A DNA stretch of 48,556 bases from a virus. Shown piece by piece: positions 1 through 48,556 of this stretch. The position numbers were made by a program, and so were the translations under genes. How positions within the stretch are numbered: the first letter of the stretch is position 1; each line of letters begins with the position of its first letter. The notes below the pieces were generated by a model. That model was given only the letters and a program-made list of their open reading frames with translations, ran no database searches and was not told where the DNA came from. The stretch spans positions 1 to 48,556 of IMG/VR virus record IMGVR_UViG_3300046009_010676. One strand, written 5' to 3'.

Positions 1-100
1 CTTCTGCTAAATCATTATACTTAGCTACTTTAGAACAGTAGTAACATTTCTCTGGCTCTTCCGCCTCTAGATAGGCTTCAAGGTTATCTAATATGCCCAT
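1..100 (-). CDS. Partial small Zn-ribbon-like protein (C-terminus outside window)
   Basis: An ORF starts with ATG at position 100 and runs leftward off the window edge with no stop, giving 33 visible residues. It begins MGILDNLEAYLEAEEPEKC and carries a C-x-x-C pair (CYYC), half of a zinc-ribbon. The upstream gene ends at 102, one base before this ATG, so the two are probably co-transcribed. Function unknown. Acidic residues before a CxxC are common in small phage Zn-binding proteins. Confidence 0.6.
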   Translation of the reverse strand, partial: MGILDNLEAYLEAEEPEKCYYCSKVAKYNDLAE

Positions 101-101
101 G

Positions 102-299
102 CTACTTATTCCTTGGGATGAGACTCTGTGGTCCTTCTGTGCCGAATAGAGACTTCTTGATAGGTACGCAATTAGGTACTTGCTTGCCACCCTTATCTTT
201 CATTCCTACCTGCTTATATCCGCTCCAACAGGCTTTTTGAATGTTGTCCCACTTGTCTTCATCTTCGTTGTCTGATAAATAATCCATTGTATTGTCCAT
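102..299 (-). CDS. Small conserved phage protein with KGGKxVPNCVP motif
   Basis: A 65-residue protein with an acidic N-terminus followed by CWSGYKQVGMKDKGGKQVPN and CVP. This Cys-Gly-Tyr-Lys / Lys-Gly-Gly-Lys / Pro-Asn-Cys-Val-Pro signature recurs as a short module in phage proteins, often near head-maturation or portal genes; I recall it as a motif and do not know its role. The ATG at 299 lies 6 nt after an extended -10 box (306-314), which supports this start and suggests a leaderless message. Function unknown. Confidence 0.75.
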   Translation of the reverse strand: MDNTMDYLSDNEDEDKWDNIQKACWSGYKQVGMKDKGGKQVPNCVPIKKSLFGTEGPQSLIPRNK

Positions 300-305
300 A
301 CTCTT

Positions 306-314
306 ATTATAGCA
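306..314 (-). promoter_or_regulatory. Extended -10 promoter, leaderless type
   Basis: On the minus strand the sequence reads TGCTATAAT, a TGn-extended -10 box, ending 6 nt before the ATG at 299. No good -35 is present 17 nt upstream, as expected for extended -10 promoters. Transcription would start at or within a few bases of the start codon. Confidence 0.6.
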
Positions 315-358
315 TATCCCAGATAAGTAAAACTGGTCACGTAGTGACTAGGCTGTCT

Positions 359-1162
359 CTACTTTTCGACTTCACTTTTTCGCCTTTTATATTCAGTAAT
401 AGCAGGTAATATATTATTATATTCTTCAGCTACATAGTCTGCTTCTTGGAATAAGATTCCGATGATACCCCTTTTTTCTGCATCATCCAGAAACTCAAAG
501 AACTCTTCCATTGTAAAAAAGTCTAGATCCATGCATGTGTCTTCTGCTGGGTGCCTACACTCATTGTCGTTTTCGCACTCATATTTACCATCAACAGGAC
601 TTTCACTTAGTATTGGCGCTATTGATATTACAACAGATTGATCCTCAATTTCAAAGCGGTTTGCTTTGTACCAAACGTAGGGAACTATCATGGCAAAGCT
701 GTTCTCGGCGCAGTTATTAAAAACTGTTTCATTTGTGGTGGATACAAAGAATTCATTTGAACTTACTTTTTTAAACTCTTTTGCGTACTCAAGCATGTAG
801 TTTGATCTAACTATGCTTGGTGAGCTATCATTTGGCTCTGACAGAATACCTCCGTACGATTGCTCAAACTTGTTAATATAACCAGTCAAGAAGTTTATAG
901 CAAGTACGCCCTTAGATATGCTGTTGATAGAAGAACATATCATTGATAGGTATTGGGCTGATATGGTATATGGCCTGATTGCTATAATGTACTTAAACTT
1001 ACTTTTTACATCTATAATCCTAGATATTTTTGTAAAGTAATCTCCCATTGTTGGGCCAAATGGATACATAACCCCATCCATGCCAGCACTTTTTAGTTCG
1101 TTAACCCTACGCTCAAGGGATTCGTTTGTTTGTATGTTTCTTTCAAACCAATACATTTTCAT
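359..1162 (-). CDS. Luciferase-like (SsuD-type) flavin monooxygenase, shortened
   Basis: 267 residues. The N-terminus (MYWFERN, then a helix and AGMDGVMYPFG) and the stretch IIAIRPYTISAQYLSMICSS followed by INSISKGVLAINFLTG line up well with the core of alkanesulfonate monooxygenase SsuD and other FMNH2-dependent luciferase-like (TIM-barrel) enzymes. The C-terminus (EKRGIIGILFQEADYVAEEY) resembles the last barrel segment. Known SsuD proteins are about 380 residues, so the central part is much reduced and a Cys-rich insert (ECENDNECRHPAEDTC) replaces it. SsuD releases sulphite from sulphonates with reduced FMN; whether this short form does is unknown. It overlaps the upstream membrane protein by 4 nt. 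Alternative: an inactive barrel relative. Confidence 0.7.
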   Translation of the reverse strand: MKMYWFERNIQTNESLERRVNELKSAGMDGVMYPFGPTMGDYFTKISRIIDVKSKFKYIIAIRPYTISAQYLSMICSSINSISKGVLAINFLTGYINKFEQSYGGILSEPNDSSPSIVRSNYMLEYAKEFKKVSSNEFFVSTTNETVFNNCAENSFAMIVPYVWYKANRFEIEDQSVVISIAPILSESPVDGKYECENDNECRHPAEDTCMDLDFFTMEEFFEFLDDAEKRGIIGILFQEADYVAEEYNNILPAITEYKRRKSEVEK

Positions 1163-1389
1163 AATGAAATTTTGCTAACTGGCTCTTTAGACCAACGTAA
1201 AAATGATTTGATGTAGACAACTGTGTATGCAACAGCTGCAAATATAAATCCGTATTGACCAGTGGTCACTGCGTAGATAATCCACAAGCATTCGTTGAAT
1301 ATGAGCCATAACCATGCCCATTTCTTTTTATGACCTACAAAATATATGCCTGTTACACCTATTGCTGCTAATACATATGACCAATACAT
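1159..1389 (-). CDS. Small membrane protein, PnuC-like hairpin
   Basis: 76 residues with about three hydrophobic segments: residues 4-20, a Trp-rich one at 24-42, and 47-65. The KKKWAWLWLIFNECLWIIYA pattern resembles one repeat of PnuC-type nicotinamide riboside transporters, and such short PnuC-like proteins are seen in actinophages; this one is too short to be a full transporter. AAGG upstream of the ATG could serve as ribosome binding site. Overlaps the flavin monooxygenase start. Could equally be an unrelated small inner-membrane protein. Confidence 0.65.
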   Translation of the reverse strand: MYWSYVLAAIGVTGIYFVGHKKKWAWLWLIFNECLWIIYAVTTGQYGFIFAAVAYTVVYIKSFLRWSKEPVSKISL

Positions 1390-1414
1390 TTTAAAACCTT
1401 ATCTATAGATATCT

Positions 1415-1423
1415 ATTATACCA
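1415..1423 (-). promoter_or_regulatory. Extended -10 promoter
   Basis: Minus-strand TGGTATAAT in the gap between the sulfotransferase-like gene (ends 1433) and the PnuC-like gene (starts 1389). It would give a leader of about 18 nt containing AAGG before the ATG. No recognisable -35. Confidence 0.45.
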
Positions 1424-1432
1424 TTAGTTTCA

Positions 1433-2041
1433 TTAAAATGGTTGACTGAAATTTTTTCTTCTAAAACCATCATTATTTGGAAATGGAATATCTTCTGTAC
1501 CACCAATAAATTCTTTTATCTTTTTACCAATTTCTGGATCTGACAGCTCAACCTCTAAATAATTATCTTTATCTTTAAAAAAGTCCTTTACCTTGTCTAA
1601 ATGCTTTTGCCTTATTGCGTAGAGCTCATCTTCGTCAAGATCTTGAATCTTATTCTTACCTGTTTTAATATACATATTGCAGTAAGCTTCTTCGAATGGG
1701 AAAGGGTCTCTACTAATACCCATTCTATCAATATAATGGTTTTTCATCTTTATCATGGAAGCCACCCAATCATCAGCTGGCCTTGTTATATTTATGTACT
1801 TAGCATCTGGAAACATTTCATACAGACTATCAAACACTAGGCATGTTGGCATATCAACATGGGCATCAGAGTAGGGCAATGATTTAAAGTGATCTAGTAT
1901 TCCTTCAGCATTTTCAGAAAATTCCCCTAATTTTACTGTTTGAATATTATAGAAATGAGTTGTTTTAAATCCCTGATCCTTTACAAATTCAGCAAATGAT
2001 TGGGTTGCATTTCTGCCTAAGCTTACACATAGTACTTTCAT
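1433..2041 (-). CDS. Sulfotransferase-like P-loop protein (Sulfotransfer_4-like)
   Basis: 202 residues. The N-terminal strand-loop KVLCVSLGRNATQSFAEF is a variant PAPS-binding 5'-phosphosulphate loop (G-R-x-x-T-x-S), and NITRPADDWVASMIKMKNHY is the 3'-phosphate-binding R...S segment. The mid-part FDSLYEMFPDAKYINITRP matches the typical 'lyPdAKyIlt-R' block of this family. The expected role is transfer of a sulpho group from PAPS to an unknown acceptor. First of three sulfotransferase-like genes here. Starts at 2041 and overlaps the upstream mini-protein by ATGA. Confidence 0.75.
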   Translation of the reverse strand: MKVLCVSLGRNATQSFAEFVKDQGFKTTHFYNIQTVKLGEFSENAEGILDHFKSLPYSDAHVDMPTCLVFDSLYEMFPDAKYINITRPADDWVASMIKMKNHYIDRMGISRDPFPFEEAYCNMYIKTGKNKIQDLDEDELYAIRQKHLDKVKDFFKDKDNYLEVELSDPEIGKKIKEFIGGTEDIPFPNNDGFRRKNFSQPF

Positions 2042-2175
2042 TTAGATATTATATCATTTTTTGTTTGATTTTCATGATATTGAATATGGTAGTCTCTTAA
2101 CTGGTGGGTAACGGCACAGTAACATATTGGACAACTTGTAATCCATTGAGATTTGTCTTCCCAATGCTTAGGCAT
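2038..2175 (-). CDS. Mini-protein with C2H2-like zinc motif
   Basis: A 45-residue ORF found by overlap reading. It contains C-P-I-C-Y-C followed by H-Q-L-R-D-Y-H and H-E, a C-x2-C...H-x-H layout like a C2H2 zinc finger. Its ATG overlaps the stop of the upstream sulfotransferase-like gene (TAATG at 2173-2177) and its TGA overlaps the next ATG (ATGA at 2038-2041). This double coupling is strong evidence for translation. Function unknown. Confidence 0.65.
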   Translation of the reverse strand: MPKHWEDKSQWITSCPICYCAVTHQLRDYHIQYHENQTKNDIISK

Positions 2176-2831
2176 TAAATCTCAATATCATAGTATCTCT
2201 GGTATAGAATGTTTATTCCACGCTGTATCTCTTCAATATCTTTGCTGTATTTGTCTGCAAGGATACCTTCTACCTTCGCCTTACTTTCACTTTGGCTTCT
2301 AGGGAAGTTGCCCAGCTCTTTGTGAAACCACACATCTCCCCAATCAGATTGTTTTTGATCTGATAAAATTTCTGCCAACATCTGTTCTTTTGTTAGGCTT
2401 TTGGTTATAACTAACTTCGAGGTGTCTTCATGAAACTTGACAATCTTTTTACAAGTTTCATTGTGGTCTTCAGTAAAACGATGAAATGGAGCTATAAAAA
2501 ATTTAGGCGACTCTATTAAATATTCTACGTACTCTTTGTATCTTGATATAATTACATCTAAATTATTGTTATCTGAATCTATACCATCATTATATAGACT
2601 ATTTTTATGAACATAATCTCTGTATACCTTGGAGGATACTATTGAGGCAAACGCATCTCTTACTGGCACTATAAATGGATCTGCCCCTTTGTACTGTTTA
2701 AGAGTATTTATGTCATGACTTCTTACTGTTTTTATCTGCACATCATCCATAGATTTATCAATAACAGTTGACAAATATACGTTACCAGATCTTTCTAGTC
2801 CGTCTAAGTAAATTACCCTATTTCTATCCAT
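2175..2831 (-). CDS. Sulfotransferase-like P-loop protein
   Basis: 218 residues. Motifs: YLDGLERSGNVYLSTVI at residues 8-24 (a phosphosulphate-binding loop with R-S-G-N) and PFIVPVRDAFASIVSSKVY at about 52-70 (R...S for the 3'-phosphate of PAPS). The C-terminal half is helical and charged. This is the commonest phage sulfotransferase pattern, and the acceptor is not predictable. It is directly downstream of a tRNA gene and translationally coupled to the C2H2-like mini-protein. Confidence 0.65.
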   Translation of the reverse strand: MDRNRVIYLDGLERSGNVYLSTVIDKSMDDVQIKTVRSHDINTLKQYKGADPFIVPVRDAFASIVSSKVYRDYVHKNSLYNDGIDSDNNNLDVIISRYKEYVEYLIESPKFFIAPFHRFTEDHNETCKKIVKFHEDTSKLVITKSLTKEQMLAEILSDQKQSDWGDVWFHKELGNFPRSQSESKAKVEGILADKYSKDIEEIQRGINILYQRYYDIEI

Positions 2832-2835
2832 TATG

Positions 2836-2906
2836 CTCCAGGTGAAGGAATCGGACCTTCATTGTCGGTTTCGGAAACCGCTCTACGACCATTATAGGAA
2901 CCTGAA
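2836..2906 (-). tRNA. tRNA-Arg (anticodon CCG)
   Basis: 71-nt cloverleaf. Acceptor TTCAGGT/ACCTGGA pairs in all 7 positions (one G-T), D-stem CTAT/GTAG, anticodon loop TTCCGAA with anticodon CCG, T-stem GAAGG/CCTTC, discriminator G. The 27-43 pair is mismatched (G-A), the variable loop is only 4 nt and the T-loop is TCCGATT rather than TTCGAAT, so it is slightly degenerate. No CCA is encoded. It would read CGG, a rare Arg codon in AT-rich genomes. Confidence 0.85.
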
Positions 2907-2909
2907 ATT

Positions 2910-3275
2910 CTATTCTGCTTTGCTTAGGAATTGATCTTCCCATAATCCAATTAGGGATTTGTTACCAATATCGTCAAAGTAGTAACGCTTTGCGTTACTA
3001 TCATGTGTCCAACCATACCATGTATCTCCTTCACACCAACTCAATGATGCTGTCTCCATAGATTCTGGGTCACTCATAATGCTATCTAAATGATCATATA
3101 GGTGAACTTCATCGAAAATATATTCTCTAAGGCTTGTCCAACTGAATATACGTCTTGCTAACCATTCAATCATTATCCAACCATCCTCTGCTGTTGTAGC
3201 CAAGCCATATAGTTTAAGAATATAAATAGGCCTAGCATAATTATAAAGAATGGCTTCACTTTGCACACCACACAT
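2910..3275 (-). CDS. Hypothetical protein
   Basis: 121 residues, Trp/Tyr-rich and acidic in the second half (ASLSWCEGDTWYGWTHD, YYFDDIGNKSLIGLWEDQ). No family recognised. The ATG at 3275 lies 20 nt inside the 3' end of the upstream 30-residue ORF, and an internal Met start is possible. It ends 3 nt before the tRNA-Arg gene, which is probably on the same transcript. Confidence 0.55.
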   Translation of the reverse strand: MCGVQSEAILYNYARPIYILKLYGLATTAEDGWIMIEWLARRIFSWTSLREYIFDEVHLYDHLDSIMSDPESMETASLSWCEGDTWYGWTHDSNAKRYYFDDIGNKSLIGLWEDQFLSKAE

Positions 3276-3348
3276 TATTATCTGACATAGTCTGGTGGTT
3301 ATCCCAATACTCTATGTTTTCTCTGTACATTCCGCATTTATTGCACAT
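3256..3348 (-). CDS. 30-residue Zn-knuckle mini-protein
   Basis: Begins MCNKCGMYRENIEYW and ends in WCAK. Two CxxC-like half sites (C2, C5 and a C-terminal Cys) suggest metal binding. The start overlaps the end of the upstream 36-residue ORF by 11 nt in another frame. Supported only by dense packing and the Cys pattern. Confidence 0.45.
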   Translation of the reverse strand: MCNKCGMYRENIEYWDNHQTMSDNNVWCAK

Positions 3349-3448
3349 CTTCTTTTGGATCCTTTTCCCATTTAAGCTTTCCATCTTTATATACTGGCCA
3401 ATATCCTAATGAACGCCAATCCATTTTCATAATCTTAGGCTCTTTCAT
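3338..3448 (-). CDS. 36-residue mini-protein
   Basis: Basic and Trp-rich (MKEPKIMKMDWRSLGYWPVY, then KDGKLKWEKDPKEDVQ). Its ATG overlaps the TGA of the upstream 43-residue gene (ATGA at 3445-3448). Function unknown. Confidence 0.5.
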   Translation of the reverse strand: MKEPKIMKMDWRSLGYWPVYKDGKLKWEKDPKEDVQ

Positions 3449-3576
3449 ACTGCCACCTGAATTGGAATCATTGCAGTACATCTTTCACAATATTGATATG
3501 TTGAGCCAGTATAGGGACATGTGCCAGCATCTACAAGAGTATGTCCAGCTATTCGGCAAACTATTTTTTTTATCAT
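3445..3576 (-). CDS. DUF1660-like mini-protein
   Basis: 43 residues starting MIKKIVCRIAGHTLVDAG, with CxY...YCERC later. The K-x-x-C-R-x-x-G-H opening followed by a C-x-x-C is typical of the short phage family annotated DUF1660, a putative Zn-binding protein. A perfect-consensus promoter (3585-3613) sits immediately upstream, so this is the first gene of a transcription unit reading into 3448-2175. The -10 ends 8 nt before the ATG, so the message is probably leaderless. Confidence 0.65.
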   Translation of the reverse strand: MIKKIVCRIAGHTLVDAGTCPYTGSTYQYCERCTAMIPIQVAV

Positions 3577-3584
3577 TATAGTTT

Positions 3585-3613
3585 ATTATATAATATAAAC
3601 TAAATACTGTCAA
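3585..3613 (-). promoter_or_regulatory. Consensus sigma-70/SigA promoter, leaderless type
   Basis: Minus-strand TTGACA at 3608-3613, a spacer of exactly 17 nt and TATAAT at 3585-3590, a perfect match to the vegetative consensus. The start codon of the DUF1660-like gene (3576) is 8 nt from the -10, so the transcript start falls at or about 1-2 nt from the ATG. Confidence 0.85.
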
Positions 3614-3618
3614 TAGAT

Positions 3619-4401
3619 TTATTTTTTATTAAAATTAATTAAAGCTTCTTCAAGTGCGTGGTAAGGTTCACCCAAAGCTGAAGTTATTCCTGTTCCAGTG
3701 TGCATAAATAAAAAGATGTATGTTTTATTTCCAGACAAAACTTCATTAACTGAATGAGAGGTCAAGCAGGGAAGAAAAACTATGCTACCAGCAGATGGCT
3801 TTATTGAATATCCCAGATCATCAAAGACAATCTCTCCACCTTCGTAGTTATCGTTAAGATATATAAGAGATGTCCAGTCCATAGTGTTTTTTGGATTCAA
3901 TATATTTCTATCTATATGTGGTCCCATGCCACCGCCAGTTCTATACTTTCTAATACAATAGTTTCTGGTTATGTGGTGAGGCAAATCATTATTTGTTTTT
4001 TCTGACCAAATTTTTAAGGCGTTTATGTAGTCATCTTCTATCATCTTAATAGCTGGCAAAGATTTCTGATGATCTACGCTATTACTAGCATGTTCAGATA
4101 TATCTTTTTTTGGCCAAAAGTTGTTATTATCGTTGTAAGACAAATCCCAATCTAGTAGCTTAGAAACACCTCTCAACGAGTGTTCATTATCTGGAAATAT
4201 TTGCTCCCATTTTGTCATATCGTATGGGTCTAAGCTAACTGGATAACCATCAATCCATGTAGTCCATGATGGAAAAACTTTTAGAATTTCTGGGTTTTCG
4301 TTGTTTAATTCTACAAAATCTAAAAACTCTTTAGCTTTAGGAAATGCATTTTCTATGTATATTACGCCACCAGGCATGTCGTGAATTATAGGAGTAGTCA
4401 T
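3619..4401 (-). CDS. Fe(II)/2-oxoglutarate oxygenase (prolyl-4-hydroxylase-like)
   Basis: 260 residues. The double-stranded beta-helix core is in the second half: GPHIDRN supplies the H-x-D iron ligands, then TSLIYLNDNYEGGEIVFDD, KPSAGSIVFLPCLTSHSVNE (distal His) and GNKTYIF, where a Lys replaces the usual Arg that binds 2-oxoglutarate. The YLND-x-Y-x-GGE-x-x-F pattern is diagnostic of P4H-type oxygenases. Substrate unknown; related phage proteins may hydroxylate proteins or nucleic acids. Preceded by an extended -10 promoter 6 nt from the ATG. Confidence 0.85.
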   Translation of the reverse strand: MTTPIIHDMPGGVIYIENAFPKAKEFLDFVELNNENPEILKVFPSWTTWIDGYPVSLDPYDMTKWEQIFPDNEHSLRGVSKLLDWDLSYNDNNNFWPKKDISEHASNSVDHQKSLPAIKMIEDDYINALKIWSEKTNNDLPHHITRNYCIRKYRTGGGMGPHIDRNILNPKNTMDWTSLIYLNDNYEGGEIVFDDLGYSIKPSAGSIVFLPCLTSHSVNEVLSGNKTYIFLFMHTGTGITSALGEPYHALEEALINFNKK

Positions 4402-4407
4402 AGAATA

Positions 4408-4416
4408 ATTATAGCA
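4408..4416 (-). promoter_or_regulatory. Extended -10 promoter, leaderless type
   Basis: TGCTATAAT on the minus strand, overlapping the last codons of the upstream gene and ending 6 nt before the ATG of the 2OG oxygenase at 4401. No -35 is visible. Same layout as 306-314. Confidence 0.6.
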
Positions 4417-4597
4417 CCTCTTTGTTTATTGCTTCTTTAATGACTGGGTCCAGCCTGTCCCAATGACCATTTTCGCTACCCTGATAAGCTACACCAGTTT
4501 CTCTATCAATCAAAAGCCATTTTTCTGGACACTTAGTTTTAACCTGCAATGTAACAGATTTTAATATAGTTTTAAATTTAAATCCAGGTCTCAACAT
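4409..4597 (-). CDS. Hypothetical protein downstream of GroES
   Basis: 62 residues: basic N-terminal third (MLRPGFKFKTILKSVTLQVK) followed by a predicted small beta sheet (CPEKWLLIDRETGVAYQGSE). The WLLIDRETG pattern resembles a short OB- or SH3-like strand pair, but no family is recognised. Its ATG abuts the GroES stop (TAAATG). Confidence 0.6.
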   Translation of the reverse strand: MLRPGFKFKTILKSVTLQVKTKCPEKWLLIDRETGVAYQGSENGHWDRLDPVIKEAINKEVL

Positions 4598-4894
4598 TTA
4601 TCCTTTTATTGCGAGCACACTTTTTGTATTTAGAAGTAAGTACTTTTCTCCATCTGCATCTTCAATGTCAGTTCCGCTATTTTGATTATAATAAACTGTA
4701 TCATCAACTTTAAGTCCAGATATAGGAATCAGCTCTCCCTTGTAGTTGTATTCTCCATTGCCTAAATCTAAAATCTTTCCAGTTCTAAGGTTAGATTCAC
4801 TTAATGAAGCCATGAGCACTATGCCAGAAGAGGTAGTCCTGTCCTCTACTTTATCTTCTTTAATTAATAAGAGGTTGCCAAATGGCTTTATCAT
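4598..4894 (-). CDS. groES: GroES-like co-chaperonin (Cpn10)
   Basis: 98 residues, the usual Cpn10 length. Starts IKPFGNLLLIKEDKVEDRT (strand 'P-x-x-D-R-V-x-V' region), followed by SSGIVLMASL in place of the mobile loop with its G-I-V-L, then GKILDLGNG, VDDTVYYNQNSGTDIE and YLLLNTKSVLAI, which match the roof and C-terminal strands. A phage GroES would cap the host GroEL to fold phage proteins, as gp31 does in T4. No GroEL is in this window. Confidence 0.85.
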   Translation of the reverse strand: MIKPFGNLLLIKEDKVEDRTTSSGIVLMASLSESNLRTGKILDLGNGEYNYKGELIPISGLKVDDTVYYNQNSGTDIEDADGEKYLLLNTKSVLAIKG

Positions 4895-4904
4895 CTAAGT
4901 ATTC

Positions 4905-5066
4905 CTATTCTTCAAAAAATTCTTGGGTTTCCCAAAATTTATCTTTTTTGTATTGCTCTTGAATTCTTTTTGCATTAAAAATAAAAGACATATCTCGATA
5001 AAGCTTAAAGCCTAAATATGCTGATAAAACAAATACAATTAATCCAATTATAATAAAGTTATTCAT
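4905..5066 (-). CDS. Single-TM mini-protein
   Basis: 53 residues found in an otherwise empty gap. Residues 3-20 (NFIIIGLIVFVLSAYLGF) form one transmembrane helix, followed by a charged cytoplasmic tail ending in EFFEE. The ATG lies 6 nt after a consensus promoter (5073-5101), which strongly supports it as a gene. It would head the transcript containing groES. Confidence 0.65.
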   Translation of the reverse strand: MNNFIIIGLIVFVLSAYLGFKLYRDMSFIFNAKRIQEQYKKDKFWETQEFFEE

Positions 5067-5072
5067 ACTACT

Positions 5073-5101
5073 ATTATACATTCTTAGGATAATATTGTCA
5101 A
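5073..5101 (-). promoter_or_regulatory. Consensus promoter, leaderless type
   Basis: TTGACA at 5096-5101, 17-nt spacer, TATAAT at 5073-5078 on the minus strand. The -10 ends 6 nt before the ATG at 5066. Structure identical to the promoter at 3585-3613. Confidence 0.85.
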
Positions 5102-5104
5102 TGC

Positions 5105-5641
5105 TTATATTTCTTTATTTAGTGAATTAACAACTAGATCAACATCGCTTATTTTGACATAACCGCCTAAGCTTAAAACTATTCTATTCTTTGTTCCTAC
5201 TACTGGGGTGCTCATGTGAGCCCATTTAGAAGCAATGTTTATCCAAGACTGTCCTTCTTCTATACTGTACTCTTTACCATCTACCACTGGCATTCCACCG
5301 CCATCTGGCTTGGACACTAAAAAGTTAAGCCTAAAGTGCTCGTAACCATCAATTGTTGAATCTCTATGTGGGTGTACAAATCCACTTTCACCATTTACTC
5401 CTATAAAAATTCCATAAACTGGCTCTTCTAAAAATGAATTTATTCCAATCTCTTTAAATTTTTGAGATCTTATTGTTTTTAAGTAATCTGTTACTGGTGT
5501 ATCAACATTAGTCACGCTGCAGTATCTTCTTGCGTTACCATTGTTTTTAAAGAACTTATCGTTGTCAAAGTTGTTAAGGACAAAGTCAATTACGGCTGCA
5601 GATTCTTCTGTGCTCAATACTGATTCTGTTTTAATTTTCAT
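5105..5641 (-). CDS. 2OG/cupin-fold oxygenase-like protein
   Basis: 178 residues. The core reads FVHPHRDSTIDG (H-x-x-D/H-R-D iron-ligand region), RLNFLVSKPDGGGMPVVDG, EGQSWINIASKWAHMSTPVV (distal His) and NRIVLSLG (Arg for 2-oxoglutarate), the order of a double-stranded beta-helix Fe(II) dioxygenase. It is close in layout to the AspH-like gene just upstream, whose end it overlaps by 11 nt. Substrate unknown. Could be a non-catalytic cupin if the H-x-D spacing is not met. Confidence 0.7.
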   Translation of the reverse strand: MKIKTESVLSTEESAAVIDFVLNNFDNDKFFKNNGNARRYCSVTNVDTPVTDYLKTIRSQKFKEIGINSFLEEPVYGIFIGVNGESGFVHPHRDSTIDGYEHFRLNFLVSKPDGGGMPVVDGKEYSIEEGQSWINIASKWAHMSTPVVGTKNRIVLSLGGYVKISDVDLVVNSLNKEI

Positions 5642-6194
5642 TTAAAACCTCTTCTGGAATTATATCTACCACTAGATGAACTCTATCGGTATCACCATCG
5701 TTAAAAACTGAATGATAGGCAGTGTTATTTATTTCCCAACACTCGCCAACTTTCATAAACTTAAGCTCATCATTGACTGTATATGAAACCTTATCATTTG
5801 TTAAAATTGGTATGTGAAATCTTCTTACATTGGAAAGATACCAGCCTGAATCCCTGTGATGCGGCACATTTTTTTTAGAGGGAAGCTTGATATACATAAC
5901 TCTTGCAACTAGCCCAGGATGAATACTCAATAGTGAATCAATTATATGTTTTATTTCAAGGTAGTGCTCTTCCTTGACATACTTTTTTTCTACATTAATT
6001 TCAGATCCTGGAGTCCACGTCAGAGGAAAGTTTTGAATCATGTAGGTATATGTGTCTTTGTGCTCTTTAAACATATGTTGCCTGCTTGTATCAATAGCCC
6101 ACTCTTTATCAAACCTAGACACTGATTTTGATATCTCAGACACATCAAATGTGTCTATATATCTATAACTAGATACATTATTTTTCATCTTCAA
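5631..6194 (-). CDS. Aspartyl/asparaginyl beta-hydroxylase-like oxygenase
   Basis: 187 residues. The signature NVPHHRDSGW then VRRFHIPILTND, KVGECWEINNTAYHSVFNDG and DRVHLVVDI matches the catalytic block of Asp_Arg_Hydrox (AspH) enzymes: H-x-x-D iron ligands, a substrate-side R-x-H, the W-x-x-x-N-x-x-x-H-S segment and the final R-x-H. These enzymes hydroxylate Asp/Asn side chains or amide-linked substrates. The listed start is TTG at 6194; an ATG two codons in (6188, MKNNVSS) is the likelier start. Confidence 0.8.
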   Translation of the reverse strand: MKMKNNVSSYRYIDTFDVSEISKSVSRFDKEWAIDTSRQHMFKEHKDTYTYMIQNFPLTWTPGSEINVEKKYVKEEHYLEIKHIIDSLLSIHPGLVARVMYIKLPSKKNVPHHRDSGWYLSNVRRFHIPILTNDKVSYTVNDELKFMKVGECWEINNTAYHSVFNDGDTDRVHLVVDIIPEEVLNEN

Positions 6195-6981
6195 TTTCCT
6201 TTAGGTGCTTGTATACTGAATAGTCTATGTAGTTATTTTCTATTATTTTTTCTTTTTCTGAATCTGTTAGCAGGCTAAGTAGTTCTGAACTAGACATAAG
6301 ATTTCCATCTCCATAATTAGCAGTGCCAATGTTAATCTTATTTTCTGCAAACTTTATATCTACGTTATAATTATCTTTAAACCAACTATTTATTTCTTGT
6401 TTAAATAAGTCTATGTTGTCTAAAGTAGATTTTATCTTAAACTTATTTATTTGAGACATTGCGTTTTCTAGTGTCGTATGATCGTTTTCTACAAACCAAG
6501 TAAACGCTTCCCCCTTTTTTAAAAATGGGTACATCAGATCCTCGTAATGATCTTTGTAAAAGGTCATAGGATTAAAAGATCTTTCGTCTGCTGGATTACA
6601 AATAAATCTAGACTGATAGTTATTGTGTAGTTCAAAGTTAGGGTCCTCAAACAAATAGTATCTTAGCTTTTCTATCGGGAGGCTTTTTTCAGTATACTCA
6701 GGCCTATTATAAAGAGCCTTATTGTATACGAAATTAAAGTAGCTTACTCTTGCCTCAATTGGATTTCTTACTATAGTTGCAACGTCAAGGCTAGGAACTT
6801 TTTCTATGGGATAAGTACCAGCATGCATAGATATGTAAGGCTTATTAACAAATCCATTGTTATTTGGAAAGTGGGTAGTAATATGATGAGCTATATTATT
6901 TTCATCTAATGACTCTTTTATATTTTTAGATATATACTGTCCCGCTGTTTTGGGTATGTGCAAAAAGTAAAGTTGTTTCAC
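6178..6981 (-). CDS. Sulfotransferase family 2-like protein
   Basis: 267 residues. FLHIPKTAGQYISKNI at residues 6-21 is the hallmark opening of the Sulfotransfer_2 / heparan-sulphate-type family ('iHIPKTAGts'), and VATIVRNPIEARVSYFNFVY at about 87-106 is the 3'-PB loop (R-N-P...R-x-x-S-x-Y). The second half contains the helices typical of carbohydrate sulfotransferases. Most confident of the three. Likely donor PAPS; acceptor perhaps a glycan or teichoic polymer. GTG start overlapping the upstream TGA (GTGA). Confidence 0.85.
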   Translation of the reverse strand: MKQLYFLHIPKTAGQYISKNIKESLDENNIAHHITTHFPNNNGFVNKPYISMHAGTYPIEKVPSLDVATIVRNPIEARVSYFNFVYNKALYNRPEYTEKSLPIEKLRYYLFEDPNFELHNNYQSRFICNPADERSFNPMTFYKDHYEDLMYPFLKKGEAFTWFVENDHTTLENAMSQINKFKIKSTLDNIDLFKQEINSWFKDNYNVDIKFAENKINIGTANYGDGNLMSSSELLSLLTDSEKEKIIENNYIDYSVYKHLKEIEDEK

Positions 6982-7805
6982 AGATGCATCTCATTCCACT
7001 TGTTTAGGCTTCTTCCCTGGGCAAATGAAGCTTCCTTATGTCTTTCCCTGAGTATGTCTTTCCACTCTTCTTCAGTATGCTGAGATTTTTCCATGTGCCA
7101 ATCTTCAGATCCTGGATACTCATACCTCCAATAAGCTCTTATGAGAGCCTTTGAGCCATTTTTAGCTATCATTGGGCTGTGGTAAAAGGGATGTCCAGAA
7201 GGAAACATTACAAGATCGCCTGCGCCTGGCTTGTAAAATATATGATTAATCAGAGTTTCTTTATCATCGCTTAACTCTATAAGATTTATTCCTCCGTCAT
7301 CATAATCATCATTTAAGTAAAAAAGACATGTTGTTCCAAACTTTAGTCCAGGGTCTTTTCTTCTTTCTTCCTGAAAATCAGTATGGTAATTCATTCCTTG
7401 AGCAGAGTTTACTCCCATGCCGTCTTTATAGTAGGCTATGTCAACAGAATCCCAACAAAAATTATCATAGTCAACTTTTACTGAATCAAAGTAATTTTTA
7501 GAGGACTCATGAAAAACTTTAAATAGCTCTGACACATATTTATTATTTGATATATCATCATCCTTTTCAGCAAAATGATCGCTTGAGAAAACAGACCACT
7601 CATCTTCTGTAGGGAAAGACTCAAAGCATTTAGCTCTGGTAGGTATAAGTATGTGAAATCCAAACTCATACCAGGGAATGGACTTATCGCTGTGGTTTGT
7701 TAAATAAAAATCTAGCATTTCTTTTGAGCCTTTAAAAACATTTTTAAAAACCCAAACTTTTTCATGAAGTTTTTCTACTTCTACTTCATTGCCATTTATT
7801 ATCAA
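6978..7805 (-). CDS. Fe(II)/2-oxoglutarate oxygenase
   Basis: 275 residues. MNYHTDFQEER gives the H-x-D pair; TCLFYLNDDYDDGGINLIEL is the YLND..GG strand; KPGAGDLVMFPSGHPFYHSP carries the distal His; and SKALIRAYWRYEY the Arg region. P4H/PKHD-type. A tail rich in acidic and Trp residues follows. TTG start, with AGGTTAGGTG upstream as Shine-Dalgarno-like sequence. It is first in the 7805-5105 oxygenase and sulfotransferase run, in which each gene overlaps the next. Confidence 0.85.
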   Translation of the reverse strand: MIINGNEVEVEKLHEKVWVFKNVFKGSKEMLDFYLTNHSDKSIPWYEFGFHILIPTRAKCFESFPTEDEWSVFSSDHFAEKDDDISNNKYVSELFKVFHESSKNYFDSVKVDYDNFCWDSVDIAYYKDGMGVNSAQGMNYHTDFQEERRKDPGLKFGTTCLFYLNDDYDDGGINLIELSDDKETLINHIFYKPGAGDLVMFPSGHPFYHSPMIAKNGSKALIRAYWRYEYPGSEDWHMEKSQHTEEEWKDILRERHKEASFAQGRSLNKWNEMHL

Positions 7806-7852
7806 CTTAAAACACCTAACCTTAAGTAACGCTAATGTATTATTAAGCGTTG

Positions 7853-7990
7853 TTATTTCTTAGGATGCTTTGGAGTATATTCTCCAATAACAGCTTTTAT
7901 CCTACCGTCTTTTCTTAATCTTACTATTTTGCCATCACGAATAACTGTATCGTTAAAAGGTATTTGTCTGCCAAATTTTTTTGGAGGCAT
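7853..7990 (-). CDS. Basic 45-residue mini-protein
   Basis: Starts MPPKKFGRQIPFNDTVIRDG and ends with GEYTPKHPKK; about one quarter Lys/Arg. Coupled to the upstream gene by TAATG (7988-7992). No family recognised. A short beta hairpin with basic tails might bind nucleic acid, but that is speculative. Confidence 0.6.
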   Translation of the reverse strand: MPPKKFGRQIPFNDTVIRDGKIVRLRKDGRIKAVIGEYTPKHPKK

Positions 7991-8172
7991 TATACTTTTT
8001 TTCTTCCAGTTTTTCTAGGCGCTTGAGGAACAGCTGGAGTCTCTCTTCTAATTCCGTGCTTATTGACATCAATCTTAATTGGTGGTCTTTTTGGTTGTAT
8101 GCCAGATTTAAATTTACCCTGAGAAGGATTCTTTTTTGTTGCCTCTCCAGAGTTTACAACATTTTCTGACAC
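7990..8172 (-). CDS. Basic Pro/Lys-rich small protein
   Basis: 60 residues of low complexity (PSQGKFKSGIQPKRPPIKID, then PQAPRKTGRKKV). Start codon GTG overlapping the upstream stop (TAGTG at 8170-8174). Likely disordered; could be DNA- or RNA-binding. Function unknown. Confidence 0.55.
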   Translation of the reverse strand: MSENVVNSGEATKKNPSQGKFKSGIQPKRPPIKIDVNKHGIRRETPAVPQAPRKTGRKKV

Positions 8173-8279
8173 TATGCGCCCTTAATTTGTGATATTGTCA
8201 CAACGTTTCTGCTAGCTGGTGACTCAGCAGATTCGTTTTGAATTTCTTGCTCCAAACCACATCCACAATCTTTACACAT
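8172..8279 (-). CDS. CxxCGC mini-protein 1
   Basis: 35 residues beginning MCKDCGCGLEQEIQ. The M-C-x-x-C-G-C start is the nickel-binding N-terminal signature of hydrogenase maturation GTPase HypB, here without the GTPase. The remainder (SASPASRNVVTISQIKGA-like) is unremarkable. The ATG overlaps the stop of mini-protein 2 (TAATG). Three such peptides occur downstream of the radical SAM gene. Could bind Zn, Ni or Fe. Confidence 0.6.
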   Translation of the reverse strand: MCKDCGCGLEQEIQNESAESPASRNVVTISQIKGA

Positions 8280-8371
8280 TACTGATTCCTTTGATCTGAT
8301 ACATCCTGGATGTTAACTTCTTTAACTCCAGTTTCGCTTCCTACGCTTTCGCAACCGCATTCAATGCACAT
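8279..8371 (-). CDS. CxxCGC mini-protein 2
   Basis: 30 residues beginning MCIECGCESVGSETG and continuing VKEVNIQDVSDQRNQ. Same M-C-x-x-C-G-C start as its neighbour. Its start overlaps the end of the 50-residue gene (TAA at 8373-8375 lies just upstream) and its stop is fused to the next ATG. Function unknown. Confidence 0.6.
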   Translation of the reverse strand: MCIECGCESVGSETGVKEVNIQDVSDQRNQ

Positions 8372-8372
8372 A

Positions 8373-8525
8373 TTACTTTGGACCCTGAGCCTGCGCTTGG
8401 TTTGAAACGTCTGTTGATGGGAATGCTGCCTTTGGATCAGATGCATACTGCTCGTTATTTCCCCATACTGTTGAATCGTTTACCTTTGGTGATGTAAATC
8501 CGTTTAAATCTTTTCCGTCTGACAT
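8373..8525 (-). CDS. 50-residue hydrophilic protein
   Basis: Begins MSDGKDLNGFTSPKVNDSTV and is rich in Asn, Gln, Asp and Ser. It has its own good Shine-Dalgarno (AGGAG, 8 nt before the ATG) and an extended -10 promoter about 58 nt upstream, so it probably starts a transcript carrying the CxxCGC peptides. No family recognised; it has no Cys. Confidence 0.6.
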   Translation of the reverse strand: MSDGKDLNGFTSPKVNDSTVWGNNEQYASDPKAAFPSTDVSNQAQAQGPK

Positions 8526-8572
8526 TTTATTACTCCTATAGGTTGTTTATTTAAGCGGGACTAGTATTCCAC

Positions 8573-8677
8573 TTATTCCTCTATTATAGCATTTAGTTGA
8601 TTAGGATCAACCTCTGTTTTAGGCTCTCTTTCATTGCCAGGCCCAACATGGTCAGCGCATCCACATATCCAGCACAT
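8573..8677 (-). CDS. CxxCGC mini-protein 3
   Basis: 34 residues beginning MCWICGCADHVGPGNERE and ending NQLNAIIEE. Third peptide with the HypB-like M-C-x-x-C-G-C opening. It lies 6 nt downstream of the radical SAM stop. Its 3' end overlaps a TGCTATAAT promoter for the next gene. Confidence 0.6.
   Translation of the reverse strand: MCWICGCADHVGPGNEREPKTEVDPNQLNAIIEE
8583..8591 (-). promoter_or_regulatory. Extended -10 promoter inside gene end
   Basis: TGCTATAAT on the minus strand within the last codons of CxxCGC mini-protein 3. It would produce a leader of roughly 50 nt with an AGGAG site before the 50-residue gene at 8525. Confidence 0.5.
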
Positions 8678-8683
8678 TGATGA

Positions 8684-9682
8684 CTACCCCCATATTGCAG
8701 CTGAGCATTTGGTGCACATATTTGAGTATGAGTCTTCTATCATGTCAAACCTTGCTTTGCTAAGCCATATTTCTTTTAGGCTAGAATTGTTGGAGTTTCC
8801 ATAAACAGTTTTGAAATCAAAGTCGGCACAACAAATAAACAAATCCCCATTTGGATTAATGTGTATCCACTCATTAGTTCTGCTTCTAACACCCAATCCA
8901 CCATTACATCCAATAACCTTTTTGCCTTCTCCCGCCAAATATTTATTAATGGCTGAAGTCTGATCAATTATTCCTGAGTCAGCAAGGTGTCCTGCCCTGT
9001 CGTAAAGGTGGTGTGCTGGAAAAACATCAATTGATGGGAATATAGATTTAAGCAGGATAACTTCCTGAGCTAAATCGCCAGACTCTACATCTAAGTTTAG
9101 ATCTGGAGCTCCAGGTAGTATATCTAACCATCCACCATTTTCAACTAATGAGTTACTATTTAATCCGTTTACCATTAAATAAAATCTATTTTCTAATGAT
9201 AATTCCTTTAGCTCTTCTGCTGCATACAAAACGTTATCTACCATTTTGTCAAACATTTTTTCATTTAAGTTTACATACTTAGACCATCTGGTTTTATCTC
9301 CAGATGGTATATTTAAAAGTATTCCCCCTACTACATCTATATTCTTTTTAATTATATCAACTTTTTTCTTTGTAAGTGGGGTGCCATTTGTAAGGATGTT
9401 TATAGTAAAGTTATACTTCCTATATAAATCAAACATCTCTTCAAAGTTTTTATAAAGAAGAACTTCATTGTAGTTGGCTGTATAAATATTTTTTAGATTA
9501 GGATCAACAAAATCGCCTTTGCCATTATGAAGTTGAGATAGTATGTTTTCTAACTCCCCCAACTCCATATCTCTAATGGCAGACTTTGGATTTCCTTCAT
9601 AAGAAACTGGGCAAAACCAGCAACCAGCATTACATAGACCGTTGACATCTATTTGTACTGCACTGATCTTATATTGTGACAA
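8684..9682 (-). CDS. Radical SAM protein with SPASM-like C-terminus
   Basis: 332 residues. CNAGCWFCPVSYEG at about 17-30 is the C-x3-C-x2-C motif that binds the SAM-cleaving 4Fe-4S cluster. FTINILTNGTPLTKKKVD is the beta-4 'TNG' element. The C-terminus has GCNGG, then INPNGDLFICCADFDFKTVY, GNSNNSSLKEIW and CTKC, the Cys spacing of a SPASM/twitch domain for auxiliary clusters. SPASM enzymes modify peptides or activate sulphatases. TTG start, 1 nt after the upstream stop. Flanked by a Dps-like protein and CxxCGC mini-proteins, which might be substrates or cluster carriers (inference). Confidence 0.85.
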   Translation of the reverse strand: MSQYKISAVQIDVNGLCNAGCWFCPVSYEGNPKSAIRDMELGELENILSQLHNGKGDFVDPNLKNIYTANYNEVLLYKNFEEMFDLYRKYNFTINILTNGTPLTKKKVDIIKKNIDVVGGILLNIPSGDKTRWSKYVNLNEKMFDKMVDNVLYAAEELKELSLENRFYLMVNGLNSNSLVENGGWLDILPGAPDLNLDVESGDLAQEVILLKSIFPSIDVFPAHHLYDRAGHLADSGIIDQTSAINKYLAGEGKKVIGCNGGLGVRSRTNEWIHINPNGDLFICCADFDFKTVYGNSNNSSLKEIWLSKARFDMIEDSYSNMCTKCSAAIWG

Positions 9683-9683
9683 C

Positions 9684-10154
9684 TTAGTCTTTTAATGACT
9701 TCCATGGGTTTGGAGGAAGCTTTAAGCTCGATTCCAAGAACCAGTTCCACTCTTGATGAGCAGATAGTCGATCAGATAGATATGAAGACAGTCCGTACTC
9801 GTTGTTCTCATTTGAAACAGAGATCAAGTTCTTGATATCTTCAATCATTTTTTTATTAATTGGTACTAGATGAATGGCCATCTCAACACCACAATAAGTA
9901 TCTGGCTTAACGTTTCCTAGGGTTTGGTACTTTGCGTAATCTTCAATAGTGTATGAAGCTTCTGCACCTAGTCGTCTCAACCAAGTAGACGTATCGTTAA
10001 CAGCTTTTTCTGAGTTTTGATAGATGTCCTCATAAACAATTCTAGACTGTCTCATCAAAACAGATTCTGTATTCCAGAAAAAGCCTCTTACTAAATCAGT
10101 ATATACAACTGAATTAGCCTGAAAAGCTTTTAACAGGTTAATTAGATTTTCCAT
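9684..10154 (-). CDS. Dps/ferritin-like four-helix protein
   Basis: 156 residues, close to Dps length. The first helices (NLINLLKAFQANSVVYTDLV, RGFFWNTESVLMRQSRIVYE, DIYQNSEKAVNDTSTWLRRL) follow the Dps pattern of helix A, a W-containing loop and the helix-B 'h-x-x-x-h-D-x-x-x-x-h-x-E-x-h-x-x-L-G' motif. The last helix contains DRLSAHQEWNWFLESSL. Dps proteins oxidise Fe(II) with H2O2 and protect DNA; canonical ferroxidase residues are only partly recognisable (H replaced in FFWN). Good AAAGGA ribosome site. Immediately upstream of the radical SAM gene. Confidence 0.65.
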   Translation of the reverse strand: MENLINLLKAFQANSVVYTDLVRGFFWNTESVLMRQSRIVYEDIYQNSEKAVNDTSTWLRRLGAEASYTIEDYAKYQTLGNVKPDTYCGVEMAIHLVPINKKMIEDIKNLISVSNENNEYGLSSYLSDRLSAHQEWNWFLESSLKLPPNPWKSLKD

Positions 10155-10170
10155 TTTATTCCTTTATTAT

Positions 10171-10293
10171 CTACCTTTTATAAATTTTATTATAACAGGT
10201 CTTGCATACTTGTATCATCTTGCTTTCTGTAGAAGTTATATATTTAGCTTCTCCAGTACAATCTTTTATTTCGCATTTATCTAAAGAATTCAT
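10171..10293 (-). CDS. 40-residue Zn-ribbon mini-protein
   Basis: Reads MNSLDKCEIKDCTGEAKYIT with a second pair VCKTCYNKIYKR, giving C-x4-C ... C-x2-C, a compact zinc ribbon resembling the DksA/TraR-type 'C-x-x-x-x-C-x(n)-C-x-x-C' small proteins. It lies in the gap between the DUF2061 gene and the Dps-like gene, GAAGA upstream of the ATG. Confidence 0.6.
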   Translation of the reverse strand: MNSLDKCEIKDCTGEAKYITSTESKMIQVCKTCYNKIYKR

Positions 10294-10300
10294 TAATTAA

Positions 10301-10522
10301 TTATTTAATCTTCCCACCGAATTTAGCCCATAATCTTTCGTGAAGAAAGAAAAAAAGCATCTCTAGAGAAAGATAAGATAAACCGTATAGGCCAACATAT
10401 TCCCATTCTGCTTCTCCAGTAAAATATTTAAGAGTAAAATAAATTATTCCAGATACAAAAGTAAAATGTACAAAAGGCCAACTGATAGTCTTTAGCAACG
10501 ACCTTCTCTTAGAGTCCATCAC
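10301..10522 (-). CDS. DUF2061-like membrane protein, copy 1
   Basis: 73 residues. KRRSLLKTISWPFVHFTFVS followed by GIIYFTLKYFTGEAEW and LEMLFFFLHERLWAKFG matches DUF2061 ('RSllKaisWRvvgt...T......l.e...k..lyylHERvW'): two membrane helices and a conserved H-E-R-x-W. Start is GTG at 10522 or the adjacent ATG. DUF2061 is known as a partner or fusion of CysC in some bacteria; a second copy here (26121-26324) lies in the same operon as the APS-kinase fusion. Confidence 0.75.
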   Translation of the reverse strand: MMDSKRRSLLKTISWPFVHFTFVSGIIYFTLKYFTGEAEWEYVGLYGLSYLSLEMLFFFLHERLWAKFGGKIK

Positions 10523-10713
10523 TTCACTGCCTTCTTGGCTGGTGCCTTCTTGGCTGGTGCCTTCTTGGCTGGTGCCTTCTTGGCTGGTGCCTTCTTGGCT
10601 GGTGCCTTCTTGGCTGGTGCCTTCTTGGCTGGTGAGCTTAGCTCTTTTAAAATTAATTCAATCTCTGATTCAACTGATTTGAACCATAACCAATTTTTTA
10701 ACTTATTTAACAT
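10519..10713 (-). CDS. Histone-H1-like protein with AKKAP tail
   Basis: 64 residues: a helical head (LNKLKNWLWFKSVESEIELI, LKELSS) followed by seven PAKKA repeats and AVK. Lys/Ala/Pro tails of this kind occur in actinobacterial HupB and in H1-like proteins and bind DNA non-specifically. The tail is encoded by a perfect 15-bp tandem repeat. Its ATG overlaps the upstream stop. Possible role in genome compaction or in altering host nucleoid; inferred. Confidence 0.7.
   Translation of the reverse strand: MLNKLKNWLWFKSVESEIELILKELSSPAKKAPAKKAPAKKAPAKKAPAKKAPAKKAPAKKAVK
10531..10635 (-). repeat. 15-bp tandem repeat, 7 units (PAKKA-coding)
   Basis: Seven head-to-tail copies of a 15-bp unit (plus strand CTTCTTGGCTGGTGC), nucleotide-identical except the last base of the final copy. 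Exact identity at synonymous positions means recent slippage amplification; copy number probably varies between relatives. Confidence 0.95.
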
Positions 10714-10874
10714 GATGCCTCTTTTTCTTTTAGTTTTCTAATTACTAAACTCAAAACCTCTCTTGGTCTCCAGTCTGGCGGTATCTCCAAGCTTTCCATT
10801 TCCTGTATTAGCTCGTTTAAAACTTTTTTCTGAATCACATGAAAGTGATCCCATTCATTATTTAATTGTACCAT
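10707..10874 (-). CDS. Hypothetical 55-residue helical protein
   Basis: Reads MVQLNNEWDHFHVIQKKVLN with a central predicted amphipathic helix and PPDWRPREVLSLVIRKLKEK. The ATG is 3 nt from the cupin gene stop and its TAA overlaps the next ATG. No family recognised. The gap would otherwise be empty, and coding periodicity with the overlaps supports it. Confidence 0.55.
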   Translation of the reverse strand: MVQLNNEWDHFHVIQKKVLNELIQEMESLEIPPDWRPREVLSLVIRKLKEKEASC

Positions 10875-10876
10875 TT

Positions 10877-11506
10877 TTATAAAGACTTAGCAATCTCTTT
10901 ATTTCTGTCAGCATTTATTAAAAATCCTACCCTAGGGCCTTTAGCCCAAACCTTGTGTGTTGTATTTTTTGGGAAAAATAACAAGTCTCCAGGATTTAGT
11001 TCGTAAACTACCTTAGAGCTTTTGCCTTTTATTTCCCAAAACGAAGTTCCAATTGATTGAAGATAGCAAGCTGGCCAAGGGTCGCTATGCTCATTAACAA
11101 CTCTTTCTCCAAGTGAAACTTTTATTCCTTCACTATGCCATAAAGCTTCGCATGTACAGTTTCTGGCGTCCCACTCTTTATAATAACCACAATCTGCAAA
11201 ATCATAATCATACCCTGATTCTAAATTTATTTTCTTTAAAAAGTTTTTTATTTCTGGAAAGTCTTTCCATATCAAACCCGTTTGTGGGGCGAGCCAGAAC
11301 GGGTGCTGAGTTAAAATATTTCCATTGACACCTACACTGTCATCCTGACTTCTAACTTTTTCTTCAAGCTCTATGTTCTTGTCAATCGTTTGCCTGTATA
11401 TAAAATTTAATGTGTCTTGCCAATTAAACTCTGTTTTAAAATATTCTTTAATAAGTACAGCTTCTTCTGTAACTGCTGCTTCTTTAAATGTTGATAGTAG
11501 GCTCAT
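10877..11506 (-). CDS. Cupin/JmjC-like oxygenase domain protein
   Basis: 209 residues. The C-terminal half has NEHSDPWPACYLQSIGTSFW (H-x-D), VVYELNPGDLLFFPKNTTHK (P-G-D...P...T-H, distal His) and GPRVGFLINADR, the layout of JmjC/cupin_4 hydroxylases that use Fe(II) and 2-oxoglutarate. The N-terminal half is helical. Preceded by a strong hairpin that separates it from the secreted protein gene. Substrate unknown. Confidence 0.65.
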   Translation of the reverse strand: MSLLSTFKEAAVTEEAVLIKEYFKTEFNWQDTLNFIYRQTIDKNIELEEKVRSQDDSVGVNGNILTQHPFWLAPQTGLIWKDFPEIKNFLKKINLESGYDYDFADCGYYKEWDARNCTCEALWHSEGIKVSLGERVVNEHSDPWPACYLQSIGTSFWEIKGKSSKVVYELNPGDLLFFPKNTTHKVWAKGPRVGFLINADRNKEIAKSL

Positions 11507-11518
11507 GTCTATTTACCC

Positions 11519-11552
11519 TTTTAAGGGCAGTGGTTTCCCACTGCCCTTAAAA
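11519..11552 (-). terminator. Strong stem-loop, probable terminator
   Basis: A perfect 15-bp inverted repeat (arm TTTTAAGGGCAGTGG) with a tetraloop that reads GAAA on the minus strand. It begins 1 nt after the stop of the secreted Ala-rich protein (11554) and ends 12 nt before the next start. The arms end in A/T runs as in bidirectional terminators, though a clean U tract is missing. It probably insulates the highly expressed secreted protein gene. Confidence 0.75.
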
Positions 11553-11553
11553 A

Positions 11554-12741
11554 TTACTTGACTAGGGCAACCTTAGCTTTTGGATTCTTCTTGTTCCACT
11601 GAAGAGCCAACTTGTTAAATGCATCCTTCATTGACTTAATTGCTGCAGCATTATCTGCAGTCAACTTAGCAATCTGTGCATCCTTAGCGAGTAGAGCAGC
11701 ATCTGATGCTAGCTTAGCAGCAGCAGCTTTATCTGTCTCTACCTTAACTGCTGCAGCAAGTGCTGCATCAGCGGCGATCTTTGCATCAGCAAGGGCCTTG
11801 TCTGAAGCAGCCTTAGCAGCAACTGCATCCGCAGCAGCCTTTAGTACTGCAGCATCAGCAACTGCCTTAGCAGCGAGTGCTGCATCCTTAGCAGCCTTTT
11901 CAGAAGCAAGTTCTGATACTAGATCACGAACTGCAATCTCTGCAAATGGAGCAAGTGTCGGAGCGGTCAAGCCAACTACTGCTGCTGCAACTGCATCTGT
12001 TGATGTTGTTGGAGCAAATGTAATTAGTGAGCGTGTTCCTGTTGTTGGAAGAGTAGCCTTAAAGGTTGCTGTTCCAAAATCTGTTAGTGTAGCACCAGTT
12101 GTTACTGTTGCTGTATCCATAACTGCTGTTGAAGCAAATACGGTTGCTGTGATTGACTTACCAGATACCTTATTGCCAAATGCATCTGTTGCAGTCACAA
12201 CGATGTCTTGCTTGGTACCAGCAGCACCTGCTGTAGGTGCAGAAACTGATAGATTATTGATTAGACCAGCAGTACCCTGTACATAGTATGTTACCGTTAC
12301 TGGACCATTTGTAATTACAATTGTTCCAATTGCTGTTGTCTTTGTGTAGACATAGAATGTTGCAGTTGTTCCTGTGCCAGTTGCAACTGTCAAAGATGAT
12401 GATCCTGATGTTGCTCCTACTGGTGCAGCAGATGAGTGTAGTGCAGAAACAATTGTTGCATTTGTTGCTGTTGCTGTTACATTTGTTCCAGCAGTTACTG
12501 TTGCTACCAACTGTACAACATCTGTGTTGTCAATTGTGTTATCTGAAGGTACTGGACGTACGATTGCAGTCGTTAGTGCTGTACCAGCAGTTGCTGGTGT
12601 GCTAAAAGCTGCAGGCGATGCTGAAGCATTCCATGTTGTTGCTACAACTGACATGGTGTTAGCACTTGCAGGTGTTGCTACCATTGTGCCCAAAGTCATG
12701 GCTGCAACCATGGCTAGTGCGATTTTCTTAAATGAGTTCAT
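11554..12741 (-). CDS. Secreted Ala-rich protein with Ig-like domain and coiled coil
   Basis: 395 residues. Signal peptide MNSFKKIALAMVAAMTLGTM with VATPASA (cleavage after ASA at about 27). Residues 30-260 are Thr/Ala/Val-rich beta sequence with an Ig-like/Big-type block (KQDIVVTATDAFGNKVSGKS). Residues 265-370 form an Ala/Lys/Asp heptad coiled coil (KAAKDAALAAKAVADAAVLK), followed by a basic C-terminus. Actinobacteria secrete similar wall-associated proteins. Good Shine-Dalgarno (AAGGAGAA). It has its own 3' hairpin and more balanced base composition than its neighbours, hinting at acquisition from a host. Role unknown: envelope modification, superinfection or fibre-like are all possible. 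Confidence 0.7.
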   Translation of the reverse strand: MNSFKKIALAMVAAMTLGTMVATPASANTMSVVATTWNASASPAAFSTPATAGTALTTAIVRPVPSDNTIDNTDVVQLVATVTAGTNVTATATNATIVSALHSSAAPVGATSGSSSLTVATGTGTTATFYVYTKTTAIGTIVITNGPVTVTYYVQGTAGLINNLSVSAPTAGAAGTKQDIVVTATDAFGNKVSGKSITATVFASTAVMDTATVTTGATLTDFGTATFKATLPTTGTRSLITFAPTTSTDAVAAAVVGLTAPTLAPFAEIAVRDLVSELASEKAAKDAALAAKAVADAAVLKAAADAVAAKAASDKALADAKIAADAALAAAVKVETDKAAAAKLASDAALLAKDAQIAKLTADNAAAIKSMKDAFNKLALQWNKKNPKAKVALVK

Positions 12742-12789
12742 TTAATTTATTCTCCTTGTTTCCTCTGTTATCTTTGCGATTACAGAAAT

Positions 12790-12984
12790 TTAGTGTAGTG
12801 CATTTACTTTTACATGGAAAGAGCAGGGATCTCCTCCCTCTTCCCATTCTTGCATTTCTTCATCTGTTAGAGGCGGACCATCGTGTGTATCGCAAAATAC
12901 ATCTGAGACCCAGCCTCTATCGTAACCATTTTTGAGCCATATCTCAAACTCTAAATGATTTGAATCTATGTTTTCTAGATCCAT
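12790..12984 (-). CDS. Conserved actinophage-type small protein
   Basis: 64 residues, very acidic, with FCDTHDGPPLTDEEMQEWEE and DPCSFHVKV. The 'C-x-T-H-D-x-x-P-x-T-D-E-E...W..G.D-P-C' pattern is one I associate with small actinophage proteins of unknown function; the two Cys and His could bind metal. Overlaps the thioredoxin stop by 10 nt. Confidence 0.65.
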   Translation of the reverse strand: MDLENIDSNHLEFEIWLKNGYDRGWVSDVFCDTHDGPPLTDEEMQEWEEGGDPCSFHVKVNALH

Positions 12985-13277
12985 TCTGAAAGTTCTTCTA
13001 GCATTACATGCTTAGGTTTTGCTCCAGTAATAGTCTTTACTGGTTTCCCCGACTTAAATAGTACCATATAAGGGATAGAAGATACAGAGTATTCTGCTGA
13101 TTTTATAGGATTTTCATCAACATTTAGCTTTCCTACCCAGAGACCGCACTCATTTGATATCTCATCCAGTATAGGAGATATCATTTTGCAAGGACCGCAC
13201 CATGGTGCCCAAAAGTCGATAAGAACTAAAGCGTGAGAATCTAGAACCCTATCAAAGCTTTCATCTGTAACAATCAA
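12975..13277 (-). CDS. trxA: Thioredoxin
   Basis: 100 residues, full thioredoxin length. DFWAPWCGPCKMISPILDEI carries the redox-active Cys27 and Cys30; later PYMVLFKSGKPVKTITG contains the cis-Pro and the beta-4/5 G. Reduces disulphides, e.g. of ribonucleotide reductase or peroxiredoxins. In this phage it could recycle the AhpC encoded at 29.2-29.7 kb. TTG start; upstream gene ends 2 nt before. Confidence 0.95.
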   Translation of the reverse strand: MIVTDESFDRVLDSHALVLIDFWAPWCGPCKMISPILDEISNECGLWVGKLNVDENPIKSAEYSVSSIPYMVLFKSGKPVKTITGAKPKHVMLEELSEWI

Positions 13278-13278
13278 C

Positions 13279-13488
13279 TTAATCTCCTTTTAATTCATCC
13301 GCTGCATTATTGAACTTATTCATAAATGTTTGAATTACCCAAATTGCAGTCTCACCTGCATTAGCAGCCATTGCCTTGGAGGCTTCTTCTGTTCTATCCT
13401 CAATTGCTAAGGCGTTGTACCATTTCTGGTACAACTCCTCACCAATATCTTTAATGATTTCTTCAAGTACAGTTAACTTATTATCCAT
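13279..13488 (-). CDS. Hypothetical acidic helical protein
   Basis: 69 residues, nearly all helical (LTVLEEIIKDIGEELYQKWY, then a second helix with ASKAMAANAGETAIWVIQTF). No Cys, no signal. Its ATG overlaps the end of the protease gene by 8 nt and it precedes thioredoxin. Unknown. Confidence 0.55.
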   Translation of the reverse strand: MDNKLTVLEEIIKDIGEELYQKWYNALAIEDRTEEASKAMAANAGETAIWVIQTFMNKFNNAADELKGD

Positions 13489-14443
13489 TTACTGCCTTTG
13501 ATAGATTAAATAGATAGACACTCTGACCTGCAGAATTTTGTACTGGATCAGAAGATGACTTCATCAATGCAATAAGTTGAGTAGATGTCAAAGTCGGCTT
13601 TACTGACTTTAAGTAAACATATTTTGCAGCGACAACTTGAACTGCAACTGATGTTCCATAAGAGTAACCAGCAACATTTCCAGGATATATAGTCGGCTGG
13701 TGGATTTCTCCCCATAGATCTACTAGATTCTTATCGTAGTTACTTACCAAAGAAATCTGTGGCTTATCTAGGTTGATTGTTTCAACACCGCCTACTGCAA
13801 TTGAGGCGCTAATGCATGCTGGCCACTCAATTTTGCCAAGCATCTGAGCATTTCCAGCACTGTTTCCAGAAGGGAAAAATGTTGGAATTCCAGAATCACT
13901 TAGACTAGAGATAACTGAATCTAAAGCAGTTGGTGAACAGTATGCAGATGCAGCACTCTTTTTAATAACTGGAGCACTTGCACCATTTGATGATGCAACG
14001 GCTACAATATTGTACTTATTCTTGTTGTTATTAACCCAGGTAAGTGCCTTAACAAGTGTGTTAAGTCCGTATGTCTGTGGCTTTCCAGCCTTAGTGTTAC
14101 CAACAATTCTTACAAAAACAATGTTTAAGTTTGGATTGCTTGCAATTGCTGCAGAAACCATTTGAGTTCCATGGTTAAAATCAGAATTAGATAAAATATT
14201 TGCAGGAAGAACGGAAGCTCCGTTGCCTTCCATAAATGTTTTACCATTTGGACATGAAGGCCAATCTAAAATACAAACTTCTGCAACAATTCTTGACTTG
14301 ATTGAAGGAATTGAAGTATCCAAGGCTGTATCCAAAATAGCGATAGTTGGAACAGATGTTTTTGTCTTTAGGTTTGCCTGAGCTGGCATAGTTGTAATAG
14401 CGATTAGTGTGGCAGCAAGTGCCATAGTTATTAGTTTTTTCAT
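13481..14443 (-). CDS. Secreted subtilisin-like serine protease (S8)
   Basis: 320 residues from ATG at 14443. Signal peptide MKKLITMALAATLIAITTMP ending AQA (about residue 23). Catalytic triad blocks: TIAILDTALD (Asp at about 38), DFNHGTQMVSAAI (His, in HGT) and YSYGTSVAVQVVAA (Ser, in GTS), plus FFPSGNSAGN with the oxyanion Asn. All key residues are present, so it should be active after export. There is no obvious prodomain. A longer in-frame start at 14479 is rejected because the promoter -10 lies between it and 14443. A phage-encoded secreted subtilase is unusual; it may act on host surface proteins. Confidence 0.88.
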   Translation of the reverse strand: MKKLITMALAATLIAITTMPAQANLKTKTSVPTIAILDTALDTSIPSIKSRIVAEVCILDWPSCPNGKTFMEGNGASVLPANILSNSDFNHGTQMVSAAIASNPNLNIVFVRIVGNTKAGKPQTYGLNTLVKALTWVNNNKNKYNIVAVASSNGASAPVIKKSAASAYCSPTALDSVISSLSDSGIPTFFPSGNSAGNAQMLGKIEWPACISASIAVGGVETINLDKPQISLVSNYDKNLVDLWGEIHQPTIYPGNVAGYSYGTSVAVQVVAAKYVYLKSVKPTLTSTQLIALMKSSSDPVQNSAGQSVYLFNLSKAVNG

Positions 14444-14450
14444 AAAGCCT

Positions 14451-14479
14451 ATTCTACTAAATACGACAGAAGTTGTCAA
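14451..14479 (-). promoter_or_regulatory. Promoter of the subtilase gene, leaderless type
   Basis: TTGACA (14474-14479), 17-nt spacer, TAGAAT (14451-14456) on the minus strand; the ATG at 14443 follows after 7 nt. Fixes the start of the protease gene. Confidence 0.8.
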
Positions 14480-14483
14480 TGGG

Positions 14484-14663
14484 TTACGAGTTAGGGTTAG
14501 GACTCTTTCTTGGGTACCATTTACCAGAGTCTATGTTTTTTGCTTCGGCTGCTTGGATCTGAGTGTTAATTACATTGCTCATGATCTCGTGCATTATATC
14601 TAATTCAATTCTAAGCTTATAAAGCTCAAGCTCTAGCAAATCAATTCTTCTTTGTGATCTCAT
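14484..14663 (-). CDS. 59-residue coiled-coil protein
   Basis: Reads MRSQRRIDLLELELYKLRIE with a leucine-heptad helix to about residue 40, then a Lys/Pro-rich tail ending SPNPNS. Coupled to the upstream gene by ATGA at 14660-14663. Its 3' end flanks the subtilase promoter. Unknown function. Confidence 0.6.
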   Translation of the reverse strand: MRSQRRIDLLELELYKLRIELDIMHEIMSNVINTQIQAAEAKNIDSGKWYPRKSPNPNS

Positions 14664-14872
14664 TCTTCTTCTTCTCTATCCAGTGGCGTTGGTGCAGTTG
14701 CCAGTGTGCCACAATTAGCACACTCCATGTCTAAGAAATAAGTTGCAATTTCGCAACTATCAAAAATAACTTTAAGGTTCCATATTTCGCAACCACAAGG
14801 ACACACATGTGTTGGGACACCTCTTATGTCCATTGATTTTGAATAGTCTGGCCTTAAGTCGTTTATGTCCAT
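14660..14872 (-). CDS. Small Zn-ribbon protein
   Basis: 70 residues if it starts at the ATG at 14872 (MDINDLRPDYSKSMD); a GTG start at 14887 would add MYNYL and overlap the upstream stop (TAGTG). HVCPCGCEIWNL and MECANCGTLA give C-x-C-x-C...C-x-x-C, a compact zinc ribbon, followed by an acidic tail. The -10 box ends 6 nt before 14872, favouring that start. Unknown function. Confidence 0.65.
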   Translation of the reverse strand: MDINDLRPDYSKSMDIRGVPTHVCPCGCEIWNLKVIFDSCEIATYFLDMECANCGTLATAPTPLDREEEE

Positions 14873-14878
14873 TAAGTA

Positions 14879-14907
14879 ATTATACACTAAACTTGAATGT
14901 ATGTATA
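14879..14907 (-). promoter_or_regulatory. Promoter, leaderless type
   Basis: TATACA (14902-14907), 17-nt spacer, TATAAT (14879-14884), then 6 nt to the ATG at 14872. It lies inside the 3' end of the Ntn-hydrolase gene. Confidence 0.6.
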
Positions 14908-15444
14908 GGGGGCAGCTACGCTCATATTAAACTCAGTTGCTGCTTCTAATGCAGCCTTTAGTCTAAGTCTAGGGTTTCTTTGCTTCTTTGTTGCATGCAA
15001 GGCTCCAAGCGCTATCATTCCACCACTGCCTTCCGCCATATAATTCACAACATTCTCTCCAACATGAAAGTCTTCATCTATGGTAAAGAGTCTTCCGCAA
15101 ACCCCAACTATAAAAATACCGCCAGTGTCTTCTTCAGAAGAAGATCCAATACTTCCGTATCCACCATCTTTAAATGCAACTTTAACAGAATCAATAAACT
15201 TAGTTCTCATAAACTTATCTAATCCAGAATTAGTTTTTGTAGGAGTATATTTTGGTGGAGTCCATGAGTATTGAAGAATCTGACCCATTCTAAAAGAATC
15301 AGTAAATGCAATGCCATACTGCCCAACTTTAAAAACTTTAGGCTCTTTTCTTGACAGGATCCAGCCAGTTTTCTCATCTGATGCGGCATGATCGGAACCC
15401 ATGTATACGGTTCCGTTTTGGGCAATAGCAACAATACAAGTCAT
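14887..15444 (-). CDS. Proteasome beta / HslV-like Ntn hydrolase
   Basis: 185 residues. MTCIVAIAQNGTVYMGSDHA matches the start of HslV and proteasome beta subunits ('T-T-I-V-x-h...G-x-V-h-h-G-x-D'); removal of Met would expose the catalytic Thr. Later GIFIVGVCGRLFTIDEDFHV, AEGSGGMIALGALHATK correspond to the strand and 'GSG...AlGal.a' motif preceding helix H3. The usual Lys33 region reads RKEPKVFKVGQYGIAF, as in proteasome 'KI..I....g'. Could be a peptidase for virion or host-protein processing, or a self-compartmentalised protease like Anbu; no ATPase partner is in this window. Own promoter 6 nt upstream. Confidence 0.8.
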   Translation of the reverse strand: MTCIVAIAQNGTVYMGSDHAASDEKTGWILSRKEPKVFKVGQYGIAFTDSFRMGQILQYSWTPPKYTPTKTNSGLDKFMRTKFIDSVKVAFKDGGYGSIGSSSEEDTGGIFIVGVCGRLFTIDEDFHVGENVVNYMAEGSGGMIALGALHATKKQRNPRLRLKAALEAATEFNMSVAAPYTYIQV

Positions 15445-15450
15445 ACCTTT

Positions 15451-15479
15451 ATTGTACTATTTTAATTATTCTGTGTCCA
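15451..15479 (-). promoter_or_regulatory. Promoter, leaderless type
   Basis: TGGACA (15474-15479), 17-nt spacer, TACAAT (15451-15456), 6 nt to the ATG at 15444. The same 6 nt contain AAAGG, so a short-leader reading is also possible. Confidence 0.65.
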
Positions 15480-15780
15480 TCATCTCATGATATTCTAGGT
15501 GATTTAATTGATTAATTACACTATCTAATTCAGACTTCATTTCAATTAAATCCTGGATGGCTTTATAATATTTGTCTTTCCACTCAGTTAATTCTTTCTC
15601 TAATTGATATAATTCAATCTTAAGATCTTTCATATCTAATCTGAGCTGGTCTTTTTCTTTTTCTTCCCGCCTATTTTTTTCTTTTTTGGCGTCTCTAATA
15701 CCAGCAACGATGGCGGTACCAAAACCACTTAAGCTTGCTGCTAATATTGAAACCACTATGGTGATATATGATATTTCCAT
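15466..15780 (-). CDS. Membrane-anchored coiled-coil protein
   Basis: 104 residues. An N-terminal helix (YITIVVSILAASLSGFGTAI) crosses the membrane, followed from residue 28 by a long charged coiled coil (DAKKEKNRREEKEKDQLRLD ... LDSVINQLNHLEYHEMMDTE). This resembles phage i-spanin or Rz-like architecture, but actinophages rarely need spanins, so a scaffold or lysis-timing role is only a guess. A TATAAT lies 10 nt before the ATG (15791-15796). Confidence 0.65.
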   Translation of the reverse strand: MEISYITIVVSILAASLSGFGTAIVAGIRDAKKEKNRREEKEKDQLRLDMKDLKIELYQLEKELTEWKDKYYKAIQDLIEMKSELDSVINQLNHLEYHEMMDTE

Positions 15781-15809
15781 TATATATCATATTATACCTT
15801 ATAATTAAT

Positions 15810-16049
15810 CTAAATTAATAGCTCAGATGCTGTTATTTCAGAACCAATATACTTTCTTTTCTGGATAAAATCTTTAACATGCTCATGACCATTTTGTCTA
15901 CCAGCAATTAAAACCACCCACCTTGGCTCAAGCTTTTCATCTATGCATGTCTGACACAAGAATAGGTTGATTGGAAGAAGTGATGACTTCTTTAGGTTAA
16001 GCTTATTCTTTGTTTTATTACATGAATAGCAAAGTATTTTCTCGTTCAA
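15810..16049 (-). CDS. Small Zn-ribbon protein
   Basis: 79 residues. ILCYSCNKTKNKLNLKKSSL and LFLCQTCIDEKLEPRWVVLI give two CxxC pairs separated by about 22 residues, a typical zinc ribbon; the tail contains VLIAGRQNGHEHVKDFIQKR. TTG start overlapping the upstream TGA. Similar proteins are frequent in actinophages; role unknown. Confidence 0.65.
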   Translation of the reverse strand: MNEKILCYSCNKTKNKLNLKKSSLLPINLFLCQTCIDEKLEPRWVVLIAGRQNGHEHVKDFIQKRKYIGSEITASELLI

Positions 16050-16354
16050 TTTGTTGGCTTCCCTTCAAGTTCTACTCGAACACCATAAGACTCAAGTAGT
16101 TTTTTAACCTTAGTAACATAATCAATAACTTTTTCTTTTTCTTCACCATCAAACTGTATGAAGTTATCTTCATACAATCTTAATGCTAAAAAATCTGGAT
16201 ACTTTACTATATCCATTAGCAAAAATAGTGGTTTCTTTATTTCCCAAACTTTTCTTTTCATTTCTTCTGTGTAAAAAACTGGCTTGTTTGGCTCACCAGT
16301 CCATTGATTTATTCCATATTTAAAGTGTTTGTCATCGTAGACATTAGACACCAT
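16046..16354 (-). CDS. Hypothetical protein
   Basis: 102 residues with mixed alpha/beta pattern (EEMKRKVWEIKKPLFLLMDI, DFLALRLYEDNFIQFDGEEK, KVKKLLESYGVRVELEG). No Cys, no signal sequence. Overlaps WhiB by 11 nt and the next gene by 4 nt, so it is tightly embedded in this operon. No family recognised. Confidence 0.65.
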   Translation of the reverse strand: MVSNVYDDKHFKYGINQWTGEPNKPVFYTEEMKRKVWEIKKPLFLLMDIVKYPDFLALRLYEDNFIQFDGEEKEKVIDYVTKVKKLLESYGVRVELEGKPTN

Positions 16355-16655
16355 GCTTAGACCTCAACTGTTTCCATACCTCTTTTGTTTTATGAGCATT
16401 CTTCATCTTATCTATCAGGCCAGAGGACAAGAATACGCCACCCCATACACCATATTCATCTTGCTCCGTGCCAGACTGATAGCACATTTTTATGACTGGG
16501 CACGAGAGACAGCATTGATCTATTGCGTTGGCCATCTGAACATCTGACTCGTACTTGTCAAAAAATAGGTTGGTGTCCATTCCATTGCATGCTGCTAAGT
16601 CCCACCATCTTATAGAATCTTGGTCTGAATTTATTTTATTTAAAATATCTGACAT
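16344..16655 (-). CDS. WhiB-family Fe-S transcriptional regulator
   Basis: 103 residues. Cys23 (LAACNGMDTNLFF) with Cys49, Cys52 and Cys58 (CLSCPVIKMC) form the four-Cys 4Fe-4S site, and GVWGGV at 69-74 is the WhiB turn that contacts the sigma factor, followed by a basic C-terminus (HKTKEVWKQLRSKHG) that binds DNA. WhiB proteins are restricted to Actinobacteria and their phages, so this gives strong evidence for the host phylum. Known phage WhiBs repress host WhiB functions; here it may also sense redox state. Confidence 0.93.
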   Translation of the reverse strand: MSDILNKINSDQDSIRWWDLAACNGMDTNLFFDKYESDVQMANAIDQCCLSCPVIKMCYQSGTEQDEYGVWGGVFLSSGLIDKMKNAHKTKEVWKQLRSKHGV

Positions 16656-16857
16656 GTTTTAGCGGAATTGACCATATACCCTTTGAATTAACTGGAAACT
16701 CGTTTGCGATTCCCCAGGAGTTATTTCTATAAACGCCCTTGAGATTAAAATATCCGCTACTATTTTTTTCCCACGCTATTAAATTGTAATTGTTCCAATA
16801 AAAATTATTAGATCTTTTTATTAAAACATCTACTCCACGCTCTGTTAAATTTAACAT
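16636..16857 (-). CDS. Hypothetical protein
   Basis: 73 residues, rich in Trp, Tyr and Asn (RSNNFYWNNYNLIAWEKNSS, YFNLKGVYRNNSWGIA), predicted small beta sheet. Its stop overlaps the WhiB start region. It has its own promoter at 16881-16910 with a 23-nt gap holding AAGG. No family recognised. Confidence 0.6.
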   Translation of the reverse strand: MLNLTERGVDVLIKRSNNFYWNNYNLIAWEKNSSGYFNLKGVYRNNSWGIANEFPVNSKGIWSIPLKHVRYFK

Positions 16858-16880
16858 ACTTAAGTTGCCTTATCCATACA

Positions 16881-16910
16881 ATTATACATTACCAAAGTGG
16901 TGAAAGTCAA
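16881..16910 (-). promoter_or_regulatory. Promoter of the WhiB-containing operon
   Basis: TTGACT (16905-16910), 18-nt spacer, TATAAT (16881-16886), with about 16 nt of leader including AAGG before the ATG at 16857. Unlike the leaderless promoters nearby, it has a normal leader. Confidence 0.7.
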
Positions 16911-17542
16911 CCATTTGGTGGCAAAATCATTTGCCAATGATGAGTTATTAACATTTTTCTTCCCTTTAAAACTTTTAGGGATTGATGAGAATATGGGGTG
17001 GAAGATGGATACATTATTATGCTTCCAGCCTGTGGCTTTATCTTTATATCTAAATCATTAAAGTAAAGCTCTCCGCCCTCATAGTCATCATTTAAATAAA
17101 CAACGATAGTATATGCTAAATAATAATTGTCTTCGTTAAGATCAACATGGGATCCCATGAAAGATCCCTCATCATACTTATTTATACCCATCATTGTTCT
17201 TGGGTCTGTAAGAAGTGAAACTGCATAATACAAGGCTTCTCTGTCTATATTAAAAATATTGGCATACTCAATAGCACATTCAGACATTTTGTTTGTTAAA
17301 CAGTTTATGGCAAATGCAGCTTTGGCTCTGTCTTTATCAGAATTTATTTCTACTATTTTATCTCTACGGACATCTTTAATGTCACCGTATCTTGTTGAAG
17401 AGCCGTGGCCATTCCATGGCCTCCAGTCACTAACCGCATCATTAGAAAGTGATTCTATCGCATCTATTATTTCCTGATAGTTTTCTATAATGCCTTTAAA
17501 ATAAACAATATTTTCTTCTGGTCTTTCTATAACTAAAGACAA
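16907..17542 (-). CDS. Fe(II)/2-oxoglutarate oxygenase
   Basis: 211 residues. Iron and co-substrate blocks in order: MGSHVDLNEDNYYLAYTIVV (H-x-D), YLNDDYEGGELYFND, KPQAGSIIMYPSSTPYSHQS (distal His) and GRKMLITHHWQ (R/K). Clear P4H/PKHD fold of usual size. TTG start, 2 nt after the 48-residue gene. Separate from the 0-8 kb oxygenase cluster and next to the endolysin, so it may be transcribed with the lysis genes. Confidence 0.85.
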   Translation of the reverse strand: MSLVIERPEENIVYFKGIIENYQEIIDAIESLSNDAVSDWRPWNGHGSSTRYGDIKDVRRDKIVEINSDKDRAKAAFAINCLTNKMSECAIEYANIFNIDREALYYAVSLLTDPRTMMGINKYDEGSFMGSHVDLNEDNYYLAYTIVVYLNDDYEGGELYFNDLDIKIKPQAGSIIMYPSSTPYSHQSLKVLKGRKMLITHHWQMILPPNG

Positions 17543-17544
17543 AA

Positions 17545-17691
17545 CTATCTCTTCTCTTTTACGCTCACAATTTTTACTGATTGAACTTCTTCATCAGTAC
17601 CGAATATCTCATTGACATAATCTCTAGCATCATCCTCATTGAAAGCTTCAATGACTGCTGTTATTTCTATTTTAATAGAGTATTTATTCAT
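17545..17691 (-). CDS. Hypothetical 48-residue protein
   Basis: Reads MNKYSIKIEITAVIEAFNED then DARDYVNEIFGTDEEVQSVK and IVSVKEKR: a beta-alpha-beta pattern with an acidic helix, common in small phage proteins ('YkitvelevEAfdeedA'). Its ATG overlaps the endolysin stop (TAAATG). Function unknown. Confidence 0.65.
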   Translation of the reverse strand: MNKYSIKIEITAVIEAFNEDDARDYVNEIFGTDEEVQSVKIVSVKEKR

Positions 17692-18272
17692 TTACCACAG
17701 GTAGGGCACTTCTTAGATTTAGATGCCGCCGCTTTTTTTGCTGGGGCTGCTTCCTTTGCTGGTGCTGCGGAAGAACCAAACTTTGGTCTTCCAAACCCTA
17801 CAATTGAAATTAAAACTCCAGCTTTATTCTTCTTGTATGCACGAAGTTGCTTACACACTTCTCCGCCATTTCTTTGGCTTCCAGACTTCTTTGAAGAAGT
17901 ATTGCCTTCTATGCACCAAACTGTTCCGTCTTCATTATCTTTAACAACAATACCTACGTGAGAAATTCTATCGACACCATCTGATGGGAAATCAAAATAG
18001 GCTATATCTCCTGGTTCTGGATCTGCAACATCTACATCAATCCAAGATCCTGCTTTTTTAAATGCTGCCGCACCGCCTGGTGTATAAACAGTATTAGGAA
18101 TCTTTACGCCAGATTCTGACCCGCACCAATTTACGAAACTTCCGCACCATGGTTGAAAGTTTGCTTTCATGAAAGCACCGTACTTAGTTTCGTTATCTTT
18201 TGGACCCTCAATAGTACCAATCTCTGCTGTAGCAACTTCAATTAAACGAGCTGCTGTACCTTGTTCTGCCAT
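17688..18272 (-). CDS. Endolysin, CHAP/NlpC-P60-type peptidase or amidase
   Basis: 194 residues. Residues 5-140 form a CHAP-like domain: EIGTIEGPKDNETKYGAF, QPWCGSFVNWC (catalytic Cys), PEPGDIAYFDFPSDG, RISHVGIVVKDNEDG (catalytic His) and WCIEGNTS (Asn). An Ala/Lys/Pro linker (PAKEAAPAKKAAASKSKK) leads to CPTCGK, a terminal CxxC. It cleaves peptidoglycan at lysis. Coupled by TAATG to the upstream two-TM protein, which may be its holin. The PAKKA-like linker resembles the repeat at 10.5 kb. Confidence 0.88.
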   Translation of the reverse strand: MAEQGTAARLIEVATAEIGTIEGPKDNETKYGAFMKANFQPWCGSFVNWCGSESGVKIPNTVYTPGGAAAFKKAGSWIDVDVADPEPGDIAYFDFPSDGVDRISHVGIVVKDNEDGTVWCIEGNTSSKKSGSQRNGGEVCKQLRAYKKNKAGVLISIVGFGRPKFGSSAAPAKEAAPAKKAAASKSKKCPTCGK

Positions 18273-18682
18273 TAGTCTTTATCCCAATCTAGATCAACTG
18301 GTTGCTCTTCTGGCATTGCGCCATCTGGCTTTGCTGCCAAGCGAGCTGCTGTTGCATCAATTTCTGCTTCTAATTTTTTATCTGCTTGTGTATTCTTTGC
18401 ATCTACCTCTTTGTTTGCTATCTGTGCTGCCATAATATCTTTAGCGCCTGAGTTACCAATCAAAATTCCAGCAAGCGTTCCTGTAATAAATGTTGCAATG
18501 CTACCTAAAACATTAAAGAACATTTTGTCATTTTCTGATTGAGCTCCAATAGGCTGTGTTACGAACAACAATCCATATATGATTCCAAGCGCTGTCATAA
18601 ATAGAATGCTTCCAAGTGTTATTCCTAGAATAAACTTTAAACGAGCATCTAGATCTGCAGGCGTTAGCTTTTGTTTAGCCAT
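18272..18682 (-). CDS. Two-TM protein, candidate holin
   Basis: 136 residues with helices at about 17-40 (FILGITLGSILFMTALGIIY) and 58-78 (FFNVLGSIATFITGTLAGIL), then a charged Ala-rich coiled tail. A short two-TM protein with a charged C-terminus directly upstream of the endolysin is the classic holin arrangement. The alternative holin is the 64-residue gene at 18908. Confidence 0.6.
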   Translation of the reverse strand: MAKQKLTPADLDARLKFILGITLGSILFMTALGIIYGLLFVTQPIGAQSENDKMFFNVLGSIATFITGTLAGILIGNSGAKDIMAAQIANKEVDAKNTQADKKLEAEIDATAARLAAKPDGAMPEEQPVDLDWDKD

Positions 18683-18890
18683 TTGTTATTTCCTGTTCTG
18701 GTGTGGTAGGTGTAATTTCTATTACATCTTTTGTACAAGTTTGTGAAGCTTCACATTCTGGAGGATTACATTCTGCAATTTCCCAATTTTTAGGATCTTG
18801 GCATGGGTAGCGATATCTGTTTAAAGAATCACATCCAGTTAATGATACCATTAGTAGGCCAGCCAAAGCAATAGAAACTATTTTCCTCAT
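18675..18890 (-). CDS. Small lipoprotein
   Basis: 71 residues from ATG at 18890: MRKIVSIALAGLLMVSLTGC is a signal peptide with lipobox L-T-G-C (Cys20), followed by a Cys-rich mature part (YPCQDPKNWEIAECNPPECE, CTKD) and a Thr/Pro tail. A longer in-frame start at 19070 is rejected since it would bury the signal peptide. A TATAAT ends 6 nt before 18890. Phage lipoproteins in this position often block superinfection; inferred. Confidence 0.8.
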   Translation of the reverse strand: MRKIVSIALAGLLMVSLTGCDSLNRYRYPCQDPKNWEIAECNPPECEASQTCTKDVIEITPTTPEQEITNG

Positions 18891-18896
18891 AGTATA

Positions 18897-18902
18897 ATTA
18901 TA
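18897..18902 (-). promoter_or_regulatory. Putative -10 box, leaderless type
   Basis: TATAAT on the minus strand ending 6 nt before the lipoprotein ATG. No convincing -35, and the TGTG before it is not a proper extended motif. Included because the spacing matches the recurring pattern. Confidence 0.45.
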
Positions 18903-18907
18903 CACTA

Positions 18908-19102
18908 TTAGTCCTCTTTTCGTAGTGGTATGGTTAGAAGCCATATTGCTGTGGCAATCAAAGTGGCGACTCCGACCACTTGCTGGGCTGATCCAGTAAG
19001 GGTTAGCCAAGCAATAAAGAATCCTAATAGGGTGAATATTTGGGCTATACTTTCCTTGATTACTTCCCATATATATTTAAATAGGGCCTTGATTATTTTC
19101 AT
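18908..19102 (-). CDS. Two-TM small protein, candidate holin
   Basis: 64 residues with two hydrophobic helices (IAQIFTLLGFFIAWLTLTGS and VVGVATLIATAIWLLTIPL), amphipathic basic N-terminus and charged end RKED. Strong GGAGG Shine-Dalgarno 5 nt before the ATG, among the best in the window, suggesting high expression. The length and topology fit actinophage holins; the larger protein at 18272 is the alternative. Confidence 0.65.
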   Translation of the reverse strand: MKIIKALFKYIWEVIKESIAQIFTLLGFFIAWLTLTGSAQQVVGVATLIATAIWLLTIPLRKED

Positions 19103-21126
19103 TATATCCTCCTAGTCATTGCAGCTGCAATAATATTTGATGCGATAATTACTGGTATTACAACTTCTTGCGCTTTTTCTCTTTGGTCATCTGTCATATC
19201 TTTACCCCATTCTGATGGGCTAAATATCTTTTCAAAATCAATATCTGTAAGTGCTCCTATTGGATCCGCCAAAAATGCTTCTGTCTGAACCTCTGTTGTT
19301 GCGTCTGCTAAAGTATAAGGCATGCTTGCATCTCCTGCAGATTCTGCTCTAGACTCAAACTCAACAAATGCCTGTGCAAGCTCTGGGTTGCTTTTCATAG
19401 CTTCTGCAACCTGAGCAACATCTGAAGCTTTGATTCCTAGATTTTCTGCAACCTCTGCTTTAGCCTCTTGGGTTAAAGCATTTAGGGTTTGACTAACTGC
19501 AGATATCTGCTCTGGAGACAATACAACTAGTTTATTATCTTTGCTTGTGAGATTTGCAATAACATTAGAAAGATCTTCTTCAGTTCCGCTTCCTTTTTCA
19601 GGAACTAAAGCTGACAGAACCTCATCTTTAATTTCAACATCGTCTGTAGGCTCAGGTGTGGGCTCGTCTGTAGGCTCAGGTGTGGGCTCGTCTGTAGGCT
19701 CAGGTGTGGGCTCGTCTGTAGGCTCAGGTGTGGGCTCGTCTGTAGGCTCAGGTGTGGGCTCGTCTGTAGGCTCAGGTGTGGGCTCGTCTGTAGGCTCAGG
19801 TGTGGGCTCTGGACTTGGTTCTGGCGTAGGCTGATTTGCTGCAGCGTTTGCTGCTGCTTGTGCGATTGCAGCATTCAATTCTCTTTCAGATTGTTCAAAA
19901 TAATAAGTCCATGCATCTTCAATAGCAGCATTCAAATCAATTATAGATTGATCGTATGTGTTGATTCTATTATTCTTTAATTCTAAAGCAGATGTTAGGT
20001 TTTGTTGTGCGATTGTGTGGTTTTGGATTGCTGTTGTAAGGTTTGATGTGAGATTTTGTAAGGCTTGAACTTCTTGATTATAAACATTTAGTTTGTCATT
20101 ATATACTGCTAATTTATTATTATAGTTTGTTTGTGCTATAGCCTGTCCTGCAACAGCATCATTGTAAGCATTTATCTGTGCTTGAGTTGGTCCTGATCCA
20201 GAAGAAAATGTATTAAGATTACAGCTAAAATTTTGTCCCCAGACTCTTGGATTTCCAGCATAATCACATCCTGCTCCAGTCCATCCACCAGGTATAGCCC
20301 AGCCAAGATGATAGGAACCTGGTCCTCCACCGTTATACCACCATATTTCTACATCTAAAGTTTTGTCTTCACTAACATCATATACGGGAGAGTAATCGCT
20401 CCAAGTTGTCCCTTGCTCTACCCAGTTATCAACAGCAAGTTGCCCGTCAACATACATTCTAAAACCATCATCCGTATATCCTGCAAAGTAGGTTTGTGTA
20501 AACCATGAAGGGACTGTTATCTGTCCAGTAAATTTAACTATAAGGTTTTCATATCTATTTCCGCAGACTGGAAGACTCATATAGCTTGAGTTCCAGGTGC
20601 CAGAACAAAGAACAGATCCTGTGGTAGCAACATTACCCTGCCTAACAAGAGTATAAACAGTGTATGCCAAACCTGTTGCTCCAGCACTCTGCATACTTGA
20701 TTGAGTAGTTTGAACATTAATATTGGCTATGCTGAGTGCATCTTGAGCATCATTCTTTTCTTCAAGAGCGTTGTCTTTATGTTCAAGGGCCAAGGCTACT
20801 GTGACTGTCTGGCCATCTACATTTGACTGAGCAAGGTTTTTAGCTTCCAGTGCTGCGGATTCTGCATCTACTGCATCATCGTAGGCATCATATGCATCGT
20901 CTTTAAGCTCCATAGCATTTGTTGCATATGTAAATTTATTTTCTGCTATGTCTATAAGATCTATAAAATCATCTTGATAAACTAAATTAGATACCTTACT
21001 ATTAAGTTCTTCTATTTCTTGAGCGGCTAGGCTAAGTGGATCATCTCCGTGGGCAGGAGTAAGAAATACCCATCCAAACATTAAAATGGTGGCTAATGAT
21101 AATCTCCATGCTTTAGTCCTAGTCAA
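19102..21126 (-). CDS. Secreted PA14-domain protein with PTEPTDEP linker
   Basis: 674 residues. Signal peptide MTRTKAWRLSLATILMFGWV ending TPAHG (about 27). Two coiled-coil stretches (about 30-150 and 300-430) flank a PA14-like domain at about 150-285 with the hallmarks TYFAGYTDDGFRMYVDGQLA, DNWVEQGTTWSDYSP and HLGWAIPGG. Residues about 437-492 are PTPEPTDE repeats. The Ala/Glu-rich helical C-terminal part ends in a hydrophobic stretch (VVIPVIIASNIIAAAM). PA14 domains bind carbohydrates. Candidate for host surface adhesin or wall-spanning lysis protein. TTG start with AGGAG. Confidence 0.75.
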   Translation of the reverse strand: MTRTKAWRLSLATILMFGWVFLTPAHGDDPLSLAAQEIEELNSKVSNLVYQDDFIDLIDIAENKFTYATNAMELKDDAYDAYDDAVDAESAALEAKNLAQSNVDGQTVTVALALEHKDNALEEKNDAQDALSIANINVQTTQSSMQSAGATGLAYTVYTLVRQGNVATTGSVLCSGTWNSSYMSLPVCGNRYENLIVKFTGQITVPSWFTQTYFAGYTDDGFRMYVDGQLAVDNWVEQGTTWSDYSPVYDVSEDKTLDVEIWWYNGGGPGSYHLGWAIPGGWTGAGCDYAGNPRVWGQNFSCNLNTFSSGSGPTQAQINAYNDAVAGQAIAQTNYNNKLAVYNDKLNVYNQEVQALQNLTSNLTTAIQNHTIAQQNLTSALELKNNRINTYDQSIIDLNAAIEDAWTYYFEQSERELNAAIAQAAANAAANQPTPEPSPEPTPEPTDEPTPEPTDEPTPEPTDEPTPEPTDEPTPEPTDEPTPEPTDEPTPEPTDDVEIKDEVLSALVPEKGSGTEEDLSNVIANLTSKDNKLVVLSPEQISAVSQTLNALTQEAKAEVAENLGIKASDVAQVAEAMKSNPELAQAFVEFESRAESAGDASMPYTLADATTEVQTEAFLADPIGALTDIDFEKIFSPSEWGKDMTDDQREKAQEVVIPVIIASNIIAAAMTRRI
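19649..19808 (-). repeat. 24-bp tandem repeat coding PTEPTDEP
   Basis: Six complete and one partial copy of a 24-bp unit, nucleotide-identical across copies, encoding an 8-residue Pro/Thr/Glu/Asp unit. Perfect identity points to recent expansion. Such rods span cell walls in actinobacterial surface proteins. Confidence 0.95.
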
Positions 21127-21140
21127 TTATAACTCCTACA

Positions 21141-21167
21141 AGCAAAATTTGCTATGTAGTAATTATA
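21141..21167 (-). promoter_or_regulatory. Putative -10 with small palindrome in leader
   Basis: TATAAT at 21162-21167 on the minus strand, followed by the inverted repeat AGCAAA-N-TTTGCT (21141-21153), then AGGAG and the TTG start of the PA14 protein at 21126. The -35 is poor (AAAACA). The palindrome could be an operator. Confidence 0.4.
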
Positions 21168-21169
21168 CC

Positions 21170-21358
21170 CTATCTTGCATTATCTGTTTTATAAAAGCCA
21201 TTGCCTTTAAATTGTATACCGAATGGGGTGAAATGTCTTACCATAACAGATTCACATTCAACACATGTATACCCTGGATCATCTTCTATAATTGATCTGT
21301 TAACTGACATTAAAGCGTGTGCTTCATCATATGAGCACTTGTATTCGTATACTGGCAT
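21170..21358 (-). CDS. FmdB-family zinc-ribbon protein
   Basis: 62 residues. MPVYEYKCSYDEAHALMSVN opens like FmdB ('MPvYeYrC..cg'), then YTCVECESVMVRHFTPFGIQ and FKGNGFYKTDNAR, the family's closing 'i.FkGsGFY.TD.R'. Only one complete CxxC pair; the first site has a single Cys, so metal binding may be altered. Often called a putative regulatory protein; function unclear. TAATG overlap with the nuclease. Confidence 0.85.
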   Translation of the reverse strand: MPVYEYKCSYDEAHALMSVNRSIIEDDPGYTCVECESVMVRHFTPFGIQFKGNGFYKTDNAR

Positions 21359-21765
21359 TACTTACCGCTTTTTTTCCTAGCCTTAGCTAATGCATCAAAG
21401 TCTTTGACCTTTGTTTCTCCCATATAACCCCAAGCATAGCCGTCTTCAATCATCTTTTGATTGATAGATTTATCTGACCCGTCCAAGAAAACCCAGCCTA
21501 AAATGCGACCATATTTTTCAGATGAGTCCATCTTTTCTGTTTTAATTACAACAGTTTTAGATGAATCAATTGCATTCTTAAGGTAAGCCTTGGATTCAAG
21601 ACCCAGTGCTTTTTCCATTTTATCTGAAGTTCTACTTTCTGGCGTATCTATGCCAGCGAGCCTTACTCTTGAAGTAAATGATATATCAAATCCAAGATCG
21701 ATGTCTACGTCAATCGTATCTCCATCCACAACTTTTGTAACTTTTTTAACATAATATTCAAACAT
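21358..21765 (-). CDS. Thermonuclease (SNase-like) family protein
   Basis: 135 residues. VTKVVDGDTIDVDIDLGFDI (Asp-Gly-Asp-Thr), VRLAGIDTPES (Arg, Asp-Thr-Pro), SSEKYGRILGWVFLDG (Tyr-Gly-Arg) and INQKMIEDGYAWGYMG are all the SNase blocks, including the Ca-binding Asp and both catalytic Arg. No signal peptide, so it acts in the cell or virion, possibly in host DNA degradation. AAAGGAG Shine-Dalgarno. Confidence 0.93.
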   Translation of the reverse strand: MFEYYVKKVTKVVDGDTIDVDIDLGFDISFTSRVRLAGIDTPESRTSDKMEKALGLESKAYLKNAIDSSKTVVIKTEKMDSSEKYGRILGWVFLDGSDKSINQKMIEDGYAWGYMGETKVKDFDALAKARKKSGK

Positions 21766-21800
21766 AATTCTCCTTTAAATCAATAAGTATTTGATATGCG

Positions 21801-23228
21801 CTAAGATAGTATATCAAATTTATACAACTTTTGCCAATCTTCTACATCTTTTTTATCATTTAGCAGTGGCTGCCCCTTGATATTTAAGCTAGTATTAAGT
21901 AAAACTGGAACCCCAGTTTTAATATAAAATTTATTTAAAACTCTATATAAGCCAGGATGCTGATCTTTTGTAACAGTTTGAACCCTTGATGTGCCATCAA
22001 TATGAACTACAGAAGGAATTTTTTCTGGCTGTATGCATTTTACTGTGTATTGCATATATGGGCTTTCAAAATCCATATCGAACCATCTGTGAGCATGTTC
22101 AGCCATTACTACAGGTGCAAAAGGCCTGAACATCTCTCTTTGTTTAATAAGATTAACTTTATCCTTTATGCCTGGATCTCTTGGATCTGCCAGGATACTT
22201 CTATTGCCTAGTGCTCTTGGACCATACTCTGCTCTTCCTGATGCTACTGCTACGATTCCATCCTTTAGTATACCGTCCACAATTTGCTGGACTGGATACT
22301 CTCCTTCAAGGTCGTATCCAAGGTAGGGGTTCTTCCAATCAATATGTTTTCCATATAGGGCTGCTGCTGCACCTAAAGAGCTACCAGCGTCTCCTGGGTT
22401 AGGCATAATCCAAATCATATCAAATATTTTCCATAGAAGTGTATTTGCCGAAGAGTTTAGTGCACATCCACCCATGAATACTAAATTATTTTTACCAGTC
22501 ATTCTTTTTGCCATACGCATAAAATCATTTAGTCTTTGTTCATATACCATTTGAACTGCTGCTGCTATATCAAACTTATCCTGCTCTGTTATATTCATCC
22601 CCCAGTCAGTAATACCTTTGTGAAAGTTGTATTTTTGTTGATCGTACTGCGGGAAATACTCATCTACTTCTTTATAATATCTTTTCCAGTCTCCATATCC
22701 AGCCATACCCATCATAATATATTCTTCTTGGTTTGGCATTAGCCCTATAAGTTTTGTAAATGCAGAGTAGAACAATCCAAAACTTACTGGATAATTTTGC
22801 TTATACTTAAGCTTAATATCATTGCCCTCGCCAATCCAAATTGTTGAGGTATTAAATTCACCAATTGAATCTAGAACTACAATACATGCATCATCAAATG
22901 AACTTGTATAGTATCCTGCTGCAGCATGGGAGCGGTGATGTTTAAAATAATGAACTGGAACGTCTATGGGAAATTTTGGCTTCCAATCGCTAGCTCCACC
23001 ATGCATCATAATTCTAGACTTTTTAAGCAGGGGTTTTTCATAATATGCAATTACATCTGGTGTCCCATAGTTCAAAGCATCTAAAATAATTTCTTTATTG
23101 TTGTACCAGTCGTTTTTCTTTTTGCTATACCTTTCTGCATGACCAGCAAACAATATCTCTCCATCTTTAATTAAAGATACTGATGCATCATGAGAGGTTT
23201 CATTGATTCCAAGTATTATACCTTTCAA
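21801..23228 (-). CDS. Carbamoyltransferase (NodU/CmcH/TobZ family)
   Basis: 475 residues. N-terminal Kae1-like domain: IILGINETSHDASVSLIKDG, HYFKHHRSHAAAGYYTSSFD (the metal-binding H-H-x-x-H) and ACIVVLDSIGE; then NLVFMGGCALNSSANT. The C-terminal YrdC-like part has SGRAEYGPRALGNRSILADP and NKFYIKTGVPVLLNTSLNIK. These enzymes transfer a carbamoyl group from carbamoyl phosphate through carbamoyl-AMP onto hydroxyl groups. Phage members are common; the acceptor is often proposed to be a modified base or a glycan. Slightly shorter than the 550-600 residues usual in bacteria. TTG start overlapping the SGNH gene. Confidence 0.92.
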   Translation of the reverse strand: MKGIILGINETSHDASVSLIKDGEILFAGHAERYSKKKNDWYNNKEIILDALNYGTPDVIAYYEKPLLKKSRIMMHGGASDWKPKFPIDVPVHYFKHHRSHAAAGYYTSSFDDACIVVLDSIGEFNTSTIWIGEGNDIKLKYKQNYPVSFGLFYSAFTKLIGLMPNQEEYIMMGMAGYGDWKRYYKEVDEYFPQYDQQKYNFHKGITDWGMNITEQDKFDIAAAVQMVYEQRLNDFMRMAKRMTGKNNLVFMGGCALNSSANTLLWKIFDMIWIMPNPGDAGSSLGAAAALYGKHIDWKNPYLGYDLEGEYPVQQIVDGILKDGIVAVASGRAEYGPRALGNRSILADPRDPGIKDKVNLIKQREMFRPFAPVVMAEHAHRWFDMDFESPYMQYTVKCIQPEKIPSVVHIDGTSRVQTVTKDQHPGLYRVLNKFYIKTGVPVLLNTSLNIKGQPLLNDKKDVEDWQKLYKFDILS

Positions 23229-24169
23229 CTAGATTCCTTCTTATATTTGCTATAAATAAAATCTGCCCAAAATTCTTGTGGAGCAATTCCAAGATGTGAG
23301 TTGTCTCTAGCCATCTGTAAAAATTTTTTATTTTCTCCAGTATAGTTTTTTGAGAATTTATCACAAAACTCTATCATATCTTCGGCCTCCCACATATAAA
23401 AAGTATCAAGGTCTTTTATTCTTGATAGGTCATAAAATATTGATTTTGATTTTAAATCTTCATTGTTTTGCTCTGGGTACCAGTGGGAAGAGTACAGGTT
23501 TATACCATTTGTTTTGCAGTATGAGTGTATGCTGTAATAACCTATATAATTTTTAAATTCATTTAAATCTATACTATAAAATGGTGTGTCACCTTTATTT
23601 TTTTCTACATACATTTTGTTTAATTTATTATTTACGTGATCCTCATTAGCTGGACTATCTTCCATATCTATTATATTGTTAGACTGAAAATTAGAAAACC
23701 CTCTATCTGTAGGAGGAATTAGCCAGAATATTGTTTCTGGCTTACCAAACTTTTCAATGTATTTTAAAATCATAAATGATTGCTCTAGTATAGAAGTTCC
23801 AGGAAAACCTATGTTAAAAAATCCAGAACATTTTTTTTCTTTAGATATTTTTTCATAAATTATATGTGCCCATGTTTCTTTTCTAGTTACCCCACTTCCG
23901 TGAGTATAAGAACATCCTGCAAAAAGCAAATGTGATCCATCGTGTTTATCGGTTAATTCATCAGAGCTAAATCCATAAGAGTTAACGCAGGGGAAACTTG
24001 CACAGCAACATTGATCAATATAGTCTACCATCTTGCTTTCAGCTGGTCCCCTGTTTCTTTTAAAACACTCTAAATTTTTAGAACAAGAACCGTAGTGGTA
24101 GCACTGGCTTGCAGGATAATTTTTGTTTTTTTCAAGAGAAATCATATCTAAAACAAAAGGATTTGTCAT
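23225..24169 (-). CDS. SGNH-hydrolase-like protein with Cys-rich N-terminus
   Basis: 314 residues. LLFAGCSYTHGSGVTRKETW is the block I GDS-like motif (Ser in G-C-S-Y-T-H-G); FFNIGFPGTSILEQSFM is block II (Gly/Asn); IFWLIPPTDR is block III-like; and DNSHLGIAPQEFWADFIYSK gives the catalytic D-x-x-H. Before it lies a 75-residue Cys-rich segment (CYHYGSCSKNLECFKRNRGP, QCCCASFPC) that may bind metal. The family includes esterases and O-acetyltransferase partners. Coupled to carbamoyltransferase, so both may tailor the same acceptor. Confidence 0.75.
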   Translation of the reverse strand: MTNPFVLDMISLEKNKNYPASQCYHYGSCSKNLECFKRNRGPAESKMVDYIDQCCCASFPCVNSYGFSSDELTDKHDGSHLLFAGCSYTHGSGVTRKETWAHIIYEKISKEKKCSGFFNIGFPGTSILEQSFMILKYIEKFGKPETIFWLIPPTDRGFSNFQSNNIIDMEDSPANEDHVNNKLNKMYVEKNKGDTPFYSIDLNEFKNYIGYYSIHSYCKTNGINLYSSHWYPEQNNEDLKSKSIFYDLSRIKDLDTFYMWEAEDMIEFCDKFSKNYTGENKKFLQMARDNSHLGIAPQEFWADFIYSKYKKESS

Positions 24170-24191
24170 GTCTATACCCTAACTAATCAGC

Positions 24192-24281
24192 TTAATAAAT
24201 AAAGTCTTTTTTATTTTTCATTGACTTGTATATTTTTCTATACTTTATTTTATAAAATATTTTTTTTATTATTTTTTTCAT
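24192..24281 (-). CDS. Possible 29-residue Lys/Ile-rich peptide
   Basis: ORF MKKIIKKIFYKIKYRKIYKS plus MKNKKDFIY, in an AT-rich gap where random ORFs are likely to look Lys/Ile-rich. In its favour, TGGTATAAT ends 7 nt before the ATG, the recurrent leaderless layout. It may be a leader peptide for the SGNH-carbamoyltransferase pair rather than a functional protein. Confidence 0.35.
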   Translation of the reverse strand: MKKIIKKIFYKIKYRKIYKSMKNKKDFIY

Positions 24282-24288
24282 ACTATAT

Positions 24289-24297
24289 ATTATACCA
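24289..24297 (-). promoter_or_regulatory. Extended -10 promoter for SGNH-carbamoyltransferase unit
   Basis: TGGTATAAT on the minus strand in the AT-rich gap 24170-24316, the only clear gap between the halogenase unit and the SGNH gene. Confidence 0.6.
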
Positions 24298-24316
24298 CTA
24301 AATAAGCTGGGCTTTT

Positions 24317-24601
24317 CTATATCCAATGCTTAATTATAGCACTCGCTGCCAGTATTGTCCAAAGTATGTTGAACAAAATTATTGTGGGTAGAGTTTTTAC
24401 TGTTGATGACCAGATCAACGCAAGGCTTGATACTATGGCAAATATGTATAGCCACCACCATTGCTTACCAAATAATAAGCCTGGGAATATAATAGATATC
24501 TTTGTCATGAAAGCAAAGAATTCAACAGTATTAGGTCTATCCCAATACTTTCTATGTCTCATTGTCTTTAATGCATTTATCCATTCAGTTCTAAATTTCA
24601 T
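24317..24601 (-). CDS. Small membrane protein
   Basis: 94 residues. Amphipathic N-terminus (MKFRTEWINALKTMRHRKYW) then three hydrophobic helices at about 30-46, 48-66 and 72-90 (ISIIFPGLLFGKQWWWLYIF, AIVSSLALIWSS, PTIILFNILWTILAASAII). It overlaps the halogenase stop by 4 nt. No family recognised; may be a membrane partner of the halogenase unit. Confidence 0.65.
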   Translation of the reverse strand: MKFRTEWINALKTMRHRKYWDRPNTVEFFAFMTKISIIFPGLLFGKQWWWLYIFAIVSSLALIWSSTVKTLPTIILFNILWTILAASAIIKHWI

Positions 24602-26121
24602 TTTAGAGCCTCCAAAAATTCATTATGGCTAACGCATTTTGAAGCCCTGCTTTTTTGGTACCCAACAAAATAATTGTACACGTCTAATCCTTTTTTATAA
24701 TCGTCTTCACCATCGATATAAATTGATGCTATAGACTTGTTAATTGTTTCTTGAAATGATCCAATAATAAACCAACTATTTGGGCTCCATCTTTCTCCAT
24801 TATCAGTCTTATTTGGAAGTCTATTTTTCCAAAGATCGATTCGTTTCTTTAAATCTTCTGGTGCATTTTCATAAGAAAATTTTTTCCAGAACTCTGTGTC
24901 TTGTCTTTTAGTCATATAGTGAAAATATATAAAGCTAGCTATGTCATTGTTCATTGATGCTATAGTGCTATTAAACTGATTCCTTATTTCATCCGACCCG
25001 CCATTAATCCAATCGGGTGTTCCAAAAATATGAGAGAGTCCTATAATGCTAACCCAAATAGATGTGGCCTCAAGTGGCTCGATAAAGTTTGCTGATAAAC
25101 CTACTGCAACACAATTTTTTATCCACGGCTCTTCAAAGTACCCAGCGGAGAAATTAAATCCTCCTTTATCTTTTCTTGGATATGTTGGAACATACCCTAA
25201 AAAATTTTCTATCTCTTCTACTGCTTGTTCTTCAGATATTAAAGAAGAGTCGTAAACGTACCCACATCCAAATCTATTTTGCAGAGGTATCTTCCACATC
25301 CAACCGTACTTCATGGCTATGGCTTCTGTGTACGGAGGAATATCATCTGTTACGTCAATAAAAAATGGAACAGCAGAATCTGACGGAAGGAAGTCGCTGT
25401 AGCTTTTCCACTTTGAATTAAATGTTTTTCCAATAATTAACCTGTGAAATCCACTACAGTCAAATACAAAATCACAATCTATTACTCCAACATTTTCTAA
25501 ATCTAAAGACTTAATATTTCCTTGATCATCCAACAAAACTTCTTTTATTATGCCATCAATTACATTTATGCCTCGCTCTTGGCCAATCTCTTTCAATCTG
25601 TTTGCAAGCTTGGACGCATTAAAGTGAATTGAAGTACTTGATATATTATCGTAAGATAATGTTGGATCGTTTTCATTGTGAGATTTAAATACAAACGGAA
25701 CTCTGTTTTCTTCTGAAATTTTTTCTGTAAAGTCCACCTGTTTTAATCCATTGTTTAATAGTAGACTCATTGTTAAAAGTGTGCTATTTGCTACAAATGG
25801 GGATTTAGAAAAGTTAGGTCCTAAAGACATGTCCTTTGCTGGAAATCCATGATAGAAGAAGTCCCCATCATTATTCCAATTTGTAAACTTAATACCATTT
25901 TTTATTGTTGCATCACAATTTTTTACCAAGTCAGATAAAGGTATGCCAAGGTGTTCAAATAAAGTATTTAGGTGTGGTGTGGATCCCTCTCCAGCTCCCA
26001 GGATACCTATCTCTTTAGATTCTATAACAGTAATGTTTAAATTAGGTTGAGATTTTTTTGCCATAAGTGCAGTAAGCCAGCCAGCTGTTCCACCACCAAC
26101 TACTACAACTTCCTTTGGCAT
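24598..26121 (-). CDS. Flavin-dependent tryptophan-halogenase-like enzyme
   Basis: 507 residues, full length for the family. GGGTAGWLTALMAKKSQP at about 9-26 is the FAD-binding G-x-G-x-x-G of halogenases; GAGEGSTPHL, then ATIKNGIKFTNWNNDG with the Lys that forms the chlorinating intermediate, YGWMWKIPLQNRFGCGYVYD containing the diagnostic W-x-W-x-I-P, and FIEPLEATSIWVSI with the conserved Glu region. Such enzymes use FADH2, O2 and halide to halogenate Trp or other aromatics. Bound substrates of phage members are unknown. TAATG overlap with DUF2061. Confidence 0.93.
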   Translation of the reverse strand: MPKEVVVVGGGTAGWLTALMAKKSQPNLNITVIESKEIGILGAGEGSTPHLNTLFEHLGIPLSDLVKNCDATIKNGIKFTNWNNDGDFFYHGFPAKDMSLGPNFSKSPFVANSTLLTMSLLLNNGLKQVDFTEKISEENRVPFVFKSHNENDPTLSYDNISSTSIHFNASKLANRLKEIGQERGINVIDGIIKEVLLDDQGNIKSLDLENVGVIDCDFVFDCSGFHRLIIGKTFNSKWKSYSDFLPSDSAVPFFIDVTDDIPPYTEAIAMKYGWMWKIPLQNRFGCGYVYDSSLISEEQAVEEIENFLGYVPTYPRKDKGGFNFSAGYFEEPWIKNCVAVGLSANFIEPLEATSIWVSIIGLSHIFGTPDWINGGSDEIRNQFNSTIASMNNDIASFIYFHYMTKRQDTEFWKKFSYENAPEDLKKRIDLWKNRLPNKTDNGERWSPNSWFIIGSFQETINKSIASIYIDGEDDYKKGLDVYNYFVGYQKSRASKCVSHNEFLEALK

Positions 26122-26324
26122 TATTTTCTACCCCATTGTATATAGTTCCACCCACGCTCATGTGCGTAGTATAGAATAAAGTTAATTGTATTTGTCAATA
26201 CCGTGACTTTTAGCGCAGCGATTTCTTCACCAGTAATCCAATAAGCAGAAACAAATGTAGTGATTATTGCAACCACTCTCCATGTCAAAGACTTAATTAG
26301 TGATCTTGATTTAGAAACTATCAC
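26121..26324 (-). CDS. DUF2061-like membrane protein, copy 2
   Basis: 67 residues. SKSRSLIKSLTWRVVAIITT then FVSAYWITGEEIAALKVTVL and LYYAHERGWNYIQWG match DUF2061 more closely than copy 1 (R-S-x-x-K-x-x-T-W-R, I-T-G, H-E-R-x-W). Two TM helices. GTG start (GTGA overlap). It shares an operon with an APS-kinase domain, matching the known association of DUF2061 with CysC. Confidence 0.85.
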   Translation of the reverse strand: MIVSKSRSLIKSLTWRVVAIITTFVSAYWITGEEIAALKVTVLTNTINFILYYAHERGWNYIQWGRK

Positions 26325-26596
26325 GGCAGAAGTTCTGGTCCTGGTCCTGTTTCAATTTTGGCACGAGTTCCACTCCAATAAATCTTTCCGTCACAAGCAA
26401 TATTCATCTTTTGATCTCCACCCACAATGCTTGACTCTCCGTACATATACCCCCGAATCTCAATATGACTTGCTAGAGTCTCTTCCCCATCAACTACCAC
26501 ACGCCAATAAAGATCTCCATCTCCTACCTTAGTGTTGTATCTCACCTGTATATGTTGGTTTGGCTTAAAAAACCACTTCTTAAATTTATCTATCAT
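26321..26596 (-). CDS. Hypothetical beta-rich protein
   Basis: 91 residues with strands QHIQVRYNTKVGDGDLYWRV, HIEIRGYMYGESSI and IACDGKIYWSGTRAKIET. Basic amphipathic N-terminus (MIDKFKKWFFKPN). No family recognised. Starts in an ATGA overlap with the APS-kinase gene and its end overlaps DUF2061, so it belongs to the same unit. Confidence 0.65.
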   Translation of the reverse strand: MIDKFKKWFFKPNQHIQVRYNTKVGDGDLYWRVVVDGEETLASHIEIRGYMYGESSIVGGDQKMNIACDGKIYWSGTRAKIETGPGPELLP

Positions 26597-27354
26597 ATAC
26601 CCATCTCCTTACGCTTTTGCGTAGCAGAAATAGCATGAATGTCTGCCCCCAAATCTACCTGTTCAATTTTATATCCTACATCTCTACCGTATACAATGTT
26701 AGTAATGTTAGGTAGTCTTAGTACTAATGCGCCATCCATAAACTCATCCTTGGCAATATATTCTTTTACCTGATCAAACTTAAGTGGATCTTTTTCGCTT
26801 GTGTTGTATGTATTGCGTACTCCAAGTAGCACCTGATCTGTTCTCTTTCCCGCTTCTTTATAAAGAGCGTGATGTCCTTCATGCCATGGCTGGTAACGTC
26901 CAAGCATCAGTGTCGTTGGAGCTGACCAATCATGCAATCCAAACTTTTCAATAATGTGTGAGGCCTTTGCATCTGCATTAAGGTTATGGCTAATAAAGGA
27001 CACATCAAAATTATCTGGTCTCTCAAACATTTTATTAGTGTCTTCAAAGCGTCCTTCTGCTAAAGTGTCCATGAATACAAGAACGTCTGGCTTACCAAAT
27101 GCTGCACGAGTTATTTCAGTTGGGCATACGAAATCAACGATGACGGGAGCAACACCCTGCTTAGCAATTAAACGAGCCATCTCACCCATTCGCCTTGCCT
27201 GCTCGATTCTGTCTTCTGGAGTAAAGCTTAAATCAGAGTTTACTGTTGCACGAACCTCATCTGCATTAAGATGAATAGCATTTATGCGTTCCTTTAGTGC
27301 TTTGGCTAATTCAGTTTTCCCTGAGCCTGGAAGGCCGATAATCTGTATAATCAT
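26593..27354 (-). CDS. APS kinase-like domain fused to HxGH nucleotidyltransferase
   Basis: 253 residues. Residues 5-125 follow APS kinase (CysC): Walker A GLPGSGKTELAKAL, HLNADEVRATVNSDLSFTPE then DRIEQARRMGEMARLIAKQG ('D-x-V-R...N-x-D-L-x-F...D-R...R-R'). Residues 148-253 are a second domain: LGRYQPWHEGHHALYKEAGK with HxGH at 158-161 and a closing ISATQKR at 242-248, the two motifs of cytidylyl- and adenylyltransferases (NMNAT or sulfurylase superfamily). The 'R-x-Q-P-x-H-x-G-H' form is closer to NadM/NMNAT than to ATP sulfurylase. It may make PAPS for the three sulfotransferases, or act on a nicotinamide or other nucleotide. AGGGAA ribosome site. Confidence 0.85.
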   Translation of the reverse strand: MIIQIIGLPGSGKTELAKALKERINAIHLNADEVRATVNSDLSFTPEDRIEQARRMGEMARLIAKQGVAPVIVDFVCPTEITRAAFGKPDVLVFMDTLAEGRFEDTNKMFERPDNFDVSFISHNLNADAKASHIIEKFGLHDWSAPTTLMLGRYQPWHEGHHALYKEAGKRTDQVLLGVRNTYNTSEKDPLKFDQVKEYIAKDEFMDGALVLRLPNITNIVYGRDVGYKIEQVDLGADIHAISATQKRKEMGI

Positions 27355-27419
27355 TTATTTCCCTAACCCTTTGCGATAGATACCAATTGTATCATATCAA
27401 ATTAAAATAACAATATCGT

Positions 27420-28475
27420 TTAAACTCTGTTTATAGACTCTAAATTAGACATTGATGAGACCTCAATATATGTTGAGTTTTTTCTAAACTCCATTAAATT
27501 TTCTGATCCAGAATAAGACAAAGCACTCTTTACATTATTTATTAACATATTTAATGAGTACTCTATTGATCCTTTAGATAAAACAAAGCCTGATACGCCC
27601 TCAACATATAAACTTGTTAAGTCTTTTGTAAGCTCCTCGTTATTATCTTTTTGAACTTCTAATGAGGCAGAGCCTCTAAATACATGTCTGCCATTTTTGT
27701 CTGTATCACACTCATCGTGCCCAGAAAAAAATGATCCCATCATTACAGCCGAAGCTCCAGCAGCTAAAGCCTTTGCTACATCTCCGTTGTTTTTAATTCC
27801 ACCATCTGATATTATTCCATTTACTTCAGAAGAATCAATATTTTCATAGCAATCCATAACTGATGATAAAACTGGAACTCCAAACCCTGTGACCATTCTA
27901 GTTGTACACGCAGCGCCTCCGCCAATTCCAACTCTTACTGAGTCTGCGCCAGCATCCATCAGGTCTTTATAAGCTTCATAAGAAGAGACATTTCCACACA
28001 TAATATGTACACCAGATCCCACTAACAGTCTAAGATCTTTTACTGCGTCAACAACAATCTTCAAATGTCCTAAAGCTACTTCTAAGAGCAAAACTTTTAT
28101 TCCAAGCTTGCTTAAAAGATCCATGCAGCTTTTATCTCTTGATTCTTCAATAGATATAGCAAAGCCAAGACGACTTCTATCAACTTCGGGCAATATTAAC
28201 TTTAGTCTTTCTATTCTTTCTCCAAAATTAGTATACCTAGGAAGTATGGCAAGACCACCAAAAGATATAACCTTTTTTATCATAGAGTTACTTGTAATGA
28301 AATCCATAGGGGCCATAATAACTGGATTTATTAAATTAATAAAGGCCTCTGGCCTAATTGGATTTCCAATTATTGTCTCTAGATTTATATTACCCCTAGA
28401 TACTATGTTAGATTTTTTAGGGACAAGTAGTATATCATCAAAGCATATTGACCTAGTGTTTGTATCTTTTTGCAT
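27420..28475 (-). CDS. IMP dehydrogenase / GMP reductase-like protein
   Basis: 351 residues without CBS domains. [14 protein letters not shown] opening, [53 protein letters not shown] with catalytic Cys190, [20 protein letters not shown] and [12 protein letters not shown] match the IMPDH/GMPR barrel. The flap ([13 protein letters not shown]) and the length are GMPR-like, but [15 protein letters not shown] and GHDE differ from both classical enzymes. Expected to adjust guanine nucleotide pools. Excellent AAAAGGGGGAA ribosome site. Located directly downstream of two tRNAs. Confidence 0.88.
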
Positions 28476-28498
28476 TCTTCCCCCTTTTTATTTAATAG

Positions 28499-28571
28499 TG
28501 TCCCCAGATGGTCTCGAACCATCGACCCGCAGATTAAAAGTCTGCTGCTCTACCAACTGAGCTATAGGAAC
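28499..28571 (-). tRNA. tRNA-Lys (anticodon TTT)
   Basis: 73 nt with complete cloverleaf: acceptor GTTCCTA/TGGGGAC (two G-T), D arm with GTTGGTA, anticodon stem GCAGA/TCTGC, loop CTTTTAA, T-arm GATGG TTCGAGA CCATC, discriminator A. No encoded CCA. It lies 1 nt from tRNA-Asn, so the pair is co-transcribed and cut apart. Reads AAA, the commonest Lys codon here. Confidence 0.97.
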
Positions 28572-28572
28572 G

Positions 28573-28645
28573 CTGCCCCACCTGGCCTCGATCCAGGGAC
28601 ATTCGAATTAACAGTTCGACGCTCTACCAACTGAGCTATAGGGCA
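28573..28645 (-). tRNA. tRNA-Asn (anticodon GTT)
   Basis: 73 nt: acceptor TGCCCTA/TGGGGCA, D arm GCTC...GAGC, anticodon stem TCGAA/TTCGA with loop CTGTTAA, T-arm CCTGG/CCAGG, discriminator G. No CCA. Located between AhpD and tRNA-Lys, with a short imperfect hairpin (28649-28671) before its 5' end. Confidence 0.97.
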
Positions 28646-28648
28646 AAG

Positions 28649-28671
28649 TTGGTATTTTTAAGTCATACCAA
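28649..28671 (-). other. Short inverted repeat upstream of tRNA-Asn
   Basis: TTGGTAT and ATACCAA arms (7 bp) separated by 9 nt, between the AhpD stop (28681) and tRNA-Asn. Too weak for a firm terminator call; it may guide processing of the peroxidase-tRNA transcript. Confidence 0.4.
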
Positions 28672-28680
28672 GGACTTATA

Positions 28681-29193
28681 CTAAGCCGAAAGAATTTTTG
28701 CTAGAGCATTGATTGTTGCTGCAATTCTTCCGATATCACGCAACTGCTCAACTGTGTAGCCTTCTTCCTTCAATGTTTCATAATGTGCTTTAACACAAAA
28801 ATGACATTTGCCAATAATTGATGAGGCTAAAGAGTAAGCTTCAAACTTAGCCTTTGTTGTTCCACCATGAGAAGAAATAGCATTCATTCTTAGCTGTGCT
28901 GGCAACCCCTTTAGGTTTGGGTCATCTGCCATCTCAATGTATGGGTACCAAACATTGTTTTGTGCCATGATAGCACCAGCTGTTAAAGCTGCATTTTTTT
29001 CAACTTCATCAGTAGCGCTTGCAGTAATAAATGCAAGCAGCTTAGAATTTCCAGTTGCAAATGCTGCAGCAATAGATAAGTATGTTGCATGCTCTGGATC
29101 AATAGTAGACCTGTTGATTACAGCATCAAGATTTAACTTAATGTCTTTTGCGTAGTCTGGTAAGGAATCTTTTAGCTGGTCAACCCATAACAT
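28681..29193 (-). CDS. ahpD: AhpD-type alkylhydroperoxidase
   Basis: 170 residues, close to mycobacterial AhpD in length. KCHFCVKAHYETLKEEGYTV has Cys130 and Cys133 with His137, and Glu118 (KFEAY) precedes, the same spacing and numbering as the M. tuberculosis enzyme; the intervening His is shifted by one (C-H-F-C rather than C-S-H-C). AhpD reduces peroxides itself and links AhpC to lipoyl reductant. Coupled to ahpC by TAATG, reproducing the actinobacterial ahpC-ahpD operon. Confidence 0.95.
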   Translation of the reverse strand: MLWVDQLKDSLPDYAKDIKLNLDAVINRSTIDPEHATYLSIAAAFATGNSKLLAFITASATDEVEKNAALTAGAIMAQNNVWYPYIEMADDPNLKGLPAQLRMNAISSHGGTTKAKFEAYSLASSIIGKCHFCVKAHYETLKEEGYTVEQLRDIGRIAATINALAKILSA

Positions 29194-29729
29194 TACAAAG
29201 TTTCTCCACCTAATGATCGATTACATGCACAAAGCTCTCCTGTTTGCAAAGCATCTAGCACACGAAGAGTTTCATCTGGGTTTCTACCTACATCTAGGTT
29301 GTTTACTGTAACATGCTGAATAATATTGTCTGGATCAATAATAAATGTGGCACGGTAAGTTACACCAGAAGAATGGTGAACTCCAAGGTCATTAGCCAAA
29401 TGGTGTGCAGTATCTGCAAATGACCATGAATTAGTCTTCTTTAGATCCTCGTGGGCATTTCTCCAAGCAATCTTGCAGAACTCATTGTCCACTGATCCAG
29501 TCATTAAAACAGCATCTCTATCGTTAAAGTCATTAACTAAAGCATCATAAGCAACAATTTCTGTTGGGCATACAAATGTAAAATCTTTTGGATAAAATGC
29601 AATAATCTTCCATTTACCTGGGAACGAATCCTGCGTGATTACCTCGAAAGAGGAATCTTCATATGACAAAGCTCCTGGCTTAACACCAGTAACTGCAAAA
29701 CTTCCTAACTTATCTCCTACTGTTTTCAT
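29193..29729 (-). CDS. ahpC: AhpC peroxiredoxin
   Basis: 178 residues. FYPKDFTFVCPTEIVAY contains the peroxidatic Cys54 with Pro and Thr; the C-terminus LCACNRSLGG holds resolving cysteines 167 and 169, the mycobacterial type with extra Cys used with AhpD. RNAHEDLKKTNSW and YRATFIIDPDNIIQHVTVNN are conserved Prx1-like blocks. Detoxifies H2O2 and organic peroxides. AAGGAG Shine-Dalgarno. Stop overlaps ahpD start. Confidence 0.97.
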   Translation of the reverse strand: MKTVGDKLGSFAVTGVKPGALSYEDSSFEVITQDSFPGKWKIIAFYPKDFTFVCPTEIVAYDALVNDFNDRDAVLMTGSVDNEFCKIAWRNAHEDLKKTNSWSFADTAHHLANDLGVHHSSGVTYRATFIIDPDNIIQHVTVNNLDVGRNPDETLRVLDALQTGELCACNRSLGGETL

Positions 29730-29766
29730 TTTTCTCCTTGTGTATAAGTGATGATATTTAATATCG

Positions 29767-29838
29767 CACCCCTGGCTGGATTCGAACCAGCGGCCAACAG
29801 ATTAGAAGTCTGTTGCTCTTCCTCTGAGCTACAGAGGT
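29767..29838 (-). tRNA. tRNA-Arg (anticodon TCT)
   Basis: 72 nt: acceptor ACCTCTG/CAGGGGT, D-stem GCTC/GAGC, anticodon stem ACAGA/TCTGT with loop CTTCTAA, T-arm GCTGG TTCGAAT CCAGC, discriminator G. Reads AGA, the major Arg codon in AT-rich genes. Own promoter ends 8 nt upstream. Confidence 0.97.
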
Positions 29839-29846
29839 ATAAATAA

Positions 29847-29875
29847 ATTATACTATTAAAGATCAAAATCTTCAA
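29847..29875 (-). promoter_or_regulatory. Promoter of tRNA-Arg (and ahpCD)
   Basis: TTGAAG (29870-29875), 17-nt spacer, TATAAT (29847-29852), 8 nt before the tRNA 5' end. Transcription would start at about the mature tRNA end and continue into ahpC, since I see no terminator between. Confidence 0.75.
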
Positions 29876-30185
29876 TAGTGTCTAAAGGTATAATACCTTT
29901 ACTTTTAGCAATCTCGTACCCCTCTAATGTAAAATTAAATGTGGCATTTAGATCTTCATCGTATTCAACCTGCATTAAATCATTGTCTAATAAATTTAAT
30001 AGTTCTGCATCAATATATTGTTCATGTGCTTCCCAGAGTTCTGGGGCTAAATCCCTGGTAGTATCTTCATTTAGCTCGAATATGGCCTCCCCATCTTCAG
30101 TAAACCCAGCGATTCTTATTGCACCTATATCAATATAGTGTTGTATCTTATTCATCGTTTCTTCTTCGTCAAAATCATTAAACAT
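29856..30185 (-). CDS. Hypothetical acidic protein
   Basis: 109 residues, strongly acidic (MFNDFDEEETMNKIQHYIDI, IFELNEDTTRDLAPELWEAH, LLDNDLMQVEYDEDLNATFN). The pattern 'Y-I-D-x-G-x-I...F-x-E-x-G-E-x-x-F-x-L-x-E' and a late 'F-T-L-E-G-Y-E' suggest a small winged-helix-like fold; this layout is common in phage proteins beside terminase genes. GGGGGT ribosome site. Function unknown. Confidence 0.7.
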   Translation of the reverse strand: MFNDFDEEETMNKIQHYIDIGAIRIAGFTEDGEAIFELNEDTTRDLAPELWEAHEQYIDAELLNLLDNDLMQVEYDEDLNATFNFTLEGYEIAKSKGIIPLDTIEDFDL

Positions 30186-30196
30186 GTTACCCCCTG

Positions 30197-30270
30197 TGCA
30201 ACAAGTAGGACTTGAACCTACGATTACCGAATTATGAGTTCGGGGCTTTAACCAACTAAGCTATTGTTGC
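30197..30270 (-). tRNA. tRNA-Met or tRNA-Ile2 (anticodon CAT)
   Basis: 74 nt: perfect acceptor GCAACAA/TTGTTGC, D-stem GCTT/AAGC, anticodon stem CCGAA/TTCGG with loop CTCATAA, T-arm GTAGG TTCAAGT CCTAC, discriminator A. G1-C72 pairing excludes an initiator tRNA. It is either elongator Met or, if C34 is lysidinylated, Ile reading AUA; AUA is frequent here, so the second is plausible. Confidence 0.95.
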
Positions 30271-30278
30271 CTAGTTGA

Positions 30279-30308
30279 ATTATAGTATTTTATTATTGTT
30301 TTTGTCAA
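30279..30308 (-). promoter_or_regulatory. Consensus promoter of the CAT tRNA
   Basis: TTGACA (30303-30308), 18-nt spacer, TATAAT (30279-30284), 8 nt before the tRNA 5' end. The promoter overlaps the 3' end of the 82-residue gene. Same -10 to tRNA distance as the tRNA-Arg promoter. Confidence 0.85.
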
Positions 30309-30528
30309 TAGACTGCTCAACGATTTGCTGAACATACTCAGAAAAATGCTTTCGTATACTTCCTGGTGGTCTTTTACCTATATCCGCCCATACCCTTTTG
30401 TATTCATGTATGTTGTCAAATGTAGTTGGGCAAACCATAGTGCCCTCGTAATCCTTCAGTCTTGTAGGAAGAGGTACGTGCTTACTGCAGCACTTACACT
30501 CTTTAGCTTTTTCTTGATAGATACTCAT
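30280..30528 (-). CDS. Conserved phage protein with Cys-pair
   Basis: 82 residues. KAKECKCCSKHVPLPTRLKD and VCPTTFDNIHEYKRVWADIG: C-x-C-C ... C pattern plus His, then RPPGSIRKHFSEYVQQIVEQ. Seems a metal-binding adaptor or degenerate HNH-like fold; similar short proteins accompany actinophage terminases. ATGA-type overlap with terminase large subunit. Role unknown. Confidence 0.65.
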   Translation of the reverse strand: MSIYQEKAKECKCCSKHVPLPTRLKDYEGTMVCPTTFDNIHEYKRVWADIGKRPPGSIRKHFSEYVQQIVEQSIDKNNNKIL

Positions 30529-32327
30529 ACTATTTCCATTCCACTTAGTGCATCAGAAAGATCTTTTGGCATTGCTGATGGTGCTTTGATTAAGTTAGGT
30601 GACTCTGCAGATATTGATTCTCTATACTGTTTTCTTACAGATGAATAATCATGTACTTCTATATCTCCAAATGCCGTCCTTGTCATACTAATAGAATTAT
30701 ATATGGACCCACATACGGCGTCAGCCAAGTCTTTAGATCCCTTTCTTGGGTGGTCTACCTTGTCCCTCATAATTCTTAACTCTAGCAATTCATCAACTAA
30801 AAGCGGTATGTGTGGACCGTTTAATCTTTCTTCCATCACAACCATAGCCATATCATCATAGTGTTTTTTAGCCACTGATAAAGTTTCTGTACTTATTCCA
30901 TACTGCCTTAGCTGCTGCATCATGTCGTGAGAGTTCCACCTATCGAATGTACAAAGCCTAATGTTAAAGCCCCTGGACCTAAGAGAAAGAATGTAATCTC
31001 TAACTTCAGTAAAGTCTACAGACTTGTCTGATGTTGGAGTCCAATACATAACAGCATCAACCTTTACGATTGGAGCTGGCTGAGAGTATGTGTCTGTTAC
31101 CTTTACACTAACCCACTTTTCAACATGAGCCATTGATACAGCGCAATGGTCATGCTTTTGAGCTAAGTCAACATGGATAAAGTATTCTTTATCGTCTTGA
31201 GGAACAAACCATTCTTCAAATCTACCGAAGCCATCTACAGCTATTGATAGATCATTAAAAGCCATTTCAATTTTTTCACGTGACTTAAAAAAAGCATCAA
31301 TTGCTTCTGGTGGCATACATGCAAATCTTCCTAAAGCATCTGTAACATCTCGGTAAAAAGCAATTTTAAAATCCTCAATACTTCTGGTTGGATTTACTTC
31401 CCATGTAGGTCTACGAATTGCATAAACTTTAGGATACTTATATGAAATAATTTGATCTTCATCCCAGAATATCTCAAACTCATTTCCTACAGTATTGTCT
31501 GGCAGGTTTGGATCTAGCTTAAACTTATGAGATCTAGATATGATTTCTTTTTCAGAAATAATATTATCATATCTTTGCTGTATATAATCATTCTTAAATC
31601 TTGGGAACGATAGAAGAATTACTTTACCGTAGTCTGGAAAACGAGAGTCTACAGATGCCCTGTACATGTCATATATTCCGCTAGCTGTCTTTGCCTGATC
31701 GTGTCCGCTTGTACTGTCTAAGGCAAAACCAGAAATTTCATCGAGCACTGCAACCAAAACGTTGTACCCTTCAAAAGCTTCTCTTTCTGAGTGACCAGAG
31801 TACACGGTTACATTTTTATCAAACTTAATTTCAGAAGCTTTTTCAAAATACTTTCCAGCAAACCAAGGTGAGTGTGTTACTCTATTTTTAAATCCCTTAA
31901 AGAAAACGTTGTTTGCCTGCTGAGCGTTAATAGCAATATTGATAATATCTATAGAGTCTCCAGGTGGCTTGCCGTAGTAAGATGCTGGGTCTTTTAGACA
32001 CAATAGTAAATAAACTATATACGCAACAGATATGGTGGAGCAGTAATCCTTACCGCTACCCTTACCTAGCTGTGCTACGACCTCATTACAGGTTTGCCTG
32101 TATCTTAAAGACCCTTCGCTTTCACCAAAAAGTTTTATTAGAGTTGACTCTTTATATATCTGAGATGATTTTTCTATAAGTGTATACTGATGATCAGATA
32201 ATTCTGGCAACCCTAAATAGTTTTTGTCTGTTACAAAAGTTTTTAGGTCAACTGGTCTTTCATCAAACTCTTCACCATCCAAGATGTCGATGAGGTCATT
32301 AAAATCAAACTCCACTGACTTCCTCAA
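30525..32327 (-). CDS. terL: Terminase large subunit
   Basis: 600 residues. Walker A QLGKGSGKDYCST (88-94 core), Walker B VLVAVLDEISGF at about 190-201, and the C-terminal RNase-H-like nuclease with HVDLAQKHDHCAVSMAHVEK (first acidic residue) and later DKVDHPRKGSKDLADAVCGS (closing D-x-x-D-A). Motor ATPase and headful/cos nuclease that packages DNA into procapsids. TTG start within the small subunit end (23-nt overlap). A full-length, intact terminase. Confidence 0.93.
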   Translation of the reverse strand: MRKSVEFDFNDLIDILDGEEFDERPVDLKTFVTDKNYLGLPELSDHQYTLIEKSSQIYKESTLIKLFGESEGSLRYRQTCNEVVAQLGKGSGKDYCSTISVAYIVYLLLCLKDPASYYGKPPGDSIDIINIAINAQQANNVFFKGFKNRVTHSPWFAGKYFEKASEIKFDKNVTVYSGHSEREAFEGYNVLVAVLDEISGFALDSTSGHDQAKTASGIYDMYRASVDSRFPDYGKVILLSFPRFKNDYIQQRYDNIISEKEIISRSHKFKLDPNLPDNTVGNEFEIFWDEDQIISYKYPKVYAIRRPTWEVNPTRSIEDFKIAFYRDVTDALGRFACMPPEAIDAFFKSREKIEMAFNDLSIAVDGFGRFEEWFVPQDDKEYFIHVDLAQKHDHCAVSMAHVEKWVSVKVTDTYSQPAPIVKVDAVMYWTPTSDKSVDFTEVRDYILSLRSRGFNIRLCTFDRWNSHDMMQQLRQYGISTETLSVAKKHYDDMAMVVMEERLNGPHIPLLVDELLELRIMRDKVDHPRKGSKDLADAVCGSIYNSISMTRTAFGDIEVHDYSSVRKQYRESISAESPNLIKAPSAMPKDLSDALSGMEIV

Positions 32328-32841
32328 TTATCTCTATTGGCTCAACGATTCCAGTTATTTGAGATAAGCGTTTAGCTACTTCCATCTTGCACTTTGGGCA
32401 TGACGCAGTCACCTCTTTTAATATCTTTACCAGAACTTCCTGCTTTCTTTCTGACTCTGCTATCTGTCCAGCAAGCTCTGCATTATCAAGCAAGCCCACT
32501 TCCTGAAGCATTCCAATTCTTTTTCCTTCAATGTCAGCAATTAGTTTTAAGGCTCCAGATTTAACGTTAAGCTGTCCAGCCTGATCTGCATCCTCAACTG
32601 TTTTCCATGCTTCTTTAATTAGCATGGCATAGTGTTGGTCAGCTCCAGAGATAGCCTCTTTAGCACGTTCACGGGCTGACGTGTCGTTGTGGACTACATT
32701 CTTCCACTCATCTATAAGTTCAACAACCTCTGCCCTCTTAAACCCAGTTAGTGTGGCAATCTGGGTAGGGTTATTTCCTCTAAGTAGTTCTTCAACTACT
32801 TTATTCATGCGATCAAAATGATCTGCTAGTTCAATTTCCAT
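32305..32841 (-). CDS. terS: Terminase small subunit-like HTH protein
   Basis: 178 residues. An N-terminal HTH (VVEELLRGNNPTQIATLTGF then KRAEVVELIDEWKNVVHNDT) followed by a long oligomerising helix region (RAKEAISGADQHYAMLIKEA) and a Zn-like CPKC near the end. Position directly before terL and the DNA-binding N-terminus support the small-subunit role of recognising packaging sites. The -10 box ends 8 nt before the ATG. Confidence 0.75.
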   Translation of the reverse strand: MEIELADHFDRMNKVVEELLRGNNPTQIATLTGFKRAEVVELIDEWKNVVHNDTSARERAKEAISGADQHYAMLIKEAWKTVEDADQAGQLNVKSGALKLIADIEGKRIGMLQEVGLLDNAELAGQIAESERKQEVLVKILKEVTASCPKCKMEVAKRLSQITGIVEPIEIIEEVSGV

Positions 32842-32849
32842 ATGACTTT

Positions 32850-32878
32850 ATTATACTTCTAGTCGACTGAAATAGCAA
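32850..32878 (-). promoter_or_regulatory. Promoter of the terminase genes, near-leaderless
   Basis: TTGCTA (32873-32878), 17-nt spacer, TATAAT (32850-32855), 8 nt to the ATG at 32841. It overlaps the 3' end of the gene at 32859. Confidence 0.6.
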
Positions 32879-33200
32879 ATTCCTTAGCAACCTTTAATAA
32901 TATTAAATATCCAATTAGATCATCAATATCGTTATCTCCTGGATAATCTGTTCCCTTAATTAATCTATTAAGCTTATCATCAATACGGACATATAGCTGC
33001 TCTTTTGGTCCCGCCTTTGAAAATATTCTAACTGGCTCTAATGCAGAATTTCCATAGGCAATATTTTTTTTAATTAACATGTGAGCAATCTCAAGGCAGG
33101 TATTTAAAATTTCGTGGCCTGCTTCAGTTCCAACTGTAAGCATATATAGATCGTCAAACCTAAACTCTTTTGAATCTTCAAAAACTGGCTTTAGTTTCAT
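32859..33200 (-). CDS. Nmad/DUF1599-like all-helical phage protein
   Basis: 113 residues. ILNTCLEIAHMLIKKNIAYG with NSALEPVRIFSKAGPKEQLY, VRIDDKLNRLIKG and DNDIDDLIGYLILLKVA follow the helical pattern 'K-N-x-x-Y-G...R-x-x-D-K-x-x-R-L...D-x-x-x-D-L-x-G-Y' seen in a widespread phage family linked to nucleotide metabolism and related to all-alpha NTP pyrophosphatases. Predicted acidic residues could bind Mg. ATGA overlap with the HTH mini-protein. Confidence 0.7.
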   Translation of the reverse strand: MKLKPVFEDSKEFRFDDLYMLTVGTEAGHEILNTCLEIAHMLIKKNIAYGNSALEPVRIFSKAGPKEQLYVRIDDKLNRLIKGTDYPGDNDIDDLIGYLILLKVAKEFAISVD

Positions 33201-33337
33201 TTAATTAAACCTTTTTCTTTTAGGGCTCTATATATGGTCATAACAGTTACGCCACATTCGCTAGCAATTTCTTCCATACTTTTTCTTTGGATAACATATC
33301 TTCTATGTAGCCAGTCTTTATTTTTGTACAATTTCAC
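33197..33337 (-). CDS. 46-residue helix-turn-helix protein
   Basis: GTG start. Reads VKLYKNKDWLHRRYVIQRKS then MEEIASECGVTVMTIYRALK and EKGLIK, a clean HTH of the homeodomain-like or resolvase type ('s-x-x-e-I-A-x-x-x-G-V-t-x-x-T-I-x-R-x-L'). Joined on both sides by 4-nt overlaps (GTGA with the RuvC-like gene, ATGA with the next), so it is certainly translated in this operon. Possibly a small repressor or DNA-binding partner of the terminase. Confidence 0.75.
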   Translation of the reverse strand: MKLYKNKDWLHRRYVIQRKSMEEIASECGVTVMTIYRALKEKGLIK

Positions 33338-33900
33338 CTCTTCGTCAACACTTCATTAGCATAATACGCAATGCCAAAACTATCAGCGACATCAAAATCT
33401 TCTAAGTTTAAATCATACTTCTTATTAAAGTAATCTGCCGTTCTCTGCTTCCTCATGTTACGTAATTTGTTTTTGTACCACGAGTCTGCGTATCCTGGAT
33501 TCAATATTCTAATTGCATCTTTTTCATCTTTAGTTGGGTTTTTATTTCCAATGTGGGACTGCCATGCGGAAGGACTTATTGTAATAACTTTAGCTCCAGT
33601 TGACATTAACTCGGCAATTACAACTCCATACACATAAGATAATTTTATCACAGCATCTGGTGATCTGACAAGTATCGCTCCCTCAACTGCTATGTAGTCT
33701 GACTTAAGTTCATCTAGCATAATAGCGGTTTTAACTTTAGCGTCATATATCTTTTCATATATGTCATTGCCAAGTATGTTTATCTTTCCCCACTTTAGTG
33801 GCTTATTGTTTTCTAGCAGGCAAAAAGCGACTGAAGATGTTGATGCATCTATTCCTAAAACCCTGTTGGCTTTTGTTTTAGCTAATTTGGCCAGAGTCAT
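33334..33900 (-). CDS. RuvC-like Holliday junction resolvase
   Basis: 188 residues. VLGIDASTSSVAFCLLENNK holds the first catalytic Asp (18), DYIAVEGAILVRSPDAVIKL the Glu, and FDVADSFGIAYYANEVL the closing D-x-x-D-(S/A) of the RuvC/RNase-H fold. Resolves branched DNA before packaging. It overlaps the Zn-finger gene by 23 nt. Confidence 0.9.
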   Translation of the reverse strand: MTLAKLAKTKANRVLGIDASTSSVAFCLLENNKPLKWGKINILGNDIYEKIYDAKVKTAIMLDELKSDYIAVEGAILVRSPDAVIKLSYVYGVVIAELMSTGAKVITISPSAWQSHIGNKNPTKDEKDAIRILNPGYADSWYKNKLRNMRKQRTADYFNKKYDLNLEDFDVADSFGIAYYANEVLTKR

Positions 33901-34171
33901 TTAGCATCCTTAATATTTTCTCTTTGTCTGAATTAGAAATACTTTTCTCACACTTCGCACATATTGTTGAAGAGTTGTACCTACTTAAACTAGATTTACA
34001 CTTCTTGCAATACCTTTTTTGTCCAGAACGAATAGCTTTTTTTTCATAGTATTTCTCCATGATTTTTTTGTTTGTTGCAACCCTGCAACATTCATCTGAA
34101 CAATACTTTTGGTTGTGAGTTTTTGGCGTAAACTCTTTATCGTTAAGACAGTCTGAGTTTGCACATATCAT
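33878..34171 (-). CDS. Double zinc-ribbon protein
   Basis: 97 residues. MICANSDCLNDKEFTPKTHN and QKYCSDECCRVATNKKI form the first C-x4-C...C-x3-C site; RYCKKCKSSLSRYNSSTICA with KCEK a second zinc ribbon. The N-terminal 'C....F.p....q.yCs..Cr' pattern is common in phage HNH-associated zinc fingers. Likely binds DNA; role unknown. Located between a Cas4-like nuclease and a resolvase. Confidence 0.75.
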   Translation of the reverse strand: MICANSDCLNDKEFTPKTHNQKYCSDECCRVATNKKIMEKYYEKKAIRSGQKRYCKKCKSSLSRYNSSTICAKCEKSISNSDKEKILRMLNDSGQIS

Positions 34172-34959
34172 AAAGAAGGCACCTTAAATCTTTCAATCTG
34201 TACTGTTCCAGTAGGGGTTTCTTTAGAGTAGCACTGCTTTTTAATTGGGCAGTAAGTGCAGGGCATCTTAGTTTTTGTGGCTCCTTCTGGCTTCATAGGA
34301 AGGTCGCCATCTTTAAAGTTGTCCCATACCTCTCTCATCCAAAGAAAGGTGTCCTCGATAATCTTTTTATTTTTATCATTCATAACTACTGGAATAATAA
34401 GTATCTCCTGCGTATTCTTATTTTCGTATAAAAAGAAACCTTCTTTTGCATCCTTTAGCTTCATGTAAGTTAAAAGCTGCAGCAGATGATTTGCAGACGG
34501 GCTCATTTCTGCCTGCCTTGCATCCCAAACTTCTTGCTTAGCAGTTTTAATTTCACCAATGACAGTTTCACCATCATACTCCATAATAAGATCAATAAAG
34601 CCACGAATAGGCGGATACTCATTAATAATTTCTTCTTCTTCTGCAACCCATTGAGGCATTGTCTTTATTAGATTCTGAAGCCTTTCGTGGGCCTGAGTTC
34701 CTTGTGCCATATTGGCAACCGCAACTGCATCGTTATTATCAATGAATACTGCACCTGAGAATGCCATGTACCAGTACCTTGGGCAGGTTCCATGCCCATA
34801 TCCAAGAGAGCTTGGGCTAAATGATTTCTTTGTCATTTCTCCGTCAGCCCTCTTGGTGTTTTTGTAGGACTCATCAAGCAGTTCAGCAAATGCTTCTGGA
34901 TCAAAGAACTTTCCAGTATGCTTTTTAAACTTTAAGTTCTTTACTATATTTCTTCCCAT
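34168..34959 (-). CDS. Cas4/RecB-like PD-(D/E)XK exonuclease
   Basis: 263 residues. FSPSSLGYGHGTCPRYWYMA supplies the first Fe-S Cys, IRGFIDLIMEYDGETVIGEI followed by KTAK the D...E-x-K catalytic core, the QLLTYMKLKDAKEGFFLYEN helix-strand the Q-x-x-x-Y motif, and CTYCPIKKQC the last three cluster cysteines. A 5'-3' exonuclease for recombination, not CRISPR adaptation; no cas1/cas2 is present. Confidence 0.9.
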   Translation of the reverse strand: MGRNIVKNLKFKKHTGKFFDPEAFAELLDESYKNTKRADGEMTKKSFSPSSLGYGHGTCPRYWYMAFSGAVFIDNNDAVAVANMAQGTQAHERLQNLIKTMPQWVAEEEEIINEYPPIRGFIDLIMEYDGETVIGEIKTAKQEVWDARQAEMSPSANHLLQLLTYMKLKDAKEGFFLYENKNTQEILIIPVVMNDKNKKIIEDTFLWMREVWDNFKDGDLPMKPEGATKTKMPCTYCPIKKQCYSKETPTGTVQIERFKVPSL

Positions 34960-35297
34960 TACAGATTATACCTAACGACATACTTAAGTGCATCTACAAG
35001 TTTGTCTATGGACTCCTTTGCTGAGTAGTATATATTTTTCTTATTATTGTTCATGGTTCCAGCCTTATCCTTTGCTATTGTTGAATAGTAAGATGCCATC
35101 ATTGCAAACTTAGTTGACATAGCCTGAAGTTCAATAATAAGTTGAGGAGCTTTTGCAGCAGGAACATCTGGATTTAACAACAGTTTAACTATGACAGCTA
35201 AAGCTCTGTCCAGTTGAGCATCATTCATATACTCATGAAGATCGTTAAATTCAGTTATAGAGTTAATTAACTCTAATGTATTTTTATCCTCTGTCAT
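34959..35297 (-). CDS. Hypothetical helical protein
   Basis: 112 residues, predicted all-helical (LELINSITEFNDLHEYMNDA, LDRALAVIVKLLLNPDVPAA, LIIELQAMSTKFAMMASYYS). No Cys. Widespread in actinophage recombination operons in the same place, beside Cas4- and SSB-type genes (from memory). Overlaps both neighbours. Perhaps an accessory of the nuclease. Confidence 0.7.
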   Translation of the reverse strand: MTEDKNTLELINSITEFNDLHEYMNDAQLDRALAVIVKLLLNPDVPAAKAPQLIIELQAMSTKFAMMASYYSTIAKDKAGTMNNNKKNIYYSAKESIDKLVDALKYVVRYNL

Positions 35298-35388
35298 TTT
35301 TAATCTTTTTATCCCACTTATCCATCAACAACCCAACTCCGTACCCAGCAACAAAGCCAAATAGGCATCCATAAATAAAGTATACCAC
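35284..35388 (-). CDS. 34-residue TM peptide with Gly zipper
   Basis: GTG start overlapping the SSB stop (TAGTG at 35386-35390). Reads MVYFIYGCLFGFVAGYGVGL then LMDKWDKKIKNDRG: one membrane helix with spaced Gly (Gly-x3-Gly) and a basic tail, like DUF1043/AtpZ-type or toxin-like peptides. It overlaps the next gene by 14 nt. Function unknown. Confidence 0.55.
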   Translation of the reverse strand: MVYFIYGCLFGFVAGYGVGLLMDKWDKKIKNDRG

Positions 35389-35780
35389 TAGAATGGAACC
35401 TCAGCGTATGTCTTGTATGAAGGGAAATCGTTATCGCCTGAAGGCTTATCCTTAGACAATGAGTATGCTGTTACAGAAATTGAATCTGCATTGATTTCAT
35501 AGGAGCTTCTCTTAATTCCATCTTTATCTGTCCAATTTTCTTCATAGATCTTTCCAACAATAATAACTTCCATACCCTTTTTAATTACAGACTTTGATTG
35601 TCCTGCAAGTGTACGCCAAGCTTTTACTGTCCACCAAGAAGTGTTTTTGTCTTCCCACTCTCCAGTAGTTTCATTCTTAACACGATCATTAGTTGCAACT
35701 CTAAACCTAAGACCATTTGATCCAACAGTTTCTGGTTCACTACCAACTCGCCCAACGATTGTAATAATCGGATTAGCCAT
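35388..35780 (-). CDS. ssb: Single-stranded DNA-binding protein (OB fold)
   Basis: 130 residues. PIITIVGRVGSEPETVGSNG, LRFRVATNDRVKNETTGEWE, DKNTSWWTVKAWRTLAGQSK and MEVIIVGKIYEENWTDKDGI are the strands of bacterial-type SSB with the Trp residues that stack on DNA. The C-terminus ends YKTYAEVPF; the last residue is Phe after Pro as in SSB tails (D-D-x-P-F), though it is less acidic. GGAGGA ribosome site. This phage also has a gp32-like protein (40785-41459). Confidence 0.93.
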   Translation of the reverse strand: MANPIITIVGRVGSEPETVGSNGLRFRVATNDRVKNETTGEWEDKNTSWWTVKAWRTLAGQSKSVIKKGMEVIIVGKIYEENWTDKDGIKRSSYEINADSISVTAYSLSKDKPSGDNDFPSYKTYAEVPF

Positions 35781-36081
35781 TTTTATTTTCCTCCCAAAAT
35801 GTGATCAGCTCTTCTAGTACTGACCACTCTATGATTCCAAGACGGACCTTGGAATCCCCACCAATAATAATTTTAAGGGCTGGATGCATGTCCCTGCTAA
35901 CCTTAAAAGTATCTGTACAGATTTTAGCCCATACATCTTTATTTAAATTAAATGAAGCTTTAGATTCTTTGTAGTCTACTACAAAATTTTTCCACTTAGC
36001 GTCACCCTTTTGATATTCTCCACGGCCACTATTCTTTTGTGCTTTAGCGCCATCTCTTTTTACTTCTGCTCTTTCTGACAT
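35773..36081 (-). CDS. Conserved actinophage protein, possible nuclease fold
   Basis: 102 residues. GRGEYQKGDAKWKNFVVDYK and ESKASFNLNKDVWAKICTDT, then ALKIIIGGDSKVRLGIIEWS. The 'K-G-D...F-V-V-D-Y-K-E...S-F-x-L' order resembles the minimal PD-(D/E)XK core (E/D then D-x-K) of Holliday-junction-type or phage nucleases, with a basic N-terminus. Function unproven; adjacent to SSB and RecA. Confidence 0.6.
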   Translation of the reverse strand: MSERAEVKRDGAKAQKNSGRGEYQKGDAKWKNFVVDYKESKASFNLNKDVWAKICTDTFKVSRDMHPALKIIIGGDSKVRLGIIEWSVLEELITFWEENKNG

Positions 36082-36272
36082 CAGTTAAGCTTATGCTTTG
36101 TCTCATGACCAGATGGACATTTCCAGTACATTTCTAAAGTAACCTGATTAAAACTATAGTATGGAGCATAAAGATCACACTTACTACATGGCCTCTGTTG
36201 TTCTATTTTTTCAACTCTGTTATCTATAGACTCTTCAACTTTTGAAGTAAAAAACTCATTAATGTTTGGCAT
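36081..36272 (-). CDS. Small zinc-finger protein downstream of RecA
   Basis: 63 residues. RPCSKCDLYAPYYSFNQVTL and MYWKCPSGHETKHKLN give C-x-x-C...C-x4-H-x3-H, one zinc site. AGGAGA ribosome site; overlaps recA end by 14 nt. Common small actinophage protein; unknown role. Confidence 0.65.
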   Translation of the reverse strand: MPNINEFFTSKVEESIDNRVEKIEQQRPCSKCDLYAPYYSFNQVTLEMYWKCPSGHETKHKLN

Positions 36273-37263
36273 TTATTTCTCCTATTAAGCTGTCTACAAC
36301 ATCTGGATTTTCCTTTAAATATGCTACAGCCTTTGCACGTCCTTGAAAACGTTCTCCATTTACTGTATACCATGCGCCACCCTTTTCTACAATGCCACAC
36401 ATTTCTGCAACGTCTAATGTTTCTCCAACATAATCTATACCAAGAGCTTGCCCTTGGTAGTAAAAGTCATATTGTCCTGATAAATTTGGGGGGCCGACCT
36501 TGTTGTAATCAACAATCCAATTAACTGGTCGCCCAACTCTTTGTTCAATAATCTTGTCACCAACTTTAATACCTGCTTTAATAGCATTAGCCTCAGCTTC
36601 AGAAGACCATAGCTTAATGACGGTTGAAGAGAAGAACTTAACTGCCATGCCACCTGTGGGGATGTGACTAGCATGCATAGATCCAAATTGATTTCGTTGC
36701 TGCGAGATGAGAACAAGTAATGTGTTTTTGTTTGCATAGTTTAACATCTTGACTGCGTGGGTCATATCCTTTGCTTCTGCGCCGATTTGCTTAGTGTCTT
36801 GCAAATCCTTCATTTCATTTCCGTCTTTTTCAAAATAGATTGCTGGTAGCAACGCTGAAATAGAATCAACTACTATCAGATCAACACCAGCTTCCATAAG
36901 CTTTGTTGCAACATCAACCATATCATTAACAGTTTTAGCTGGAGAGTATATTAATTCTTTTGAGTTTACGCCAAGCTTTTCTGCCCACTCAGGATCGTAA
37001 GAATGCTCCGCATCAATCCACGCACATGTCTTGCCTTCTTTTTGAGCTAAAGCAATCATCTGCAAACAGAAAGAAGACTTTCCTGCAGACTTATTTCCCC
37101 AAACAAGTATTTGCCTTCCATAAGCAAAACCTCCGTTTAATGCGAAGTTCAGTCCTATGCTAGGTGTAGGCTGCTTTTCAATCTGAATATCCACGGCAGA
37201 CTGAACCCTAGCTCTAGTCTTAGGGTCTAGCTTTGCTAATATATCGTCTAGTTGCATTTCCAT
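36259..37263 (-). CDS. recA: RecA recombinase
   Basis: 334 residues. Walker A ILVWGNKSAGKSSFCLQMIA, DAEHSYDPEWAEKLGV, Walker B LIVVDSISALLPAIYF and VLISQQRNQFGSMH (L1/L2 region). It is a phage-type RecA, shorter at the C-terminus, with K-S-S in place of K-T-T after the P-loop. Catalyses strand exchange with Cas4-like, RuvC-like and SSB neighbours. Confidence 0.95.
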   Translation of the reverse strand: MEMQLDDILAKLDPKTRARVQSAVDIQIEKQPTPSIGLNFALNGGFAYGRQILVWGNKSAGKSSFCLQMIALAQKEGKTCAWIDAEHSYDPEWAEKLGVNSKELIYSPAKTVNDMVDVATKLMEAGVDLIVVDSISALLPAIYFEKDGNEMKDLQDTKQIGAEAKDMTHAVKMLNYANKNTLLVLISQQRNQFGSMHASHIPTGGMAVKFFSSTVIKLWSSEAEANAIKAGIKVGDKIIEQRVGRPVNWIVDYNKVGPPNLSGQYDFYYQGQALGIDYVGETLDVAEMCGIVEKGGAWYTVNGERFQGRAKAVAYLKENPDVVDSLIGEINAKH

Positions 37264-37268
37264 AACGA

Positions 37269-37493
37269 TTAGTTGTTTGGCAATTCTTCTTCAGATTCAG
37301 ATGGTTTATCTTCTAGTCTAAATTCAAATGACATAGTTTCGTCATTATATGTTACAGAAAGCTGTACATCTTGATTGTTGGAGTTTATAAAATCTTCAGT
37401 AGGTATACTAATAGATTCAATTTTATTTAAAATAGCAACCAAAACTCTTGTAGCGTTCATTGTTTTAAAAACATCTTCTGTATTACTTGTCAT
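37269..37493 (-). CDS. Hypothetical acidic protein
   Basis: 74 residues (FKTMNATRVLVAILNKIESI, VQLSVTYNDETMSFEFRLED) with an acidic end SESEEELPNN. Between dnaE and recA, ATGA-coupled to dnaE. No family recognised. Confidence 0.65.
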   Translation of the reverse strand: MTSNTEDVFKTMNATRVLVAILNKIESISIPTEDFINSNNQDVQLSVTYNDETMSFEFRLEDKPSESEEELPNN

Positions 37494-40400
37494 CTTACAT
37501 CCTTAACCATAAGTGTTCCATCTTCTAAGGTTTTTAGAGTTGGCTCGCAAATCATTCCTTCTCGCATTTTAGCCAATGAAATTGGATACATGCTAGAAAA
37601 AACAATAGCTCTATTTAAATTCTTATCTTTATCTGACATAACAAGGTGCGCCATAGTTTTGCCAGCTTTTGTTTTATATGGTGTATAGCTTATCACGAAC
37701 CTTTGATTTTCGTCAATAGGGTATGACTTTGCATATAAATATTTAACAAATGCATCGTCAGAATCCTTATTGATAGAATCAACATCTATGTACCTTGATA
37801 TTCTATTATCCCCTACAAGAACAAAATACATTTTATTTGTTTCTATTTTTGTCTGCTCTATATCGAATAATCCTACAGATCCACTTTCATCGACAAGCTC
37901 AATTCTTGACCAGCCATTACCACGCTTGATGCTTTTGGCCATACCAAACATTACGAATGATCCCAGCTCTTCAAATTCATCAATAGGTCTTGCTTGTGCT
38001 TTAACCCTTGGCTCTAAGTTAGAAAGGTTAAAAGAAGGTATCCCTAAAAATTCGTAATAAGACTCTGCTTCTTTGCCGCTTCTAGGATTATCATCAAAAG
38101 CAGCGCCCCCAATAGCATTAAGAGAGTTAACGGCCCTAGAGTTAATACCACTACCTTTCTTAGATGCCTTGTCGACAAAATCTTTGTAGTTTTCATACGG
38201 TCTCTTTTCAATAATTTTATTTGCAATACTGTCTGAAATAAATTTAACTTCAGCTAAACCAAATCTAATTGAATCTTTTTGTAATGAAAAGTTTACATCT
38301 GATTCATTTACATGTGGAAGCTTAACTTTAATTCCAAGCCTCTTGGCTTCAATTAGATACCCTGTTCTGGCATCTTTGTCTCCTTCATTTTTAAGGATCG
38401 AGAATAGAAATTCCAAAGGATAATAGCACTTAAGCCAAGCGGTATAATAAGAAAGCATAGAATAAGCAACAGCGTGACTACGATTGAATGAGTATCCAGC
38501 GTGAGCTTCGAATGTTTTCCAGAGGTTCTCTGCTTCATCGGCGCTGATATGCTTTTTAGCGCCTTGAATAAACTTATCTTTAAACGGACCGAGTTCCTTT
38601 GCATCCTGCTTTTTACCAATAACCTTTCTAACCTTGTCAGCCTCTGACCAAGTCATTCCACCCAGGTGTACGCATGCTTGCATAACCTGTTCCTGATAAA
38701 TAATAACTCCGTATGTATTTTCTGTAAAAGGCTTCATGATGGGATGAATATAGTTAACTGCCTCATCCCCGTGCTTTCTTTTAATATATGAAGCACCTAC
38801 GGTATTCATTGCTCCTGGTCTAACAAGAGCATTTGATGCAGCCAAGTCTTCAAACTTATCTACCTGCATTTTTATAAGTAGATTTGTGTAAGGCGTTGCT
38901 TCTGCTTGGAAAACACCTTTAGTATATCCGTCGTTAAACATCTTGTAAACTTTTTGGTCGTCAAGGGGGATGTTGTAAAGATTAATTTCTTTACCGTGTC
39001 TATCCTTAACTGATTTTAATGTATCTGAGATTACAGATAAAGTCTTAAGACCTAGGGCATCTAGCTTAATAAGACCTATATCTGCAACCGTATCCATGTC
39101 GTATGCCACGACTGGAATTCTTCCAGACACGTCATCATTTGCATCTGCTCTGGACTCTATTGGTGCATACTTTCTCAAGTCATCTTTTGCCACAACTACA
39201 CCAGCAGCATGCACTCCAACGCTTCGAATCTTTCCACGAAGACGTTCTGCAAGCCAAGTTACCTCTGGGTACTTTGCTCTAAACTCTTTTGTATTTGGTG
39301 AATCCATAAAATCTTCAAACGTATCAATAGACTTCATTGCACGATTAACATCAGAAAGAGGAACCATAAATACTCTTGCCGCATCTCTAATTACACCCTT
39401 ATCCTTAAAGTAAGTAAATGTAGAAATAGATGCTACGTGCTTAAACTTCTTCTTCAAATAATCTTTAACCTCTTTACGACGACGGTCCTCGAAGTCTGTA
39501 TCAATATCTGGAAAGTCATTACGTTCTGGATTAATAAATCTAAAGAAAAGCAAATCATATTTAATTGGATCTACATCTGTAATTCCAAGGGCGTAGCAAA
39601 CTAGTGAGCCTGCTGCAGAACCACGACCAGGGCCAACCATAATATTATTTGACTTAGCCCATGTAATCATATCTGCAACAACTAAGAAATATGAAGCAAA
39701 TGCTTTATCTTTAATTATAGATAACTCTTCTGCAATTCTATCCAAGTAGACCTGATCTTTGTCCAGAGATAGCCTTCTAAGGCCTTCTAAGGCCATATCA
39801 GCTAGTTTCTTGTCAGCATTGGTCTTTGGGATGGGTAGCAGATCCAATCCCTCATAGAAGTCATACTCTTCAATCTTGTCTGCAATCTCCATTGTATTAT
39901 CATATATATCTGTACGAGTAATACCTGATTTATTAAAGTCCGCCTCAATTTCAGACCTGCTTTGAATAAATAGATTATAGTCTTGAAATGATATTCTACG
40001 GTCTGGATATAAGTAATTAAATCTATCCATCATGTCTGGCATTTGTCTAGACATTTCAAAGTCTGCATCTTTATCCGACTTAGGAGATGTTGATAGAATA
40101 AGCATTGCTTCTTCTAATACTCTATCTTCTTCTTTAGCAAAGTGAGCATCCCCTGTTGCCACCGCCTTAATTCCTAACTCATCCGCTAATTCTAATAGGG
40201 TCGAGTTGATTTCATAGGGGTTATGTGATTGGACTTCCACGTAGAAATCTTCCATAAAGATCTGTTTAAAATCTTGAAGTATAAGCTTGGCTTCTGATAG
40301 TTCGCCCTTTTCGATGCATTTACTAATAAGTCCATTAAGACATCCACTAAGTACAATAATGCCTTCCGCATATTCTTTTAAAACCTCTCTGTCAATTCTT

Positions 40401-40759
40401 GGCTTGTGATAAAACCCTTCTGTCCAAGCAAGCTCTTGGAGAGTATTAATATTTTCTAATCCCTTTTTGTTTTTAGCAAGTAGGATGATATGGTTATAGG
40501 CCTGAATTGATTTATCTGTCTTTGAAGACCTATCAAATCTATCTGTTGGAGAAATGTATGCTTCCACTCCAAGAATTGGCTTGATTCCTTGCTCTTTACA
40601 TGCAATTTGCATTTCACGGTGTGAAGATAATGTTCCGTGGTCAGTAATAGCCAGAGAAGTCTGACCAGCTTCTTTTGCAGCCTTTACAAGTTCGGCAGGA
40701 GAATTAAGCCCATCCATTAATGAATAGAAAGAATGCACATGCAAATGTGTGAAGTTCAA
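37490..40759 (-). CDS. dnaE: DNA polymerase III alpha subunit (DnaE-type)
   Basis: 1089 residues. N-terminal PHP domain (THLHVHSFYSLMDG, ITDHGTLS, GVEAYISPTD) with intact metal ligands, so proofreading or a structural role is possible. Polymerase: MVGPGRGSAAGSLVCYALGI, NDFPDIDTDFEDRRRKEV with the catalytic Asp pair, and VGVHAAGVVVAKD. Fingers VYKMFNDGYTKGVFQAE and a helix-hairpin-helix/OB end. TTG start with GGAGAA. A phage replicating with its own C-family polymerase is a feature of several actinophages; beta-clamp and DnaX are not here. Confidence 0.95.
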   Translation of the reverse strand: MNFTHLHVHSFYSLMDGLNSPAELVKAAKEAGQTSLAITDHGTLSSHREMQIACKEQGIKPILGVEAYISPTDRFDRSSKTDKSIQAYNHIILLAKNKKGLENINTLQELAWTEGFYHKPRIDREVLKEYAEGIIVLSGCLNGLISKCIEKGELSEAKLILQDFKQIFMEDFYVEVQSHNPYEINSTLLELADELGIKAVATGDAHFAKEEDRVLEEAMLILSTSPKSDKDADFEMSRQMPDMMDRFNYLYPDRRISFQDYNLFIQSRSEIEADFNKSGITRTDIYDNTMEIADKIEEYDFYEGLDLLPIPKTNADKKLADMALEGLRRLSLDKDQVYLDRIAEELSIIKDKAFASYFLVVADMITWAKSNNIMVGPGRGSAAGSLVCYALGITDVDPIKYDLLFFRFINPERNDFPDIDTDFEDRRRKEVKDYLKKKFKHVASISTFTYFKDKGVIRDAARVFMVPLSDVNRAMKSIDTFEDFMDSPNTKEFRAKYPEVTWLAERLRGKIRSVGVHAAGVVVAKDDLRKYAPIESRADANDDVSGRIPVVAYDMDTVADIGLIKLDALGLKTLSVISDTLKSVKDRHGKEINLYNIPLDDQKVYKMFNDGYTKGVFQAEATPYTNLLIKMQVDKFEDLAASNALVRPGAMNTVGASYIKRKHGDEAVNYIHPIMKPFTENTYGVIIYQEQVMQACVHLGGMTWSEADKVRKVIGKKQDAKELGPFKDKFIQGAKKHISADEAENLWKTFEAHAGYSFNRSHAVAYSMLSYYTAWLKCYYPLEFLFSILKNEGDKDARTGYLIEAKRLGIKVKLPHVNESDVNFSLQKDSIRFGLAEVKFISDSIANKIIEKRPYENYKDFVDKASKKGSGINSRAVNSLNAIGGAAFDDNPRSGKEAESYYEFLGIPSFNLSNLEPRVKAQARPIDEFEELGSFVMFGMAKSIKRGNGWSRIELVDESGSVGLFDIEQTKIETNKMYFVLVGDNRISRYIDVDSINKDSDDAFVKYLYAKSYPIDENQRFVISYTPYKTKAGKTMAHLVMSDKDKNLNRAIVFSSMYPISLAKMREGMICEPTLKTLEDGTLMVKDVR

Positions 40760-40784
40760 CTTAATTCTCCGCCTATACTCTCTC

Positions 40785-41459
40785 TTACCAGTCTACGCTG
40801 CTACTTGTTGAAGATGACTCTCGTTCTTCTGGAGATGACTCACCAGTATAGAATGCTTCCTGCTCTGCGTATGGAACGCTACGCACTGCTGTTTTTTCTA
40901 AATCAAACAGCTCGACAGCAGAAAAGTCAAATGGCTTTTCATCTTTAGCCAACGGTATAATTGTGTAGCTTGTGTCTGTCTTAAGACCACTACGCTTTAC
41001 ACGCCACATTAGATTTGTGATGCTTCCCATTTCATTTGCATATTCAATCAGTGTTGGTGTAATTGTTTTACCGCTTACTCCTTGAGAAAGAATTGCTACA
41101 TATGGATCAGTCTTTCCATCATCGACTAGAACATTAATGTAAAGACGCTTTCTTGCGCCCCAACCAGCCTTTGGATCTTTGCGGTGCTGCTCTTGAGCCC
41201 AGTCACGGCCTTCATCTTCCATTGTGTCTAGTGCCTTACGGCGATAATCTTTAGGGTTTGTGTGTTCAATTGCAAAAAATCCGCAACCCATTTTTTCATT
41301 ATAGTGTGGTGAATCTGGATCAAGCTCTTGTAAGAAGCGAATCTTTACAGCTTCTCCATCTTCAATCTTTAACCACTTTGCCTTGCTATCTTCTGAACTA
41401 GTGTATGTAACCTTGTCCATTGCCTTTGTCATTCCTGACAAACCTTTTACTATTCCCAT
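40785..41459 (-). CDS. gp32-like ssDNA-binding protein
   Basis: 224 residues. Start KWLKIEDGEAVKIRFLQELD, then GCGFFAIEHTNPKDYRRKAL, ARKRLYINVLVDDGKTDPYV and LSQGVSGKTITPTLIEYANE. This 'K-x-G-x-x-V-x-x-R-h-L' beginning and '(R-x-x-x-h-x-x-x-h-h-d)' block match T4 gp32/T7-like phage DNA-binding proteins, and the C-terminus is acidic and Ser-rich (SSPEERESSSTSSSVDW). It lies between primase and polymerase with AAGGAG. Second SSB-type gene. Confidence 0.75.
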   Translation of the reverse strand: MGIVKGLSGMTKAMDKVTYTSSEDSKAKWLKIEDGEAVKIRFLQELDPDSPHYNEKMGCGFFAIEHTNPKDYRRKALDTMEDEGRDWAQEQHRKDPKAGWGARKRLYINVLVDDGKTDPYVAILSQGVSGKTITPTLIEYANEMGSITNLMWRVKRSGLKTDTSYTIIPLAKDEKPFDFSAVELFDLEKTAVRSVPYAEQEAFYTGESSPEERESSSTSSSVDW

Positions 41460-41512
41460 TTTATTCTCCTTATGTATGTAACGGTATATATCCGTTTGTA
41501 ACCACGTATTTT

Positions 41513-42502
41513 TTAAGTTCTATATTCAAAATTAGATATGGCATTTGTTATACAGGCTTTAATATCTTCATCAGACATGTCACCTGCATCTTTTACACCC
41601 TCTGGATATATTCTACCATAAGAATGCGATGCCCACAAGATGTTTTTATTACTTAATTTGTAAGCAATAGCCGAACCTAAATCTCTTCCCGCCTTATCTG
41701 CATCAGTCATAATAATAACTGTATTGAAATATCTATTTAAAAGTCCTAAATTATCTCCAGATATGTGACCGCCAAGTGTTGCAACTACATTAGGAAAGCC
41801 AGCTTGGTGAACACGAATAGCATCAAAGCTAGACTCTACAACTATCACTCTGTCACCAATTTTCTTGGCACGATGAATATTAAACATAGTCTTGCTTCTT
41901 GGAAGGTCTTTACTATTCTTAAATCTTTTATCAGATATAGATCTACCAACAACACCGACTGGAGTTCCATCTGGACTATGTACTGGAACAGTTATCATGT
42001 CCATATTTTCAGAATACCCTAACATGAAATGTTCCATTGATTCTGAATTAATTCCACGAGAAACTAGATACTCCTTTGCCTTGCTGCTTTTTACTAAACC
42101 ATCATATAAATTTTTTAAGGTAGATTCTGGGAACTCAACAAACTCTGGTTTATCTTGCAGCATATCTTTAAGAGACTCATCAAAATTTGCTAATGCTTCA
42201 GACTGCTTAGACTCAATAAATCTTAGCGACTGAAACTCATTTTTATTTAATATCTTTTTAACAAGGTCGCTCAATGTTCCAGCTTCTCCGCAGGATGGAT
42301 TAAAGCAAATATATGCGCCTTTTGTTTTACTTATACTAAAACTTGATGTATGTCTATTAGAATGAAATGGGCAGTACGCAAGATAATCATTTGATGTCTC
42401 GCCCACCATATCTATTCCAAGGCTTTGCACTATTGATTTGATATGGGCAGGGGTGTACTCCGAGCTATCAACTTGCCTTGAGTTATACCCTCTAATTGCC
42501 AT
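41513..42502 (-). CDS. DNA primase (DnaG-like, short)
   Basis: 329 residues from ATG at 42502. Zinc domain YLAYCPFHSNRHTSSFSISK with KGAYICFNPSCGEAGTLSDL (C-x2-H...C-x4-C); TOPRIM core RVIVVESSFDAIRVHQAGFP, VATLGGHIS and IMTDADKAGRD with catalytic Glu and D-x-D. No helicase-binding domain. An in-frame start at 42553 exists, but AGGAAAGAAG just before 42502 favours the later start. Both overlap the 99-residue gene. Confidence 0.93.
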   Translation of the reverse strand: MAIRGYNSRQVDSSEYTPAHIKSIVQSLGIDMVGETSNDYLAYCPFHSNRHTSSFSISKTKGAYICFNPSCGEAGTLSDLVKKILNKNEFQSLRFIESKQSEALANFDESLKDMLQDKPEFVEFPESTLKNLYDGLVKSSKAKEYLVSRGINSESMEHFMLGYSENMDMITVPVHSPDGTPVGVVGRSISDKRFKNSKDLPRSKTMFNIHRAKKIGDRVIVVESSFDAIRVHQAGFPNVVATLGGHISGDNLGLLNRYFNTVIIMTDADKAGRDLGSAIAYKLSNKNILWASHSYGRIYPEGVKDAGDMSDEDIKACITNAISNFEYRT

Positions 42503-42729
42503 GACTTCTTCTTTCCTACATAGACTCCGTGGATAGTCATTAAGAATTTCCACGTTTGACCATCAAATTCTACCGAAAAGGATGGGTCAATGTCAAGCAC
42601 TCTGGTGTATCCAGATTCTCTCATTTGATCTACTAGCAGGTTTTCATACTGCTTTTTGATCTTAATCATATTAGAATCATCTAGAAACTCAACCTGTATT
42701 TGAAACCTTTTAATGTTTTGATGAGTCAT
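42430..42729 (-). CDS. Conserved protein between DnaB and primase
   Basis: 99 residues. IKRFQIQVEFLDDSNMIKIK, SFSVEFDGQTWKFLMTIHGV and YVGKKKSWQLEGITQGKLIA: a small beta-rich fold with basic strand. Encoded across the helicase-primase junction (20 nt over dnaB, 73-124 nt with primase), so its ORF is real only if overlapping expression is accepted. Unknown role. Confidence 0.65.
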   Translation of the reverse strand: MTHQNIKRFQIQVEFLDDSNMIKIKKQYENLLVDQMRESGYTRVLDIDPSFSVEFDGQTWKFLMTIHGVYVGKKKSWQLEGITQGKLIARSTPLPISNQ

Positions 42730-43960
42730 TGCTCAGCTCTGGAAGATCTTCGTAAATTGGAGTAATAACACCCCTGTTAATGTCCCAATCAAGGAAGAAT
42801 CTGAAGTCGTGTCCGTGTCTATTCTTTCTAGACACCACCTCAATTAAATCTGTATTAGCATGCTTGTGAATAGCAATAGCCATATCTGCATCATACTCAA
42901 TTGCTTTTGACCATGCAACTTGGCTCATCATCGGAGGCTGCTTTTGGTCTGAGATATCATCTGCAGTTGCTGCAGTAATATCAATAATTGGAATTCCATT
43001 TGTAACAGCCAACAACTTAAAGTCTCTTGAGATATTTCTATTTCGCTCTACTTCAGAGTTGCTTCGCTTGTTATCATTAAATAATTGATGGTAATCTAAA
43101 ATTACTAAGTCTGGCTTATGCTGATCAATCTTTCCTTGAATTGTTGCTGGTGTTACTTCTCCAGCACCTTCATTAGAAACAAGGATAAAGCTGTTCTTGC
43201 CTTCAGTCTTTTTCTTTCCCCAAGTTTTAAAATCATCAATGTTGATGTCACCTTTTGAAAGGTCGCTTGCTCTAAACAATCCAGAACCAAGCATTGTATA
43301 GATTCTGTCTCGCATATTTTCTGGTGCCATTTCAAGAGAAACAATCATAGGCTTAAAGCCTTGCTCCCAAGCTTTGCATGCTAAGTATGATGTGAACCAA
43401 GTCTTACCACGTCCTGGCCAGCCAATAGCGACGATAAGGTGTCCTGGAGCCATTCCTGTTGGGTAAGCTTTATCAATGGCTTCAAATCCAGTTAGGATTC
43501 CTGGACTACCGCCCATTGCCAATGATCTAGTTCTTACTGACTCGTAGTGTCTTTCTGCTGAATCTAAATCTGTTATATCTAAATCTTTTACGTTATTAGT
43601 ATATCTGCTTAGGTTTGCTAACTGTGACTGCATTGTACCAAGAACCCTAGAAGGAGCATCATCCTTCAAAGAGGAGCCAGCTTGAAGAAGAATGGTCTTT
43701 AGTTTGTTGCCAACAAATTCATTTTTAAGTTTATCTAAATAGTATCCAGTCTCGCCTTTAGTTTCAACTGGCTCAAAGTCTTTGAACTTATCTTGAAGAA
43801 TAGTTGCTTCTGGTACAGCTCTAAACTTATAATAATATGACTTAAGGCCTTCCCAAATATCTTTATGAGAAACGAATAGGTCGTCTGAGTTATCTGCAAG
43901 TATGGTGCTGATATCTTTGTTCTTGCATACCGCTGAGATTAGCTCGGCTTCTGTATTCAT
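42710..43960 (-). CDS. dnaB: Replicative DNA helicase (DnaB-like)
   Basis: 416 residues. N-terminal helical domain (AVCKNKDISTILADNSDDLF), ATPase with Walker A IVAIGWPGRGKTWFTSYLAC, SLEMAPENMRDRIYTM (H1a), PDLVILDYHQLF (Walker B), ITAATADDISDQKQPPMMSQ (H3) and KNRHGHDFRFFLDWD arginine finger. Unwinds DNA 5'-3' ahead of the DnaE polymerase. Confidence 0.95.
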   Translation of the reverse strand: MNTEAELISAVCKNKDISTILADNSDDLFVSHKDIWEGLKSYYYKFRAVPEATILQDKFKDFEPVETKGETGYYLDKLKNEFVGNKLKTILLQAGSSLKDDAPSRVLGTMQSQLANLSRYTNNVKDLDITDLDSAERHYESVRTRSLAMGGSPGILTGFEAIDKAYPTGMAPGHLIVAIGWPGRGKTWFTSYLACKAWEQGFKPMIVSLEMAPENMRDRIYTMLGSGLFRASDLSKGDINIDDFKTWGKKKTEGKNSFILVSNEGAGEVTPATIQGKIDQHKPDLVILDYHQLFNDNKRSNSEVERNRNISRDFKLLAVTNGIPIIDITAATADDISDQKQPPMMSQVAWSKAIEYDADMAIAIHKHANTDLIEVVSRKNRHGHDFRFFLDWDINRGVITPIYEDLPELSNDSSKH

Positions 43961-44274
43961 TCATTACCCTCAATCATTTTTTTTGTTTCTTGCAACAGAC
44001 GGCTTCTGTTGGCTTTGTCTTCTTTAATCTGCATCATCATGTCTTCTATTCTTTCAAAGTTGTTATAGAAAAAATTAAGCGGGTGCCTATTCTTTCCAGT
44101 CTCAAAATAATAGTACAAAACATCCTTTGCACGATCGAACCCTATGCTGTCAATCACATCTTGCATAGCCCACTTTTCTTTATATCTATTAATTGTTGGC
44201 TTTGAACTGTATAGGCCTTCATATAGATTTGAATATAAAGATAGCAGGATATAGGGTTCCTTATTTACTGCCAC
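43957..44274 (-). CDS. Hypothetical protein next to DnaB, possible helicase partner
   Basis: 105 residues, helical (PYILLSLYSNLYEGLYSSKP, MQDVIDSIGFDRAKDVLYYY, IEDMMMQIKEDKANRSRLLQ). GTG start; ATGA overlap with dnaB. Gene position and the 'Y-x-x-x-T-G-K-x-x-H-P' motif are like those of actinophage proteins adjacent to DnaB. A loader role is possible but unproven. Confidence 0.65.
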   Translation of the reverse strand: MAVNKEPYILLSLYSNLYEGLYSSKPTINRYKEKWAMQDVIDSIGFDRAKDVLYYYFETGKNRHPLNFFYNNFERIEDMMMQIKEDKANRSRLLQETKKMIEGNE

Positions 44275-44470
44275 GCAATTCCTCTTCTACTTCTTGAGTC
44301 TTTTGAATGAGCTTGTCTTCAACAAACTTATACACTCTATCTGCTGCTGCATCTACTGTTTCGCCGTCTCTAACAAAATCGTCTACGCCGATACCAATTT
44401 TAATGCTTTCGAAGTTACCTAAGTTACGTGTAAAAGATAGATCAACTCTAACCTGAGTTCCCTTTTCCAT
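44261..44470 (-). CDS. Hypothetical protein
   Basis: 69 residues. TQVRVDLSFTRNLGNFESIK with IGIGVDDFVRDGETVDAAAD then RVYKFVEDKLIQKTQEVEEE, a beta hairpin plus long helix. The 'V-x-L-x-x-T-x-N-L-G-N-F-E-x-I-K-I-x-x-G-V' pattern is widespread among phage proteins. TAATG overlap with upstream Zn finger. Confidence 0.7.
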   Translation of the reverse strand: MEKGTQVRVDLSFTRNLGNFESIKIGIGVDDFVRDGETVDAAADRVYKFVEDKLIQKTQEVEEELRGSK

Positions 44471-44592
44471 TAGTGCTCCGCCTTTCTATGTCTGCTTAAA
44501 GTGTCGTGGGCAAAAATGCCCCAACGCACTACCAATTCTTTCTTACATATTTCACATACTACAACTCTTGCTGGGGTTACTCTGCTTTCCAT
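44470..44592 (-). CDS. 40-residue C2H2 zinc-finger protein
   Basis: Reads MESRVTPARVVVCEICKKEL with VVRWGIFAHDTLSRHRKAEH: C-E-I-C...H-x4-RH-x4-H, a typical single C2H2-like finger. ATG overlaps the upstream gene (16 nt) and its TAA overlaps the next ATG (TAATG at 44468-44472). Not among longer ORFs but strongly supported by coupling. Confidence 0.7.
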   Translation of the reverse strand: MESRVTPARVVVCEICKKELVVRWGIFAHDTLSRHRKAEH

Positions 44593-45059
44593 ACTGGCAC
44601 AAAGTTCCCTTCTGTTGTCTTAGTATACAATATAGTGTTGTGTTTGAGAAGAGCCCTCATTTCATTTCTTGAAGGCATGTTATTAGAATACCCTGATTCT
44701 AATATAAACTCATGAATGTCCATAATGTCCGATTCACTATACATAAACTTATACCATGTGCTATCTGGATTACCTATTGGATATACTTTTTGAGGATATC
44801 TTATCTTCCCGTCCAAAATATAATCTTCTATAGTAACCTTATGCTTGCCAAGCATTTGAGCTACTTGACTAGTTGAATATGCATTCTCCATAGTTTTTAA
44901 AACTTGTGAATAAGAATACATAAGTCTTTTTTTATCTGGATAGCACCAAGCAACCATTTGGTCTTTAGATCTTGAATGACTTAATACTTTATGTATCTTG
45001 TTATTTAAGAAGAAATACCGAATGCTTTTAGCTGATTGTTTTCTCTTTTTTCTATCCAT
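44577..45059 (-). CDS. HTH DNA-binding protein (MerR/excisionase-like)
   Basis: 160 residues. Basic start (MDRKKRKQSAKSIRYFFLNN), then AYSTSQVAQMLGKHKVTIED with YILDGKIRYPQKVYPIG, a winged HTH of MerR/Xis type including the wing Pro. Then DIMDIHEFILESGYSNNMPS. Found by me as a regular neighbour of actinophage replication genes. Probably a regulator of replication or late genes. Confidence 0.75.
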   Translation of the reverse strand: MDRKKRKQSAKSIRYFFLNNKIHKVLSHSRSKDQMVAWCYPDKKRLMYSYSQVLKTMENAYSTSQVAQMLGKHKVTIEDYILDGKIRYPQKVYPIGNPDSTWYKFMYSESDIMDIHEFILESGYSNNMPSRNEMRALLKHNTILYTKTTEGNFVPVWKAE

Positions 45060-45193
45060 TTACCTAGTGCACTCGTATCCTTATTAATCATCCATCTTTT
45101 ACCGCACATCATGCAGAAAAGCTCTACGTGTAGTTTTTGCGAAAATACTCTATCTACAAAAACTCTCCCCTGACACTTATTACATTTCATCAT
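45005..45193 (-). CDS. Small zinc-ribbon protein
   Basis: 62 residues. MKCNKCQGRVFVDRVFSQKL and LFCMMCGKRWMINKDTSALG: two CxxC pairs and a basic tail. This is a classic zinc ribbon frequently seen in actinophage early regions. ATGA overlap with metallophosphoesterase; overlaps the HTH gene by 55 nt. Confidence 0.75.
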   Translation of the reverse strand: MMKCNKCQGRVFVDRVFSQKLHVELFCMMCGKRWMINKDTSALGKWIEKRENNQLKAFGISS

Positions 45194-45990
45194 AGCGTAA
45201 ATAGCTTCCCATCAACAACACATGAGTAATCTGGTGCCACATGAATCATTTGAATATGTGGGTAGTCATTTACAATATGTGCAATAGCAAAACCTTTTTG
45301 CCAATCATGATGCTGCATGTACTTCATTCCTGGACCCTTTTCATCGCACATGTGACCAAGTTCATAGCCACGAAGAGTTTCCCCCTCGCCATTATTTCTT
45401 AATTCATACGTAACTAAGTGGGAAGCAATTCTATGAGAGTGCCCTCTAATTAAAGAAATTTGAAGATCTTCCATATCTTTTCGGACTGATCCTGTTGATG
45501 CAATAGAAAGACCATGATGAACATGGATGTCTCCAAAGCGTCGCTTAGGCAATTCATTATAATGGATGTACTCATAACCTAAAGAATCTAATCCCCATAA
45601 AGCTTCTGGAGTAACCTCATTAATATAATCTGGAAGCTTTGCATCTACGTAGTTAAAAATTCTAACATCGTGGTTTCCAAGAGCAGAAAATAGCTGGGCT
45701 TCTGGTAGCATCTCTCTAGTCTTAGTATAAAAATCTCTTGCTCCTTTTGCTTCATGTCGCATCATTGGAACAATTAAATCTCGGCTATCTGTCTTATGAA
45801 GATTCAAAAATTCTGCTGAACGGCCTTCTGTATATTTGCTATAGCATGCTTGATCATCTGTGTCTCCAAGGTAGTCAACGACATCTGGTTTAAACCACTT
45901 CATGACTTTAAACCAAAGCGCAATCATCTTATCATCTTGATACGGAAATTGTTGATCGGATGATATCATCCACTTTAAATCGTTGCTCAT
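45190..45990 (-). CDS. Calcineurin-like metallophosphoesterase
   Basis: 266 residues. Motifs in order: SSDQQFPYQDD (first ligand Asp, His replaced by Gln), VVDYLGDTDD (G-D-x-x-D), ALGNHDVR (G-N-H-D), HVHHGLS and IRGHSHRIAS (G-H-x-H). Metal ligands essentially complete except H in block I. Phage members are nucleases or phosphatases. First gene after the replication promoter; AAGGG in leader. Confidence 0.85.
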   Translation of the reverse strand: MSNDLKWMISSDQQFPYQDDKMIALWFKVMKWFKPDVVDYLGDTDDQACYSKYTEGRSAEFLNLHKTDSRDLIVPMMRHEAKGARDFYTKTREMLPEAQLFSALGNHDVRIFNYVDAKLPDYINEVTPEALWGLDSLGYEYIHYNELPKRRFGDIHVHHGLSIASTGSVRKDMEDLQISLIRGHSHRIASHLVTYELRNNGEGETLRGYELGHMCDEKGPGMKYMQHHDWQKGFAIAHIVNDYPHIQMIHVAPDYSCVVDGKLFTL

Positions 45991-46011
45991 TAAAACCCTT
46001 AATATATATAA

Positions 46012-46031
46012 AAGCCACGATATCGTGGCTT
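46012..46031 (-). promoter_or_regulatory. Perfect 20-bp palindrome in leader of replication operon
   Basis: Two perfect 10-bp arms (AAGCCACGAT / ATCGTGGCTT) with no spacer, positioned 12-32 nt downstream of the -10 and just before TTTTATATAT. Could be an operator for a dimeric repressor or, as RNA, an attenuator or terminator stem with a U-rich tail. An operator is favoured because the arms meet without a loop. Confidence 0.7.
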
Positions 46032-46043
46032 AATGTTATAGCA

Positions 46044-46071
46044 ATTGTAACATATTAAATCAATGTGTCAA
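46044..46071 (-). promoter_or_regulatory. Promoter of the replication operon
   Basis: TTGACA (46066-46071), 16-nt spacer, TACAAT (46044-46049) on the minus strand, in the 89-nt gap between the structural end and metallophosphoesterase. It would start a long leftward transcript through the whole replication block. Confidence 0.75.
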
Positions 46072-46079
46072 TAGATAGT

Positions 46080-46502
46080 TTACGGTGTAGTTATAATCTT
46101 TTTACCTGCACTCATCCAGTGAAAGTTAATTGCACCAGATATACTTTTTTCAGCAAATACATTTAGCTTTGTGTTCGCTGAATTACCAGATATGGACCAT
46201 CTAATATTGTTAGTCTTTGGGTCCTGCAATCTGGGTGTTGCAACGACATAGGCAACTTCATAATCTGCTCCCCATCCTAGCTCTATTTCAATTGTATTTA
46301 CCTTACCACCAGTTAATCCATTTTCAAAAGTTACAACTCCAGCTTTTAAATGCATTACAGCTAAACTAGTTATGCTATTTGCAGTAGTTGTGCTTAGGTT
46401 ATAAGACTCATCAGACTTAAGCTTAATGTTATCTATTTGTGTTTGAAGATCCTGTAACTTCTTGGGATCTACTGGCTCACCATCTTGAAACGTTACAGTC
46501 AA
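46080..46502 (-). CDS. Minor structural or fibre-associated protein
   Basis: 140 residues. Coiled-coil N-terminus (VDPKKLQDLQTQIDNIKLKS) followed by a beta-rich domain with AGVVTFENGLTGGKVNTIEI, YEVAYVVATPRLQDPKTNNI and AINFHWMSAGKKIITTP. The final 'h-x-F-x-W-x-x-x-G' and 'V-A-T-P' pattern is like H-type lectin-like and phage baseplate or tail-fibre tip domains. TTG start; role inferred from position. Confidence 0.65.
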   Translation of the reverse strand: MTVTFQDGEPVDPKKLQDLQTQIDNIKLKSDESYNLSTTTANSITSLAVMHLKAGVVTFENGLTGGKVNTIEIELGWGADYEVAYVVATPRLQDPKTNNIRWSISGNSANTKLNVFAEKSISGAINFHWMSAGKKIITTP

Positions 46503-46691
46503 TTAAATACTCCCTAGCTTTGACTCAATTTCATTTGAGTATTCTTCTAATGCTTTTTCTCTATCATTTTTTTCGTTTGTAATAAAAGTCAACTCAGCTC
46601 TTAGCATTGCAATTTGCAATTCATAATTAGCGGCTAGCTGACCAATTCTTTCCTGCATAGCAGTAATAATAAGTTCTTCTTTGCTTTGCAC
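46503..46691 (-). CDS. Short coiled-coil protein
   Basis: 62 residues, a continuous helix (MQERIGQLAANYELQIAMLR, TNEKNDREKALEEYSNEIES) with heptad hydrophobics. GTG start. Abuts the fibre-associated gene. Such proteins are common beside tail genes; function unknown. Confidence 0.6.
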   Translation of the reverse strand: MQSKEELIITAMQERIGQLAANYELQIAMLRAELTFITNEKNDREKALEEYSNEIESKLGSI

Positions 46692-46699
46692 CTATTTAG

Positions 46700-46918
46700 C
46701 TACCTAACTAATTCTAGTTCTGCAGCAAGGGCGGCAACTTTTGTGTTAACCGTATCAAGCTGAGCATTTAGCTGAGCTAGATTTTCTGCAGAAGGGGCCG
46801 ATAAAGACTCTTCTTCAATAATTGATAGCTCTGTATTATACTTAGTATAAGATAGATTTCTTAAATGAGTAATAATAACAGTTACTTTTTCTTCATTGCT
46901 CAATGCATAATCTGACAT
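46700..46918 (-). CDS. Short coiled-coil protein
   Basis: 72 residues. LSNEEKVTVIITHLRNLSYT then SLSAPSAENLAQLNAQLDTV and NTKVAALAAELELVR, two helices with heptads. Classic GGAGG ribosome site and its own extended -10 promoter. Similar small proteins follow tail genes in many actinophages. Confidence 0.65.
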   Translation of the reverse strand: MSDYALSNEEKVTVIITHLRNLSYTKYNTELSIIEEESLSAPSAENLAQLNAQLDTVNTKVAALAAELELVR

Positions 46919-46943
46919 TTTAAACCTCCATGTTTATTATATT

Positions 46944-46952
46944 ATTATACCA
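46944..46952 (-). promoter_or_regulatory. Extended -10 promoter
   Basis: TGGTATAAT on the minus strand between 46953 and 46918; a leader of about 18 nt carries GGAGG before the coiled-coil gene. No good -35. Confidence 0.5.
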
Positions 46953-47189
46953 TTACCATTTGCCTACTGGGCAAACGGCTAATTTCAGCTTTGTTTTAGC
47001 TGCCATAAAGCATCCACACTCAGAACATGTCTTAGTTGTTTGATTAAATAAAGGACACTCCTGACAAATAGAGTATCTGCTATCAGCAACATCTTTTTCT
47101 GCATACTCTGTTTTAGGATCTAAAAAATCCCATGGCTTAACCCCGTCAGAATTAACCAAATTTTTCATTTGCTGCCACTTGCTAGCCAC
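46953..47189 (-). CDS. DUF6171-like Cys-rich protein
   Basis: 78 residues. KPWDFLDPKTEYAEKDVADS then RYSICQECPLFNQTTKTCSE with CGCFMAAKTKLKLAVCPVGK and W: six or seven Cys in the order C-x2-C...C-x2-C-G-C...C, ending P-x-G-K-W. This is the small family common in tailed phages near tail and neck genes; it binds Zn or Fe-S. GTG start overlapping the upstream stop. Confidence 0.8.
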   Translation of the reverse strand: MASKWQQMKNLVNSDGVKPWDFLDPKTEYAEKDVADSRYSICQECPLFNQTTKTCSECGCFMAAKTKLKLAVCPVGKW

Positions 47190-47421
47190 GATTTTCTACC
47201 TTTTCAAAATTATACCCGTTCCAAAAATAACCTTTCCCTGGTACTGGAAGATCTGGGATGTCAATTTCTAAATCTTCCATGTCTAAAAGTGTTGGGTTGC
47301 TTGAAAGCGCTGACCTAAGTAAGAATGTCTCTTCTGTACCAGTTGGTATATTAAACCAACCAGCAAATTCTCCTTCGATCAAAACCATGTAGGTGCTTCC
47401 ACCTAAATCTAATTTATTCAT
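47182..47421 (-). CDS. Hypothetical beta-rich protein
   Basis: 79 residues, beta-rich (YMVLIEGEFAGWFNIPTGTE, LRSALSSNPTLLDMEDLEID, GKGYFWNGYNFEKVEN). AAAGG ribosome site, own promoter at 47444. It is in the tail-accessory block; function unknown. Confidence 0.65.
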   Translation of the reverse strand: MNKLDLGGSTYMVLIEGEFAGWFNIPTGTEETFLLRSALSSNPTLLDMEDLEIDIPDLPVPGKGYFWNGYNFEKVENRG

Positions 47422-47443
47422 ATATTACCTTTCGAGTTACTAT

Positions 47444-47471
47444 ATTCTATCATTTTATACCAGATTGTCAA
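47444..47471 (-). promoter_or_regulatory. Promoter of the tail-accessory genes
   Basis: TTGACA (47466-47471), 16-nt spacer, TAGAAT (47444-47449); about 15 nt of leader with AAAGG before the ATG at 47421. It directly follows the stop of the FFPPFF protein (47486). Confidence 0.65.
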
Positions 47472-47485
47472 TACTTAATATTTTA

Positions 47486-48556
47486 TTAAAACTCATCGCC
47501 CTGGAATGATGGGAAGAATGGTCCATCAAAGAACGGTGGGAAGAACGGTGGGAAGAACGGTGGGAAGAACGGTGGGAAGAATGGGTTAGCAGGGAAGCTA
47601 GGACCCTTAAAGGATGGGAAGAACGGTGGGAAGAATGGGAAGAACGGTGGGAAGAATGGGAAGAACGGTGGGAAGAACGGTGGGAAGAACGGTGGGAAGA
47701 ACGGTGGGAAGAATGGGAAGAACGGTGGGAAGAACGGTGGGAAGAATGGTGGGAAGAACGGTGGGAAGAATGGGAAGAACGGTGGGAAGAACGGTGTAGA
47801 GGCACATGTGTATGGATTAGATGTTCCAGTTGTGCAAACAGTTCTGATCCCTCCTACAAAAGAGGTCTGGTTGTTTGAATAAGGCCCACTTAAAGTACAA
47901 GATCCAGTATTATCATTAATTGTTCTGCACCACCATTGAGTTGATACGCAAGGGGTTTGACACGCAGGATATCCACTTGTGCTACATGCTGTAGAGTAGC
48001 CAGAACCGCTGCCGCTTATATTGCTAGACTGCTCGCTTTGTGAACATCCAGCACAGTTGCTATTAACGCTTGTTGTGCAGTACCATATGCTGCATGGTTC
48101 TGATTGAGAGGTTGCACATGGAGACCCAGCAGGACAGGTTCTAGTTCTAGTTCTAGTTCCATTAACACAGGCTCCCCAAAAATCCCAAGTACCGCATGCA
48201 TTATCAGAGGCAGTGTTACAAACACAGGTTGCACCACATGCTGGGTATCCGCTTGTGCTACATGATGTAGAGTATCCAGAACCGCCGCCACTAATATTAC
48301 TACTTTGTTCGGTTTGACTACAACTAGCGCAGTTCATGTTTGGGGTTGTAGTGCAGTACCATATGCTGCATGGTTCTGATTGAGAGGTTGCACATGGAGA
48401 CCCAGCAGGACAGGTTCTAGTTCTAGTTCTGACTCCATCAACACAAGCTCCATAAAAGCTCCATCCGCCACATGCATCATCTGCTGCTGTATTACAAACA
48501 CAGGTTGCACCACAAGATGGATATCCGCTTGTGCTACATGCTGTAGAGTAGCCTCT
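47486..48556 (-). CDS. Cys-rich thrombospondin-like repeat protein with FFPPFF tail (5' end missing)
   Basis: Open from the right window edge to 47486; no start inside. The ORF from Met at 48337 is only part, as the frame stays open to 48556. The visible protein has 92-residue repeats with CGTWDFWGACVNGTRTRTRT then CPAGSPCATSQSEPCSIWYC, matching the TSP1 layout (W-x-x-W-x-x-C...R-x-R-x-R-x-C...E-x-C). A Ser/Gly Cys-rich spacer (YSTSCSTSGYPACGATCVCN) intervenes. The last 80-90 residues are FFPPFFP repeats. Probably a tail-fibre or virion-surface adhesin, disulphide-rich outside the cell. Position before tail-accessory genes supports this. Confidence 0.75.
   Translation of the reverse strand, partial: RGYSTACSTSGYPSCGATCVCNTAADDACGGWSFYGACVDGVRTRTRTCPAGSPCATSQSEPCSIWYCTTTPNMNCASCSQTEQSSNISGGGSGYSTSCSTSGYPACGATCVCNTASDNACGTWDFWGACVNGTRTRTRTCPAGSPCATSQSEPCSIWYCTTSVNSNCAGCSQSEQSSNISGSGSGYSTACSTSGYPACQTPCVSTQWWCRTINDNTGSCTLSGPYSNNQTSFVGGIRTVCTTGTSNPYTCASTPFFPPFFPFFPPFFPPFFPPFFPPFFPFFPPFFPPFFPPFFPPFFPFFPPFFPFFPPFFPSFKGPSFPANPFFPPFFPPFFPPFFPPFFDGPFFPSFQGDEF
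47530..47798 (-). repeat. 12/15-bp-type repeat coding FFPPFF
   Basis: About 20 variants of GAACGGTGGGAA / GAATGGGAA units on the plus strand, encoding Phe-Phe-Pro(-Pro) runs on the minus strand, interrupted at about 47583-47620 by a non-repeat stretch (SFKGPSFPANP). Two unit lengths (9 and 12 bp) keep the frame. Slippage-prone. Confidence 0.9.
47970..48556 (-). repeat. 276-bp imperfect tandem repeat (92-residue domain)
   Basis: The same blocks recur 276 bp apart, e.g. AGTCTGTAGCACAAGC-type text at about 47978 and 48254, and the TSP1-like core at about 48090-48200 and 48364-48470. At least two units plus partial ones are visible, and the array continues past the right edge. Confidence 0.85.

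Follow-up and report, generated by a model that had tools for sequence, protein, structure and literature searches.

The window, a 48,556-nucleotide stretch of viral DNA, carries between positions 3619 and 7805 a group of four 2-oxoglutarate (2OG)-type oxygenase genes and a sulfotransferase gene that the initial annotation had described as a single cluster. All five reading frames were recovered at these positions on the minus strand, which also encodes the other window features given below with coordinates, but they fall into two transcription units. The operon proper consists of a PF13640 oxygenase of the P4H/PHD-like type with a C-terminal helix (6978..7805), a sulfotransferase-like protein (6178..6981), an Asp/Asn beta-hydroxylase (AspH)-type oxygenase of PF05118 (5631..6194), and a 2OG oxygenase without a Pfam family in what is a variable slot (5105..5641), with successive overlaps of 4, 17, and 11 nt. 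A predicted sigma-70-like promoter (TTGACA-17-TATAAT, 5073..5101, matching the consensus at 12/12 positions and called on consensus only) divides this operon from a second unit, which it precedes (reading 5101-5073) and which holds a GroES/Cpn10-like co-chaperonin gene (4598..4894; PF00166, 63.4 bits, cut-off 21.1) and the fourth, PKHD/P4H-like oxygenase (3619..4401). A cupin/JmjC-like oxygenase (10877..11506) and another PF13640 enzyme (16907..17542) bring the total to six, as originally counted. Since the same block recurs in contigs from other samples, at 88-100% identity per gene, it is not an assembly artefact.

Pfam searches assigned the genes at 3619, 16907, and 6978 to PF13640 (46.1, 49.8, and 28.1 bits, respectively, against a cut-off of 27) and the gene at 5631 to Asp_Arg_Hydrox (PF05118; 52.9 bits, cut-off 22.6). 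The best Pfam model for 10877 was JmjC_2, at 21.1 bits just under its cut-off of 22, and the Pfam scan returned no match for 5105. The HxD...H motif first noticed in each oxygenase proved to be an invariant iron triad in all five orthologue alignments, which together cover the six genes: H92/D94/H142 in 5105, H141/D143/H209 in 6978, H140/D142/H184 in 10877, H113/D115/H161 in 5631, and H162/D164/H216 in the joint alignment of 3619 and 16907. The Lys that replaces Arg in 3619 had been singled out as a notable substitution, but this replacement is usual in the P4H group and is no oddity. Purifying selection acts on all five testable families (omega 0.03-0.33), with 5105 lying outside the test. 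A weak match of 10877 to 3-hydroxyanthranilate dioxygenase (3-HAO) was rejected, as Glu57, a ligand in that enzyme, aligns with an invariant alanine (Ala146).

In profile and fold searches, 3619, 16907, and 6978 grouped with prolyl/peptidyl hydroxylases (P4H, PHD2, P3H1, and PKHD). Against solved structures, the 3619/16907 profile matched the PKHD Sbal_3634 (3.4e-16), a P4H (4e-10), and the PBCV-1 P4H (5c5t; 6.7e-10), while the 6978 profile matched P3H1 (0.0012). The structure-based classification suggested at the outset covered 6978 and 5105. The 6978 model (pLDDT 93.8) is predicted to adopt the double-stranded beta-helix fold of the 2OG-Fe(II) oxygenase superfamily, with PHD2, P4H, P3H1, OGFOD1, and also PolD as PDB matches. 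The 5105 model was moderate (pLDDT 60, four sequences), and its best PDB matches were all PHD2-type prolyl hydroxylases (E 1.6e-4), which would put this enzyme near PHD2. The profile of 5631 places it in the Asp/Asn-hydroxylase family, and its best solved match was a free L-proline cis-4-hydroxylase.

The protein encoded at 6178 carries both PAPS-site motifs, 5'-PSB (HIPKTAG) and 3'-PB (RNPxEARxSYF), and these motifs (the latter as RxPxxxxxSYF) are invariant or nearly so in an alignment of relatives. The Pfam scan, which included sulfotransferase families, gave no match for 6178 itself, and one relative (L081:107-811) matched Sulfotransfer_2 at 20.2 bits, below the cut-off of 22; on the motifs and this sub-threshold match we refer to the protein as sulfotransferase-like. 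A PDB profile search for its substrate class yielded no useful match. Elsewhere in the window are a second sulfotransferase (1433..2041; Sulfotransfer_4, PF17784, 67.7 bits, cut-off 22.8) and a gene with APS-kinase-like (PAPS-forming) and nucleotidyltransferase-like domains (26593..27354; PF01583, 55.9 bits, cut-off 21.1), which is a possible cofactor supplier for the sulfotransferases. Radical SAM/SPASM, Trp halogenase, and NodU-type carbamoyltransferase families are also encoded in the window.

WhiB and TerL point to an actinobacterial host for this freshwater phage. The TerL is 63% identical over 99% to that of Stanwilliamsviridae-like Streptomyces phages of cluster BE (Gilson and others). 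The peroxiredoxin gene was uninformative as to host, its nearest genes being from Burkholderiales at 68%. The order oxygenase, sulfotransferase, AspH, variable slot, oxygenase is kept in four related records (G005, G012, G013, and G015); 5105 is missing from most relatives or swapped for other oxygenases, and in one relative the AspH enzyme is naturally fused to a PF13640-like domain (L116:6313-7554). Among isolated phages, Mosig and ctXG1253 have their AspH genes next to virion or baseplate genes, annotation elsewhere being too poor to count. The block in the window is surrounded by accessory genes, not fibre genes.

Related enzymes are organised quite differently across about 51 freshwater virus contigs, which carry an ordered array of 4-10 oxygenases together with two DUF6065-like proteins, usually adjoining tail-fibre genes and lying upstream of portal, protease, and capsid. 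We counted 60 runs of at least three oxygenase genes (maximum 10), of which 53, from 51 distinct records, included a DUF6065-like protein. A fibre, RBP, or portal gene lay within two genes of one end of the run in 42 of the 60, even though many contigs were truncated, and virion assignments beside the arrays included Mtd_N, Laminin_G_3, collagen+S74, portal, and MCP. The slot order a-b-D6b-D6a-c-d-e-f is conserved, and the slot-conserved tree, which rules out recent tandem duplication as the origin of the arrays, indicates that the slots are ancient orthologues, that is, anciently diverged and position-conserved subfamilies. Queries with array oxygenases or DUF6065 proteins found no match in any cultured actinophage record.

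Two of the window enzymes nest inside array clades. In the tree, 16907 falls in a 96* set with members from L051 and L055, 6978 (the slot d type) joins three array members in a 95* set, and 3619 groups weakly with array members (support 88, long stem). AspH or sulfotransferase-AspH pairs were found inside two arrays. In L081, a sulfotransferase-AspH pair immediately precedes array genes, after which come fibre, RBP, portal, protease, and MCP genes, and a single run in L051 holds AspH together with 6978-like (41%) and 16907-like (53%) enzymes. In G004 and G012, which are among the closest relatives, the array has no 6978-type slot, and that gene sits in a window-type block instead. Because the window record stops short of the virion module, the virion link is not visible in the window alone; the array was seen only in relatives (TerL 93-95% identical).

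The arrays of relatives adjoin FN3-(PPFF)n, Mtd_N-type, collagen-like, or lectin-like fibre genes. A Cys-rich protein with (PFFPPFF)n repeats in the window (47486..48556, 5' end missing), for which the Pfam scan gave no match, is a candidate substrate that resembles proteins encoded beside arrays in relatives. Collagen-like genes stand next to arrays in some lineages, and no collagen gene was present in G000, G004, G005, G008, or G012, which include the closest relatives. In 59 collagen-like segments, proline was common at position X of the GXY repeat and hardly occurred at Y, where Thr and Gln dominated. Classical collagen 4-hydroxylation does not fit, because proline is mostly at X and hardly at Y; nor do the closest relatives have a collagen gene.

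We consider that the best explanation, with a little better than an even chance of being correct, is that virion adhesins and tail fibres undergo hydroxylation at multiple sites, followed in part by sulfation, through a dispersed protein-modification system of which the oxygenase cluster would be one part. With Fe(II), O2, and 2-oxoglutarate, the PF13640 (P4H/PKHD-like) and AspH-type enzymes would hydroxylate specific residues of these phage-encoded proteins, and the PAPS-dependent sulfotransferases encoded alongside would then probably sulfate some of the hydroxyls, with PAPS perhaps drawn from the APS-kinase-like gene. Whereas relatives keep the same enzyme types in array order inside the virion module, beside fibre genes, the window lineage has its 6978-type and 16907-type enzymes and its AspH-sulfotransferase pair in an accessory region. 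The gain could lie in fibre stability, solubility, or receptor binding. Points that weigh against this explanation are the accessory setting of the window block, the detection of the array in relatives only, the weak grouping of 3619 with array members, and, for collagen-like substrates, the scarcity of proline at Y. The initial annotation had envisaged coordinated hydroxylation of a polymer or of diversified substrates, perhaps nucleobases; coordination and diversified substrates or sites are supported by anciently diverged, position-conserved subfamilies that usually lie beside adhesin genes in relatives, and the polymer is likely to be protein. The broader generalisation is more tentative, at somewhat less than an even chance: that tailed phages infecting freshwater actinobacteria have a dedicated system for hydroxylating virion proteins, in which 4-10 prolyl-hydroxylase-like enzymes occupy the ordered slots of an ancient array alongside DUF6065 proteins, in some cases joined by an AspH-sulfotransferase module, and modify specific residues of neighbouring (PPFF)n or collagen-like fibre and adhesin proteins.

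An unlikely alternative is that the enzymes hydroxylate host translation proteins (EF-Tu, ribosomal proteins), as PPHD, YcfD, and OGFOD1 do, and so retune the infected host. The fold matches to an EF-Tu-bound Pseudomonas P4H and to OGFOD1, the JmjC-like character of 10877, and the accessory location of the window block are consistent with this idea; however, one or two host targets would not account for the 4-10 enzymes that relatives keep in the virion module beside adhesins. Less likely again is that the 2OG enzymes, sulfotransferases, radical SAM/SPASM, Trp halogenase, and NodU-type carbamoyltransferase form a dispersed biosynthetic set that tailors a small molecule or peptide. All of these families do occur in the window, 6978 also matches PolD, and small-molecule substrates are possible because the AspH profile best matches the free-proline hydroxylase, a point that counts against hydroxylated adhesins. 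Nevertheless, the genes are spread over 25 kb, the window genes scanned included no recognisable NRPS, PKS, or other scaffold gene, and the array context is one of virion fibres. We think it improbable that the genes work separately as auxiliary metabolic genes that reduce 2-oxoglutarate or affect nitrogen metabolism, a role that has been proposed for cyanophage 2OG oxygenases (PMC9602691), for although their chemistry consumes 2OG, subfamilies that diverged long ago, keep their slots, and show synteny with adhesins would be unexpected if any 2OG consumer sufficed. Modification of nucleobases in phage DNA (TET/JBP-like or other) is very improbable, as the Tet_JBP (PF12851) matches of 3619 (18.1 bits) and 16907 (13.8 bits) are weak, the best across 10 records (24.5 against a cut-off of 34.9 bits) reflects the generic core only, a thymidylate-synthase homologue was not found in these records, and the closest enzymes of solved structure are peptidyl prolyl hydroxylases.

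Should adhesin hydroxylation hold, the fibres of abundant freshwater phages would be chemically modified in a way invisible to sequence alone, which would matter for host-range prediction, virion stability, and metaproteomics, and the array would represent a form of post-translational maturation for host recognition not described in phages. The adjacent fibre proteins offer a concrete, testable substrate set. The 2OG oxygenases or "prolyl 4-hydroxylases" of aquatic phages are abundant, and their use has been called cryptic or uninvestigated (PMC9301287, PMC9602691), while work on phage collagens assumes that prolyl hydroxylation is absent from bacteria and viruses (PMC3368898).

The ordered 2OG array appears undescribed, though large 2OG sets are known from cyanophages. 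Synechococcus phage S-SCSM1 has 24 2OG-Fe(II) oxygenase genes, whose function was never tested according to its authors (PMC9602691), and cyanophages of this kind resemble the window in having many PF13640-type enzymes per phage as well as a Trp halogenase and a sulfotransferase. In the first 100 kb of S-SCSM1, however, most of the 2OG genes occur singly or in pairs at scattered positions, one lying between baseplate genes, and an ordered, fibre-flanked array was not seen. The DUF6065 array protein had no match in any phage record; haloarchaeal viruses of the Hafunaviridae (HF2, HJTV-1) encode a protein homologous to the array protein D6a (~27% identity), its gene a few positions away from adhesin/tail-fibre genes, with no annotated 2OG array in the stretches examined. 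Bacterial PKHD/PiuC and P4H enzymes (3dkq, 9ghl, 5hv0, and 4j25) are the best profile matches for 3619 and 16907, but the window enzymes are phage-borne and clustered. Giant viruses likewise combine virus-encoded peptidyl hydroxylases with virus-encoded repetitive proteins, as in mimivirus L230 with viral collagens, a case of collagen hydroxylation (PMC9546862), and in the PBCV-1 P4H (5c5t), which is among the profile and fold matches of the window enzymes. Unlike those systems, the arrays described here belong to tailed phages and combine many fixed-slot enzymes with DUF6065 partners and (PPFF)n fibres, and their collagen-like genes occur in some lineages only, with proline mostly at X.

The six 2OG oxygenase genes that the initial annotation had placed at 3619, 5105, 5631, 6978, 10877 and 16907, together with one interleaved sulfotransferase-like gene (6178), were confirmed among the window's open reading frames. 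Four of the six oxygenases passed Pfam cut-offs, with 10877 slightly under its cut-off and 5105 matching no family in the Pfam search. Family and iron ligands are established, and orthologue alignments showed that HxD...H is kept by orthologues of all six. The fold is established for two enzymes: a high-confidence model of 6978 matched PHD2, P3H1, bacterial P4H, OGFOD1 and PBCV-1 P4H, and the top matches of a moderate-confidence model of 5105 were solely PHD2-type prolyl hydroxylases. The 3619/16907 profile matched PKHD and P4H enzymes, and that of the AspH-type 5631 matched free L-proline cis-4-hydroxylase and AspH-type beta-hydroxylases. Purifying selection was established for five families, with dN/dS of 0.03-0.33 compared with 0.04-0.11 for TerL (5105 was left out for want of a suitable orthologue).

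Genes 6978, 6178, 5631 and 5105 overlap successively by 4, 17 and 11 nt. The second transcription unit, which contains 3619 together with a small gene and one for a GroES-like protein, begins at a sigma-70-like promoter (5101-5073) that matches the TTGACA-17-TATAAT consensus perfectly; another perfect promoter of this type (3613-3585) lies at the unit's other end. In the Pfam search 6178 had no passing score; it carries HIPKTAG and RNPxEARxSYF motifs, both kept by relatives. The window also encodes a Sulfotransfer_4 member (1433, Pfam), a sulfotransferase-like protein (2175, by motif only) and an APS-kinase domain (26593, profile match) that could provide PAPS.

Synteny of this block is established: the order 6978-type oxygenase, sulfotransferase, AspH, variable slot and 3619-type oxygenase was found again in four relatives (G005, G012, G013 and G015). 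In a fifth, G004, the fragment read holds oxygenase-sulfotransferase-AspH-GroES, with no 3619 orthologue detected at that site. The 5105 slot is missing from G012; in G015 two genes stand there instead, a different 2OG gene and one that fuses AspH to PF13640 (L116:5657-7554). G004 and G012 carry a second AspH gene adjoining a sulfotransferase-like gene.

Relatives, all metagenomic contigs, also carry ordered oxygenase arrays. G012 (116.5 kb) encodes 12 such enzymes, six in a single run inside the virion module, flanked on one side by an Mtd_N-type fibre gene and an FN3-(PPFF)n gene and on the other by a LamG-like adhesin, portal, protease and capsid. Our scan of loci fetched with 3619-derived patterns, and thus biased toward PF13640 genes, yielded 60 runs of at least three oxygenase genes, the largest with 10. 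Genes were labelled with iterative local HMMs seeded from G004 (E 1e-5); in 42 of 60 runs a labelled fibre, RBP or portal gene lies within two genes of either end, contig ends interrupting many of the rest. A DUF6065-like protein occurs in 53 of the 60 runs (51 distinct records after removal of two same-record locus pairs); nearly every array has two mid-array, D6b (PF19541) and D6a (phrog_7084), as at L106:11263-11979 and L106:12667-13464. Because the slot order a-b-D6b-D6a-c-d-e-f is conserved and the slots are old clades in the tree, the array genes are not recent duplicates, and recent duplication is ruled out as the array's origin. Separate jobs for the slots would be the natural reading. 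Outside the G012 array, a methyltransferase-like gene is immediately followed by a PF13640 oxygenase (L101:5772-7067).

Tree nesting ties the window to these arrays: in a quickly built tree with SH-aLRT support only, array clades enclose 6978 (95) and 16907 (96), and 3619 falls beside them with weaker support. The G004 and G012 arrays have no 6978-type slot, the gene being found in both phages' version of the block. At L081, a sulfotransferase-AspH pair lies immediately upstream of an array, beyond which come the genes for fibre, RBP, portal, protease and capsid, and one run at L051 holds AspH, 6978-like (41%) and 16907-like (53%) enzymes. In our interpretation, the genes of the window block belong to the array system and were dispersed or relocated, in one or the other direction.

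We propose that fibre residues, perhaps proline in PPFF or adhesin repeats, would be hydroxylated, that some would then be sulfated, and that these modifications would alter fibre properties. Collagen-type Y-site 4-hydroxylation is unlikely. Less probable rival accounts would direct the enzymes to host translation proteins, small molecules or nucleobases, or have them act as a 2OG drain. The window protein at 19102-21126 (PA14 domain and a long (PTPEPTDE)n repeat, fast-evolving among relatives) is another Pro-rich candidate substrate, near oxygenase 16907. A Lys/Ala/Pro (PAKKA)n repeat protein (10519-10713), near the JmjC-like 10877 and with a similar gene at the matching place in G015 (L116:10787-11026), is a possible lysyl-hydroxylase substrate. 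In one sublineage (L067:7109-8077, L069:1704-3038, L073:1770-3107 and similar), an FN3/PASTA-(PPFF)n fibre protein adjoining the array has a Hint/intein-like C-terminus that starts CVDGDT.ILT and ends NWYFAGNILTHNK; its Hint_2/Intein_splicing matches are sub-threshold, and its sequence suggests self-processing after the repeat.

The 48.6-kb viral record encodes a TerL (30525-32327) with 63% identity over 99% to Streptomyces BE-cluster phages and a WhiB protein (PF02467), an actinophage marker (PMC10202952); its host is therefore likely a freshwater actinobacterium. An AhpC/AhpD-like peroxiredoxin pair (28681-29729) has an AhpC closest to Burkholderiales (68%), though the phage looks actinobacterial. 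The same fragment carries a Trp-halogenase family flavoenzyme (24598-26121, 350 bits), a NodU/CmcH-type carbamoyltransferase (21801-23228) and a radical SAM/SPASM protein (8684-9682) adjoining a ferritin-like protein (9684-10154).

In phage record searches, the array oxygenase query matched cyanophages and a few others, with no cultured actinophage matched, and the DUF6065 array protein was found in 0 of 50,697 records. The array may have been described elsewhere, the literature covered being open-licence. The use of viral P4H has been termed cryptic (PMC9301287). In Hafunaviridae (haloarchaeal HF2-type viruses), a D6a homologue lies near adhesin/tail-fibre genes. Many 2OG genes per phage are already known, as in S-SCSM1 with 24 (PMC9602691); over the 100 kb read, however, these are mostly scattered, in contrast with the ordered arrays of the window's relatives.
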